DNA from: Phytophthora sp. 'mugwort'
Lineage: Eukaryota; Oomycota; Peronosporomycetes; Peronosporales; Peronosporaceae
NCBI GenBank assembly: GCA_033558025.1
Contig: JAUCEF010000010.1
Coordinates: 1,699,001-1,763,000, forward strand
Length of the DNA: 64,000 nt
Reading direction: 5' to 3'
Both the position numbers and the translations under genes were made by a program. Below are positions 1 to 64,000 of the stretch, one piece after another. The notes below the pieces were generated by a model. The model was not told the origin of the DNA. It made no database searches and saw only the letters and a program-made list of their open reading frames with translations. How positions within the stretch are numbered: the first letter of the stretch is position 1; the number at the start of each line of letters is the position of its first letter.

Positions 1-113
1 GTGACGAAACCGATGCATGGACATGTCAGTGGTATCGCCGGACTGGCTGGGACGCAGGCGACAGCGCCGCTGCAGCAAAAGTAGGATACGTGAGGCAAAA
101 AGAGCAAAGGAGA

Positions 114-186
114 TATCAGAGGAGGGGATCGAACCCTCGATCTCGAGCGTGTGAAGCTCGCGTCCTAACCACTAGACGACACTGAC
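114..186 (-). tRNA. tRNA-Val(CAC), array copy 1
   Basis: Read on the minus strand this folds as a 73 nt cloverleaf including discriminator A. The D arm is GTCT/GGAC with AGTGGTTA loop. The anticodon stem CGAGC/GCTCG is perfect, with loop TTCACAC giving anticodon CAC (valine GTG codons). The T arm is GAGGG/CCCTC with loop TTCGATC. The acceptor stem GTCAGTG/CTCTGAT has a G1-U72 wobble and one U6-U67 mismatch. Internal A and B boxes are intact, and a T5 tract lies 13 nt past the 3' end (97-101), as expected for RNA polymerase III termination. No intron and no encoded CCA. Confidence 0.93.
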
Positions 187-666
187 ACGTTCGACAACTA
201 CACACCCTCCACCACCACAAACTCGACAATACCACACATATCACCCGTTGACGCTATCACTACGCCCATGTGCCTCTATTGCCCATCGCTGGCTCTGATC
301 ACAGCCTTTAAACTTCTACTCGATCGGTAGTCACCATGTATGGTCCGAGTCAATTGCCAAACCAGCAGCCCAACGTATCGCTTTTGGCTTGTTTTGCAGG
401 CGTCCAAGGCACACAGGACCGACACTACGTCCCGAGCGAGGCTCGAGACACACCCCGGCTCGAGCGAGTCGACTTTGACTCGGTCGAATGCCACCGACAG
501 GAATCGATGCCGAGCCGCAACGGGCCTCCATTGTGTCGGGGTGGACATGGCTCCAGTGACGAAACCGATGCATGGACATGTCAGTGGTATCGCCGGACTG
601 GCTGGGACGCAGGCGACAGCGCCGCTGCAGCAAAAGTAGGATACGAGGCAAAAAGAGCAAAGGAGA

Positions 667-739
667 TATCAGAGGAGGGGATCGAACCCTCGATCTCGAG
701 CGTGTGAAGCTCGCGTCCTAACCACTAGACGACACTGAC
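667..739 (-). tRNA. tRNA-Val(CAC), array copy 2
   Basis: Same 73 nt sequence as the gene at 114-186. The surrounding spacer lacks the TG before GAGGC and is identical to that of copies 3 and 4, which points to very recent amplification of this block. Confidence 0.93.
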
Positions 740-1220
740 ACGTTCGACAACTACACACCCTCCACCACCCACAAACTCGACAATACCACACATATCACCC
801 GTTGACGCTATCACTACGCCCATGTGCCTCTATTGCCCATCGCTGGCTCTGATCACAGCCTTTAAACTTCTACTCGATCGGTAGTCACCATGTATGGTCC
901 GAGTCAATTGCCAAACCAGCAGCCCAACGTATCGCTTTTGGCTTGTTTTGCAGGCGTCCAAGGCACACAGGACCGACACTACGTCCCGAGCGAGGCTCGA
1001 GACACACCCCGGCTCGAGCGAGTCGACTTTGACTCGGTCGAATGCCACCGACAGGAATCGATGCCGAGCCGCAACGGGCCTCCATTGTGTCGGGGTGGAC
1101 ATGGCTCCAGTGACGAAACCGATGCATGGACATGTCAGTGGTATCGCCGGACTGGCTGGGACGCAGGCGACAGCGCCGCTGCAGCAAAAGTAGGATACGA
1201 GGCAAAAAGAGCAAAGGAGA

Positions 1221-1293
1221 TATCAGAGGAGGGGATCGAACCCTCGATCTCGAGCGTGTGAAGCTCGCGTCCTAACCACTAGACGACACTGAC
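1221..1293 (-). tRNA. tRNA-Val(CAC), array copy 3
   Basis: Same 73 nt sequence as copy 1; spacer identical to copies 2 and 4. Confidence 0.93.
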
Positions 1294-1774
1294 ACGTTCG
1301 ACAACTACACACCCTCCACCACCCACAAACTCGACAATACCACACATATCACCCGTTGACGCTATCACTACGCCCATGTGCCTCTATTGCCCATCGCTGG
1401 CTCTGATCACAGCCTTTAAACTTCTACTCGATCGGTAGTCACCATGTATGGTCCGAGTCAATTGCCAAACCAGCAGCCCAACGTATCGCTTTTGGCTTGT
1501 TTTGCAGGCGTCCAAGGCACACAGGACCGACACTACGTCCCGAGCGAGGCTCGAGACACACCCCGGCTCGAGCGAGTCGACTTTGACTCGGTCGAATGCC
1601 ACCGACAGGAATCGATGCCGAGCCGCAACGGGCCTCCATTGTGTCGGGGTGGACATGGCTCCAGTGACGAAACCGATGCATGGACATGTCAGTGGTATCG
1701 CCGGACTGGCTGGGACGCAGGCGACAGCGCCGCTGCAGCAAAAGTAGGATACGAGGCAAAAAGAGCAAAGGAGA

Positions 1775-1847
1775 TATCAGAGGAGGGGATCGAACCCTCG
1801 ATCTCGAGCGTGTGAAGCTCGCGTCCTAACCACTAGACGACACTGAC
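1775..1847 (-). tRNA. tRNA-Val(CAC), array copy 4
   Basis: Same 73 nt sequence as copy 1; spacer identical to copies 2 and 3. Confidence 0.93.
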
Positions 1848-2327
1848 ACGTTCGACAACTACACACCCTCCACCACCCACAAACTCGACAATACCACACA
1901 TATCACCCGTTGACGCTATCACTACGCCCATGTGCCTCTATTGCCCATCGCTGGCTCTGATCACAGCCTTTAAACTTCTACTCGATCGGTAGTCACCATG
2001 TATGGTCCGAGTCAATTGCCAAACCAGCAGCCCAACGTATCGCTTTTGGCTTGTTTTGCAGGCGTCCAAGGCACACAGGACCGACACTACGTCCCGAGCG
2101 AGGCTCGAGCACACCCCGGCTCGAGCGAGTCGACTTTGACTCGGTCGAATGCCACCGACAGGAATCGATGCCGAGCCGCGACGGGCCTCCATTGTGTCGG
2201 GGTGGACATGGCTCCAGTGACGAAACCGATGCATGGACATGTCAGTGGTATCGCCGGACTGGCTGGGACGCAGGCGACAGCGCCGCTGCAGCAAAAGTAG
2301 GATACGAGGCAAAAAGAGCAAAGGAGA

Positions 2328-2400
2328 TATCAGAGGAGGGGATCGAACCCTCGATCTCGAGCGTGTGAAGCTCGCGTCCTAACCACTAGACGACACTGAC
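2328..2400 (-). tRNA. tRNA-Val(CAC), array copy 5
   Basis: Same tRNA sequence. The spacer variant (CTCGAGCACACC plus CGCGACGGG) recurs at copy 13, eight units away. Confidence 0.93.
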
Positions 2401-2883
2401 ACGTTCGACAACTACACACCCTCCACCACCCACAAACTCGACAATACCACACATATCACCCGTTGACGCTATCACTACGCCCATGTGCCTCTATTGCCCA
2501 TCGCTGGCTCTGATCACAGCCTTTAAACTTCTACTCGATCGGTAGTCACCATGTATGGTCCGAGTCAATTGCCAAACCAGCAGCCCAACGTATCGCTTTT
2601 GGCTTGTTTTGCAGGCGTCCAAGGCACACAGGACCGACACTACGTCCCGAGCGAGGCTCGAGACACCCCCCGGCTCGAGCGAGTCGACTTTGACTCGGTC
2701 GAATGCCACCGACAGGAATCGATGCCGAGCCGCAACGGGCCTCCATTGTGTCGGGGTGGACATGGATCCAGTGACGAAACCGATGCATGGACATGTCAGT
2801 GGTATCGTCGGACTGGCTGGGACGCAGGCGACAGCGCCGCTGCAGCAAAAGTAGGATACGTGAGGCAAAAAGAGCAAAGGAGA

Positions 2884-2956
2884 TATCAGAGGAGGGGATC
2901 GAACCCTCGATCTCGAGCGTGTGAAGCTCGCGTCCTAACCACTAGACGACACTGAC
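2884..2956 (-). tRNA. tRNA-Val(CAC), array copy 6
   Basis: Same tRNA sequence. The spacer carries a GGATCC in place of GGCTCC and a private ACACCCCCC change. Confidence 0.93.
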
Positions 2957-3439
2957 ACGTTCGACAACTACACACCCTCCACCACCCACAAACTCGACAA
3001 TACCACACATATCACCCGTTGACGCTATCACTACGCCCATGTGCCTCTATTGCCCATCGCTGGCTCTGATCACAGCCTTTAAACTTCTACTCGATCGGTA
3101 GTCACCATGTATGGTCCGAGTCAATTGCCAAACCAGCAGCCCAACGTATCGCTTTTGGCTTGTTTTGCAGGCGTCCAAGACACACAGGACCGACACTACG
3201 TCCCGAGCGAGGCTCGAGACACACCCCGGCTCGAGCGAGTCGACTTTGACTCGGTCGAATGCCACCGACAGGAATCGATGCCGAGCCGCAACGGGCCTCC
3301 ATTGTGTCGGGGTGGACATGGATCCAGTGACGAAACCGATGCATGGACATGTCAGTGGTATCGTCGGACTGGCTGGGACGCAGGCGACAGCGCCGCTGCA
3401 GCAAAAGTAGGATACGTGAGGCAAAAAGAGCAAAGGAGA

Positions 3440-3512
3440 TATCAGAGGAGGGGATCGAACCCTCGATCTCGAGCGTGTGAAGCTCGCGTCCTAACCACTA
3501 GACGACACTGAC
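3440..3512 (-). tRNA. tRNA-Val(CAC), array copy 7
   Basis: Same tRNA sequence. The spacer carries CCAAGACAC and GGATCC and is identical to copy 8. Confidence 0.93.
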
Positions 3513-3995
3513 ACGTTCGACAACTACACACCCTCCACCACCCACAAACTCGACAATACCACACATATCACCCGTTGACGCTATCACTACGCCCATGTGC
3601 CTCTATTGCCCATCGCTGGCTCTGATCACAGCCTTTAAACTTCTACTCGATCGGTAGTCACCATGTATGGTCCGAGTCAATTGCCAAACCAGCAGCCCAA
3701 CGTATCGCTTTTGGCTTGTTTTGCAGGCGTCCAAGACACACAGGACCGACACTACGTCCCGAGCGAGGCTCGAGACACACCCCGGCTCGAGCGAGTCGAC
3801 TTTGACTCGGTCGAATGCCACCGACAGGAATCGATGCCGAGCCGCAACGGGCCTCCATTGTGTCGGGGTGGACATGGATCCAGTGACGAAACCGATGCAT
3901 GGACATGTCAGTGGTATCGTCGGACTGGCTGGGACGCAGGCGACAGCGCCGCTGCAGCAAAAGTAGGATACGTGAGGCAAAAAGAGCAAAGGAGA

Positions 3996-4068
3996 TATCA
4001 GAGGAGGGGATCGAACCCTCGATCTCGAGCGTGTGAAGCTCGCGTCCTAACCACTAGACGACACTGAC
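3996..4068 (-). tRNA. tRNA-Val(CAC), array copy 8
   Basis: Same tRNA sequence; spacer identical to copy 7. Confidence 0.93.
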
Positions 4069-4551
4069 ACGTTCGACAACTACACACCCTCCACCACCCA
4101 CAAACTCGACAATACCACACATATCACCCGTTGACGCTATCACTACGCCCATGTGCCTCTATTGCCCATCGCTGGCTCTGATCACAGCCTTTAAACTTCT
4201 ACTCGATCGGTAGTCACCATGTATGGTCCGAGTCAATTGCCAAACCAGCAGCCCAACGTATCGCTTTTGGCTTGTTTTGCAGGCGTCCAAGACACACAGG
4301 ACCGACACTACGTCCCGAGCGAGGCTCGAGACACACCCCGGCTCGAGCGAGTCGACTTTGACTCGGTCGAATGCCACCGACAGGAATCGATGCCGAGCCG
4401 CGACGGGCCTCCATTGTGTCGGGGTGGACATGGCTCCAGTGACGAAACCGATGCATGGACATGTCAGTGGTATCGCCGGACTGGCTGGGACGCAGGCGAC
4501 AGCGCCGCTGCAGCAAAAGTAGGATACGTGAGGCAAAAAGAGCAAAGGAGA

Positions 4552-4624
4552 TATCAGAGGAGGGGATCGAACCCTCGATCTCGAGCGTGTGAAGCTCGCG
4601 TCCTAACCACTAGACGACACTGAC
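4552..4624 (-). tRNA. tRNA-Val(CAC), array copy 9
   Basis: Same tRNA sequence. The spacer mixes CCAAGACAC (shared with copies 7-8) and CGCGACGGG (shared with copies 5, 11, 13), a mosaic consistent with gene conversion or crossing-over. Confidence 0.93.
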
Positions 4625-5107
4625 ACGTTCGACAACTACACACCCTCCACCACCCACAAACTCGACAATACCACACATATCACCCGTTGACGCTATCACT
4701 ACGCCCATGTGCCTCTATTGCCCATCGCTGGCTCTGATCACAGCCTTTAAACTTCTACTCGATCGGTAGTCACCATGTATGGTCCGAGTCAATTGCCAAA
4801 CCAGCAGCCCAACGTATCGCTTTTGGCTTGTTTTGCAGGCGTCCAAGGCACACAGGACCGACACTACGTCCCGAGCGAGGCTCGAGACACACCCCGGCTC
4901 GAGCGAGTCGACTTTGACTCGGTCGAATGCCACCGACAGGAATCGATGCCGAGCCGCAACGGGCCTCCATTGTGTCGGGGTGGACATGGCTCCAGTGACG
5001 AAACCGATGCATGGACATGTCAGTGGTATCGTCGGACTGGCTGGGACGCAGGCGACAGCGCCGCTGCAGCAAAAGTAGGATACGTGAGGCAAAAAGAGCA
5101 AAGGAGA

Positions 5108-5180
5108 TATCAGAGGAGGGGATCGAACCCTCGATCTCGAGCGTGTGAAGCTCGCGTCCTAACCACTAGACGACACTGAC
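5108..5180 (-). tRNA. tRNA-Val(CAC), array copy 10
   Basis: Same tRNA sequence; spacer identical to copy 12. Confidence 0.93.
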
Positions 5181-5661
5181 ACGTTCGACAACTACACACC
5201 CTCCACCACCCACAAACTCGACAATACCACACATATCACCCGTTGACGCTATCACTACGCCCATGTGCCTCTATTGCCCATCGCTGGCTCTGATCACAGC
5301 CTTTAAACTTCTACTCGATCGGTAGTCACCATGTATGGTCCGAGTCAATTGCCAAACCAGCAGCCCAACGTATCGCTTTTGGCTTGTTTTGCAGGCGTCC
5401 AAGGCACACAGGACCGACACTACGTCCCGAGCGAGGCTCGAGACACACCCCGGCTCGAGCGAGTCGACTTTGACTCGGTCGAATGCCACCGACAGGAATC
5501 GATGCCGAGCCGCGACGGGCCTCCATTGTGTCGGGGTGGACATGGCTCCAGTGACGAAACCGATGCATGGACATGTCAGTGGTATCGCCGGACTGGCTGG
5601 GACGCAGGCGACAGCGCCGCTGCAGCAAAAGTAGGATACGAGGCAAAAAGAGCAAAGGAGA

Positions 5662-5734
5662 TATCAGAGGAGGGGATCGAACCCTCGATCTCGAGCGTGT
5701 GAAGCTCGCGTCCTAACCACTAGACGACACTGAC
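5662..5734 (-). tRNA. tRNA-Val(CAC), array copy 11
   Basis: Same tRNA sequence; spacer identical to copy 16. Confidence 0.93.
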
Positions 5735-6217
5735 ACGTTCGACAACTACACACCCTCCACCACCCACAAACTCGACAATACCACACATATCACCCGTTGA
5801 CGCTATCACTACGCCCATGTGCCTCTATTGCCCATCGCTGGCTCTGATCACAGCCTTTAAACTTCTACTCGATCGGTAGTCACCATGTATGGTCCGAGTC
5901 AATTGCCAAACCAGCAGCCCAACGTATCGCTTTTGGCTTGTTTTGCAGGCGTCCAAGGCACACAGGACCGACACTACGTCCCGAGCGAGGCTCGAGACAC
6001 ACCCCGGCTCGAGCGAGTCGACTTTGACTCGGTCGAATGCCACCGACAGGAATCGATGCCGAGCCGCAACGGGCCTCCATTGTGTCGGGGTGGACATGGC
6101 TCCAGTGACGAAACCGATGCATGGACATGTCAGTGGTATCGTCGGACTGGCTGGGACGCAGGCGACAGCGCCGCTGCAGCAAAAGTAGGATACGTGAGGC
6201 AAAAAGAGCAAAGGAGA

Positions 6218-6290
6218 TATCAGAGGAGGGGATCGAACCCTCGATCTCGAGCGTGTGAAGCTCGCGTCCTAACCACTAGACGACACTGAC
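6218..6290 (-). tRNA. tRNA-Val(CAC), array copy 12
   Basis: Same tRNA sequence; spacer identical to copy 10. Confidence 0.93.
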
Positions 6291-6770
6291 ACGTTCGACA
6301 ACTACACACCCTCCACCACCCACAAACTCGACAATACCACACATATCACCCGTTGACGCTATCACTACGCCCATGTGCCTCTATTGCCCATCGCTGGCTC
6401 TGATCACAGCCTTTAAACTTCTACTCGATCGGTAGTCACCATGTATGGTCCGAGTCAATTGCCAAACCAGCAGCCCAACGTATCGCTTTTGGCTTGTTTT
6501 GCAGGCGTCCAAGGCACACAGGACCGACACTACGTCCCGAGCGAGGCTCGAGCACACCCCGGCTCGAGCGAGTCGACTTTGACTCGGTCGAATGCCACCG
6601 ACAGGAATCGATGCCGAGCCGCGACGGGCCTCCATTGTGTCGGGGTGGACATGGCTCCAGTGACGAAACCGATGCATGGACATGTCAGTGGTATCGCCGG
6701 ACTGGCTGGGACGCAGGCGACAGCGCCGCTGCAGCAAAAGTAGGATACGAGGCAAAAAGAGCAAAGGAGA

Positions 6771-6843
6771 TATCAGAGGAGGGGATCGAACCCTCGATCT
6801 CGAGCGTGTGAAGCTCGCGTCCTAACCACTAGACGACACTGAC
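6771..6843 (-). tRNA. tRNA-Val(CAC), array copy 13
   Basis: Same tRNA sequence; spacer variant identical to copy 5. Confidence 0.93.
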
Positions 6844-7326
6844 ACGTTCGACAACTACACACCCTCCACCACCCACAAACTCGACAATACCACACATATC
6901 ACCCGTTGACGCTATCACTACGCCCATGTGCCTCTATTGCCCATCGCTGGCTCTGATCACAGCCTTTAAACTTCTACTCGATCGGTAGTCACCATGTATG
7001 GTCCGAGTCAATTGCCAAACCAGCAGCCCAACGTATCGCTTTTGGCTTGTTTTGCAGGCGTCCAAGGCACACAGGACCGACACTACGTCCCGAGCGAGGC
7101 TCGAGACACACCCCGGCTCGAGCGAGTCGACTTTGACTCGGTCGAATGCCACCGACAGGAATCGATGCCGAGCCGCGACGGGCCTCCATTGTGTCGGGGT
7201 GGACATGGCTCCAGTGACGAAACCGATGCATGGACATGTCAGTGGTATCGTCGGACTGGCTGGGACGCAGGCGACAGCGCCGCTGCAGCAAAAGTAGGAT
7301 ACGTGAGGCAAAAAGAGCAAAGGAGA

Positions 7327-7399
7327 TATCAGAGGAGGGGATCGAACCCTCGATCTCGAGCGTGTGAAGCTCGCGTCCTAACCACTAGACGACACTGAC
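7327..7399 (-). tRNA. tRNA-Val(CAC), array copy 14
   Basis: Same tRNA sequence; spacer combines CGCGACGGG with the GTATCGTCGG variant. Confidence 0.93.
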
Positions 7400-7881
7400 A
7401 CGTTCGACAACTACACACCCTCCACCACCCACAAACTCGACAATACCACACATATCACCCGTTGACGCTATCACTACGCCCATGTGCCTCTATTGCCCAT
7501 CGCTGGCTCTGATCACAGCCTTTAAACTTCTACTCGATCGGTAGTCACCATGTATGGTCCGAGTCAATTGCCAAACCAGCAGCCCAACGTATCGCTTTTG
7601 GCTTGTTTTGCAGGCGTCCAAGGCACACAGGACCGACACTACGTCCCGAGCGAGGCTCGAGCACACCCCGGCTCGAGCGAGTCGACTTTGACTCGGTCGA
7701 ATGCCACCGACAGGAATCGATGCCGAGCCGCAACGGGCCTCCATTGTGTCGGGGTGGACATGGCTCCAGTGACGAAACCGATGCATGGACATGTCAGTGG
7801 TATCGTCGGACTGGCTGGGACGCAGGCGACAGCGCCGCTGCAGCAAAAGTAGGATACGTGAGGCAAAAAGAGCAAAGGAGA

Positions 7882-7954
7882 TATCAGAGGAGGGGATCGA
7901 ACCCTCGATCTCGAGCGTGTGAAGCTCGCGTCCTAACCACTAGACGACACTGAC
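7882..7954 (-). tRNA. tRNA-Val(CAC), array copy 15
   Basis: Same tRNA sequence; spacer has the CTCGAGCACACC variant of copies 5 and 13 but on a CGCAACGGG background. Confidence 0.93.
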
Positions 7955-8435
7955 ACGTTCGACAACTACACACCCTCCACCACCCACAAACTCGACAATA
8001 CCACACATATCACCCGTTGACGCTATCACTACGCCCATGTGCCTCTATTGCCCATCGCTGGCTCTGATCACAGCCTTTAAACTTCTACTCGATCGGTAGT
8101 CACCATGTATGGTCCGAGTCAATTGCCAAACCAGCAGCCCAACGTATCGCTTTTGGCTTGTTTTGCAGGCGTCCAAGGCACACAGGACCGACACTACGTC
8201 CCGAGCGAGGCTCGAGACACACCCCGGCTCGAGCGAGTCGACTTTGACTCGGTCGAATGCCACCGACAGGAATCGATGCCGAGCCGCGACGGGCCTCCAT
8301 TGTGTCGGGGTGGACATGGCTCCAGTGACGAAACCGATGCATGGACATGTCAGTGGTATCGCCGGACTGGCTGGGACGCAGGCGACAGCGCCGCTGCAGC
8401 AAAAGTAGGATACGAGGCAAAAAGAGCAAAGGAGA

Positions 8436-8508
8436 TATCAGAGGAGGGGATCGAACCCTCGATCTCGAGCGTGTGAAGCTCGCGTCCTAACCACTAGACG
8501 ACACTGAC
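8436..8508 (-). tRNA. tRNA-Val(CAC), array copy 16
   Basis: Same tRNA sequence; spacer identical to copy 11. Confidence 0.93.
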
Positions 8509-8991
8509 ACGTTCGACAACTACACACCCTCCACCACCCACAAACTCGACAATACCACACATATCACCCGTTGACGCTATCACTACGCCCATGTGCCTCT
8601 ATTGCCCATCGCTGGCTCTGATCACAGCCTTTAAACTTCTACTCGATCGGTAGTCACCATGTATGGTCCGAGTCAATTGCCAAACCAGCAGCCCAACGTA
8701 TCGCTTTTGGCTTGTTTTGCAGGCGTCCAAGGCACACAGGACCGACACTACGTCCCGAGCGAGGCTCGAGACACACCCCGGCTCGAGCGAGTCGACTTTG
8801 ACTCGGTCGAATGCCACCGACAGGAATCGATGCCGAGCCGCAACGGGCCTCCATTGTGTCGGGGTGGACATGGCTCCAGTGACGAAACCGATGCATGGAC
8901 ATGTCAGTGGTATCGTCGGACTGGCTGGGACGCAGGCGATAGCGCCGCTGCAGCAAAAGTAGGATACGTGAGGCAAAAAGAGCAAAGGAGA

Positions 8992-9064
8992 TATCAGAGG
9001 AGGGGATCGAACCCTCGATCTCGAGCGTGTGAAGCTCGCGTCCTAACCACTAGACGACACTGAC
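8992..9064 (-). tRNA. tRNA-Val(CAC), array copy 17
   Basis: Same tRNA sequence; spacer carries GGCGATAGCG, a change found only here and in copy 19. Confidence 0.93.
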
Positions 9065-9543
9065 ACGTTCGACAACTACACACCCTCCACCACCCACAAA
9101 CTCGACAATACCACACATATCACCCGTTGACGCTATCACTACGCCCATGTGCCTCTATTGCCCATCGCTGGCTCTGATCACAGCCTTTAAACTTCTACTC
9201 GATCGGTAGTCACCATGTATGGTCCGAGTCAATTGCCAAACCAGCAGCCCAACGTATCGCTTTTGGCTTGTTTTGCAGGCGTCCAAGGCACACAGGACCG
9301 ACACTACGTCCCGAGCGAGGCTCGAGACACACCCCGGCTCGAGCGAGTCGACTTTGACTCGGTCGAATGCCACCGACAGGAATCGATGCCGAGCCGCGAC
9401 GGGCCTCCATTGTGGGGGTGGACATGGCTCCAGTGACGAAACCGATGCATGGACATGTCAGTGGTATCGCCGGACTGGCTGGGACGCAGGCGACAGCGCC
9501 GCTGCAGCAAAAGTAGGATACGAGGCAAAAAGAGCAAAGGAGA

Positions 9544-9616
9544 TATCAGAGGAGGGGATCGAACCCTCGATCTCGAGCGTGTGAAGCTCGCGTCCTAACC
9601 ACTAGACGACACTGAC
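9544..9616 (-). tRNA. tRNA-Val(CAC), array copy 18
   Basis: Same tRNA sequence; spacer has the 2 bp deletion TTGTGGGGGTGG found only here and in copy 20. Confidence 0.93.
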
Positions 9617-10099
9617 ACGTTCGACAACTACACACCCTCCACCACCCACAAACTCGACAATACCACACATATCACCCGTTGACGCTATCACTACGCCCAT
9701 GTGCCTCTATTGCCCATCGCTGGCTCTGATCACAGCCTTTAAACTTCTACTCGATCGGTAGTCACCATGTATGGTCCGAGTCAATTGCCAAACCAGCAGC
9801 CCAACGTATCGCTTTTGGCTTGTTTTGCAGGCGTCCAAGGCACACAGGACCGACACTACGTCCCGAGCGAGGCTCGAGACACACCCCGGCTCGAGCGAGT
9901 CGACTTTGACTCGGTCGAATGCCACCGACAGGAATCGATGCCGAGCCGCAACGGGCCTCCATTGTGTCGGGGTGGACATGGCTCCAGTGACGAAACCGAT
10001 GCATGGACATGTCAGTGGTATCGTCGGACTGGCTGGGACGCAGGCGATAGCGCCGCTGCAGCAAAAGTAGGATACGTGAGGCAAAAAGAGCAAAGGAGA

Positions 10100-10172
10100 T
10101 ATCAGAGGAGGGGATCGAACCCTCGATCTCGAGCGTGTGAAGCTCGCGTCCTAACCACTAGACGACACTGAC
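10100..10172 (-). tRNA. tRNA-Val(CAC), array copy 19
   Basis: Same tRNA sequence; spacer identical to copy 17, so copies 17-18 and 19-20 form a duplicated dimer. Confidence 0.93.
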
Positions 10173-10653
10173 ACGTTCGACAACTACACACCCTCCACCA
10201 CCCACAAACTCGACAATACCACACATATCACCCGTTGACGCTATCACTACGCCCATGTGCCTCTATTGCCCATCGCTGGCTCTGATCACAGCCTTTAAAC
10301 TTCTACTCGATCGGTAGTCACCATGTATGGTCCGAGTCAATTGCCAAACCAGCAGCCCAACGTATCGCTTTTGGCTTGTTTTGCAGGCGTCCAAGGCACA
10401 CAGGACCGACACTACGTCCCGAGCGAGGCTCGAGACACACCCCGGCTCGAGCGAGTCGACTTTGACTCGGTCGAATGCCACCGACAGGAATCGATGCCGA
10501 GCCGCGACGGGCCTCCATTGTGGGGGTGGACATGGCTCCAGTGACGAAACCGATGCATGGACATGTCAGTGGTATCGCCGGACTGGCTGGGACGCAGGCG
10601 ACAGCGCCGCTGCAGCAAAAGTAGGATACGTGAGGCAAAAAGAGCAAAGGAGA

Positions 10654-10726
10654 TATCAGAGGAGGGGATCGAACCCTCGATCTCGAGCGTGTGAAGCTCG
10701 CGTCCTAACCACTAGACGACACTGAC
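10654..10726 (-). tRNA. tRNA-Val(CAC), array copy 20 (right edge)
   Basis: Same tRNA sequence. It shares the 2 bp deletion with copy 18. The spacer to its right starts to diverge (CCAGCACCACAAATTGAC and others) and fades out near 10862, as expected at the edge of a tandem array. Confidence 0.93.
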
Positions 10727-10862
10727 ACGTTCGACAACTACACACCCTCCAGCACCACAAATTGACAATACCACACATATCACCCTTGACGCTATCACTA
10801 CGCTCATGTGCCTCTATTGCCTATCGCTGGCTCCGATCGCAACTTCATATTTCCACTCTATC

Positions 10863-11868
10863 CCGCAGATTTTTGCTATGGCCCGAAAGTAATTTTTGAT
10901 ATTTTTCTGCGAACCTTGACGTGACCTAGAGTAGCTTTTATTATTTTACTCCTAATTAAGCTTCTTACTGGCGACGGTAGTGCCAGAAGGTGGGCTGGAT
11001 TGATGGTATGATGGGAGAAAATACATTACGAGCTACTCACCGTGACTACGCAATCGATCAAGGCAACAACCCGTTCGAAGTCAGCAAGATCTGTTATAGT
11101 GGTATAAGCTACAATATCGTGGTCTGGGGTTTTCAAACAGCTTACGATGTTAGTTAAAAAAAACAGTAGTTGCTCCAATAAAAGTTATCTTTCCACTCCG
11201 AGAAATCGGTATGGTGGGTCAGATACGCGAGAGACATGAGCTGCTCACTTGAAGATCATCAAAACATTGAAAAAGGAATCTAAAGCGACAGATCGTCCGA
11301 GCTGTTCACTTCTTGAAGAATTAAGCGGCGAGGTCGCTAAAGCACTCACTGCGAAATATGCTTGGCGCTCACTACCTTCAGAAGGTATGATCATAGCGTA
11401 TTTTCAAGGAGAGTGAGTGCTGCGCCCAACTGAAAAAGTAGGGGGTGAAAGTTGCGTTAAAAAAAACGACCATCGGAGGAGAGCGGTTGCGAGCGCGCGT
11501 ATCCATAGCAAACCCGCGTGGGGTGCCGCGAAGCAGGGCCGTGCGCTATTTGCGGAGGCGGGCCCAGCGCCGAGCTTTCCAGCGGGCCGAGCACTATAGC
11601 GGGCCAAACTTAGAATCTTCGCAGGAGCGCAGAGACTGCCTTTGCGAAGCAAATCCCAAGACCGCGATGCCATCGGTCCTCGAAAGGGCTAGGGTAAAGG
11701 ATAATGTGAGACATTCCATACAAAACATAAGTTTAAACTAAAACTGTGACGCGGCGCGTTGGGCGCAGCAACTCGTGCCATTTTCCAAACACTGAAGAGT
11801 TAGCGATTGCAGACCGCCGAGCTTAATGTTTGGTGGTTATAGCAGGTTACTGTTTAAATTAATGTCAA
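10863..11868. other. Intergenic; no gene recognised
   Basis: Mostly AT-rich unique sequence with a GC-rich patch at about 11480-11600. Short open frames occur in the patch on both strands, but none resembles a known protein and none has gene-like context. Confidence 0.6.
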
Positions 11869-11941
11869 GCGCGGCTGGCGCAATGGATAGCGTATCAGAC
11901 TTCGAATCTGGGGGTTGCGGGTTCGAGTCCCGCGTCGCGTA
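11869..11941 (+). tRNA. tRNA-Arg(TCG)
   Basis: Full cloverleaf. Acceptor GCGCGGC/GTCGCGT (with wobbles), D stem GCGC/GCGT, anticodon stem TCAGA/TCTGG with loop CTTCGAA giving anticodon TCG (arginine CGA), T arm GCGGG/CCCGC with loop TTCGAGT, discriminator A. A TTTT tract at 11945-11948 is a plausible Pol III terminator. The same sequence is repeated in opposite orientation at 14849-14921. Confidence 0.93.
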
Positions 11942-13277
11942 CACTTTTAGTAGCTAGCCTAAACACCCACAGTGCCGACCAAAAGGTAAACCTAACGTAG
12001 CCAATCTGAAATATTTTCCCGTCAACTTTGACAGCTGTGGCGTGTTCATGCTGAATAAACCAATTAAATTTGAGTACAATCGGGATAGTGTTGAATAGAC
12101 TTTCTTTTTTTCCGGGGTTGTATCTGAGATTGGTCTAAGGGTTAGCGCACTATTAATAACTTGATTTTAGAATGTTACTTATGTACAAAATGTGTACACT
12201 ATGTGAACATGGCGCAGAATCCGATGAAAACGGATAGGGGCGCCTCCGAGAGTGAATTCCTCTACGATAGAAGATGTACAGACGTTGTCTCTGGAGGAAG
12301 TGCTAATAGCTATAGTCGTTTTTTAGGTGTGTGTGTGGGGGGGGGGGGGTAAATCTGGTGCCTACGAAGGATTTCTCCAGGAATCTATTTTCACCCTATA
12401 TACTCTGTCGAGATGAATATTCGCTTTAATTAATTTAATTTAATAATATTTAATTGATCCTACTATCGCTGGCCAGAAAAAGAATGTGCATCTCAACAAC
12501 GATATGTCCCAGGTAAATTTTGTTGTGAATGAAGAATGCTTTTCACGGTTAGCGCTATGCATGTACGTATGCGCAGAGCACGAGGGTACGCGGGTCGTTG
12601 GTTCTGCGCTGATAGTGAGAATGCTCCAAGGTTTCCTGCTAGTGGGATTAGTCCTGCAAAAGTTTGTCCACTACACAGTGTAGTAACTTAAGAGTAAGAC
12701 TTGCCTATGAGGCAGAAAATTTAAGGCGGGGGGGGGGGGGGGGAGGGTGGGGGGGAGGGTGGGGGGGGCGTTGCTGCCTGCTGAACATCCAACGCAAGTT
12801 TCCACTAGTGACTATGTGCTGACCTTGTACAGTAGCTTCGTTGCGGTTTCGAATAACGTCCACTCCTTGCTATTTAGTAGTATAATCCTTCTTCACCGGG
12901 CCCACAGCGTACATCACCCACTGCTACCACTTCTTCATTATCGCACTGATGCTGTTTCTTCGCCACTTTCAGTTGTTTCACATCCCCACCTATCCAACCA
13001 TCGTGAATATCGGATATTGTCCGAAAATGCTTCACCTTCTAGCTTCGACACTTCATGTCCGGCACAAACACAGCGGTCGTTGTCGCATCTTCACCATTAC
13101 CAGTCATCGGCACTGAGTATCGTTTTGAACTCGAATCTTTATAGTCGATATTCGCACTCCTAGTTGGAGCAGATTATCAGCATGAAATCCACTACTCAGT
13201 CACACGCGCTCGGTTGATGGAAACTTCGTAATAGTCTAACTTCCATACTCATCTTACACTTCGGTATCCTCACTGCC
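11942..13277. other. Intergenic with poly-G tracts; no gene recognised
   Basis: Contains a 13 nt G run at 12337-12349 and a longer G-rich block at 12725-12770. A 138-codon open frame at 12747-13163 begins in the poly-G block and has no recognisable domain, so I do not call it a gene. Confidence 0.55.
12725..12770 (+). repeat. Poly-G block with G-quadruplex potential
   Basis: A run of about 16 G is followed by G3, G7, G3 and G8 blocks separated by single A or T bases. At least four G tracts lie within 46 nt. Length may be uncertain because homopolymers are error-prone in sequencing. Confidence 0.8.
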
Positions 13278-13500
13278 TTGCTTTCAGCGCCCCTGGACAC
13301 ATGCAACGGAAACCATTGGTGCGCGATTATTATCAGCCTCGATTCCGCCAACATTTTCACGTACGATTCCATGACCTCCAGTTACATCGGTCGCGCACAA
13401 GCTGGTGGGCATTCTACCGAGCCTGGACAGAAAGCGCTACCACTTTCGTCCTTACGAGACCGACATGGTATATTCTGTTTGCAGGTAATATTGCGTGTGT
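13278..13500 (+). pseudogene. Ulp1-like (C48) cysteine protease fragment
   Basis: The frame starting at 13278 reads GNHWCAIIISLDSANIFTYDSM, in which a His-Trp and, about 16 residues later, Tyr-Asp-Ser match the catalytic His and Asp region of Ulp1/SENP-type (peptidase C48) proteases. The frame then breaks, similarity continues for only a short distance, and the catalytic Cys region is absent. A TTGCTTTCAG just before the conserved part could be an old intron acceptor. Such proteases are often carried by Mutator-like or CACTA transposons. Whether this was a host or a transposon gene cannot be told. Confidence 0.45.
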
Positions 13501-13591
13501 TGAAGCGCCGGTTTGCATATGTTGTGCATGTGTGGGTTTGCGTGAGTTATAGAATATTGTTGGTACAAATATATGTTCATGAAACCAAATG

Positions 13592-13663
13592 TTTTCTATA
13601 GCTCAGCTGGTTCAGTATCTGTATGCGAGCAGCAGTTAGCGGGTTCGAGTCCCGCTTTGACCA
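13592..13663 (+). pseudogene. Degenerate tRNA-like sequence
   Basis: It has GCTCAGCTGGTT like a D arm, a perfect T arm (GCGGG TTCGAGT CCCGC) and an intact B box. However, the 5' acceptor strand (TTTTCTA) does not pair with the 3' strand (TTTGACC) and the anticodon stem has a mismatch. If the loop is read literally the anticodon would be CGA, but position 33 is G instead of U. Best read as a tRNA pseudogene or a tRNA-derived repeat end. Confidence 0.5.
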
Positions 13664-14848
13664 CAACTTTTGCATCTTCCCACTGCATATGGAATGCCTG
13701 ATGAGGTTAGAAAACTCACCGTAGCAAAGACAGTAGAAGACATGAGTTAGGAAGGTAGAGAACAATAAGGACATCAATCCCATTCACTTTTTGTTTTGCA
13801 ACCTCGCCAAGAAGCCTTCTTCATCGACTCGCCCCGCACGCTCTTCCTCTCCTACTTTTATGGTTGAAAAATATGTGTCAACTCGCTAACTATGAAAATT
13901 TCATTTTGAAATTTCACCGTTGCGGAAAACGGAGCTGTCCTTGGCGAGAGCCACTCACCCCGCACACTCTTCCTCTCCTACCTTTATATTCAAGTCGACA
14001 AAAAAACTACAACTGCAGTATGTCGTCCTCCTAGCGTTCGAGTCATTTGCTGGTCGGGGCGACACAGGCCGAGTGGATTCAAAACCCATGCAATACTTGC
14101 GCTACAGGTACCTGTGCATGTGCATTTAAGCAGGTTAGGACATAGATAACAATGCTAATTAAAGCAATTCTTAGTTAACAACATAAGCGTACCTTCATAT
14201 CCATTTTTTCGGTGGTAACATCGGCAAAGGCGGCGGCACCCAGCTATCTTCGGTCTCATATATCGAGTCGAAGAGCTCTGCAAATGCCTCCTGAAATCTT
14301 ACTAGCCGAGCGCTGCCGCGTACGCGGCGGTGGGTTTAGTTTTGGTCCCAGTAGGTGGGCTGTTTATGCGCTGCAGTCGAAGCCCCTCAAGACCGAGCGG
14401 GGCGGCACGGCCTCCATTTCCAGTAGCAGGCTAAAAATATACATCAAGTTTAAACCAATCGTTAATTTATATATTTCCACCAATGGCCGCCTTCGGCGGT
14501 GGAATGATGTTTTAGCCAATGGCGGCCCGCCTTCGCTGCGCTCGGCAGCCAGTGAGATTGCGTCTAGAATTCACGTGATGGCGTGACAGACGGACGGAGC
14601 AACGTTAGCGTTGAGTTTTAGAATGCGGATATTCGTATACTGCTGTCACACATTAAATGATGACAGCCGTCCGGCTCTCTATTGTTCGGGTATATTTGGG
14701 ATGATTCAGGCATGTTCGGGATCAATTTCTCCGTCACATGTAGACCCGTTCGGGATCAATTATTATTGTCCCATCAAATACCGACTTCCTTCGAAAAACC
14801 CAGATTTAGATGAACTACATGTAAAGTCTGGGCCAAGGACAAAACCTA
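13664..14848. other. Intergenic; GC-rich palindromic patches
   Basis: No protein gene recognised. Short GC palindromes such as GCCGCGTACGCGGC (about 14308-14321) and GCCGCCTTCGGCGG (about 14487-14500) resemble those at about 40332-40348, so these may be remnants of one dispersed repeat. Confidence 0.45.
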
Positions 14849-14921
14849 TACGCGACGCGGGACTCGAACCCGCAACCCCCAGATTCGAAGTCTGATACGC
14901 TATCCATTGCGCCAGCCGCGC
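14849..14921 (-). tRNA. tRNA-Arg(TCG), second copy
   Basis: The reverse complement is identical to the tRNA-Arg(TCG) at 11869-11941, with all stems intact. A TTTT tract (14841-14844 read on the minus strand) follows the 3' end. Flanking sequences of the two copies are not obviously similar beyond a few bases 5' of the gene, so they are not part of one long inverted repeat. Confidence 0.93.
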
Positions 14922-15986
14922 TTGTGCCTGAGAGTATTTTGCTGTATCAAGTGTGGTGGTTTCTGTATATTCTAACGGCTTGTGTACAAACCTCCTAACT
15001 CATAAGATTTACGCCTGCTCTCCATTTTGATAAAATAACAATTTATAAAAAAAACGCTTATCAGATCCGACAATATCACTCAACTTATTCGAAACCGCGA
15101 AACCACTGCTATCCGGTGACGTGGTGATTCTCTAACAATAAAATTACCTGCGTCACTTCAATTGCCAAAACCAAAGTCAACGAATTCAAATCTGGTGTTG
15201 CGGGGTATCATCAAACATTGTTTGACGTACAAAAACAATCTTAAGGCCAGGGCACACGGATACACTAGTAGCAAACTACAGTCATTTTAGTGTGCGTTTA
15301 TCGCGCAACATTTGAGTAATCAATCCGCCAAGCAAGTTTCTTTAGGCCTCTCTACTCGCTTACATCGATTTCCGAATGCGGCTTGTTCTGGCTTCTGGGA
15401 GACTCTTACCTTTTATTTGCTTGCTCTTCCGATGTTTCGCTCCGACACAGTGTGAGGTGATGCGCAGAACAGTCGTCAAGTTGCTGTCGATGATGTGCAG
15501 GCGTATCAAATGTTGAAGTCAAATTTCAATAGAGCATGTACTACAGCGGCGGAAATGATAGACGAAAAACTGGTTTTGGTATTCCAATCAAAAGAAATCA
15601 AAACAAGCGTTTCAGCCAATGAAAGCTAATAACTGCGGTTCATTTACGGTGCAGCTTTTGTAATACGACAACTAGCTACTTAAGCTATATAATCTGTCTT
15701 CAACGAAAGTACCTCGCGCGGAAAAGATAGATGAGGTAAGCATTCTTGCATCTAAAAGTAATACCGATGCCTCCTACAGCGCTCCAAACTTGAGTCTAGA
15801 TAACTTACACACCCTGACAAAGTTTGACGTACATTAAGAGAAAAATGAATTCACTAACAGGTTGGATCAGTTATATAGACAATGGATCGGAAATGGGGTA
15901 GGCTGGTCATCAGGAGACCAATACATCGCATAACAAGAAGAATACACGCATTCCTCATATATATTAATCTGTTTATATTAGATAAG
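14922..15986. other. AT-rich intergenic; nothing recognised
   Basis: Stop-rich in all frames, with no RNA gene or repeat boundary that I can support. Confidence 0.5.
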
Positions 15987-16205
15987 TGTAACGGGCCATC
16001 CTGTTACATAAACTAAGTAGGTTATTAGATATTACATAAGTAGACAGACATCCTCCGGATTGGCTGATAAGTGGGGAGCCAGACCCTTTACAGCCAATCA
16101 GGAGTCGATCCACATTGAGTGGCTCACAGAAGGCAGGGCCATTTTGCCCCGGACTTAAAAATAAAACAGAGTTGAATTTACGAGTTTACTAACACGCTTC
16201 CTACA
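15987..16205. mobile_element. Possible solo LTR
   Basis: A 219 bp segment starts TGTAAC and ends CTACA. Its first 22 bases form an imperfect palindrome (TGTAACGGG ... CCTGTTACA), and it contains a CCAAT-like stretch and an AATAAA-like signal near its end. TG...CA ends and such internal signals are typical of retrotransposon LTRs. No second LTR and no convincing 5 bp target duplication were found, so this is a tentative call. Confidence 0.3.
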
Positions 16206-16741
16206 GTTAATAATGTAAGCTAAATAACGGTTGACCTCGTCAAACAACCGCAACGCACTGAGTATGATGGGGTAGAAAGCTCATGTCCATTTTACGTGTT
16301 TTGACGAAAATTCGATGAAAAAACAGATTTTGTCTATTATTTCCGCGCGCACTGTAGTTTCGAAGGCCTTTCATACATATTATTTCTCCAAAGCAGCCTC
16401 TCGAACATGTTCATAACGCAGCTGGTAGAGTGGCGCCATTGCGGCTGGTGCAGGGCTTCACCTTGCGAATGGGAATGTTTGGCGGCGAGTTCAAGGAAGC
16501 AGCGACTCGCCTCATGAGCAGGCTGTAGCGGAAGCGTCGGCGAAACCTGGCTGTGCGTGTGACACTTACCCACGTGTATATGAGGCTTATTTTTAGGCTA
16601 TCATTACGGAATAAAACTTGGAACCTATCGAGCTTTACTACGTTAAGTTGTTGTAGTGAGCTCCTTTTGCTACATTTGACGCTTTCAGCATCCACAAAAG
16701 TCAAATACTAAAACAGTTGTGAGCATCGACGCGAGATCACT

Positions 16742-16930
16742 ATGCAGCTTTTCATTGGTGGTGCTAACGGATGCGTGAAGCTCCGGATCATCAAGGCTAC
16801 CAAGTGCGAGGCTACACTGGACAACCACGAGGACAAGATCTGGTCTCTTGCTGTGCCAAGTATACCTCCGTGCAAGGACGTCCGTACGGTTATTAACGAG
16901 TACTACCCTGATCTTAGTGTCTTAGTGTGA
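16742..16930 (+). pseudogene. WD40 fragment resembling Utp13/TBL3
   Basis: The 62-residue frame contains GGANGCVKLRIIKATKCEAT followed by LDNHEDKIWSLAV. This pattern (G-x-D/N-G-x-V-K-L-x-x-I, then N-H-E-D-K-I-W-x-L-A-V) is what I would expect from one WD repeat of the U3 snoRNP protein Utp13/TBL3, needed for 18S rRNA processing. Only one or two repeats of a roughly 800-residue protein are present, and the usual Trp of the WD pair is Arg here. It looks like a captured or duplicated fragment. Confidence 0.45.
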
Positions 16931-17765
16931 ATCCAGTAGAGCTATCGCTGAAGTTTAGCCTAATCTGGTAACAACTTCTTCTTAACAACCTCCGTTAACC
17001 TCCTAACCTCCGTAAAATCCTCTAATACAAAAGCCAAGTATAAAATCTTGATGACCGGCCAGCATTCACTTCAAGTAGAGACAAGAAGGAAAAGTGAAAG
17101 CAATGGATGAGCTTCGCTCTCCAAACCCTGTCGCCAGGACTTCGAACTATCCTCGAACCCCAGCGAAGGCTAGCTTTGGGTGTGCCAGCGTCGACAGAAG
17201 GTCTAGAAAGGCTGGGTCGAACCGAGTTTCCTCGTCTGTATCCCGACAACAATCAGGAAAGCATGCTGTCACCACAGTGCTAGTCCACGACCCTAGTCGC
17301 AAACCGATACCCAATGCATCCAGCTCATCTCAAGCCGGCGATGACATGTCAGCTTTGAATGCTACATCCCGCGCTTTATCCGTCAGTAAGCGACCACGAC
17401 AAAATCGTTCGAGTGCGAAGAAATCCTCACGCAAAAGACAAAAGATACACGAACAAGGATCCGCCTTGAACTGATCGCCAGCCCGGTAAGCCCACCCCAG
17501 CAGCATCCAGTCCCTGTTCCACCTGAATGAGATCCGAATTTAAAAATGGCGGAGCGCTGGCGGTTTGCCCATAAACCAAACACACGGCTTAAATCGGCCC
17601 CTCCACAACTCTTTACGTTTCGTTTCTCAGTGAGGTACATTGATGACATTTAGCGTTTCTGCTAATGACTTCTTATGTCCGTTCTGCCAGCTGCCTCTTT
17701 ATTAGCCGTCAGCTGAGGATTCCGCGGGGTTTCGTCGCTTCTTCCGCGATCTCTCCCCTCGCTCC
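16931..17765. other. Intergenic with an unassigned 126-codon open frame
   Basis: 17094-17474 (+) is open for 126 codons and rich in Ser, Arg and Lys. It has no recognised domain, no intron evidence and a broken neighbourhood, so it is not called as a gene. Confidence 0.4.
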
Positions 17766-18318
17766 CTAAACACCGAGGTTAGCGTCCCCATCCTGGGATG
17801 CTAGTCCATATTTTAATATCCAGTGACCCACGTCACCGCCTTCCAGCTCCGTCAGCCGGTCCCAACTTTTAGGTATATCGCCTCTAGTCTCGATGCGTAC
17901 TTGCCTACTCTTCTTTGAGTCCATTGCTTTGTTCGCTAGCCAATCTGCCATCTTGTTGAATTCACGAAAGTGATGATGCCACGATAACACCAGGATCTTC
18001 GCTATCTATCGTCTACATTTCCAATATATCGGATTCAAATGTGCCGTTTTAGGCGGGTGTCGGATACGGTGTTGACGTATGATCATCGCGCTATCGCCAA
18101 CAACGTGATCCGGCGAAAACCTAAACTGGGCACACGCGGTTAGTCCCGTGTAGAGCCCCATATTCTCGGCCAAATTGTTCGTGGTCTTCGCCACCGCGTA
18201 AGACATGCTGCCCGCCCATATTGTTCGGCAAGGCCCGTCCTCGTCCGCGAGTTGTACCACCGCTGCTCCTGCACCATCAGGACCAGGGTTCCCTCGAGAT
18301 CCACGGCTCTTTACGATG
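17766..18318 (-). pseudogene. RNase H domain fragment of a retroelement
   Basis: On the minus strand the sequence reads RGNPGPDGAGAAVV near 18290, then NNLAENMGLYTGL, VVGDSAMII and NKMADWLANKAMD: the order and motifs of a reverse-transcriptase-associated RNase H domain (the Asn-Asn-x-Ala-Glu and Gly-Asp-Ser motifs, and a final Asp in A-D-W-L-A-N). An in-frame TAG at 18006-18008 splits it, and the expected first catalytic Asp before RGNPG is not evident. No reverse transcriptase or integrase lies beside it, so this is an orphan piece. Confidence 0.65.
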
Positions 18319-18349
18319 CGATGTCAGCATCACTCTGACTAGTGGCAGT

Positions 18350-19503
18350 TTGTACAGTTTCTTTCCTGATCCATCTCGCTGGCACTTCTTGGAAGAAGAA
18401 TTTGACAACAGCCACACTTTGTATGCCTATTGCAATAAGTGAACGACGGTACTAGCTTTCGCGGTAGGGAATCTCAAACTGACAGAGCATATGACGAAGT
18501 ATCAAGGTCGCGAGCTGACAGAGTACGCAGCAGCCAATAAGTTGCAACGCATATTAGAGAAGGAGTTTGTCGAAGTTGCCGTGGAGTTCCGCACGATCAA
18601 CTCCGAAGAACAAAAGGAATTCAAACAGACTCCTAGCAAAATGGATTGCTAGCCACTTTCGTCCATTGATTTTGTTGAAGACAAAGGGTCCATTACTTTC
18701 TTCGCATTTATTACGAAACATTGTTTAGGGTCAAAGTGATAATGCCAAAGCGCACTCAGTTGTGTGGCTATATCGTTGGATTTTGCCGCTGAGCTCAGAC
18801 TTCAAGTTCGGGATGATATTAAGCAGTTTTGTCTGTATTGTTCGATCACCAGTTATATTTGGTCTGCTCGCAGTTACATTGTGTCCACAATTCACTATTT
18901 GACCGAGAACGTTTTTGGCCAGAAACTGGACTCTGGAGGTAAAAGAACGTCCGAGTATCCACACAGGCGAAGTCATTGCTAAGCTTACAGCATTAGATGA
19001 AATCATGCTGGAATGGAAGCTCCCAAAAAAAGAATTATGTCCTCGATTTGTCAGGGATTCTGGTTCCAACATGGTCAAAGTCGGAAAACTCGTGAGCATC
19101 TACTGTAGCATGCTCCTTGCATGGCTTACGAATTCATCTTGTTCTCTCTGGACATTGGCGACCCAAAACAAGTCGTTGGATAAACCGAAACCGGCATGGG
19201 CGTCTATTGTTGACATGGAGGAAGATGCGGTCGCCACCGACACGAGATTGATGAGGATCTAAATGACGACGAGAGAGCCGATATGGAGGCTGTTCGCGAT
19301 ATGGCAGTTGATGAACTTGGTAGCTTTATTAACGCGATATTGGCGACATTGGAAAAGGATGTCATGCAAACCATGAGGGAGATCGTCCAAACGTTCCGTT
19401 CGCTAGCTGTATATTTTCGGCGGTCCACCGAAGCACATAGTTGTCTTGAAGTCATTCAGAAGACAAATAATCCACAAGCAGCAGCATTTCCAGTTGTCGA
19501 TTG
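18350..19503 (+). pseudogene. hAT transposase, N-terminal half (split by Harbinger insertion)
   Basis: Several frames in order give a BED-finger-like region (WHFLEEEFDN ... YAYCNK, then NLKLTEHMTKY), ENWTLEVKER-like and LPKKELCPRFVRDSGSNMVK motifs around 18915-19080, and after a frameshift a stretch ending in PQAAAFPVVD at 19501. This is the arrangement of ZBED/hAT-family transposases. The frame is broken by several stops and shifts. It stops exactly where a Harbinger-type element begins (19504), and the matching C-terminal half resumes at 25601. Confidence 0.72.
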
Positions 19504-19556
19504 GATGCCTGCCAAATATACGTTATACACCCGCCTTATCTGCAGCAGATATGCCG
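19504..19556 (+). repeat. Left terminal inverted repeat of the composite Harbinger element
   Basis: Matches the reverse complement of about 25546-25597 at roughly 80% by eye, including the shared block CCGCCTTATCTG-AG-AGATA. Confidence 0.8.
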
Positions 19557-19914
19557 GGTCATATGCCCGACATAAATATTGTGAGACGCAGATTTCGTCT
19601 CGATAATCTACCCTAGCCCTAGCTATATTCTGTGAAGCCATCATAAACGTTTGTCTTAATATTTGTATGGTTTAATAGGACCATCACTCTTGGCTGCGTT
19701 CCCACCACTCTGCTGACTTATCGCCTGCATTATATCTTCCGACGGACCGAAACGTCGCTCACTTTTAAATCTGGGCGCGAAAACAGCAAGACGACTTCAA
19801 CCTAAGGTGCGTAAAGATCATCACGAGTGCTATCTTCAGCTAAACCTAACTTGCTGTACGCTACACGCTCAATAACCATGGTGCACGTGATCCACTCCTC
19901 GACACACTGGACCC

Positions 19915-20816
19915 ACCGCTGCATCATGGACTCCAGTGATGAAGAAAACACGCCGCCCAATGTCCTCGCGTCCTCGCGCCACCGTCCGATGAGGACAAGG
20001 CCGGCTTCAAAGATGACATCAGTGGACCGGGCACGGCAACCCCTCCGTGGTTCTCGCCCGAGTGTATGAAGGAGCGGTCGAAGACCGTGACGAACCCACC
20101 ATCCACCCCTGAGAAGACGGCTGTGTCGCCACCTTCGCTTCACCTACGAGTAGCAAGCCCGACCACTTCTTGGCCAGTTCTCTTTGAGACCCCGCCCAGC
20201 GCGAGCATTTTAACCCGTTTGCGACGATCTCCCCGACGGTTCCCCACTTTGGCTCCTGTGGCTGCGAGAATCCCTGCCGAAGCAAGACCTGCCGCAATAC
20301 CCGCGTGAACGTCTACTGCAACGTCAACTGTTGTCCGTATGAGGGCAAATGTGGCAACGGACTAGAGGATTCAAGCAACGTGTTGCTGGGATGCAACGTG
20401 TGCACGAACCAGTTGGCCGTGGTCGCTGCCGAAGACATCAGCGCTGGTGAGGTGCTGGGCCAATATCTCGGCGAGATCGAGCACGTTACTGTTTCTCGTG
20501 TTGGCCGCCCACGAAACGGAGGCTACCGCCTCGTATTGAAGCAACGCCCGGAAAAGCGTTCCTACTCGATCTGTGCGGCGATCAACGCGGAGCGTATGTG
20601 CAGTCTGATGAGGTTTGTTAACCATTTGTTCAAGCCCGTGGCACTGTTCATCGAGGTGGTTAACGACGTCGCACGACCGTGATCGTGGTAATAACCGAAG
20701 ACATTCATCGCGGCCAAGAGGTGACTGTGGACTACGGCGACGACATTTGGTTTGTCTGCCGCTGCCAGCTGGAAGGGTGCGTCCACCGCGATATCCAAGG
20801 TGACCAGGATCCATGA
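19915..20816 (+). pseudogene. SET-domain protein gene, frameshifted
   Basis: An acidic/Pro-Ser-rich N-terminal part (from about MDSSDEENTPP) leads, after a frame change near 20200, into a Cys-rich pre-SET-like segment (GSCGCENPC, CRNTRVNVYC, CCPYEGKCGNGL) and a SET core: AAEDISAGEVLGQYLGEIEH, RFVNHLFKP (the usual RFxNHSCxPN motif, with Ser-Cys changed to Leu-Phe) and VTVDYGDDIWF, followed by a C-x-C...C post-SET segment. SET domains methylate lysines, typically on histones. A frameshift near 20670 puts a stop in the middle of the core. The damaged NHSC motif and the shifts make it a pseudogene. It lies inside the Harbinger element, so it is probably cargo. Confidence 0.75.
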
Positions 20817-21354
20817 GTAGGCTGCGGCGGTGCACGGGCGCCAAGGTGAGGTCGGTCGTCGTGTAGTTATGATGCTTCTGCAGCAACATGTATAGGTGTA
20901 TGAATGCAATGAAAGTGGCGGTAGGTGGTGAAAATGGTGGGTCTATTAATGTCGAATGAGGTGCACGCAGCCAAGCTGCCGGCGCCGACGTCGTATTTGA
21001 CGTGACATTTGTGCGTGTTGGCGCCAAAGTGGATTTCAAGAGCCCGGTCGAAGTTTTTGACTTGCATTTTGTATCGTTCGCTTTGCGCGCGCAGATTTCG
21101 CGCGTTGAAGTTGCTGCAGAGCTGCTACTTTTGGTGATCCTGTTCAAATCGGTGGTGGCGGAAGCTTTGAAGCGGGGCAGATTGCTGCGTTGCTCTGCGC
21201 GTTCGCTTCTCACTTTGGCTTTTGCCTCGAATCGAAAAGACTTCCATCCTCCGCCACCTCCTCTGCAAACCCTCCCAGAACGAAGCCCCAGTCTCCGTCG
21301 CCTGTGTCTCGCCCTCTATCCTCCTGACGTTGCCGTGCTGTGCATGTCTACAGA

Positions 21355-22300
21355 TGGGCAAGAACTCCGGAAACACCAAATACACCATGGCTGACGTTAC
21401 CCCCTCCCGCACCTCGTCGAGCTGTCACTTCCGCTGGGTAAGGATGAATGGGAGCGCCTGGCGGTGACTTTCAACTCCGGACGGGCTCGTGGCTCGCCCG
21501 AGCCTGACCTCGAAAGCTTGCGGCGCAAGCTTTCGAAGTTAGGCTCTTTAAAGCTGTACAGCACTCGCAAACCGACGGGGATGCCGAACATTCCCCCGCA
21601 CATCCTGAAGGCTAAGGAGCTCAAGCAGGCTACCGATGAAAGGCCATTGTCATCGAAACGGATGACGAAGCGGACCGAGACGAGCGCCTCATCGAATCCG
21701 ATTCTCTTTCGAAGCCAACACGGACGACAGTTTTTTTGCGAACGGCGACGGGGAAGGCGTGCACTTGGCCACCGACAACAACGAGCCCAGACTCGACGAC
21801 TCGACTGTCACCGACGGTTCGGTTGCGAGGCAGCAACGGCTTCCAGGCTCACGTCTACGACCGGCGAGTTCCAGGATCTGCTCGCATCGCCCGTGGTCAG
21901 TGAAGGTCTGGAAGCGTTCGCACGAATACCACGCCCAGCGCCACTGCGAGCGGATCGAACCACAGACGCTTCGGGTGCTGCTGGAGGATCGTCGAAGCCG
22001 CGCAAGACTGCTGCCAACACTGCGACGAGCAACGCTTCGATTCCGGCGGAGCAGCTAGCAGTACAAGGTCGATTGTTTGGAAAGCGCGACGACAACAAAA
22101 AAGAAGTCGAAGTATCAGAGCTTTTCCAACCATCTCGGGGGAGGCGATTTGTCGGACTTCCGTTATATCTTCGGCGCCAAGCGTACTCTCGAAGAAGACA
22201 AGGAGAAGCTCGAGGCCAGTTACGCGAAGGCCACCACCGCGCTCAAGACCAAAATGGCCGGCCTCGAGAACGGAGCCAACAACATGGGAAATGACTCGCT
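21355..22300 (+). pseudogene. DUF6818-type (Myb/trihelix-like) gene, N-terminal part
   Basis: From the ATG at 21355 the sequence reads MGKNSGNTKYTMADVT, and after a frameshift LPLGKDEWERLAVTFNSGRA, then DLESLRRKL and STRKPTGMPNIPPHI: the signature of the oomycete DUF6818 family, which I know as a Myb/SANT-like putative DNA-binding domain found in transposon-rich oomycete loci. The later part has AANTATSNASIPAEQLAVQG and a charged stretch ending ALKTKMAGLENGANNMGN at about 22290. There are at least three frameshifts. PIF/Harbinger elements normally carry a Myb/SANT-like second gene, and this gene sits in that position. Confidence 0.65.
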
Positions 22301-22304
22301 TCCA

Positions 22305-23630
22305 CTCGAAGCCTCCCTTTCAAGCGCTGTCTTTTTTCAGGGCGACTGCGGCACCCCCTTGCAGTCGTGCAGTGACTCCTCGTCGCTCTGAGCACTCGCA
22401 GGCGAAGTGGCCGGGCTGATGGCAGTCGTGGCAGCACATGTTTTGGCGTGCCTTGACTGGTCAGCGGAGCTAGGGCTCCCATATCGAGCACGATAAGCTG
22501 GCTTGTGCTTGTGCTCGACAGTGCGGGTTGTGGGTTGATCAGACCTCGCTATTGGTCGACTCCCTTCATACTTCACTCTTCTGAATTTACCTGGATTGCG
22601 CCGTGCTGTGTCGTCCGACGTTCATTGCGGTAACTGGCCATCACTTTCTGCCATGTACGCTAAGTGGTCAACGAGGCGATGCCCGTCACGGCGGAGTTTG
22701 AAATCGGAAGCCTCTCCACGAACAACTTGAGCTCATCAAAGTACTTAAGGTAAGATCTTGATGAAAGTGTGTATTGCATGACGAGCATTAGCCTCCACTG
22801 CCAAACCTCCAGGCAGTGAGTCTGCCATGTTCATCAGTCGCTGAGCGTACTCCTGGTAGGTTTCTGCTCGCATCTTCGGCTCTGCCATGAGTCTGCTCAG
22901 AAGTTCTTGCTCGGGAAGCTTTGACTGGAATTTATGCACAAGTAAATTGTTCGCGACGGATAGCGTTAAACTCTGGGGAGACATCCTTACTTCCAGAGCC
23001 AATCCGCGGCGTCACCAGTGAGCGAAACAGCGAAGCGACTGAGGCACTGCAATCCGTCCAGCGGTGACCATCGAGAATTCGAGCGTCGTTCAGCTGATTG
23101 ACAAACTTCCTCCACCGGAGCTTGGTTCTGGTGTCGAAAGCACCGATCGACACGGCTCCCGAAAACGGTTCAATGATGAGGTTCTCGCGGTTGGGTCTTC
23201 CTCCAGCAGGCAAATTCTCGATTTCGTTGAACAAAAATGATCGAACTGGCTGCTGGTGCTCAAGGCAGTTAGCCACCGACGGTGCAGCAACATTGGGCAT
23301 CATATCGCTTTCAAGCGCGGGAGGAGCAACCCTTGAGGCTGCGTTCCGGGCCTGGCCGTCGTTGGATTGCCCTAGGCGCAGTGAGGCTTGTTGGGGAGTT
23401 GCATCGGCCTCGCCGCCATCATCGGTACCTTCTCTTGACACTGGTTTTTCTTGGAGGATTGGACCTCTGGATGAGGCTTGCGTGCTCCGTCCAGGGCGTT
23501 GCGTAGGGTTGTCGACTGGCCTTAGGCCTTGCCTGTACAACGATGATTCACGCGCCCACGAACTTGCCTGGGACTTGGCGCGCTCTTCGTAGCTTGGCGT
23601 CCTCGAGAACTGACAGCTGCTAGCCGAATC
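22305..23630 (-). pseudogene. Ty3/gypsy-like gag fragment inserted in the DUF6818 gene
   Basis: Read on the minus strand from about 23630 it gives an open N-terminal region (YEERAKSQASSWARES, then the 202-codon frame 23540-22932), a gag-like LPEQELLSRLMAEPKM ... YAQRLMNMADSLPGG segment (23002-22745), and near 22420 a perfect zinc knuckle CHDCHQPGHFACEC (C-x2-C-x4-H-x4-C). Gag proteins package retroelement RNA and the knuckle binds nucleic acid. No LTR, protease or reverse transcriptase is present, so only the gag part remains, and it is frameshifted. Confidence 0.7.
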
Positions 23631-23633
23631 GGT

Positions 23634-23905
23634 GGGGGAAGGCAGAGGCTCGTCGTGCCGAAGAAGATCAACGTCGCCGTGATGACATTGCTGCTCGTGA
23701 GGCGCGGTTTCTTGCGGACAAGGCAGAGGCCGTAGACAAGATCGATATGGCGGAACGTGCTCGCCGTGATCACGAGGAAGCCCGGGCTCGCACGCAGCAA
23801 CTGATGCTGATTATCCAAGCAATCACCAAGAATTCCTTAGCTGGACTCAATATGGGTTTCTCAGGGTATGCAGAACGAAGTGAGGCTCTCCAATTCATAT
23901 TGTAG
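23634..23905 (+). pseudogene. Probable C-terminal coiled coil of the DUF6818 gene
   Basis: A plus-strand frame of about 90 codons starts KAEARRAEEDQRRR, continues through ADKAEAVDKIDMAERARRD and ends QFIL before a stop at 23905. It is strongly charged with heptad-like spacing. DUF6818 proteins end in such Glu/Arg-rich coiled coils, and the first part of the gene stops at about 22300, so the simplest reading is that the gag fragment split one gene. The join cannot be proved by eye. Confidence 0.45.
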
Positions 23906-24013
23906 TCGTGTTGTACGTAGCACTAAGCCTCCAAACTGACTAAGTCAAACAATGTTACATGAAAATCATTCAAAGTTATCCGTTGGTCACCTGCCTGCGT
24001 CTTCTGTACAGCT

Positions 24014-25325
24014 TTACAACCTACTCCAGTTGTGCTGGCATCTCCATTTGGTATTTCGCAAATCCGCGAAGTTCGTGCGGATTTGCGAAATACCTACCGT
24101 TCGCACACGGTAATTCGCCATGCGGAACAGGTTATTTAGCCGGAGCCCACGAAGCTCAGGGTCGTAGGGTAGCGGAAGACTGAGGCGGCTAGACGTTTTG
24201 AACGCTCCCCATTCTCCATTGAGCCGCCTGCCGTACGGAAGTGATCGCATTATGCATCGTCCGGGCGGAACTCCTGAGTGATGGCCACAGTCGTTCCAGG
24301 TTCCGTCCTTAAGCGGGTGGGATTCGTCCGGCCACCGCGGTCGAACACGGGAAGGCGGAGTCCGACACAACGTTCACCCTCGCGTCGGGGCAGTGGACGG
24401 GATCCTGCAACTTGGCCCGAAAGCCGAACGAGGTGTCGGAGTCGTTCCACGACCCCGGACAATTATGTCTGCACCACACGATGCTCCCGTCGGCGGCGAA
24501 GCAGATTGTCCCGGTTACGAAGACGGAATGAAGCCAGCCATTGTCTGCCGGTCGGCGTTGGACGGCTGCTGGACCTACACAATAATAGGTGTTAATATGG
24601 TAATAATCATTGCTGTCAAAGAATGTTTTTCGTATACCTTGAAGTTTTTTTCCGTCTATGAATCCAAATGTGTACTTGAGCAGAGGCTCGCGGGCTTCGA
24701 CTAGCTTCGACAGTTCCGTTTGACGGGCAGGAGACGGCCATGAAATCCGCGCAGGTGCGTAGTTGCTGAGGGTTTTGGACACCATTTCCTCGGCCCTCAT
24801 CGACGTGCGCGACAGAGTACTTGTTACTTGGGGGTGCACCAAACAACATGCACAAGCTGCCCAGCTCCATCGAGCCGACATAGAAACACAGTAGAAGTCA
24901 CAAGACCTGGTGATAGTAACGGAGCTTGGGTGTGCGGCCCCTCGATTGCGTACGCGGGATGTAGTAGAAGCGGGTAAACCGCCTAAGCAGTTGGTGAACG
25001 CAGGTCTGCACTCGTGCATGTAGCAGCAAAACATGGTAAATAGATAGTTGGTTTAAAACACAGCAACATTGGTGTCATACCTCGTCAAACCCGTAGCGTT
25101 CAGGAAGTTGAGGTCGGTGCCGTACTTGTACAACACTATCCACGCTGAGTCACATGGCGTGTCTAAGCACTGGACCGTCGAGTAGTGGTGGCTCCGCATC
25201 GCAATCTTCCTCGCCTTCTTTACTAACAAGCGAAACACCTCCCGCCTCACCTCGCTCAGCTTCTTAACTTTATTCTCGACGGCGCCGGCCACCACCAGCA
25301 ACACGTCCGAGTCCTCGTCCGTCAT
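24014..25325 (-). pseudogene. PIF/Harbinger DDE_Tnp_4 transposase (element 1)
   Basis: The N-terminus starts MTDEDSDVLLVVAG (25325) and runs to GTDLNFLNATGLTR, where a GTATGA donor suggests a short intron. After it, partly in another frame, come LGSLCMLFGAPPS, ISWPSPARQTELSKLVEARE and FGFIDGKKL (first catalytic Asp). A second intron-like GTATAC...TGTAG follows, then NGWLHSVFVTGTICFAADGS, WCRHNCPGSWNDSDTSFGF and VVSDSAFPC (second Asp). Finally GEWGAFK (Glu) and LSLPLPYDPELRGLRLNNLF lie near 24150. The D-D-E order fits PIF/Harbinger transposases, which cut and paste DNA at 3 bp targets. At least three frameshifts inactivate it. Confidence 0.82.
24050..24094. repeat. Perfect 18 bp inverted repeat, 9 nt loop
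   Basis: Arms 24050-24067 and 24077-24094 are exact reverse complements (GGTATTTCGCAAATCCGC) around loop GAAGTTCGT. It lies at the 3' end of the Harbinger transposase relic. Confidence 0.9.
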
Positions 25326-25545
25326 CTCAGCTGACTGCTTGTGCACAACTTGAAGAATGACAAAATCTGGAAGTGTGTGTGCCCGACATGTCCGAGACAA
25401 AGTGTCGGGTACATTCTAAGGCACTAAAAAGCTATGGCTGTTGGCGGATTCAGGGCCGTATCAGTAGGACGCGGGTAGTAGCTGTACGACACTTGCGGTG
25501 GACGTTTTTATCGATAAATCGACATATATCTTTTTTTATGCCGGC

Positions 25546-25597
25546 CTTATCTACTACAGATAAGGCGGTGACATAATGCATATTCGGCAGGCTTCCA
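25546..25597 (-). repeat. Right terminal inverted repeat of the composite Harbinger element
   Basis: Partner of 19504-19556 in inverted orientation; followed by the TTG target duplication at 25598-25600. Confidence 0.8.
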
Positions 25598-25600
25598 TTG

Positions 25601-26570
25601 TCTCACTCGTTGGAATAGTAGCTGACTTATAATGACTCGACGTGTCCCCTTCAGTTTTGATAAATTATTTGAGCATTTATTTCCCGACGAGCTCTGCTTG
25701 GAGTTCAAAGATATTAGCAAGACGTTGCTAAAGCCTAATCACCAGGCATTACTGGCTATCAAGTGTCAATGTGTTTTGCTGGAACCGATTGCGACCGTCT
25801 CAACTCAGCTGGGTGGTCAAGCGTATCCAGCACTGCCGCTTGTCATGCCTGCAATCGAGGCCCTAAAAGACGTTCTGAAGGATAGCAAAGGTTTTGGTGA
25901 CATCTTAAATTCTGCCGGGGAGGAGACCTACGTGGAAGAAATTCGAGTGCTTCTGAAAGATTGCCAAGCTGTGATTAGGAGGTTGTTTGACAAGCGATTT
26001 GCAAAGTTGAAGTCGATCGATCTGGACTGGATTGCATACTTAGGTTCTTGAGTGGCCAGCGAAATGAACCATTTGACAGTTGAGATCGCGTCGAACGCTC
26101 GAACTCAATTTCTTGCCGCCGCTGCTGAGTTTACACCTGATCGTATACCTTCTGAGAGCACCGGTACCTTGTCTGGAACAACAGCGAAAGCCCGCGATCG
26201 CGTAACTAGCCGTATGTTTGGCAAGAAGAAATCTGCGGAAGCACCTGCGAGCGGGATTTTAATGAATATTTGGCGGCTGCCAAAATGCTGGACACTTTGA
26301 CTGATGAAAAGTTCAACAACTTCGACTGGTTGCGCGCTAACAAGGGGTCGTATCCTATTCTCAGTAAATTAGCACGTAAATGGCTGGACTGTTGCAACAA
26401 GCGTTCCGTCAGAGCGAGCTTTTTCTACCAGCGCAAACACCATCAACGCTAAGCGCAGCTTGGCTCCGGGTTGGTTAGGGATCTCGTATTCGTCGCGGAG
26501 AACACACATAAGAAAAAAAAAACAGTTCAGCGTGAAGGCGAAACAGCCAGCGAGGCGTATTTGCTGTAAC
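25601..26570 (+). pseudogene. hAT transposase, C-terminal half (split by Harbinger insertion)
   Basis: Directly after the target duplication the frame reads LTRWNSS, the conserved Arg-Trp motif of hAT transposases, and continues (past a TGA at 25623) with FDKLFEHLFPDEL, then STQLGGQAYPALPLVMPAIE. After another in-frame TGA at 26049 it gives MNHLTVEIASNAR, and after a frameshift SYPILSKLARKWL and SVPSERAFSTSANTINAKRS, the hAT dimerisation signature, ending near 26570. Placing this after the N-terminal half and counting one TTG copy restores VVDCLTRWNSS in a single frame, so the two halves are one gene. Confidence 0.8.
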
Positions 26571-26763
26571 CCAACAAATCGAATACATTTCTTCAAGACA
26601 TGCTTGTTGATTCATAATTCCAACACTATTGTATAATTCAGAGCAGGAAGTAGGTAGGTCCTCCAGCTCAGCGCACACATTAGAAGACGGTGAGGTACCG
26701 TCGACGAACCACCGACGCCGGATTCAGCGTAGGCTCAGGTCCAGTGTATCGGTCGGTTTACAC

Positions 26764-27520
26764 TCAAACAAAATAGGCACCGTCGGCAGTCTCGAGAACG
26801 GTGTCGCCACATCTTCCTGTGTTGCTGGTGGTCAGTACGCCTCGTCCAGCTGGATGCCCATCCCCATTCCCTTCACGCCAAAACCCGCACAAACACGAAG
26901 AGCTACTTGTCCGGGATGCACACCCGGCCGCCGACGTCCATGTGAGGCCTGCCAGAGCTTGCACCTGCCGTACGGGCCCATCGTCTCCATCCACACCAGC
27001 GTTCAACGCAGAGCCCTCTCTTTTGGCCGACCCGTCGACACCCGGTGGCACGGGCGCCTCGAGCTACTTCAGGATCTTGTGGTCGACCATTCCAATGACA
27101 ATGAGAGCACGCTTGGCGAAGAGCGTGTGGAAGACCAGGAAGTGTTCGAGCTCCTGCGAGCGGCACGACGAGCTGACGTTTTACAGCGCGTGCTCCAGGC
27201 CCTTTTCGAGCTGCTGACGTGGCCCCAGCGACCAACGCGCGGCGCAGATGATCTTGTTATTGTCCAGCAGAATGTAGAGCCGCAGCGCGGCTCTCTTGCC
27301 CACAGTCTGCGCGACCACGACCTCCAGGCACTCGCCAGTGTGTGGACCGCACACCTTGTTGCCGTCACCACCTCCACTAGCGTGTGTAGCACGTCGGGCT
27401 GGAACAGGGCCACGGCGTCCCGCGTGATGCGCGCGATGATATCCAGCAGCGCGCACACATCCTTGACCTGCGAGCGCAGGTCCTGCAGAAGGTCTTGTCT
27501 TGGTAGTGTTCGCAGCTAGC
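26764..27520 (-). pseudogene. Unrecognised protein-coding relic
   Basis: On the minus strand two frames follow one another: DVCALLDIIARITRDAVALF to LVEVVTA (27490-27370), then GDGNKVCGPHTGECLEVVVA, LRLYILLDNNKIICAARWSL and, past an in-frame TAA and TAG, LEHFLVFHTLFAKRALIVIG and MVDHKILK. Residue composition and the run of sense across stops suggest a decayed real gene with one frameshift and two stops. I do not recognise the family; a large helical-repeat protein is possible. The long plus-strand frame over the same bases (26629-27519) is its antisense shadow. Confidence 0.4.
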
Positions 27521-28581
27521 TAATGCTAGAATCTGATTGGGCAATTGGATTGTGTGGATCACGTGGACGGAGGTAAACGCAGGTGCAGGTTAGCGCAGGT
27601 TGAGGCAAGGTTAGTAGCCCATCGGAGGCAGAGGTTAGTTAAGGGAGTTTAGCTTAACATCGACAGCTCTAGAATCCAGGCGCGGTGTGGGACGGCTTGT
27701 CTAAGTCTACTATTGCTAATGGCTACAAGAAAGCATACGGTAACCTGCTTGACGACTCATATAGCTGTTGACCTCACCGACAAGCTTGCTCTGCACTGCA
27801 CTATCGACAAATGGCGGAGAGGTCGACTCGAACGACTACATCGAAGGCGTCGAGTAGACTACGAGCTAAAGATAGAAACGCCTCTTCACAGCAATACCTC
27901 AATGAGAACAAAGGTATCGGTATACATATCGGTAACCGAAATCGAAAAGTCACTTTTTCTGTCCGGTACACTGTGCGGTATGTGGGCTGTCCACTACCGC
28001 AATCCCCCTGCCAATAGGGTCACCCAATATGCAAATAGCTTAGGGAGTTGGTGCAAAACAACAACGGTGAAATGCACGTACTTCGTAAAAAGCAACTGGC
28101 GAGGCCCAAGGTCACCTACTCGCACGGTTTTCTCGGAGGTGAGTGCCGCTCGTGCTGAGCTTTGGCACAGAGTCATCGATATGGGAGCTAGCGACCCCTT
28201 CAATTTGAGACGTGGAGCTGTTGTGTGCGCTAACTTTAATGCATCTTGTTTTCTTTACTATGGGTTTTCAAACACGACTGACCAGACGTCACCTACTCGA
28301 GCACTTTTATCGGAGGTGAGTGCGCGCTCGTGAAGCTTTCACGTAGAGTTTCAGTGGCATGGAAGTTAGCGACTCCTTCAATGTGAGCCGCGGAACTGTC
28401 GTATGCACTGAATTTGATGCATCTTGTTTTCGTTACTATTGGTTTCAAACAGGACTGACAAATCACCACCTACTCGCGCACATTGACCGGAGGTGAGTGC
28501 GTGCTTTGACGTAACACAAGACACATGGGAATCTGATGAACATATCTATTGTATCTTACTCTTCACTGCTGCTGTCGGATG
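27521..28581. other. Intergenic with a tandem ~180 bp repeat
   Basis: No gene recognised. Two diverged copies of a 177-187 bp unit and the start of a third lie at about 28111-28510 (see separate entry). Confidence 0.5.
28111..28510. repeat. Diverged tandem repeat, about 2.2 units
   Basis: The block CACCTACTCG ... TCGGAGGTGAGTGC recurs at 28113, 28290 and 28477, giving periods of 177 and 187 bp. Between the blocks, GCATCTTGTTTTC-TTACTAT and CAAACA-GACTGAC are also shared. Confidence 0.75.
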
Positions 28582-30497
28582 CTATTGTAGAGTAGACACT
28601 GGCGGCATCGTCACTCGAGGTGACAGTCTCTGTTGTTGAAGCCTTGGCATCGAGACCCTGAGCTTCTCGATGAGAGAGTCGACACCAGTTGGTTCGGCAG
28701 CGTCAGTGGGGCGTGTGTCGTTGAAAAGCCCTGCCTTCTTGAATTCACTCACGATTATTCGCGGGGTAAGCGCTTGCCAAGCCTCCGCGATCCAGGCAAT
28801 AATGTACCGACGCTTGGGTGCTACCAACTCGAATCGCTCGCTTGTTGACGCTGCCTACTAGGGGGTGGTGCAAGAGCAGCTCGCTGCACTGCATCTGAAT
28901 CTTGATATGAACTGCAGGAGTTGGAGTGAGGTCGGCAGCTCCAAACTGCCGAGACAACCTTCTGGGCTGCAGAGCTGGCAGCTGAGTCGGCAAAGTCAAC
29001 TTGGACATTCGTCGCTAGTGATACGCAGTCTTCAATTGGTGGAGTCTCTGTTTCAACAATACCACGGGCCGCTGCTGCCGTTTTGCAAGCTCTTGCAACA
29101 TGAGCACGAAGTTGTTCATCTGCTTTGCGTTTGCGATCGATAACTTGCTGGTGAGCTGAGATTTGTTCTTGAAGGTTGGTTACCCATCGCTTCCGCAGTA
29201 CATCCTTGAGTGGTTTGTTCCAAGTGATGTCTGCTGGTTGGCAAACAAATGTGTAGGGTGTAGGGCCTTTGACCAACACGACACCTATGATGCATAGTGG
29301 ACGACTTTTATCCGTCCAATGACCGGAAAAGTCGTCCCACAGCAGCAACACAGGTTCGTCCAGGCATTCGCGATCGGTGAAGTGGTAGAGGAGGAATTCA
29401 ATGGATAGATCGGCCGTCCACCATACATTTGCATTTCCATAAATTCGGCACCCTGTCAAATCTTGCAATGGTTGCACCTCATTCCAAGCGGTCCTTCCGA
29501 ATCCGTTACGTTGTGCCTTGTTTGCGGCTTGAATATCCGGCTTAGTGGAAGGTTTGCTCTTGAAAACTAGAAACGGAGGGCATTTAGCTCCTGTCGAGTC
29601 CGCAAGTAGCATCGCCGTTGCGCGCTCTTTATCCTTCCCCCACACTTGACCCGCACCGTCCGCTCATTGCGTCCCGAGAGCGTCCTACTCGGTAAATATT
29701 TAATAAGGCAGCTATCAAATAAATATTAGTTAAACAAATAAAGAAGCTTTCCCTCCGTACCTGTTTGGTCAGCATTGTAAACCTTTCTGACACCATGTTC
29801 AACGATGGCCCGGCGCACTTTAGCTGCAAAAGACTGCGCTGTTTGTACTGCGTCGTCAGGGTTGTCTGTTCTTGGCGAGTGCGTGCTCTAATTGAAAGGC
29901 GATGGCGCCGCATGTTTTTTTTTTGGTCAGGAGTAGGAAGCGGTAAAGATAGACCGAGGAATACTTAAAGCCCTTGCTACCTCCAGACCTTTACGTGCAG
30001 CATTGATAGCGACACATGAATGCCATCACGACGCAGGGTATTTACCCAAAGCACAATTTCTTGCTCAGCCTCTTTTGAGAGCGTTGTTGCCACTCCACGA
30101 CGCCGATGGCGCAGATGGGCTCCTCTACCTTGCGCACACTGCTCAAAGATGTACACCCTGTTAGATATCCATTTCCTGACCTGTTTCTTAAGCTTCCTAA
30201 GGCCTATTGCGTTCAGCATCCCAAAGGTAATTGTAATAGTAGCCATAAGGTCTTCATTCTCGTCATACAGCTCAACGCCGCGTCTTTTTGTGCGTAGGGA
30301 ACTGCCGCGCGTCTGTGCAGGTTGGGCTTGCGGCCCATGCCTTTAACCCTTGGTCTCGTCATCGTCACCTTTTTTTTTTTAATGATGCAGGATGCCAAGA
30401 ACGACGTTGACAAGACACCACAATCAGCAATTTTCTGACGCTTCTGATAAAATGAAACCAGATGTAAATGTATGGTATCTGATTGGATAAAACACAC
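28582..30497 (-). pseudogene. pogo/Tigger-like (DDE_1, CENP-B type) transposase, copy 1
   Basis: On the minus strand: an N-terminal HTH region (RRAAVPYAQKDAALxL near 30430; then LKKQVRKWISNRVYIFEQCA ... LSKEAEQEIVLWVNTLRRDG, a CENP-B-type DNA-binding module). It continues with RHRLSIRARTRQEQTT, a probable 70-80 bp intron at about 29760-29690 (GTACGG...GAGTAG), then MLLADSTGAKCPPFLVFKSK (first Asp), PVLLLWDDFSGHW (second Asp) and FVCQPADITWNKPLK (third Asp), ending with SEFKKAGLFNDTRP. Order and motifs fit DDE_1 transposases that target TA. The long frame 28821-29645 is open for 274 codons, but frameshifts elsewhere make the gene defective. Confidence 0.8.
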
Positions 30498-31761
30498 TGA
30501 CCTTTATGACAAAGCGACGCTTTGGGCAGGGGGATTACGGTATAAGCCATCGAAGTCAGAGCAGGTACAGTTCAGCGGAAAAGATAGACGAACATTTATT
30601 TTGAGATTATTTTTTATTCCTTGCAATCGAAATCACCAGGCTCGTTTTACCCAATAACATGCTGTTCGCTGCAGATCCGACAAATAGAAGCCGGGCACCA
30701 GTCCAGAATTTGACTTCAGCTGTACAGCCAAGCGCAGAAATGATAGGTAATAGAATGAATTGTATATTTAAACTTCGCAAAGTATTACTAGCACCTCTAG
30801 CGTATGCATTGACAAGCGTTAATGCTTGGTCTGCGTCCTTTACTCCTTCGCAAATGACTTGAGATTGTATGGTATAGAGAACAAAATGCAAAACCTCAGA
30901 GGGGCCATTTTTAGCGCATTTTGGAAGTCCTACTCTTTCGCCAACACGCGCACTTGTGATGCGCGAGCACACCACCAACACGTGTCAGAATAGCCCATTT
31001 GAGAATGAACAGTGATTGGCTCAAATTAGAAAATCATGCAAAGTACTCAGTAATTGGTCGAGTATTTGGCTAACATTGTAATTTGAGAAAGCTCGACTCA
31101 TGCGTATCCCACAGGTTCTCGACGGATGCTGCAGTGTGCAGCTAGACCACGGGGTTGAGAGGCAAGACTCTTAGTACTGCTGGCCCTGACGCACTGATCT
31201 CTGCGCCTTCATGCTCCATCTGGGCAAGATCATGCAGTAAGGTAAACGATGGTATGGGCTGCGCACACATCTTGATCTAGCTATTCAAAATAATCCTGGT
31301 AAGACATCTTCAACTAAGTACGATATCCTCTTTACGCAGCTTTACTGGCTTGATATAGACCTCCGCCGAATAGATCCACACATCCAACGACATCATGGCG
31401 TACGGCTAGCAGCGAGGGATGCCAGCGGACGAGATCAATCCCACATCGCACGGGGTAACGAGCGAGTCAGTTGTCTGCTGAAAAATAAATTGGTGCAGCA
31501 ATAATTGTAATACATTTGGTCCAATAATTTATTTTTAACCGTAGCTGATAGCTAACAGGTATCTATTGGCTACATGAAAATGACTTAAACCTGTATTGGA
31601 GCTAGTGTGAGCCAGTCGTTAGAGATGGTTGGCTTGATAGAGCTCCGGGACCAAGCTTTTGCCTCTAGTTTCATTTCTAAACTTACCTGAAGCCCGACAA
31701 CAGCCTTGAAGATGCTCGCTGCTCCCCGCCAACCCCGCCCACCATCTTCACCAACAGGCAG
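30498..31761. other. Intergenic; nothing recognised
   Basis: AT-rich and stop-rich. A short stretch at about 30662-30715 (NRSRAPVQNL when translated) resembles one at about 38160-38200 on the other strand, so both are probably pieces of the same dispersed repeat. Confidence 0.45.
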
Positions 31762-33478
31762 GTGGCAAACTTTTCTTCCGGTCGTGCCACGATCAGTACG
31801 ACGAGGTCATCCTTGAGTATTTCGCTTTACGTGCGGAGCGGTCCAGAAGCGCGCCACCGGCACAGGTACACGAACCTGATGCAGCATTTCAGGCGTGAGC
31901 ACCCCGCGTTTGCCGAGGAAATGCTAGCGGAACGTCCGGTAAGACCGATTCTGTTTTTAGCTACGCCCGCCACTCCGCCCAGCATACATTCGGCTCGCTA
32001 AAGTTACTGATCAAGTGCAACTTATCTCTCTTTCTGCGAGAGCAAGCTCGCTCGGTGGTAAGTTCTAAGTTAAATATTTTAGATGCACGTTCTGACTGAC
32101 CGACTAACCTCCCTTTTCACAATTCGCGATACAATGTCAGGTATTCTAATCTCAAGCCTATCTCTGTGCAGACGCTGCGGCTTGTGCTGGAGGCGGTGAC
32201 ACGCGCCGTCGAGCATTCAATCGCTGCAGAAATTTTGGAGCGCTTTGGTCTCGTCTTTGACGGGTGGAGCCATGCCTCAGAGCACAACGTCGCCGTCTTC
32301 GCGTGATACGAGGTGGTCGGCGAGGTTCGTTGCCCTCTGTTCTGCATGGCCCCCTCGTCAGCGAGGAGTCCGACGATCTGTCGGCCGCAACGCACCGAGC
32401 TTTCCTGAGCGCGGCGCTGTTGCAGGATACAACAAACGACTGGAGCAGTACCTCTTCCTTGTCGGAGACAACTTCTCTGTCAACCGCAGGCTCGCTGCGC
32501 TCATGGACGTACCGCTAATCGGTCGTGCTATCCATCGTCTCAACCGAGCGGTAGCCGCACAACTATGTGAGCATGCAGATGATTTGGACTTGGTGTAGGC
32601 GCTGGTACTGAAGTTACGGACCTTAAGCCATTCCGCAAAATTACGGTAAGTATTGATAATATTTTATAATTTTTGTGAACTTTTGTCCAAATTTGTGATT
32701 TTTATACTACTGTGGCTGCGGACTAAATCCGACCCTTCGGCCAATCATCCGTCAGCAAACTCGCTGGGGCTCCACGTTCGCGATGCTAAATCTTTATTTC
32801 GAGTTTCTTCCGTTCCTGGACACCGAGGACGAAGTGATCGCAGAGCTGGTGCCTTTTGCGGCAGCCAATAGTCGGCTGCGCGACCTCCTCGACGAGCCGA
32901 AGACGTCGAGTGTGTCCAAGGCACTACAGGGCGGCAAGGTCAACCTACTTGATGTTCGAGTATGGTTCGACGGCCTCATCGCTGCTAAGGAGCAGTACTC
33001 CCGTTATCTTGGTACGTATGCTTATCGTTGGTTATGTTTGGTTACTAACATGATATTTGTGTGCATTTTTGTATACAGCCCCAAGAGCGGACATTGTTCG
33101 CAGCCCCGAGTTCGGGTCGGGGTGCGTTCGGGTGCTTAAGGGTCAAACAGTTCGCTTGACCCGGGCTGAGAAGGCGGCAATGGGGGCATTCCTTGTTAAT
33201 ACACCAACGCGGGGTGCGCAGCAGGAGGAGAAGAGGCCAGCGCCTAGTTCTTGGAGCGGTTGCAGAAGCGCCGCCGACTGGAAGAGCACCAGCCAGCATA
33301 TGAGCTGCTGGGTTCCGTCCCGCCCACGTCGAGCGTGGTCGAAAGATTCTTCAGTGTCCCTCGAACCACGTTCGTCATTCAGCGGCACTCTCTGCAGCCG
33401 TATACGCTGGAGATGCTGTTATTTCTACGTCAAAATACAGGTTACTGGGATGCGCGAGCAGTTGAAAGTGCAGAGTGA
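31762..33478 (+). pseudogene. hAT transposase with three introns, copy 2
   Basis: Exons read in order: YTNLMQHFRREHPAFAEEML (BED finger end), intron GTAAG...TGCAG at 31939-32171, then RLVLEAVTRAVEHSIAAEIL, FGLVFDGWSHASEHNVAVF, CMAPLVSEESDDLSAATHRA, FLVGDNFSVNRRLAALMDVP. A second intron starts at 32646. The third exon has LRPIIRQQTRWGSTFAMLN (hAT Arg-Trp motif), KALQGGKVNLLDVRVWFDGL, an intron GTACG...ATACAG at 33012-33078, and RLQKRRRLEEHQPAYELLGS with VERFFSV and LEMLLFLRQNTGYWDARAVE at the end. Nearly the whole transposase is here, but several single-base shifts and a lost acceptor for intron 2 break it. The host gene family is cut-and-paste hAT with BED finger. Confidence 0.8.
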
Positions 33479-34284
33479 AGGGTAGGTCGATAACTTGTTA
33501 GTTGACTTGTATTGAATCGATAATCGATGTGCCTCTGTTTGCCGGATTCAATAATCTATTGCTGGGAAGCTGCATATAATGACCAATTATCTATTCTTTT
33601 AAAGTGCTTTCATTAGACTTCAACACACTTTTCAGCAGCCCTGTGCCCACTGGCTTGGGTAATGCTGAGAGAGAGGAAGACGAGCAGGCCAGCGTTCACG
33701 AAGCCTGCACCGAAACAGACGCTGGTCAACGTGCACGACGACAGCTTGGAAACCAAATCTTGGCTGCAACCTCGATGGCAGAGCAGCATCAACCAGCGCA
33801 ACCACCATATCCAACACGGTGCAAACAACCCGCTAAGCGGTAAGGTAGCGAAAACAACCAGCCAAGTGCAAGTCGGCCTCTCCGCCAAAAAAAATAAAAA
33901 TAAAAAGCCTCGCAAACTTCAAATGAGTTTAGTAGCAGGAATGGAAAGTGCATGCCCGGTGCAGGTAAAACCCAAGCTGTACCGGAAGCGATGATATGTC
34001 GCTCTAATGCTCATGCTACTGTTCGAAGTTCCACAGAGACTGAGAGCTCTCCATCGCGCGAAATGAAATCCCCTTCTACTGCTGCATCGCTGCCGCGACT
34101 TTTCTTTGGAGATTTGGTTGCGTACTCACCTGCTAAGGAATCTTGGCTTCCTCGTCGCTTATCTGAAGATACAGGAAGTGCATAAATTAGCGGGCGTTTG
34201 CTCGCTTTGACAAGAAGAAATGATTGTCTCAGATTCATCGGTTAGAACACAATTTCAGAAGGAGTCAAGTGAATCGGGATAAGT
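33479..34284. other. Intergenic; short Lys-rich open frames
   Basis: Frames at 33662-33994 and 33952-34185 are open but have no recognised domain. They could be the N-terminal part of the piggyBac-like gene that follows, which is not provable here. Confidence 0.4.
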
Positions 34285-35740
34285 TTGGATCCAACGGGCC
34301 TGGAGAACTATAAGAATGTTATGACATCGCCGTCGAAGCCGGCATGGAGAGCGCTGTGTCAAGCGGACGCCACTGAATCGGGAATGGTAGACAGCGGAAG
34401 TGATTTGGAAGTAGGGCAAGAAGACCTAGAGAGATACAATCCAGAGGGTATGCTTCCGTTGTCGGTTACTGAGTTGAAAACATTACGAACATGACTTTTG
34501 ACCCCATGGCACATATTGATGGACCTTCCATTTTGTTTCCGCATTTAGATGGCACAACAAAAAACAAGAAATCACACCCCACTCCCGTCCTTTGTTTGAG
34601 TACCGGCTTCATCAAGCTTTTTGCATATATTCCTGTCTACTACTGGGTGGAAGTTCTGCATCGGACTACAAGGCAATGCGTGCGCATCAATTGGAAAAGC
34701 GCTCTATTATTTCATTTTTTACTCTAAAAGAGCTGATGACGTTCATGGGATGATGTTCTTTATGAAGTGAGTGGACAAGGATAAATATGAAAATACTGGG
34801 GAAAGCCGGTGAAACGTGGCATTGTAGGTGGCAATCATACTGGGCTTGATTCGAGAATGGCCCTTAACAGATTCAAGCTATACGTCAGAACTTATACTTC
34901 AGGCATGCGTTGAATTCATCTCTGTCATTCCGGTTTGGGATACCTGCGCACCAACAGCGAAGCTTAGACAGGTAAAGGTGTAAGTTGATTCTGTATCGAC
35001 ATCAGTCTATCGATATCAATGGCATTAAGATCGCGTTCGGTGCTCGAGGGGGGTGCTATCCGTATTTGCTGCAAGTCTTTCTCAGCACGTAGATCCGGTG
35101 TGGAGAATTCGTCTACTTCTGAATATGCTGAAAATTACTGGTGGGAAGTATGCCGAAGTTGGCTGAGATGTTTCGATGGATGTAGCATGCAGAACGAAAT
35201 TTGGTCGGAACTTAATAATATACAATCCTGTGAAATCAGGGGATAAGTATCACTTTCGAATTTACACACTGTGCTGCGCAACTGCATGGATAGTGATCAA
35301 CTTTCGCGTCCATTGCGGTAGCAATTTATCCGGGCGCTTACAAGGTGTTGTTACATCCGAGTCAATAATTGTATCACAAAGCGATCTCGACGACTTTGTC
35401 GATTATTCTCGGCCGAGTAAGGGAAGTTTTCCGGGCCGATTTACAATACTAAGCGCGCGATAAATGCCAATAACTACTACATGTCCGTCCATCAGCTTGC
35501 TGCGTTGTGGTTGAATGTCGGTATGGACGAGGGACAATTGGTGCGATAGCTTGTATTTCCCGCATCACATTGTGTTGAAGAAAGGAAGTGTTGGCGTGGT
35601 CATTACCGACAAGCCGTTTCGGTGGCGCATCAAATGATTGATCATGCTTGATACTACCTCTGGTCGGAAATGATGGATAGTTTGCATAAACATAATCACC
35701 GAGAAGCATACAAACAGGATTATATACATATGATTGGCTA
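34285..35740 (+). pseudogene. piggyBac-like (DDE_Tnp_1_7) transposase, copy 1
   Basis: Reads LPLSVTELKTLRTxMTFDPM then HIDGPSILFPHLDGTTK, FAYIPVYYW and ELMTFMG in successive frames. After heavy damage it gives AVDEASMACRTKFGRNLIIY, NPVKSGDKYHFRIYTLCC, WIVINFRVHCGSN and HHIVLKKGSV. These are the DDE region motifs of oomycete piggyBac-like elements (AVDE contains a catalytic Asp). At least six stops or shifts are present, and the C-terminal zinc ribbon is absent or beyond recognition. Confidence 0.72.
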
Positions 35741-35899
35741 AGCTAAACAGCGGGAACTTCAGCTATTGGTTGGTGATTCGGTTGGCTCCGAACGCCATCT
35801 CAATGAGGAACTACGCGTCCTCATGTATGCCAAAAATTCTCTTCCTTATTTTCCAACTCCCCGCCCACTCCACAGCAAAACCACTAGCCCTCTGCCTCC

Positions 35900-37244
35900 T
35901 TGCCATGCCCAAACCTCACCGATCAAGAGCGCCGCAGCATCACCGATGAGCTGCTCAAGCGAGTTTTCGAAGGCGATCTCCCCCACGGAGCCAAGACAGT
36001 CGTCTTCCGCCATTTCGAGAGGAACCCCTCCGCTATCGGCAAGATATGGGTCCGCTATTGCCTAAGCGTCGAGGCAGATGTTGTGGGAGGCGAGTGGCAG
36101 TGCCGCATCAAGCAACGCTCTGGGAGGAAGGGGAGGACCGAGCCGAAGTCGTCGCCAAGCTGCAAGCGCTTTCTATTGAAGATCGCTCGGTTGAACGACG
36201 TGCCGCTGACATGGCATCTCCCGCCACACTGTGCGCTCTCTGTTGGTTGAGGGTGATCTCGCAGGGTGACAGCATGCATCCGACCTACGCTGACAGCCGA
36301 AAACAAGCTGGCCGGGTTGAGCATGTCCCCACCTTCATCGACGATCCGTCACGTGAATCCGAGACGATGGACAATGTCGTCCACGTGGACAAAAAGTGGT
36401 TATATGAGGATAGGGACAACGCAGCTACTTGCTGTTTCCCTGCGAGGAACCTCCACACTGAACCAGGAAAGCAAGCGCTATATCCCCAAGACCGTGTTCT
36501 TGACCGCTATTGCATGACCGCGGTAAGACTTCCAATGTTATATATATATTATATTCTTTTTTGTCTCCTTAACATTTTTTAATCTATGTTGTGTGGCTGT
36601 GTCCGCTGACAGAAGACTATGTAGCGCAGCGCAGTAGTCCGAACCACCCCAGAGGCACCGTCTGCACACGGAGCATCGAAGTGGTCAATTGTGCTGTCTC
36701 CAGATCCTACCTGCTGCGGTTTGTTATCCCTGCGATCAAGAAACAGTGGCCACGAGGAGATCGACGATGCCCAATCTTGATCCAGCAGGACAAAGCGAGG
36801 CCCTACATCTTCCCTCTTGACCCTGACATTGTTACAGCGGGTACCGAAGGCGGCTAGTGCATGTGACTGCTGTTCTAGCGCCCCAACTCGCCCGACCTCA
36901 ACATCTTAGAATTAGATCTCTTCAACGCGATTCAGAGCACCCAGAACCGTCTGCCCATTCATGGAATTCACAATCTCGTGAGCGCCGTTGAAGATGCGTT
37001 CGAGAGCATGAGTCCGGACAAGATGGGCAACATATTTATGCCGCGGGAGAGCTGCAAGCTACTTATTATTCGCGAGAAGGGCGGGAATCAGTATCCGTTG
37101 CCACACCTCGGCAAAGCCAAACAGCGGAAGGAAGGTGTGCTGCCCCGAGTGCTGAAGCGCGACCAGCTTCTGTACGAAAGTACAAAGGCTGCGCTGGGTG
37201 AAGTTGATCGCCCCAGTCTAGTCTTCTTCAAGCATGAACAGTAA
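35900..37244 (+). pseudogene. Tc1/mariner-like transposase
   Basis: The N-terminus starts NLTDQERRSITDELLKRVFE (an HTH region), then GKIWVRYCLS. After frameshifts come NVVHVDKKWLY (first Asp), KTVFLTAIA followed by a GTAAG donor, CPLTEDYVAQRSSPNHPRGT, VIPAIKKQWPRGDRRCPILI with QQDKARPYI (second Asp), LNILELDLFNAIQS (third acid) and VSAVEDAFESMSPDKM. The C-terminal frame is open to 37244. The family cuts at TA. Catalytic acids can be seen, but the frame is broken at least four times. Confidence 0.75.
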
Positions 37245-37449
37245 GTTATACTCGCTTAAGTCGATCGAATCGGTTTTACCACCAACAGTAAGCATTTTGG
37301 ACCTGTAATCTATCATATATTATACAATCCATCATTTCCGACCAGAGATAGCACGAGAGTGTAGTTATAAAAATGGTTCAATGCAGACAAGTCGACTGAG
37401 ACGACGCTCAAACGACAAATCGGTATCAAACGTACGCACGTTATTGACT

Positions 37450-38003
37450 TTAAGATATCACTTGGCTACCTTTATAGTATTGACGTGTTATCCTGCTGAT
37501 ATCATAATCCGGCCCGTGATAAAGGTGCGCAAATGAGAACAGATAGACACCCAGTGTGTCAATGTACTTCTTCGCGTTGTGCGCATCCTTCAAGAAGGCC
37601 AACTCGGACTTTCCCTCCGTACAAAATGTAACGTGTTTGGCGGCCCACATCAACCTGTTCTAACTGTTCACTGAGATGCCAGCCCTTCTCCAATATCCTG
37701 TGCTCTGAGTCGTGCAGTATCCCCTTGCACGCTGCCGACGGCGATCAGCAGCCTTCAGCGCACTAGCGCTCACTCACGTCTTCGAGGCCTCGCGAAGTTG
37801 GCGCCGTTCGGCTACCGGTGTAAATTTCTCAACCTCCCAGTGCTTTTTATCGAGCTGTCCATCTCGAGACCGTTCATAAGCTGTTAACCACCTTCCATAA
37901 GCGACCCACGCGTTTAGATATAGCATTTAGTGCTAGCTTCTCCTTGTTAGACTCCATTATCTGACCCTTTTCCATGTCCGCAAGTGGTTTGCCTCTACCA
38001 TCT
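37450..38003 (-). pseudogene. Tc1-like transposase fragment
   Basis: On the minus strand: GKPLADMEKGQIMESNKEKL and AISKRVGRLWKVV (HTH), a damaged middle with ILHDSEHRILEKGWH, then MWAAKHVTF followed directly by GKSELAFLKDAHNAKKYIDT and FAHLYHGPDYDISRITRQYY. The part that should hold the first catalytic Asp (SDEKKF) and the QDNA motif is deleted, so this copy is internally deleted as well as frameshifted. Confidence 0.65.
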
Positions 38004-39580
38004 ACATATACAAACAACACGTAATTGACCAGCATTAACGCAAAAGCAAATGTTAGTCTAGCCCGCTTCCCTTCCAGTGTAACGGAAGCATGGAAACGAC
38101 GTAGACCCGTTAAAATCTGAAAGTAGTACCAACTTTTGCTGTCTTTTCCGCACTTGGTCTGTCAGATTCTGAACTGGTGCTCGGTCCCTACTTGTCGGAG
38201 TAGAGCAAGCATGACGGCAAAATGAACCACAGCGCACAGCCTGTAGTTGGGTAAAAGGAGCGATTCTAATGTTTTCGATTGGAAGTAGTATGCTCAAAAT
38301 CAACTATTTGTCTATCTACTCCGCGTGCGCGACGCAAAACAAAATCGTGAAATGATATTGCATCAGATACGACCGTTTAAAGAACTTAAACTAGGCTTCG
38401 AGATATCGCGTTTAGAGCATTTGGAGCTTTTTCGTTCTTTTCCTGCTGGCCATTCACCCGAACATCGCGACGAGAGTGGTTTTTGTGTGTGTGTGTGGCG
38501 GTTAGCGTGATATAAAATTGCTTGCACGTTCCAACAGAACTTCGCATTGACCCGCTTTGCAATATTCCCAACGACCAGGATGATAATAGGTTGCAGCAAC
38601 AAAGTAACCTCGGCGCCAGAAGTTATTGGAAAGTATGAAATGCGCTGCAGCGAAGCCGATAAAGCCTCGCAAGAAGCGAATCCCAGAAAATGAGCACCAG
38701 TGCTGTGTCTGCAAATGTCCATAGCAAACAACATTTAGTCTTAACGCGAAAAAAAAAAAGTTGAACGTGGCATGGAGTTAACATAAAAAAAACTAAACAT
38801 TAACAGGAGCAACCTGTCCGTCTGTCTGTATGTTAGACTGTCAGCAGTACTTATTTCTTACCGTCACGCTTCTTAATCCTTTCCATTGGACAAAAAGGCT
38901 GCCGAGCGGAGCGAATCCGGGCCCGCGATTGGTTAAAATGCTTCCGAGCAAGCGAAGGCGGACGCCACCAGTATACCGCTTAGTATATAGCGGTGCCGGA
39001 TGGTCCGCAAGCTTTACCGAAGCCGAAAGCGTAGGTAGCAGGCAGGATGAAAACAATCCACATTATTGGCGAAATCGGGGCGGGTGAATTTTTTTTTTTA
39101 CGGCTGGAATGGTAAAAACGGTGGGTAATCCAAATCTTGGATCATTGGCTCAAAGCGTGCGGTGGACATTGTTGAAAGCTACACCCGCCGCAGTCCACCG
39201 CGACACATGTTGTTATCTAGGGAGACATTAGGCTCGTTCGGGTTTTACAGCCTCAACACCATGCTACACCATGGAAACTTTTCGGTCTCCGGTTTCTTCG
39301 CCAATATCTACCGTGCATTCGGTATTACAATGTTTTATTTTATCAAAACGGACGAGCAGTTGCAGCTTCCGATGCATAATAATACCTTCAAAGAGACCAA
39401 TGCTACTGAGGAAGTCTATGCTGTCACTTCTTCATTGCACAACAACCTCTACCGAGGACAAACTCGATGACTCCGCGCGGTGCGCGTCAGCGCCACGCCG
39501 CCCAATTCACCCGACGCGACGGACGCTTCTGATACCGAACGCCCCGACGCTGCACGCCACTGTTGCTGCTCCTGATAAAT
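38004..39580. other. Intergenic; nothing recognised
   Basis: No gene identified. There is a small inverted repeat TATACCGCTTAGTATATAGCGG near 38970. Homopolymer A tracts lie at 38749-38759 and T tracts at 39089-39099. Confidence 0.4.
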
Positions 39581-39950
39581 CCGAAAGCGACGACGAGAAC
39601 ACTATCAACCGGGGCGGCGTGTACAATGAACCCCCGGCTCCGACGGAGCCAACTTGTATTGTGCGTCAGATATGGGCACGACAGATCAACCAGGCGCCAT
39701 TTTACTTGGTGCAATGGGAGGGCTTCGTCGAATTGACCCCCCCCCCCATAACATTCCCTGACAGCTCATGGCTAGGTTTGATGCTGAGAACTGAACCCTC
39801 AATAACCTTGGCAAGGTTATACTCTACCATTCAGCTATTTTTGCTAACCGAGCGTCCGCATGGGACTACCAGCCTATGCGCGGTCGACGCCGTTCTGTGC
39901 GCACCGAGCGCCCATCCCGCAGATCGACACCCGCCTCTGCGGTAAGGCTA
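39580..39950 (+). pseudogene. Chromodomain-like fragment
   Basis: A frame reads PTCIVRQIWARQINQAPFYL followed by VQWEGF, which resembles the start of a chromodomain (IVxxIxxxR...YLVxWxGF). After a poly-C frameshift it continues with PDSSWLGFD. Chromodomains occur at the C-terminus of some Ty3/gypsy integrases and bind methylated histone H3. The evidence is one short motif only. Confidence 0.3.
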
Positions 39951-40861
39951 TCGTTTGTTAACCCATTAAGAACGATACACTCACATGTGCAACTGTTTAC
40001 AGCTCGCAACAGGCTGCAGCGCCAGCTTAGCTAACTCACCAGGTGCTTGGCAGCACGCCCAGATCACTTCAAGTTAATGCAACTAATATTCTGCAAATTC
40101 GCATTTTTCATGTAACAGTTAGTGGGTTGCCCGAATCTTCCGTTGTTCCATTCACCAATAACCCCGCTTTTCCATCTCTGGTAGCAGGTAGCTCAATTTT
40201 ACGGAGAGTAGTGGGGCGAACCCCTGCGAGCGAAGCGGGGCCGTTTTCTACCAGAGCGTAGCGTAGGTAGCTTTCTTAGAAGTGGATCGAGCTCTTGAGC
40301 GATCGAAACGACCACTCTCCAAACTTTCACTACCGCCGCGTAGCGGCGGCGCATAATAAAGCTATTTTGAATGAGTTTTTAACCCCTTAATTCCCCAAAA
40401 AATAAACAGGGGTATATTTGATCCTTATTTTTTACCGTAGAACATAAGTATTCAGATTCCTATATTATTATTATTATTATATAATAATATAGGAATCTGA
40501 ATATCTGTCTTAAGTTCGATTTCTTGCGGGAGGGTTAGGTAGGGCGTAAGCAGTTAGTCGGTGGGTAGAGTACATGCATCTCAAACATAACATGCCTTAT
40601 GTTGCTTCAAAAGCTGTCATCCTTACCGCTTATGATGATCAACCAACAAAAGAACTGTACTGTTTATTGGATGGCCCTTTTCTTAAGTGTTGCAAACTTC
40701 CAGCTTGCCGGCTTTATAAATGTTGATCACTAAGAAGGTCAGAAAGGCACACGCTTACTTGATTGCTTTGCGCTCTGGCTGCAAGAGAATGCACTACCAA
40801 ATCAGAAAGACAAACCTTCACTTGATTGCTGTGCGATACACTCGACCCCTAGCTGCACTGC
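39951..40861. other. Intergenic with hairpins
   Basis: Contains the palindrome CCGCCGCGTAGCGGCGG at about 40332-40348 and the perfect 22 bp inverted repeat listed below. No gene recognised. Confidence 0.5.
40450..40502. repeat. Perfect 22 bp inverted repeat, 9 nt loop
   Basis: Arms 40450-40471 and 40481-40502 are exact reverse complements (ATTCAGATTCCTATATTATT...), separated by TATTATTAT. Confidence 0.9.
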
Positions 40862-42890
40862 CTAAGGTTCATCATCCTCCATACCTCCATCTTCGCTTTC
40901 AACGCTGCTGTCCGAAGCCGCTCGGGGACGCCGTCGCTTCTTTCCCGGGTGCGTGGGTGGTGGGCGATCGCGGGTCTTGTGCTCCTGCAGCAGAAAATCC
41001 GGGGTACGTCGTTCCCGTCGCTCCAATCGTCGTGCCAGATATGGTAGCACGTTTTTCCACCCCGTCACGAACTACATTGCAAAGATATTGCTAAAATCGA
41101 TGTTAGAATTGCAAAACAGATCTAGATAAAGATTCACAGATACGTACCGTCGGTTGCCGGTGCAACACTCGGTGCAGGAGTACTTCGTATACTTCCTGAG
41201 CTTCGACTTGTAGATAGGACACACTTTGCAGGAGCGATGGCGGCGTTTCAGCCCTTGCTCGTTGTCCACTCTGTCTGGACTTTCTTCGAGACGGGTGACC
41301 ACACTCAACACCTGTCGGCGCGGTCTCCTGGAACACACTTGCTTTTTTGCGCACGGAGAAGCTAACGTCCTATCCAGGGCCCGGATTGCACTCTGTTCGT
41401 TCAGCAAACAATAAGTCGTTATGTTAGTCGTTATGGTGACCATATCTCAGTTCAAATCAGCTTATGTCGAATCCGTCAACATAATCCTAACTCGATTGCT
41501 TCGAACGCATCAGGAGAATTGATTGCCAGTAGTTGCTCCATTAGCGTCTCGAAAGACGCGTAGTGTTTTGCGGGGCGCTTGTTCTATACTTTGCGACTGT
41601 GGCGAAACACTATAAAAGCGTTCACCACGGCCATGTCCAGCAAGCCGAGAAACAGAGCCTTTTAATACTTCCGTGTTTTGTAGCAGGGCTAGATACTGTA
41701 CCTCTGCATCTGGAGTTGGTCGTGCACGTCCACACACCCCATCCTGCGGTGGTAGTCGCAGACCAACTCTGGTGAAGAGACGTTTTTCATTTCTCCATGA
41801 ACGTGATGCACCAGTATAGGTACACATAATCGCAGTTAGCAACAATTAGTCTCCACAACCAAAACAATTTACTTACTGACTGAGCCTGTGCGGCGACTGC
41901 CTCCGGTGGTGAGTAGATGAACGGGATTGCGGTCCATCCGCATTGCTGCTGTAATCTGGGGGAACGTCTTGTTCTGGGCAAGCTTGATGGTTCCTTGAGG
42001 GGGATGCACTATCTTCCTCTTCTTCACAGTCTTGACCTCCTTCTTAGTTATAACGCCCTTCGCATAGCCCGCTCGATCTGTCTCGAACGTGCCTGTCAAA
42101 TAGAGACGGCGGTACAGCAGTTCCAACGCCAACTTGACGGACGTGTAGAAATGATCAGTGACGATGGCGACGTTGGTGACGGAGGACAAAGTGCATTCAT
42201 ATTCCGCAATACTGGAGCCTCTCCGGTATTGTTGTCTGTCAGAACAGGTGTCCGCAGGTGGGTCTTAGCACCACAGTAAATTTCAATCTGTCACAGCACC
42301 AGAAACGTCACACATAGATTATGTTAGCTTTATGTTGGATTCGTATTCGACCACGTGCTACTTATACTGACCGCAGGCCAACATAAGCACTTGGACCAAA
42401 ACGTGGCTGCAGCAAGGCCGCAGCCTGCCACAACGTCCACACCACAAACCTCAAGCAGTATGCCGTTTTGCGCACGCCGCAACAAATACCGTCGTCTCCC
42501 ACTTGTGCGGTCTATCCTTGTTGAGCTGGCGAGTCGGGTTATAGCGAGAACGGGACGGCAACGTGGTTTTGTCAAAGCTTATCACTGGGGGCGCTCGATA
42601 TCCTCGGGCGAATGTTCGGTGCAGAACATCTACAACGGGTCGTATCTTCCACGCTCGATCAGTGCTGGCTTGCGGAAACTTATTGAGAGAAATGTAGATA
42701 TCCCGTAGCGTGAAAGAAGGGATTCTTCGGCATGGAAAACTTGACCCGATTCGAGGGTAGCGCCCCGCTTTGCTTGGCAGACCAGTGCACTGCGATACCC
42801 TTGCGAACTGGCGTCAGCATACGCACTGTCAGCAGGCCCATAACTACTGGCACCTCGTAGGGCTCGCTGTCAGCAACACCAGAGAGTCAG
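40862..42890 (-). pseudogene. piggyBac-like transposase, catalytic and C-terminal part, copy 2
   Basis: From 42890 downward: YEVPVVMGLLTVRMLTPVRK, LNKFPQASTDRAWKIRPVVD, FDKTTLPSRSRYNPTRQLNK (first Asp region; expected FDE is FDK), VAACAKTAYCLR, VAIVTDHFYTSVKLALELLY (second Asp), RAGYAKGVITKKEVK, MDRNPVHLLTTGG, MGCVDVHDQLQMQRYS, LFLGLLDMAVVNAFIVFRHS. A C-terminal Cys-rich ribbon (CKVCPIYK ... YSCTECC) leads to an acidic tail ending at 40862. Introns or frameshifts interrupt it near 42350, 41870 and 41440. This is the most complete piggyBac copy here, but it carries stops. Confidence 0.78.
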
Positions 42891-42969
42891 CTGCGGATAT
42901 CTCCAGCTCTTCCACTTCATCACCATTACGCCGCTGCTGTGAGCGGATGCCTCTAGCACGCAGCGGAAT

Positions 42970-44090
42970 AGACTGCATGTGGTTCTCCGACAAAAGCAAT
43001 ACTTCCAGAAGCGCGTGAGGCTGACGAAGGGGCAGGAGCTGCTATTGTACCGATGCCAGCACGAGCTGCCCGGTGCCACACACCGCGGGCTGTCTGTCTG
43101 GGCATGCAACAAGTTCAAATTGCCCAGGACACCCTCTAAACAAGTAGTTTGTCGTGTCCTCAGGATCGAAAGCTCCCTCCGCTCTTTGTCGCCCGACTGT
43201 TTGGACCGCAAGAAGCAGCGCCCTCCCTATCCACAGTAGCTCGACCAGAGTGTTGTGGAATTCGTGACGGAGTGCGAAGACCTCCAACTCTCCATTTCGG
43301 AGAGATGGTCATCGCCCAGGCCAGAAGCATCGCGCGCCGTCTCTACATCCGCTGGCGGCGAGCGCACGGTGAGTCTGGAGCCGTGGACTTGAAGGCCGTA
43401 GCCACCGAGTTCCAGCGCCTACGCAGTGTAATTGGTCAATATTCGGGCCAGGACGTCTATAGTATGGACGAAACCAGCTTCTATTACAAAAACGTACCTC
43501 GACGCTCGCTCTGCTTGCACGAGGCCCCCGCGCTGAAGCAGACACGTCGCGCATCACGCTGATGCTGTGCTGTAACGCTATTGGCAGCGGCAAGCTGTCG
43601 CTGCTCTTCGAGGGAAAAGCGGTAAAACCACGTTGGATCAAGAACAAACCAGTGGCGTCGACTACAAATCCGCCAAGAAGGCGTGGATGACAACCGAGCT
43701 ATATCAGTCGTGACTCCAATACCTCGACAAATCGATGCGCGAGAAGGTAGGCGCATTTTATTGCTCGTTGACAATGCTTCTTCTTACAGCGAAGAGGGAC
43801 TTAATCTAACCAATATCCGCGTCGAGACACTGCCGCCTAACACTACGTCGAAGCTTCAACCGCTAGATCAAGGTATCATATACATGTACTGCGTGGAGCG
43901 CTCTGTCTTACACAAGAAAATGAACTTTGCATTAGATGAAATAGATGGTGGTAACGACAAGCCCTACAAAGTACGGATGCTGAGGGGTGTCCAATGGAGA
44001 GCTGACGTATGGCAGGAGCTACCGGCAAAAACGATTAAGCATTGCTGGCTCCATTCTGAACAAGGGGGACCACAGCTTCATTTTGGATTA
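42970..44090 (+). pseudogene. pogo/Tigger-like (DDE_1) transposase, copy 2
   Basis: N-terminal CENP-B-type HTH (VRLTKGQELLLYRCQHE, KLPRTPSKQVVCRVLRI), then MVIAQARSIARRLYIRW, VYSMDETSFYYKNVPRRSLC (first Asp), SGKLSLLFEGKAVKPRWIKN, ILLLVDNASSYSEEGLNLTN (second Asp), LPPNTTSKLQPLDQGIIY (third Asp) and TIKHCWLHS. It lies in opposite orientation between two parts of a piggyBac-like gene. Frameshifts near 43240, 43560 and 43690 inactivate it. Confidence 0.8.
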
Positions 44091-44289
44091 TCTACATTCA
44101 TTAGTTTAGTCTCTGCTATAGCATTTGCTTCTCCTCTACATTTATATCTACCTTCATATTTGTATGGCCACGACGCGTTCTTTATTGAAGCAGAAGACTG
44201 TATATGTTGGCTCTTGCGCTGGATATCGACCATCGTAGTAAGTTCTTATGTTGGATCAGGTACACATGACGTACCATATTCCCACCCGT

Positions 44290-45141
44290 GTGTCCGCATC
44301 ATCGAGCCCGCTTACTTGTTTTGTGCCATTGGTGAACAAACAGAATTCAGCATCCCCTCCCCTTCCACATCAGAGTCTTCGTCAGTGAGATCTCCAATAT
44401 CCCAGTCCTCCTCCCAATCTTCGTCATCGTCGCCGCAATCCTTCTCGTCTTCATGCTCTTCCTCCAGCATGGAGTCGTCGTCGGAATTCAGACCAGTACA
44501 TCCTCAGCACCAGAGGGAGCTTCCCCATTTTCGGAGGCGTCCGAAGCGTCATTGTCGTCCTGTAGCACGCCACGGCGACGTTTCCGTGAACCTCGACCCG
44601 ATCGCCGTTGCTTAAACAGCGCGGGAGTGGCTGCGCGTGATGCTGGTCGCTGGCCAGAGATCACTCGCGCGGGTGTGGCAACCTCCTCCACCGCCGCCTC
44701 GACTGCCTCCGGCTCGGCTGCTGCTGGCTCGACTGGAGCCGTCTCGCCCGTTGACGCCTCGTCTTCCGCCTCCTTCGCCTCCGCTCCTGGCAGTGCCCCC
44801 GTTGATCGCTGAATCGCCATGGTCGCCGTGGTCCTTTTCGCGCCCTCCTTCCTGCTTTTTTCGTTTGATGCTTGCCGTCGGGCCCCTCGTCCACAACCTC
44901 GCCCACTGCTCGTCGAAACCGACGCGCGTGTCTGTCGCTGAATCGCGCCACCCTGCACAGCTGCTGCTCTTGGTCCGTTAGCTTGCGCCGCGGTTGCTTC
45001 CTCGTGCTTCCTACACTCGCTCTTGGCTCGCGCTTCTGAAGAACGAAAACTGCTTGGAGCCACCAGTTCATGGTGGGTGACGAGTAACTCTTTATCACGT
45101 TCAGCCGAACTGCATCTCGGCCGAAACCTAAAACTGTGCAT
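44290..45141 (-). pseudogene. Probable N-terminal region of piggyBac-like copy 2
   Basis: The minus strand from 45141 is open for 217 codons and rich in Ala, Arg and Glu. After a frameshift near 44490 it continues with HEDEKDCGDDDEDWEEDWDI and GDLTDEDSDVEGEGML. Long acidic N-termini are usual before the DDE domain of piggyBac transposases. The catalytic part lies further down the same strand (42890-40862) beyond the pogo relic, which suggests an insertion split the gene. There is no sequence motif that proves the link. Confidence 0.35.
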
Positions 45142-45636
45142 TTGGCTGTTTTTCCACTCAAACCGTGTGAAAATTGACTACAACATACAAACACCAAGTG
45201 TAAAAATTGCTTTGTTCTACCTCCAAACATACCAGAGACACTGCGAAAAAACTGACTTGGGTTATACACCTCTTAGGTTCTATTGTACAACATATAAAAT
45301 GGGAACTAAGGGGTTAAATGTGTTTTTTTGCGTAGAACAGCGCCAAAACGAAACATTTACACTTACAAAGTTGACTCCAACTGCTCCACGGCAACTTCGC
45401 TTTGAGCGGGATATGCTTCAACTGAAACCGTGCGATAGTTCAAACGAAGATAAGACATAGGCCAACGCCATAGACCACAGAGGTCGCAATGCGTTAGTGT
45501 TTTGCGTCGTCTCATTTGATCACCCTCCGATTAACATGAGGTCACTACTATCAACACAAAACCTCCAAGTCATATAGTTGCAGTCATTTTCCGCCGCTTG
45601 TCCCAACCAGTCAATTTCGCCGGACACCCACCTCCG
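45142..45636. other. Intergenic upstream of eIF4G
   Basis: Boundary between transposon debris and the host gene island. No gene recognised. Confidence 0.5.
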
Positions 45637-45661
45637 ATTGGCCAAAATGCTTTCAACCAAT
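45637..45661 (+). promoter_or_regulatory. Two CCAAT boxes upstream of eIF4G
   Basis: ATTGG at 45637-45641 and CCAAT at 45657-45661 lie about 240-260 bp before the eIF4G start codon, in opposite orientations. CCAAT boxes bind NF-Y. The distance is reasonable for a promoter, but the transcription start was not identified. Confidence 0.4.
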
Positions 45662-45899
45662 CATCTTGGGGTGAAGTTTCTTGGCTGAGCTGCCCGCAGC
45701 CAAACATTATTCGCAGCAAGAAGAGTAGCAGGCCGTTCCGCACCCGCATCTCTTCATCCCCAGGTCCCGTTCGAGCACCTGCGCAAGTCGTGCGTGTGTG
45801 TATCCATCTGATCTTGCATCTCACGCCGCTTCGAGCGTCTGCAACCCCGCACAGGCCCCGCAATCCCATCCCGCACACAGCCATCCCTCCGGTATCACC

Positions 45900-48800
45900 A
45901 TGACTGAAGCGCGGCCCGACAACCGCGTTACGCTGGACGCCAAAACCAAGCTGAGCGCCTCTGGAAGCTCCTCAAAGCTGCGCCCCACCGCTAAAGAGTT
46001 CGTATTCAACACGGCGGCTCCTGTTTGGACGCCGTCCTTTGTGGCCTCGCCTGCGCGCAGTGCGCCGTCGCCTGCCGCCTCGCCCGCTCCTGCTGCGGCC
46101 TCGCCAGCTACTACGAAAAATCGCATGAATCTGTCGGCAAAGCCCTTCGTGCCTTCCTGTAAGCAGCTTGAGAGACGCTAGACACGAGAGAACAACTAGA
46201 CACTGACGGATTGTATTGCCTGTTTGTGTGTGCTTTTTTTTTAGTTATGGCGCCAGCCTTTGTGCCCGCAGCGATGAAGGCACCAGTTGCTACTGCTCCG
46301 GTGGTGGAGAAGAGCGTGAAGGTGGAGACGTCGGTGTCCGCGAACACGACTACTACGACCACTACAACGATGACGATTGTAAAGGAGTGCGAGGGGGTGA
46401 AGACGATCACATTAGAAACCGCTTCAACGCCACCGACGTCTGCTGCGTCTTCCAGTGCTTCGGAGCCGGAGGTTGAGGAGGTGAAGAAGGAGGAGACTCT
46501 GAAGGTTGAGGCACAGGCGGCTGCCAGCGAGCGCGAAGAGAAGCAGAAGCAAGATGTCGATATCAAGGTGGAGGCTGAGCCTGTTGTAAACGAGGAGCCT
46601 ATTGTTGCGGAGGAGCCTCGTGTTGCAGAGGAGCCTGCTGCAATTGAGCCTGAAGTGGCCGAGAAGCCCGAGGTTGTCGCCGAGCAGGCTGTGATTGGCG
46701 AACGCATTATCTACACCATTAAGCAGCTGCTCGAGATGGAGCCCGAGGTTGAGAAGTGTCCAATCCCGGAGAGCGTCAAGGGTATGATTATTGCCGCTGA
46801 CAAGACGACCAAGGCTCTATCTGCTCCGTCTCCTGAGGTGTCTGGTAAGGGCATGCGTCGCAACGACTCGTCCCGTTCCTTGGGCCGCCAAAGCAGTAGT
46901 GGCAGCTTCAGCGGCGAAGGCCGTGGACGTCGTGAGCGTGGCAGTGGCCGTGGAGGCCGTGGCGGCCGCGGTGGCCGTGGCCATCACCACGACACTGCAC
47001 CTGCTCTTGAGGATTGTGCACCGCTTGAAATTAACGAGGAGACTCGATGGAAACCAACGCACTTGAAGTCGCGTTTGGATGAGCCGGTGGAGAACGCTGA
47101 GGCTTCTCTGAAGGAGGCAAAATCGATTTTAAACAAACTGTCGATTGAGAAATTCGACAAGCTTTCCGATCAATTGATTGAGGTTGCAGTCCGCGGTCTA
47201 GAAGTGCTGAAGGGTGTGATCGAAATGGTTATTGCCAAGGCGCAGATGGAGTGGCACTTCTCTACGATGTACGCCGAGCTGTGCGCCAAGATTTCGCAGA
47301 CTGATATGCCTGCGATCACCCTCGAGGAGGGCGAAGTGGTAACAGATACACATAAGCTCTTCCGCAAGCTTCTTCTGGAGCGTTGTCAGAAGGAGTTTGA
47401 AGCCAAGCCTGAGATTGAAGGATTGGAGGAAATGTCGGAGGCTGAGCGTCTCGAGAAGGAGCTGATTCTGAAACGCGCTTCTTTGGGTCACATTCGCTTT
47501 GTGGGGGAGCTGTTCAAACAGCGTATGCTGAGCTCGCGCATCATGCACGATTGTGTCAGCAACCTGTTTGGTGACATCACGGCTCCTGATGAGGAGTCGC
47601 TGGAGTGCCTGTGTAACCTGCTGAGTACGATTGGCCAGGCACTTGAGGCCAACGCCCGCGAGAAGGCCGAGCTGAATCACATTAACGGTTACTATGCCAC
47701 CATCAAGAAGCTGAGTTTCGAGTCCAAGCTGCTGTGCACACGTGTGCGCTTTATGCTTCAGGATTTGCTTGAGTTACGTGCGAACCGATGGGTTGCTCGT
47801 CGCAAGGAGACCAAGGCCATGACCATCGCTGAGGTGCACGCTGAGGTCGCACGTGAGGCAAAGGAGAAGGAGCGCTCTAGTAACAAGTCTGGTGGCCACG
47901 CTCGACTGCAGCGTAGTCACTCGATGAACTCTACAGGTACTGTTGGTTCGAACGACCGGCGGCGTAGCAGCGGTGGTGGCGCTTCGGCGGCCTGGAAGGC
48001 TCGTGCTGCGCCGGCCAGCAGCAACAGCACTCCGACGGTAGACGCGGATGGCTGGGAGACTGTGACGGGCGGTGCGCGTCCGAAGGGCCTCAAGCACCGT
48101 AGCAACTCTGACCGATTCCCTGCTTCCTCATCGGGTAATCTGCCTCGTCATCCGAGCAGTAGTCGCCTCAGCAGCAATGCTTTTGCATCCCTGAGCGGCA
48201 AGGATTCAGGACGCAAAGATCGTGGTCGCAGCAACAGTTCGTCATCGCCGTCGCCGCGCTCATCACGTGGACGTGAAGAATCTGGCCGCCCGCCTACACC
48301 TTCATCGACCAAATCGAGCAACGGCCGCTCTGCTAAGGCTGAGAAAGCTCCGGAGGCCGAGAGAGCTTCGGTTCTGACTGCTGAGGCCTTTGAGAAAAAA
48401 GTAAAGGCCATTCTGGACGAATACGTCGAGCTAGAGGACCTGGAAGAAGCGTTCACCAGCTTCACGGAGCTGAATGCTGCCAACCACTACAGTCTCATCC
48501 CTAATAAGGTTCTGAACATTGGGCTGGATAAAGGAGACAAAGAGCGCGAGGCTATTGCGAGCTTCCTGGCTGGCCTATACGACCGCAAGGTTGTCACAAG
48601 TGCAGCTCTAGAGAGCGCGCTGCAGGACATGCTGGAATTTGCCGAAGACATTGAAATTGATATCCCGAAGGCACTCCCGTACTTAAGCGAGATGGTAGCT
48701 CCCTCTATGGTGGCAGGCAGCATTACGATTTCCCAGCTAGTCTCGATGACGGAACATCTGCGCTACAATGGCAAAGCTGCGAAGCTGATTGGCTCGACGC

Positions 48801-48955
48801 TTGCGGCTGTGGTTGCGTGCGAGGATGAGGCCAAGGTGCAGGAGCTGCTTGCTACGGAAAATATCGACTTCATGGCACTGCTGGCTGAGGCGGAACGCAA
48901 CGAGGAGTCCGTACAAGCGTTCTACAGGGATTATTCGCTTGAGTTTCTCGTGTAA
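45900..48955 (+). CDS. Eukaryotic translation initiation factor 4 gamma (eIF4G)
   Basis: Scaffold of the cap-binding complex eIF4F: it joins eIF4E, eIF4A and poly(A)-binding protein to recruit ribosomes to mRNA in the cytoplasm. Two exons, 45900-46158 and 46245-48955, are joined by an 86 bp intron (GTAAGC...TTTTTTTTTAG) that keeps the frame and gives 989 residues. Visible parts: two PAM2-like motifs (LRPTAKEFVF at 27-36, MNLSAKPFVP at 76-85), an eIF4E-binding motif YTIKQLL (243-249; YxxxxL-phi), an Arg-Gly-rich stretch (about 312-335), a MIF4G domain (about 355-610) and an MA3 domain (about 802-950), with a Ser/Arg/Gly-rich linker between them. The ATG at 45900 follows CACC. AATAAA at 49063-49068 may be the poly(A) signal. 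Frame fully open; clearly an intact host gene. Confidence 0.93.
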
Positions 48956-49149
48956 GAAACCTACGAGGCCGAGCAAGCCCATCCGCTCCTGCTCCGCTCC
49001 ATTAAGTGATTTATTGGGATGGATATAGGTAGGTTTGACATGTACGTAGCTGAGAGCAGGAAAATAAAGCAAACGTTTACATCAGAATCAGTTATTGTTT
49101 TAAGATGCAAGTGTATTTGTATATGCATCAGCTTCAAAGCAGCATGTGT

Positions 49150-50094
49150 TTAAAACACAGCGATGAGCACGAAGCACGCATACACCAGCATGGTCGGGTA
49201 CATGACGAGGTACTTTTGCTCCGTCATGTACAGCGCCTTCTCAAAGAACCTTGACGCTGTGTGTGTGCTCCAGAGAGTGCACACACTGGCTAGCAAGAAG
49301 CCGGCAATGCCCAGGTTTTTTACGGAAATCACGATGTTGATCGCTGCCAGGCCGATGATCGGCAGCAAGCAGTATCCTAGCACCGAGCACACGCGGTAGA
49401 CATCGATTGTCCGCTCGGGCGACAGCAAGTTCATCAGCAAGTACATGAACAGACATGACAGCACTCCGAAGCCGTAAATGTAGCCAAAGTGAACCTTGGC
49501 AGCCTGCAATAGAAATGATTAAGAATCAGAGTTGGTCACCACTTAGCCCCACGCTTCACACAATAAAACACAATTCCAGTCACATACCAGTAGGAGACAC
49601 ATGCCGAAGAGGAAACAGAAGACCAATGGCCCTGCCAGGTCCGCATCGTCCAGAATGTGCTCGTTGATCTGCTTGGTCGGGAGAAGCACAGACACTGTCT
49701 TGGCCCAGATGTGCTCGAAGTTGATTCCTAGCTCTGCAGTTTCCAAAAAGAAAAATAAAGGTTTTAATGAAACAGCCGTACAATATAAACAGCATCAATC
49801 AACTGCACCTTCCAGAAGCGGCGGCTCATTGGTGAACTCGTTCTCGTCCTCCTCGTCATCGTAGTAGCCAGCGGAGGAGCCCACGGTGCCGCTGAGACCG
49901 CTAGACGATCCCGGAGCCGGTGCGTGGAAGCCCGGACCGCCGCTGTTGCTGTTCGGATGCGCAGACTGCGCGTTCATGGGCGGGTACTCGCCCTCAGGGG
50001 CCGTGAACCACGGGCTCATGGCAGTCGGATCCATGTTCATGTTCATTGTGGTACGTGGACGAATGTGAGAACTCTGACGGGGTTGGCGCGACAT
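49150..50094 (-). CDS. YIPF5/Yip1-type Golgi membrane protein
   Basis: Yip1-domain proteins are multi-pass membrane proteins of the ER-Golgi that bind Rab GTPases and help vesicle formation. Three exons: 50094-49809, 49733-49588 and 49503-49150. Introns have clean GTGCAG...TGCAG and GTATGT...TGCAG borders, and the frame is kept (LLE-ELGINFEHIW; CLLL-AAKVHFGYIY). The product is 261 residues, close to animal YIPF5 (about 257). The N-terminus is Pro/Ser/Gly-rich and polar, with an acidic DDEEDENEF stretch. ELGINFEHIWxKT is the family hallmark, and the rest has about five hydrophobic segments ending at the C-terminus. An in-frame ATG nine codons upstream (50121) is an alternative start. It is convergent with eIF4G, with 194 bp between the stop codons. 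Confidence 0.9.
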
Positions 50095-50121
50095 TCTTAG
50101 CAGGCTTAGAGTAACATTCAC

Positions 50122-50590
50122 CGTCGTGTGTGAAACACCAACAAGATGGTGTGAAGTACATTGGCTAGCACACGTCGCAGCCCGACTTCAACTTGACGTG
50201 GTATGCAGATTCCAAACTTTGACTTTGGTACCATTGACGTATAGGACTTCTTGTTAAATACTACATCGGAAGAAGCTAAATTGATCAATTCTTAAGTCAT
50301 ATAAAATCAGTTTTGGGAGATGTGTACATGTAGTGTTCTGGACCTATACAGTTCTTCCTGTCTCGCTGGACGTGCGCCATGGCTTCTATCTCGAGCAACA
50401 AACAATCCACCATCAAATACCGACCCTCCATACGGACAACGGATGTGTCGTGCAGCATGTTCTATTCAATACAGCTCGGGACCCAACGCATCGACTCCAA
50501 GTGGGAGCACTTGACTTTCCGTAGCTACATGTGTTGAAGCTGTGTGGTGCACCGTTCCTACCCAATTGCCAGGCCTTCCCTATTCCATTT
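50122..50590. other. Intergenic, divergent promoter region
   Basis: Lies between the divergent YIPF5-type gene and the lipase gene. A CCAAT is read on the minus strand near 50160, about 70 bp upstream of the YIPF5-type start. Small open frames are not convincing. Confidence 0.45.
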
Positions 50591-50608
50591 GCATTCCCAC
50601 AATTATCA
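50591..50608 (+). promoter_or_regulatory. Candidate oomycete initiator (Inr) for the lipase gene
   Basis: GCATTCCCACAATTATCA resembles the oomycete initiator consensus (TCATTYYNCAWTTT) with one extra base. If the A at 50593 is +1, the 5' leader to the ATG at 50652 is about 59 nt, a normal length in oomycetes. This supports the upstream start codon. Confidence 0.35.
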
Positions 50609-50651
50609 GTTTTACCATCCATTTCTCCAATACATTCCCAGTTAAGTTAAT

Positions 50652-51788
50652 ATGGATACAAAACTACTTCTTTCAGGATCTTCACTCCTCACAGGTTCTG
50701 GTCTGCGTCAACATCTGACGACATACGAAGTTAAACGGCTTAGCCACTGTCGAACAGTCACGCTCCCCCCCCTCAGCCCCCCTCCGTCCAGCATGGGGCC
50801 CCCGTTGCCCGCCCAAGCTTCGTGCCTGCACGACCAGCGCTACACAGACGGCTTCTTCCTCAACGCGCGCGGTCAGAAACTTTTCTACTGCGCCGCCTTC
50901 CCTCCATCGTCGGTGCCTCTTCGCGGCGTAATACTCTTCCTGCACGGCATCGGGGAGCACTCGCTGCGATTCACGCATGTGTACAGGCACCTGTGCCTCC
51001 ACGGATACGGCGTGATTGCGTACGACATGCTGGGCCACGGACAGAGTGAATGCGAGAAGCCCGGGCTGCGAGCGCACGGGTCCGAGTTCCACTTCTTCGT
51101 GGACGACACGAACCAGTTCGTGACGGCTGCTAAGCTCGCCGTGTTCAGTAAGATGCTACCGAAGGGAATTTCTGACCCTCCGTTGATCATCATGGGCATC
51201 TCGTTCGGAGCTCTCGTGGTGCTCAATACGATTCTATCGGGGAAGCACCACTTTAGTGGCTGTGTGGTGGCCAGTCCGGCCATCGCCGTCGAGTACACAC
51301 CCATTCTCCGCATCATGGAGACGGTGTCCAAGCCTCTGGCGTGGATGTTCCCCACCGCGAGACTGGTGGCCGGAGTGAACTTTGCAGGCTTGACTCGTGA
51401 CCCGGAGTTCTTGAAGGACTACATGGCAGACCCGCTGAACGTCACTGACAATCTGACCATTCTCATGGCGATGCAGGTCAGTCTTGGTATGAAGCAGCTG
51501 CAGGGTAGCAAGCAGATTGACGATCCGAACAGCACGTTCTGCAAGGTGCCGTTGTTGGTACTACAAGGAACAGAGGACAAGGTCACGAGTGTGAAGGTTG
51601 TGGAGGACTTCATGGAACGTGCTGCGAACAAGGACAAGGAGCTCAAGCTGTTCCCGGGACTCTTCCACTGCCTCTGGAACGAACCGGAGAAGCAGCAGGT
51701 GATAGACTACGCCAGTAACTGGCTTAACAAACGGTTTCCTCAGTCGCCAGCGGCAGCTCTATCCTCTCTGGGCGCCTCGAAACTTTAG
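50652..51788 (+). CDS. Monoglyceride-lipase-like serine hydrolase (alpha/beta fold, S33)
   Basis: Likely hydrolyses monoacylglycerols or similar lipid esters. Intronless, 378 residues from the ATG at 50652. The oxyanion motif is FLHGIGEHS (His98), the nucleophile elbow GISFG has Ser184, the acid is Asp309 in GTEDKVTS, and the base is His339 in GLFHCLWNEPE, the order and spacing of the MGLL/serine-aminopeptidase-like family. The second in-frame ATG at 50793 (MGPPLPAQ...) would give 331 residues, nearer the family length. The first 47 residues have no conserved feature and may be partly leader. The frame is clean and codon use matches eIF4G and the YIPF5-type gene. Confidence 0.88.
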   Translation: MDTKLLLSGSSLLTGSGLRQHLTTYEVKRLSHCRTVTLPPLSPPPSSMGPPLPAQASCLHDQRYTDGFFLNARGQKLFYCAAFPPSSVPLRGVILFLHGIGEHSLRFTHVYRHLCLHGYGVIAYDMLGHGQSECEKPGLRAHGSEFHFFVDDTNQFVTAAKLAVFSKMLPKGISDPPLIIMGISFGALVVLNTILSGKHHFSGCVVASPAIAVEYTPILRIMETVSKPLAWMFPTARLVAGVNFAGLTRDPEFLKDYMADPLNVTDNLTILMAMQVSLGMKQLQGSKQIDDPNSTFCKVPLLVLQGTEDKVTSVKVVEDFMERAANKDKELKLFPGLFHCLWNEPEKQQVIDYASNWLNKRFPQSPAAALSSLGASKL

Positions 51789-52844
51789 AGAGGGCGGTGC
51801 AATGGCCGTAGCAAGGATATGTGAATTTAGGGATCTGCATTGATTGGTGAGGCAGAGTCGCCCTAAAGAATAAATCAATGCTTTTGATTGTGTATCGGGC
51901 CGCGTTGTCGTCACACCGTTCCATTACTTCGTTGATGACACGAACTTCATGACGTCGCCAAGACGATGATTTTTTTACAGACGTCTTGGGCGGCTCAAGA
52001 TCAAGCTGGACGTCCCGACTCCAGTCGTGGTCGCTGCTTGCTGTTCCAGAACTCGGGTGGGCATGCATATCGTACTGTCAGCACAACACCAAGTTACTGG
52101 TATATATGTTACATCGGACCCTCACTCTGGATTCGTTTAACGACCACGTTAAGACTACAAACTGCGTTCACTGGACTTTCCACGTTGTAGCCGAGAGCTC
52201 ACGCCGAGCCGGCAGGTGATGCACCACTGGTTATGTCAATACCCTGGCTACTTCGAGAACTTTGACACCGACCCGGTGACAATCAACACACAAAAAGTCA
52301 TGACGTGGCTTGGAGACTTGGCGCGCTATGCGCGCGCTTGCTATGGGCTCGCAAATAGCTCAACCCGACATCGGCCCAGCGGACGGCGTGGTATGCCAAC
52401 ACGGAAGAGCCTGGCAAGTCGCGACAAGCGAGGTAAAGGTCTTCAATGGACTCTAGCACTTTTTGGTGCAAAATCCTGAACAGGACGACGCACTGCGTAA
52501 TGCAGTGACTCACGCAGCGCTTTCCAATAGGACATAGCGTTAATAGCAACAAAACGAATACAATTCGAAAAGTTAGGTATTTCTTAGCTCACAAGTATGA
52601 GCCAGGTAGATCAATCTACTGTAACAGTTGGCGCAGCACTCCCATAAGATCTGTAGCCTACAGGATCACTTCATTCTGTTGCAATGCATCGCATTCTCTG
52701 CGTGTTCTTAGTTTACTCTTTACAGCCCTTGCCTCCGGAGCTAATTACTTTACTTTACTTCAGTTTTCACCGACAAACGCCACACGACTACACGACATAT
52801 TTTATCGATAATACATCAATACGTCCAGAAGTGTCGGTAACTCG
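51789..52844. other. Intergenic; nothing recognised
   Basis: Short frames at 52216-52479 and 52684-52908 have no recognisable domain. Composition becomes AT-rich. Confidence 0.45.
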
Positions 52845-53354
52845 TTACGGCGGACAGTCGATGAAGATGATCGACGGGTGCGAGTCGGGCGTGAGCGGGA
52901 ACACGTGATGCGTTCGTGGACTGCGGCCGTGTAGTGTTCGGCTTGAGCCAAACCCGAAGTGTCTTGAATGAGGGTAGTTCGGCGACGTTGAAGTGTACAT
53001 AGGCAACGGGGATCCGGCCGGTGTGGTATTGCTACTCCATCCTGCTTCTTCATTGTGCTTGTGGTGGTACGAGAGATTGTGGATCGTGAACCGGCGAGCA
53101 GTCTTGGTCTGGTACAAAATGCGGCGCTGCTCCTCCTCCGCAGCAATAGCGGCAGCAGCATCAAGCTCAAGCTGTGTGGACCTACTCAAGCCGATCATAG
53201 CTCTCAGGCCGGAGCCCTGCGAGTGGGATCTGCGGGACCGCTTTGTCACGGACTTGGTATGCTTGGTCTTGTGCTTGGTATTTGACATCTCCAAGGACGG
53301 CAGCGTGGCCTCGTCTTCCGTGCGCCGATGGCGGTGAAACCACTTCATCTGCAT
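52845..53354 (-). CDS. Hypothetical small protein
   Basis: Open for 169 codons on the minus strand from ATG 53354. Basic Lys/His/Arg/Ser-rich N-terminus, an Ala/Glu helix (LELDAAAAIAAEEEQRRIL at about 64-82), and a Ser/Pro/His-rich C-terminus. No known domain recognised. It lies next to the host gene island, has no transposon motif, and its composition is more protein-like than the antisense frame. A regulatory or nuclear protein is possible, but nothing shows it. Confidence 0.45.
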   Translation of the reverse strand: MQMKWFHRHRRTEDEATLPSLEMSNTKHKTKHTKSVTKRSRRSHSQGSGLRAMIGLSRSTQLELDAAAAIAAEEEQRRILYQTKTARRFTIHNLSYHHKHNEEAGWSSNTTPAGSPLPMYTSTSPNYPHSRHFGFGSSRTLHGRSPRTHHVFPLTPDSHPSIIFIDCPP

Positions 53355-53649
53355 GGCTGCGTTTGGTGTTTGGTGCTTTGTGTAGTGCGACTTGTGGTCT
53401 AGTCGACCTGTTTGAGAATGAAACGCGACGTCGGATTCAAGTTGCCCTGAGGGTTTCTATGCACCCCCAATCAATCGCCATTCTCCGCCTCCTGACGGAT
53501 CTGCGAGCTTATTCTTCCTGAACTGTCCAGATCTCGCCGAGCTCGGCGTGGGAAGCTCCCGGCCACACACACAAATCCAGGCTTTCACCGCCGCTTTGCT
53601 GGCGTGGGCATTTTTCAGTCGCGGCTGTTTTCGGCTTTCGTATAGTGCT

Positions 53650-53730
53650 ACTTTTGCCTAGTAACGCACTGTTTAGTTGATACATGTAGCTGTAATGTAT
53701 CAACTAAACAGTGCGTTACTAGGCAAAAGT
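53650..53730. repeat. Perfect 36 bp inverted repeat, 9 nt loop
   Basis: Arms 53650-53685 and 53695-53730 are exact reverse complements (ACTTTTGCCTAGTAACGCAC...), with loop GTAGCTGTA. No coding function. Confidence 0.95.
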
Positions 53731-55000
53731 CCCATCGAACGAGAATCCGAAAGAAAAAAGCTGGGCGAAACGGCCATTGAAACGCTACTCTTGAGTGGCC
53801 AAGTAACAGCGCAGTAGCCTGTGGTATTGGAGTTGTAGGCTATTGACATTGTTGCCCGCAAAGTGTTCATTGTTGTGTGGATTGCGGGCGAGAGGCAAGA
53901 GCGCTAGGAACAAGAAGGTCAGCTGAATATTTTTTCGCTCTATTTATAAGAATCCAGCCGAAGTCGGACATTTCGTTCTGTGCGCAGCGGATGCTATTAA
54001 TACGTGCGATGCCAGCCAGCCAACGAGCAAAAAAACTCACCTCGTCGAGTCCTCTTGAAACGCCGAGCCAAGGTGGAAAGCCCCGCATGCTTTTTCTTTG
54101 CGACTAGTGCTTCAGCGTGGACGGCCTGGCACCGAGATAGCTACGCCAAGCACCAGACACGCGCTTGCTGAACCTACATTGCGCACTAAGACCGGATACA
54201 TGTATTGTTCCGGTCTCTAGAACCGGAGATGGCCTCAGCCTTATCCGCTCCTGATAGCCGCGTAGTCGGCGATGGCTAGTGTGTGCCCTGCCGAGTGCGA
54301 AGAATCTGTCGTTCGCCAGGCGCTGGCTCGAGCACGTCATGGCCACTTTTTGACCACGACAACTATACGCCGAGATATACGAAGGCAGAACTTTTAGTTA
54401 TAGCTCGGAACGGTATACTTCCCGTTCCCGTCGATATTCTTCCGCAAGAGAACACAGCAGAGGCCAGCAGAAAGTGTGGCGTCATTCGAAGTCAAACTAC
54501 GTCTGCAGTCTCTATCGCGTGCAGCCTAAGCAGACATACCGGACTTTAGCGAGATACAAGTGGTCAGACGACTAAGATAGTGGTGACTCAGTCAGTCTTC
54601 GTACCACGCCTGACACCACCAAAATGTTTCATTACTGGCCGAGGTCGCTGTTCAAAGGCTAGATTGTACCTCACCAACAAGCCGGACTTCATTTTTTGTA
54701 CCACTAGAAAAAACGTACCACAACCGTCCATTCGTTTCCTGGCAATGCAAATAAGACGAGTAAGTACAGTTTTCGATTCATGTCGGTTGAAACGTACGAC
54801 CTGGGGCAGGATGCAGGAGTTTCTATCGCGAAAATCCGAACGCAGCACCAGGAAAGTCATGCACGTCACGAATTACTAAGGGCACGGCAGCAAAAAAACG
54901 GAAGAGAAATTATATACTTGAAGAGTCAAAGTGTAGTCACAACGCACGATAGTCTTTTCTTAGGGGACAGTCGCGATTCCTCTGCGCCGCGCGGCGCTTC

Positions 55001-55050
55001 TGAAAAAAGGCTTATCACATTGCGATCCAAATGTGATAAGCCTTTTTTCA
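55001..55050. repeat. Perfect 21 bp inverted repeat, 8 nt loop
   Basis: Arms 55001-55021 and 55030-55050 are exact reverse complements (TGAAAAAAGGCTTATCACAT...), loop GCGATCCA. The arms extend about 9 bp further with mismatches (GGCGCTTC / GAAAAGTGCC). Confidence 0.92.
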
Positions 55051-55751
55051 AAAGTGCCATTACCGATAACCCCCAGCGAGCGCTACTTTGATGGGACTAT
55101 ATTGTTGGATACGTGTTGCAAATATCACTCATTCATATGCTGTAGAGGTAACAACGGTACCATAGTTTGTTTATTAATCGCGTCGAAGGGGGTCAACAGT
55201 TTTTTGTACATCCGTACTGATTTCCTGCATCAAATCAAAAGCAAAAAAAATTGACCGCCGAGACGTGGAGACAAAATTCCAATGTTTCATAATATGATAG
55301 CGCTACCTCGCTACAGCCCAATCGAGAGGCTGTTGTGTTGCTCCGACGTTGCAGAGAGACTGTTGTTGCGTTGTGTAACGTCCCGGATGACCCACCGGAA
55401 CATCTTGCGTCTGTGTAGCAGATTAAGTAAGTATTATGCGTGTCTACATGTCAAGTCGTATCCAGTGGGTACTACCCATCAGTGTGGTGCTGCTAGTGAC
55501 TTTTATTTATTCAATCCGTGACTTCGGGCTAAGAGCATTGGGAAAGCCCACGCCACGCCTGTTTCTAATTAAAAAAGGTAGCCAGGCATTATGAAAATAA
55601 TGAAAAACGCTACCACTTCAACATCGCTACTTCAGCTCACTTTATCCATGTTATCAGGATTCATGCTCAGAGGAATTGAGAGCGCTTGAATAACTGTAAC
55701 TTAGTTTGCAGAAAGTATGCTATATTACAATAAATCGAGTTTCGCTCAATT

Positions 55752-57640
55752 TTGAATACAGTGCCCACTGCCGCCACGTTCGATTTGTCCAGACTCGTTC
55801 ATACGCCGCCGCAGCGTCCGCCTGCACCTGGACAAGCACCGAGCGAGCTCGGCGTCATCTTCGGCGACTACCACACCCGTGGCAAGCTGCTGGACCGATG
55901 GAGAACCCCCACCACCTCCACTCGCGCTGTCCATCGCCCTTCGAGGCATGATGGCCGAAGCCGAAGCTCTCCACGACCGACTGGACTTCGCTACCTTCGT
56001 CGACATCGCTGAGTCACCTCGCTTGCCATACTATCGAGATGGTCGAGCGCAGTAGAAGCGTGTTGAATAGTCGACAACGTTCACGCTGCTCAAGCGCGAG
56101 GACGAAGTGCTGGCGCTTGTTCGGTTGGATGCAAGCATCGAAGAGGTGGCGAGCATCTTGGGAGCGACAACGGATCATCTCCATACTGCCACAATGAAGG
56201 GGCTTTATGGAGACGCCTTCATCGCCGGCTCCGTGGCGTACGTGCAACGACTTCGCCCGTACGAGGAAGACCAAGCTTATCAACAACTGGCGGCAAAGAC
56301 ATCCAGCTTTGTGCACTCCGGTATGTTAGGCAAGAACGAGCAGTGGTGCTTTGCTGAGACCTTGCGTTGCAAGCCTGAAGACGACAGCTTCACACTGACG
56401 CAAGGGTCGCTGTCCGTCCACCAAGCTCAGTCTCTGCCTGCATGGTCAGCCCCCACGGACAGTTCACGACGCGTAGCACAGCTGCGTGACGTGACGACAG
56501 CTTACTTAGTGGAACAGATGCCAGGTAACACAGTCTTCGTGTCGTTTTCCACGCCGTCCACAAGCTTCAAGCAACAGCTGAAAAAGCGGTAGACGGAGGA
56601 CAAGCACCAGAGTTAATTAGCAAATCGGTTCGAGCTCGGCTGCTTCGTCTCGCACGTGGCATTTCGCAGCTCTCGCAACTCGTACATCGCCGTCGCTTTG
56701 GTACTCAAGTATACGCCGACCGCTCGTCATTCAATGAACGCAACCTTCGCTGTACGTGCTGTACGCGAAAGTTTATGCTGCTCATCCCACTCACGCGGTG
56801 CTAGTTGTGTGGCTACTACGTTTGCGTGACCTGCTCGTCGTCCGAGGAAATGGAGACTCACAATGGCCGGCTCGCTTCCATTATCGTATGCAGTCGATGC
56901 AAGAAAGCGTCACAGATTGTGACTACGAGCATATGATGACGGTGATTTCTGGGCCCGAACGGGTGCTAGCAGATCAAACGCCGACACCGCAGCTGCAATT
57001 TTGTTCCTCGTCTCCAACTTCTTCCAGCAACACGTCCGAATTGTCGAATTTCTCATTCGCAAGTTCGGAGTCAACCTCAAGCCAAATGCTCGCAGACCAA
57101 CTGGACCAAGTTCTGGATGATGAAGCAGGGTCTGTCCATCGTTATGCGGCGTTTATGGTACTGCACCAGCTTATCATTGCCGATCTCGATGAGACTCAGG
57201 TGCAAGCTGACAAAAATGCTAAGGTTCTGTGTAAGGCCAGCGTATCCCCACAGTCACTGCAGGAGGCCAAGCGAGCATTGGACGTATCAAAGTGCCCCAA
57301 AGATCTGGAAGCCTGTAAATTTGCAAGTGCCAACTCTCGTCCGTATGCAATGTTGCCGGCCGTGGTTCCGAGTGAAGGAGAATCGAAGAAGGTCGAGGCT
57401 CGACTTGAGCCGATTGGGTACCCGATTTCGTCCAATGAAGCCGATCGTTTAGCGGGATCGAGCACTTCTGTCTCCACGAAATCGCCGACGTTCCGGAACT
57501 GAACGTGATTTGCGCGCTTGCTGCTGCAGAAATGCAGCGTCATCACGCTTGCGGAGCGCGAAGTCGTGACTCTACTAGCGACCAACGCGCCAGAGTACTG
57601 GGATATTCGCTGGATACTACCTTCCGCACTTCATAACTCA
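55752..57640 (+). pseudogene. START-like/FYVE family protein, frameshifted
   Basis: Frames in order give a START-like lipid-binding part (LALVRLDASIEEVASIL, MKGLYGDAFIAGSVAYVQ, FVHSGMLGKNEQWCFAETL, YLVEQMPGNTVFVSF) and RARLLRLARGISQLSQLV. A FYVE-type zinc finger follows (RCTCCTRKFMLLIPLTRC, LCGYYVCVTCSSSEEMETHN, IIVCSRCKK) with an in-frame TAG at about 56810, then a low-complexity region and, near 57500, ELNVICALAAAEM as at the start of a GAF domain. Such proteins are a large oomycete family thought to bind phosphoinositides. Several frameshifts make this copy a pseudogene; a related intact gene lies at 60961-62202. Confidence 0.78.
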
Positions 57641-57992
57641 GTCATCCTATTATCGATATATCAAGTCGGAAGGGACCAGTGCAACACGCTCAGATGAGCT
57701 CGCGGGTCGCCCATTTCCGGCCACATAAGGTGATAATTTCAGTAGTATTTCCTCCAAAGGCATAAGGAACGGCGATGCACTCGAAACAGCTCCGAAAACT
57801 TTTCATCTTATTAGAGAACTTTAGATTCAGGACTAAGTCCGCACGTTTGGAGCATCTCCACTTGTTCCAAAAGAATTGGTAAGAAAAAAAACTATTTTGA
57901 ACTTTAGCAACCTGGACGATCTCAACTGAACGAAGGCTGACAGCCAGGGGCGCGCGCCACGAAAAGATAAAGGTTTCACGCTACGACCTGGA

Positions 57993-59180
57993 ATGATGCA
58001 AGTCACAGAACGGGAGTTGAAGTTCATGATAGCGGCCATGCTCGCGATGGGAATTCCGCCCCTTGACGCTGTGCGTCATTCACTACGCTACATCTGTGCG
58101 AAGTGGCTCCAAGACTACGAACCGCTTGTGGCGCGGCGTTTCTCGCTTCAAAGACTCCATGCTGCCACCTGCCGACATCGTTTTCGCTTCTTGCCAATTA
58201 TACAGCTGGATGAAGCATTAAACCTGCCGCCGTACATTTACACAGCTCAAGGCTGCCCTGTGCCGAGGAAAGAAGCGCTGTGCCTCCTTCTGCGGCGACT
58301 TTGCTATCCTAGCCGGTTGAAGGACCTCGAGGAAGAGTTTGGACGACAAGAGTGCGTGCTGAACTCGGCAAAGGACGTCACTGTGATGCTCGTATACAAC
58401 AGGATAAAAACAAGATGACATTCGACGAACGCATCGTAGATCGATACCACCGCCGCTCAGCAGACGCCATCTTTGAGAAGGTCGGTCGATTCTCAAGTTG
58501 CCTTGAATTTATTGATGGGACCATTCGGATGACCCGATCTGCTGTCCGACGTGGTATCAGGAACAAGCCTACAGCGGTCACAAAAAGGTTCACTGCATCA
58601 AGTTCCCGAACGTCACGCTGGCACACGGACTGATCGTCTCGCTCGTTGGGCCATTTGAAGGCCGCCGCCACGACGCGTACATGTTGCAAAGGAGTGAAAT
58701 GGAGCAAAAGATGACTCGATATCCTGGATATGTGATCTATGGAGACCAAAGTTATCCTCTTCGCAGCTGGCTGATAACGCCATTTGCAAGTGCAGTGCCT
58801 ACGCAACCGCAAATGCGTTTCAACCGACTTGAGTAGAGCTCGGATCGACGTGGAGTGTTGTTTTTTTTGTGGGTAGTTCGGTAAGGGAAGTTTTTTGAGC
58901 TGCGATGCAACATGAAAGTATTTAAGTTGCCGCTGGGACTGATGTACATCGTCGCTGCATTTTTCGTGAGCTGCTTGTCGTGCATTCGGCGGCGCAATCA
59001 AGCGAGGAAGGTAGTTTCGCTGCCGTTTGCCGACCCTGGAAATATATCTTGCTGATCTGTCAACCGAAGGTGACGTTGATGAAGCGGAATACAGCTCTGC
59101 GGAGGAGATCAATTTCTCTTGAGGACGAGTCAGATTTGTCGAGCTGGGATGGGAGCGATCCGGACGGTGATTCAGAGTAA
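57993..59180 (+). pseudogene. PIF/Harbinger DDE_Tnp_4 transposase (element 2)
   Basis: Opens with a 141-codon frame: RFLPIIQLDEALNLPPYIYT, CPVPRKEALCLLLRRLCYPS, RLKDLEEEFGRQ. It continues in another frame with CLEFIDGTIRMTR (first Asp) and, after a shift, YSGHKKVHCIKFPNVTLAHG, LVGPFEGRRHDAYMLQ, VIYGDQSYPLRSWLITPF (second Asp) and RIDVEWCFF (Glu), with an acidic tail ending DPDGDSE at 59180. The D-D-E motifs are present in order, but at least three frameshifts and stops inactivate it. The subtype differs from the element 1 transposase. Confidence 0.8.
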
Positions 59181-59379
59181 CATATCATGCAAGCATGACG
59201 ATAATCGCTCTCATTTATTGAAATAAAAGACTGGGTGGCCTTTGCTGCTACGTTTCCTTGACTTGTTTGATCGCCTATGTTTGCTGCACCCGTACTGTGT
59301 AGCTTAAGCGTTGGAGCTTATTCAGCTCAGGTGGCAAATAGCAAAATGGCTCTGCTTAGTCGGCAGTCTCCGCGCTATA

Positions 59380-60620
59380 GGAGGGCTGTTTCAAACTGGC
59401 TTCAAATCCTTTTGCCATTTGATACATTATTCTCGTGTTGTTTTGCTCCATTTCAGCAAGGCTGAGTTGTGTCTGCGCGTCACGTGCACGCTCTCGGTTT
59501 TCGCGCACCCGAACAGCGTGCTCTCGATTCTCGATCCTCTCTGCTCTTCACTTAGCACTTTCAGAAACGCAAGCGGATCAATTCGCTTGAATGTTGCCGT
59601 CTTTTGCTTGTGTGGGAGCTCGACGCTGACAGCGGCATCACGAATAGCTGTGCCTCCAATTCAGTCTGCCTCGACCTTCTTGATTCAACCCCCGGCACGA
59701 TCCGCTATTTCCATGTCCTCGGCGTCCTTGAGGCCAACGTAGCGACTCATCAACTCTTCAAGCTTTTGCTCAGTGGTGTCTTTTTTCGGTTGGGCGATAT
59801 TTTTTATTATCACATGCGGTTAGTTCTGCTGTTACATATTAGTATCACCGACATAATTTGTACAGTACCTGAACACGCATGATCAGCGTTTACTTCCTTC
59901 TTGTACGCCTTTTCCAGCTTGTTGATGTGCTTTCGAAGGCTGTCAGGGCTGACCTTTCGGTTTAGCACAGCTGCCAAGTGCTCGGTGATCTTGACCCAGC
60001 ACTCCGCCTTGGACTCCTTCTCACCGCGGTTGAAAATTCCATTGTCTCCAAGAACCTCTTGCATCACCAAACAGCTTTCCTTGGCGCGGTAAACCATTCG
60101 CGTTTAGCGGGGTGAGTCATATAATCAGCACCCGTCTCATCATTCTCGTGCTCGCCTTCACCAGCATCTTCGGCATCATAGCTCGGCTGAACCTCCTTCT
60201 CCGACGACGTCTTTGCAGAACTCGACTTCGGCTTACTCGACACCTTACCCGTCACTTGATTCTTCTTGGCTTGTGTTTTCAGCTTCGACTCGGGTTGCTC
60301 GGCCATCTTGGTCTTTGGCGTCACCTTGTCGTCCTTGTCATCCATCCACAATGACCTTTCGCTTGGGAGGAATCTTGGCGGCGGCTGGGCGGTCTTGAAT
60401 TTCGCAGCGGCCGAGGTGAGGTCGCAACTTGACTAGCGGTGACAGTAGATGATTTACTCTCTTCGTCGTAGGGGTGTGCCTCGCTGTCGGCGCCCTCAGT
60501 GGCTGCGGGAATTGCCACTCTTCCCTGCTGCTGCGTCTCGATGAATTGCGCCTTGCTGCTGGACAGAGGCAGCCCTGGACGCTTCCACGACGTGCCGCTG
60601 CGCTTGCCCGACGCTGTCAT
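59380..60620 (-). pseudogene. Myb/SANT-like DNA-binding protein of Harbinger element 2
   Basis: Minus strand: a Ser/Lys-rich N-terminus (MTASGKRSGTSW at 60620; later MDDKDDKVTPKTKM). A Myb/SANT-like domain follows a frameshift (LGDNGIFNRGEKESKAECWV, LRKHINKLEKAYKKEVNAD, 60055-59890). Further down come EELMSRYVGLKDAEDMEIAD and coiled-coil remnants to about 59380. Harbinger elements encode such proteins to bind the terminal repeats and carry the transposase into the nucleus. Frameshifts and stops break the gene. Confidence 0.6.
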
Positions 60621-60960
60621 CTTCCCCGACTACAAGTTGGCTTGCGATTGTCGACTGCAACGGCAACTTGCCGACCTCTTCAATATAGTAGAATTTCTGC
60701 CTCGGATTCGTAAGGATATAAAACCATAAAGGTATTCCAGGACATGCTCCTTTGGAGCAACGCTGCCTTCGTTATTCTCGCTTTTGGAGCAAGTTGAGTG
60801 CACCTACCGTTTTGGGCTCGCTAAGTACGAATATTTGTTTTAAAAGCGCCGAGTCATCCAGAATCTAAAGTTCTCTACTATCTAATCATGGAAATACTCT
60901 TCGGAGTTTCTTTGCTCTAAATAAAATAGTAGCTGTATCTTTCTATTTTCAGCGAAAATA

Positions 60961-62202
60961 CTATCGAGCCGTAGCTAAGGAGATATCGATGCCCGGAGAG
61001 CTGTGGCGTCGCGCCGCCAAGCGCAAGTGCGGGTATTCGCCTCCGACCATGCACTCCCGGCATCGGGCACAAAATTGAATGGTGGCTGCGTAGCGATTGT
61101 AGATGATCATGGGCTCGCGATAGCAGCATTTAGCGCAGGCATTGTACGCGCAGAGACCGCAACGTCGCCGCCGTCGCAACAGATCGAACTTGGACGTGCA
61201 CGCCACGCAGTGGGAGTTAGCAATGTCCGTACTGACCTCGCGCGGGTTGCATTTCGTACTGCTAGCTTTGCCACTTGTGCAGTCCTTTCGACGTTGCTTG
61301 TGGAGCACCTCACCCAGTCGACAAATTCCTTTAGCGAGTCGGTGAAGTCGTGCGGCCGTCGTTCGGGCCGTGCCGAGACGGTCGGCTTTAAGGAAGTCGG
61401 GGTCGACTCCAGCGTGGAACAAGACGCGGACACTCGCTTTGCTCTCTGGTGCCTTCTCGACCAGCATCCAGCCACGGAAAGGACACAAGTCATCCACGTG
61501 TTTACCACTAGCCTTCCCTGCGAGGACCTCATGTTCGGGAAGAGAGGTAAAGACGATGGCAAAGCCGTCCTTTGTGGGTCGGAACTGCTCAATGTAGCAC
61601 ATTTGCTCGTTCTTCTTGTGCGAGAACCGCTTCGAGCGCACGAACGCGCACGTCTTGACTGTCAGCAAGCTGCCATCTCCAGGCATCGTCGAGTCGGCGT
61701 GTACCATGGAGCCGTAGATAAAGTCTCGCTTGTATAACTCTTGCATTACCTTGTTGAAGTCGCTCTCGTTGGGTGTCCGAAGGAGTGAGACCAACCTCTC
61801 CAAGGCCCGGCCACCGGAGACTGTGCCCATAGCCAGCACCTCGGCGTCCGCCGCCGTCGTACCACTTCCGCTGGTGATGCTTCGAGTGAAGATGGAAAAG
61901 GCCCGGTAGTCGTTCTTCCACTTCCAGCCGTGAAGCGACACGTTGGCCAGGGCATTATTAAAGTCCGTCGTGATCTGAACGCCCTCGACACGTCGTCGGA
62001 GCTCCACGTCGCTCACGAGCACCTTTCGAGTCGCCGTCGCGGTATTGGGCGGCAATCGCGTGCACCCTGGGAGGCTGCAGCACTCGGGCGTTGGGAACAG
62101 CCGGGACCCGTCGAGGCCTGCGGTTTTAAGCATGTCGATGACCCGTGGGGAGGCCGAGGAGAACAACGCCTCTGCTCCGCCCCGTGGAACCGTCGCCGCC
62201 AT
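60961..62202 (-). CDS. START-like/FYVE zinc-finger protein
   Basis: Intact single frame of 413 residues. Residues about 60-310 look like the START-like lipid-binding module of the oomycete family (FNNALANVSLHGWKW, DFIYGSMVHADS, ADRLGTARTTAARLHRLAKG). Residues 332-385 form a FYVE-type zinc finger with eight Cys as four C-x2-C pairs (332/335, 348/351, 356/359, 378/381) and a basic RRRRRCGLC patch in the place of the R(R/K)HHCR phosphoinositide-binding motif. Probably binds PI3P-type lipids on endosomal membranes; partner unknown. No intron. A candidate initiator (TTATTCC) lies about 44 nt upstream. The related broken gene at 55752-57640 points the other way, with the Harbinger element between them. 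Confidence 0.82.
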   Translation of the reverse strand: MAATVPRGGAEALFSSASPRVIDMLKTAGLDGSRLFPTPECCSLPGCTRLPPNTATATRKVLVSDVELRRRVEGVQITTDFNNALANVSLHGWKWKNDYRAFSIFTRSITSGSGTTAADAEVLAMGTVSGGRALERLVSLLRTPNESDFNKVMQELYKRDFIYGSMVHADSTMPGDGSLLTVKTCAFVRSKRFSHKKNEQMCYIEQFRPTKDGFAIVFTSLPEHEVLAGKASGKHVDDLCPFRGWMLVEKAPESKASVRVLFHAGVDPDFLKADRLGTARTTAARLHRLAKGICRLGEVLHKQRRKDCTSGKASSTKCNPREVSTDIANSHCVACTSKFDLLRRRRRCGLCAYNACAKCCYREPMIIYNRYAATIQFCARCRECMVGGEYPHLRLAARRHSSPGIDISLATAR

Positions 62203-63900
62203 TTTCTTGAAATCGCGTGTGGCCTCCGCAGCGCAAAAAGAGGAATAACGCTCTCAACAGACCCAAGCCCGAGCGGAGATCAAGTGGTAGGCGTTCGTGG
62301 TGTAGTTTGCTGCATCTAGCCAGCACTGACTGCTGGCTCCCAGGCGCTGGCAAGCGTCGAAGGAGTGACCCGAAGAATTTTAAGGGTGCGGCACGGCCGA
62401 AACCGTGTCGGTCCAGTGCTGGCACTGAGCCCTTCGCGATGCACAAAGTAAATTGTGGGCGAAACTATGACAATGCGGTAGTGCTGGTATGTCTGCATCA
62501 CGTCGTTTCGTGTGAGAAAACGAGGCTTGGGGGAGGGAATTCCAGGCCCGGCATCGGCCTTAAGGGACGGGCGCTTTCGTGTGCGTCCCTGGGAGGCGAG
62601 AACGTGTCCTCCTCACGATGCAGTGGGCGGTTGGAGACTTACCATGGACGACTACCGGAGCAGCTCACAAGGAAAGTCTGATGGGGCTTGCTACGGTCTC
62701 GACGGAATCGAACGTTAGTATGAGCAGCTATCAACTGAGATTGACTGCGTTGATGTGCACATGGCTCAATCGCGTCCTCCTCTAGTTCGTATATCGACAC
62801 TGCCGAAAACCTCGTCATTATCGGTATAAAGTGTCGCCGTGCGTGCGGCTACAGATCATGGGAGGCGGCAAATGAAGCCGTGATTTGGGTTTGATCGCCT
62901 CAGTTTGGTGCGTCTTGCGGTCTTACTTTTCGGACCCCACAAAACGCCCGTGTCCCTGTCATCCGCCTTATGCCTTAGCGTTTCAGTCACCGATTACAAT
63001 TCTCCGGTTTCTGTCATTTATCGGGCGCCGCATGGGTGATACGGCCAGCACTGGACGTCCAGTTTCGTCCCGGGTTCAAAGAGGTTTCCGATATACATCC
63101 TGGCGAAAGAGTTTTCTCCAATATTGGGCCAAGGCGATGCCGACAGGCTGCCGAACAGTAATCCCGATCCATGGTGTTGCAGCGTTTCGCAGCCCTGCAT
63201 CGCGTAGCAGGAGACTGCTGGATCCTGAGAAGGAACGTAAGCGTACTAGAGGGTGAACACAGGCTTTCTCCCTTGTCGTCCGTCAGTGCTTGAGGCTGGT
63301 ATGGTCAGGACGGTGATTCCAGCAGCGCTAAAGCTATTACTTAATCAGCGGTTGGTCTCCACATGCTTACTGAGTCTAACGAGCGCCAACGGACTGGAAC
63401 GGACTGGAACCAACACGATCACGCAACGCTGTAGTTAACTTTATCGGGAAGTTGAAGTTGTCAGCCAATCCCATTGGAGTATTCTCAATATGTCGACTCA
63501 CCTAAAACCCACCGCCTGCCAATTACGAACACACTTTTGCTCTCTCGCTCGTGGCACGTCATTAGAAGCCTGAGCAAAGCTACACACGGTAGAGCATTGC
63601 AAATCATCTTGAAATCCAGGTGTGGACGTGTCGTGGTGGCAATGGAGCGAGTGGTCTAAGTCCGTTCGTACTTCCGTGGGTGTTGCTCAATCCGTTCACG
63701 CTTCTGTATAATACAGTGTACATGTACCATCACGGACGATCTCATCTATCAATGACACGGAGCATTGAGCAACGCAAAAAGACTGTTCTCTACGATATCA
63801 GGAATAGATTCTGGACTGGTATAAAGAACGGGTGATCAATATTAATTATTTTATTGATTCCTTTTATTCTTAACAATATCTTCATTATGCGCTTAAAAAC
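62203..63900. other. Intergenic; nothing recognised
   Basis: Open frames at 62217-62681, 62885-63256 and 63620-63835 have no recognisable domain and are not called. TTTATT near 63850 (AATAAA on the minus strand) may be the poly(A) signal of the gene at the right edge. Confidence 0.45.
62241..62250 (-). promoter_or_regulatory. Candidate initiator of the START-like/FYVE gene
   Basis: Read on the minus strand, CGTTATTCCT resembles the oomycete initiator TCATTCC with one change. The putative start base near 62246 is about 44 nt before the ATG. Confidence 0.3.
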
Positions 63901-64000
63901 TTAGTGCTTTGTACGCGCTCCTGGTGCCACTTCCACTCCGGTAGAACTATTGTCGTCTCCGGAGCTGGAAAAGGCCAACCCCAGCATTGGTGGCGGATCT
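63901..64000 (-). CDS. C-terminus of an unidentified protein, cut by the window edge
   Basis: The last 32 codons on the minus strand read DPPPMLGLAFSSSGDDNSST, then GVEVAPGARTKH and TAA at 63903-63901. Composition looks like a disordered protein tail, and poly(A)-like AATAAA signals follow downstream. The domain part lies outside the window, so the function is unknown. Confidence 0.4.
   Translation of the reverse strand, partial: DPPPMLGLAFSSSGDDNSSTGVEVAPGARTKH

Follow-up and report, generated by a model that had tools for sequence, protein, structure and literature searches.

The locus analysed here, from a Phytophthora-like water mould, raises the question of whether a SET-domain gene, encoding a putative histone methyltransferase, is a genuine part of the Harbinger-type DNA transposon in which it lies and, if so, what it might do for that element. 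We consider it probable (about 0.85) that the element is a dead HarbingerS-type (Pangu-like PHIS) DNA transposon. This reading draws on the gene layout (SET, then DUF6818, both facing a convergent transposase), on duplicated ANT target sites, on the position of the element inside a repeat that was there before it, on the restriction of SET to one transposase clade, on the co-inheritance of SET and transposase, and on the purifying selection that once acted on SET. Below, "the window" means the whole 64-kb stretch of DNA that was analysed.

Boundaries and genes of the window element

The original prediction placed an element with inverted ends of about 50 bp and a TTG target duplication at positions 19504 to 25597. 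Inverted ends are indeed present: the terminal arms (19502-19558 and 25541-25597; 57 nt) are 77% complementary, and the 11-mer at their tips, GGCAGGCNTCC, is present just two times in the 64-kb window, on the minus strand at 19503-19513 and on the plus strand at 25586-25596, with 0.12 occurrences expected from shuffles of the window. Because a G follows the target, the duplication of the window copy is readable as ATT, TTG or ATTG. A 3-bp ANT duplication is the sole possible reading in the related elements L021, L023 and L028/L057, and the other perfect duplications are compatible with it. Therefore, TTG is ruled out, the duplication is ATT, and the element spans 19503-25596 (6,094 bp; inverted ends beginning with GG), one base off the predicted coordinates. 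Two sites lacking the element, C7:1845122-1845387 and C7:4940554-4940823, match positions 1-263 of the joined flanks at 86% and 85%, respectively, each with a single ATT. Both are paralogues of the flanking repeat at other genomic locations, and on this sequence evidence the element was inserted into a pre-existing repeat.

Table 1. Positions of the features of the element within the window
Feature	Position	Strand	Remarks
Target site duplication, left, ATT	19500..19502		register from L021, L023, L028/L057
5' terminal inverted repeat	19503..19558	+	starts GGATGCCTGCC
SET gene remnant	19878..20816	+	N-terminus ~19878-19985; pre-SET cysteines and SET core ~20200-20813
DUF6818 gene, first part	21354..22289	+	domain 21431-21643 (C10:1720431-1720643), E 4.9e-21, above cut-off
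Later insertion, 1.35-kb dispersed repeat	22290..23636		long minus-strand frames
DUF6818 gene, last part	23637..23905	+	charged C-terminal stretch
Harbinger/DDE_Tnp_4 transposase, decayed	24014..25340	-	ends approximate
3' terminal inverted repeat	25541..25596	-	ends GGCAGGCTTCC
Target site duplication, right, ATT	25597..25599		register from L021, L023, L028/L057

The SET and DUF6818 genes and the convergent transposase gene (Table 1) are all decayed. In the SET gene, about 250 bp are absent near 20200 in comparison with L019 and L020, the frame changes near 20664, and NHLF is read where NHSC is kept by 14 of the 16 relatives having this region; the domain scores 21.5 bits, just under the Pfam cut-off of 22.4 (63.7 bits in the relative P0002). 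The predicted DDE_Tnp_4 transposase is likewise present at a score of 18.2 bits, just under the cut-off of 24.8 (56.4 bits in the relative P0047), with in-frame stops at 25053-25055 and 24309-24311, a frame change near 24190, and Q in the conserved glutamate column 328. In the two closest copies, about 46 bp stand in place of the 1.35-kb repeat that interrupts the DUF6818 gene; by this comparison, the repeat is not part of the original element. The window copy is a dead element, too broken for any present chromatin effect.

The second gene had been described as a Myb-like DUF6818 gene. The DUF6818 assignment holds (Table 1), and a kinship with the Myb/SANT partner protein of canonical PIF/Harbinger elements stays putative. 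Two weak matches (E 0.2 and 0.42) were all that a profile search against the PDB returned. In the predicted structure, a long helix accompanies three short N-terminal helices of low confidence, and of its 94 Foldseek matches at E <= 10, none was at E <= 0.001.

SET genes and transposases across the genome

SET was found within 6 kb of 21 of the 63 transposase places in the genome, where about one was expected; 19 of these 21 places also have DUF6818, and the gene order is identical in all 19. When the window SET protein served as query, a transposase was paired with 19 of 42 SET places (0.37 expected), in convergent arrangement in all 19 cases. These place counts are lower bounds, since scoring in the genome scans was limited to the top candidates. 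In other species, too, the locus tags of SET, DUF6818, and transposase genes neighbour each other. The predicted SET gene is really carried by the Harbinger-type element, and it occupies the same place in related elements. It is not present in every copy. The scans found DUF6818 without SET at 20 of the 63 transposase places, and neither gene nearby at 22 (scan only). Nine of the 20 places were inspected: L023, from the initial set of six elements with both ends delimited, retains a SET remnant with the core missing, four others (L066-L069) also have SET remnants, and in L065, L070, L071, and L072 no SET was detected, with nothing better than E 0.009. The proposed refutation by other copies lacking SET throughout did not hold: related elements have SET in one position, and its tree agrees with that of the transposase.

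Perfect ANT duplications flank nine of the ten elements delimited at both ends: ATT in the window element (W), L023, and L028/57; ACT in L019 and L020; AAT in L021, L022, and L031/58; and AGT in L039/61. The imperfect one is L027/56 (ACT vs ACG). Outside this count are L024 and L025, which are element-like with no 3' end found, and L035/59, L037/60, L040/62, L046/63, and L047/64, with no two-ended duplication. The terminal inverted repeats of the ten elements start with AG or GG at 19 of 20 ends (GG throughout except in L028, whose 5' end starts with AG), the exception being GA at the 3' end of L019. Canonical PIF/Harbinger duplications are 3 bp long and of the TWA type; the duplications here are ANT, and the TWA type was not found.

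For 14 elements (omitting e23, in which the SET core is deleted, and e24, e38, e41, e43, and e45, with no transposase sequence in the data set), 7 of 11 splits were common to the SET and transposase trees, and none of 10,000 label shuffles reached seven, the maximum being four. The correlation between SET and transposase distances was modest (Mantel r 0.36, p 0.03; when a single one of the three close copies was kept, r 0.38, p 0.036), and one supported conflict lies among the close copies. A separate SET tree drew on 11 elements, 10 database proteins, four additional SET loci, and 14 of the 16 genome SETs, with L086 and L087 set aside in advance. In the transposase tree, which took 14 of the 120 listed database transposases, a single clade (UFboot 99) unites the 14 SET elements, L023, the four elements with SET remnants, and L065, whereas L070, L071, and L072, in which no SET was found, fall outside it. 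The Pythium sequence P0094 also belongs to this clade. Support is low at the deep nodes of the tree (39-52), and a single chytrid sequence served to root it. There are signs in these sequences that SET was gained once and then lost in some elements. That the SET gene came in later as an insertion of its own, with separate ends, deserves practically no credence as far as sequence can tell: all 19 triples, and the remnants too, have it in one position, and it shares its tree with the transposase.

It was also suggested that such a family may explain the many SET-like genes of oomycete genomes. Of the 115 merged SET places, 25 lie within 6 kb of the element's transposase or DUF6818. HarbingerS accounts by linkage for these 25, and therefore only a part of the SET surplus is explained.

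Selection on SET and its possible function

The pN/pS ratios of SET were 0.38 (W-e21), 0.34 (W-e22), and 0.36 (e21-e22), with upper 95% limits below 0.5, and those of the transposase were 0.38, 0.54, and 0.49, respectively; in the close pair W-e20 they were 0.79 (0.54-1.29) and 0.78. For the SET core, the upper limits were below 1 in all eight between-family pairs, including the weak comparison e035-e21 (0.66, 0.52-0.79), with between-family synonymous sites near saturation and some out-of-frame noise in the codon maps, which were assembled from tblastn matches. As judged from these codon comparisons, the SET core was under purifying selection in the past.

One alternative makes SET a passenger, taken from a host genome and of no use to the element. 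Consistent with it, the SET gene of the window copy is broken, and L023 and L065 keep the other two genes without SET or its core, so that movement may not need SET. However, the place and orientation conserved in 19 of 19 triples, the co-inheritance with the transposase within one transposase clade, and the pN/pS limits below 1 make a mere passenger very unlikely.

The best PDB match of SET was NSD2 (E 8.8e-13, query P0003), and the top matches further included another H3K36-specific enzyme (3ooi) and ASH1L; H3K9-type enzymes, EHMT2 (5tuy, 6.8e-9) and Clr4 (1mvh, 2.9e-6), were matched as well. The structure model of SET (18-sequence alignment) was too poor (pLDDT 43) for use in a fold search. 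In the mechanism that we propose, the transposase would cut and paste the element at ANT sites, with DUF6818 as a putative DNA-binding partner, and the SET protein would methylate histones on the element's own chromatin, where an H3K36-type mark may oppose host repression and keep the element transcribed. Because NSD2 and ASH1L are the closest relatives of solved structure, anti-silencing rather than self-repression appears the most likely role of SET, although we hold this at somewhat less than even odds.

Alternatively, SET might serve self-restraint, by placing on the element a repressive mark that limits harm to the host. The H3K9-type matches are compatible with this, and small RNAs of Phytophthora SET genes, described for six listed genes as mostly 24-30 nt, like those of several other gene families (PMC3804510), hint that such loci are silenced. 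However, small RNAs against SET loci would indicate host silencing and not the action of SET, and the best matches are NSD2, 3ooi, and ASH1L; we therefore regard self-restraint as unlikely. SET enzymes can also modify non-histone proteins. Methylation of the transposase or of the DUF6818 partner instead of histones would fit the adjoining SET and DUF6818 genes, which are joined in two database proteins, P0185 and P0167; these may, however, be gene-prediction artefacts, and we consider this target quite improbable.

A more speculative possibility, which we put forward tentatively, is that a Pangu-like transposon took an NSD/ASH1-like histone methyltransferase from its host once, early in the Phytophthora (perhaps the wider oomycete) lineage, and kept it as an anti-silencing weapon that marks its own copies as active. 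SET genes of several oomycete transposon lineages might then be related and form a shared tool kit against heterochromatin. Transposons with chromatin enzymes of their own make it possible to test directly how mobile DNA and silencing by the host contend. The HarbingerS SET here behaves as an old, selected, and co-inherited part of the element, with the target rule visible, and the SET-less relatives (L065, L023, and the outside group L070-L072) are natural comparisons; such an element is well suited to studying how a transposon might manipulate chromatin.

Comparison with known transposons

A SET-carrying Harbinger element was originally thought unusual, but it is not new, and its kind has already been named: HarbingerS denotes Harbinger transposons of Phytophthora that code for a histone methyltransferase of the SET type (Kojima & Jurka 2014, Repbase Reports 14:2243, cited in PMC12730594). 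SET genes are present in Phytophthora MuDR elements (PMC12730594) and in a P. infestans proto-Helentron (Thomas et al. 2014, PMC4067079) as well. The likeness to HarbingerS, a Harbinger-type DDE transposase and a SET gene inside the same terminal repeats, was judged by the published description.

ANT duplications in nine of the ten two-ended elements are a signature of the Pangu group (PHIS), which is described as having ANT duplications, terminal inverted repeats usually starting with AG or GG, and a second ORF besides the transposase (Han et al. 2015, PMC4482050). In the tree of that paper, HarbingerS-9_PI is placed in the Pangu clade; no duplication was found for it there, whereas the elements here have ANT duplications. 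On the second ORF, the paper states "no known motif" in one place and a Myb/SANT domain in another. The word SET returns no hit for such a gene in its text, whereas SET is present here, and its average Pangu length is about 3.5 kb, as against about 4.4 to 5.6 kb for L019-L023.

No functional study of HarbingerS was found in our literature searches. In humans, the gene SETMAR has a former transposase as one of its parts, and it is not a gene belonging to a transposon. It is similar to the present case in that a SET domain is joined to DNA-transposon biology (PMC8327481). The TET/JBP-carrying DNA transposons (Kojima 2025, PMC12730594), some of which are Harbinger-type, also have an epigenetic enzyme aboard, but this enzyme is a DNA dioxygenase, not a histone methyltransferase, and the hosts are fungi. 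The P. infestans proto-Helentron (PMC4067079) is, like the element described here, a Phytophthora transposon with a SET gene; however, it is a rolling-circle element with an unrelated transposition enzyme, and its SET was compared there with Clr4.

Ends and target duplication of the element

The window element is bounded by an imperfect inverted repeat of 57 nt (77%), its terminal 11-mer occurs in two places in the window, both of them element ends (0.12 expected), and its target duplication is ATT. The flanks are part of a repeat, and when joined with one ATT they match two places on contig C7 over positions 1-263. In the alignment both places run uninterrupted across the junction with a single ATT; they are paralogous empty sites. 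A Pfam search of three frames beside the element in the flanking repeat gave no match. The element predicted to carry a SET gene between inverted ends is real and well delimited.

Among ten elements with both ends, including the window element, nine carry a 3-bp duplication without mismatch, and each of the nine fits ANT: ATT in the window element, L023 and L028/L057, ACT in the closest copies L019 and L020, AAT in L021, L022 and L031/L058, and AGT in L039/L061. The duplication of L027/L056 is imperfect (ACT versus ACG). The original prediction gave the duplication as TTG, which can be read in the window; however, only ANT fits in L021, L023 and L028/L057, which rules out TTG.

Coordinates of features in the window (plain positions) and on other contigs of the genome
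Feature	Position	Remarks
Window element	19503-25596
Older repeat into which the element is inserted	19400-19502; 25600-25700	copies on C7
Empty sites	C7:1845122-1845387; C7:4940554-4940823	86%; 85%
Repeat in DUF6818	22290-23636	long minus-strand frames, gag-like by eye; copies C9:841245 (94%), C6:2687729 and C4:3274346 (84%)
tRNA-Val (CAC) genes	112-10727	20 in tandem array, minus strand, one per ~555-bp unit
tRNA-Arg (TCG) genes	11866-14924	two, inverted, at arms of 99-nt inverted repeat, 2.9 kb apart
Multi-copy SET family L082, L084, L088	C7:1092782; C16:487963; C18:99171	closely alike, separate from HarbingerS SETs; may be carried by a different lineage of transposons
HarbingerS-like SET (C6:2744242) between two inverted, equal-scoring SET genes	C6:2740706-2747412	possible long inverted-repeat element
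Equal-scoring SET genes, opposite orientation	C4:716859; C4:751310	34 kb apart; suggests inverted duplication

Association and common history of SET and transposase

Searching the genome (86.26 Mb, 154 contigs) with the window SET protein gave 51 matches, merged into 42 places, and with the transposase 90, merged into 63; 19 SET-transposase pairs lay within 6 kb (0.37 expected), all convergent. With Pfam scans added (101 SET and 62 DUF6818 matches), there were 115 SET, 63 transposase and 59 DUF6818 places. Nineteen transposase places have both other genes, always in the order SET > DUF6818 > < transposase; two have SET only, 20 DUF6818 only and 22 neither. We inspected nine of the 20 DUF6818-only places. 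L023 keeps SET parts with the core missing, and of the eight others, which were fetched, L066-L069 still show traces of SET where the gene would be expected (best E between 4.5e-20 and 4e-7); a search for SET in L065, L070, L071 and L072 found none. The three-gene content recurs in constant order at 19 of 63 places, but not in every copy, as L023 and L065 show. The suggestion that the family explains the many SET-like genes holds in part, as 25 of 115 SET places are within 6 kb of this transposase or DUF6818.

In a maximum-likelihood transposase tree of 37 sequences (23 genome elements, 14 database proteins), a single clade (UFboot 99) contains 14 SET elements, L023, the four elements with SET remnants, L065 and some database transposases, and the chytrid sequence P0146 (Globomyces) groups with it (support 100). 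L070, L071 and L072 form a separate clade (96) outside it. Because of this pattern, in a tree with weak deeper nodes (39-52) and the root placed on one chytrid sequence, SET was most likely gained once, by an element already having DUF6818 and transposase, and later lost in L023 and L065. For the 14 elements with both genes, the SET and transposase trees have 7 of 11 splits in common (mean 0.29, maximum 4 in 10,000 label shuffles). A Mantel test gives a weaker correlation (r 0.36, p 0.03), and the trees conflict for the window element, e19 and e20.

We found 38 SET relatives, and all with an organism named in the source are from Phytophthora; the two top-scoring have 78% and 60% identity over 95% of the query, so the genome belongs to a Phytophthora-like oomycete. 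SET and DUF6818 are joined in P0167 (P. nicotianae) and P0185 (P. infestans). Judged by locus-tag numbers only, the layout appears to recur in other species, with nearby tags for SET and DUF6818 (PI124_g12110, g12111), transposase and DUF6818 (DVH05_009143, 009144), and SET and transposase (PC121_g13797, g13799; PI125_g8242, g8240; PI125_g3615, g3618).

SET motifs, selection and decay of the window copy

The SET protein is a putative active enzyme. Most relatives, for example P0003 (P. fragariae), retain NHSC and VDYG..LWF as well as the cysteines of the pre-SET and post-SET parts; losses occur in P0006 (NYSC and AAYG), P0032 (NHSY) and P0027 (one pre-SET cysteine). A PDB search with P0003 placed NSD2 first (8.8e-13), followed by an H3K36/H4K20-specific enzyme (3ooi), ASH1L, EHMT2 and NSD3. 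When selected SET domains are placed in a tree, the SETs of the elements form a monophyletic group (100) together with the unpaired places L043 and L044 and adjoin other multi-copy SETs of the genome; the joint group (100) joins L073 and L074 (93), which we take to be SETD2/NSD/ASH1-like.

Of eight between-family pairs, where synonymous change is near saturation, seven had a SET-core pN/pS between 0.34 and 0.47 and the eighth, e035-e21, had 0.66, with upper 95% limits below 1 in all; transposase values were 0.31 to 0.56. Three close pairs gave 0.79, 0.74 (limits extending above 1) and 0.39 (e22-e031, 0.21-0.71) for SET and 0.78, 0.76 and 0.71 for transposase, as expected for mostly decaying copies. 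In a wider set of comparisons, pN was lower than pS in 170 of 171 for SET, in all 105 for the transposase and in 89 of 91 for DUF6818. The between-family pairs show past purifying selection on the SET core.

The window copy, with SET (+), DUF6818 (+) and DDE_Tnp_4 transposase (-), is decayed. Its SET lacks ~250 bp relative to L019 and L020, which are damaged too, changes frame near 20664, and has NHLF; of 16 relatives in which this region is present, 14 have NHSC. A 1.35-kb dispersed repeat splits DUF6818; a Pfam search with two frames of this repeat gave no significant match. Two in-frame stops and a frame change near 24190 disrupt the transposase, which also has Q at column 328; of the 33 sequences with a residue in that column, 31 have E.

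Relation to known elements

A SET-carrying Harbinger element is an already known kind. Such elements of Phytophthora were named HarbingerS (Kojima & Jurka 2014, cited in PMC12730594), and MuDR elements of Phytophthora carry SET genes as well. Thomas et al. 2014 report that a proto-Helentron of P. infestans contains a SET gene (PMC4067079). In a 2013 paper on small RNAs of Phytophthora (PMC3804510), six genes with a SET domain are listed among loci that give rise to RNAs mostly 24-30 nt long. DUF6818 was found in none of the papers searched. What seems to be added here is the ANT duplication and empty sites, the single SET origin, the history common with the transposase, the past purifying selection and the natural SET-less relatives; the 2014 reports could contain some of these. 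Han et al. 2015 (PMC4482050) assign HarbingerS-9_PI to the Pangu clade and found no duplication for it, whereas the elements here have ANT. They give the Pangu group an ANT duplication and a GG or AG start, and both features are common to Pangu and the elements here.
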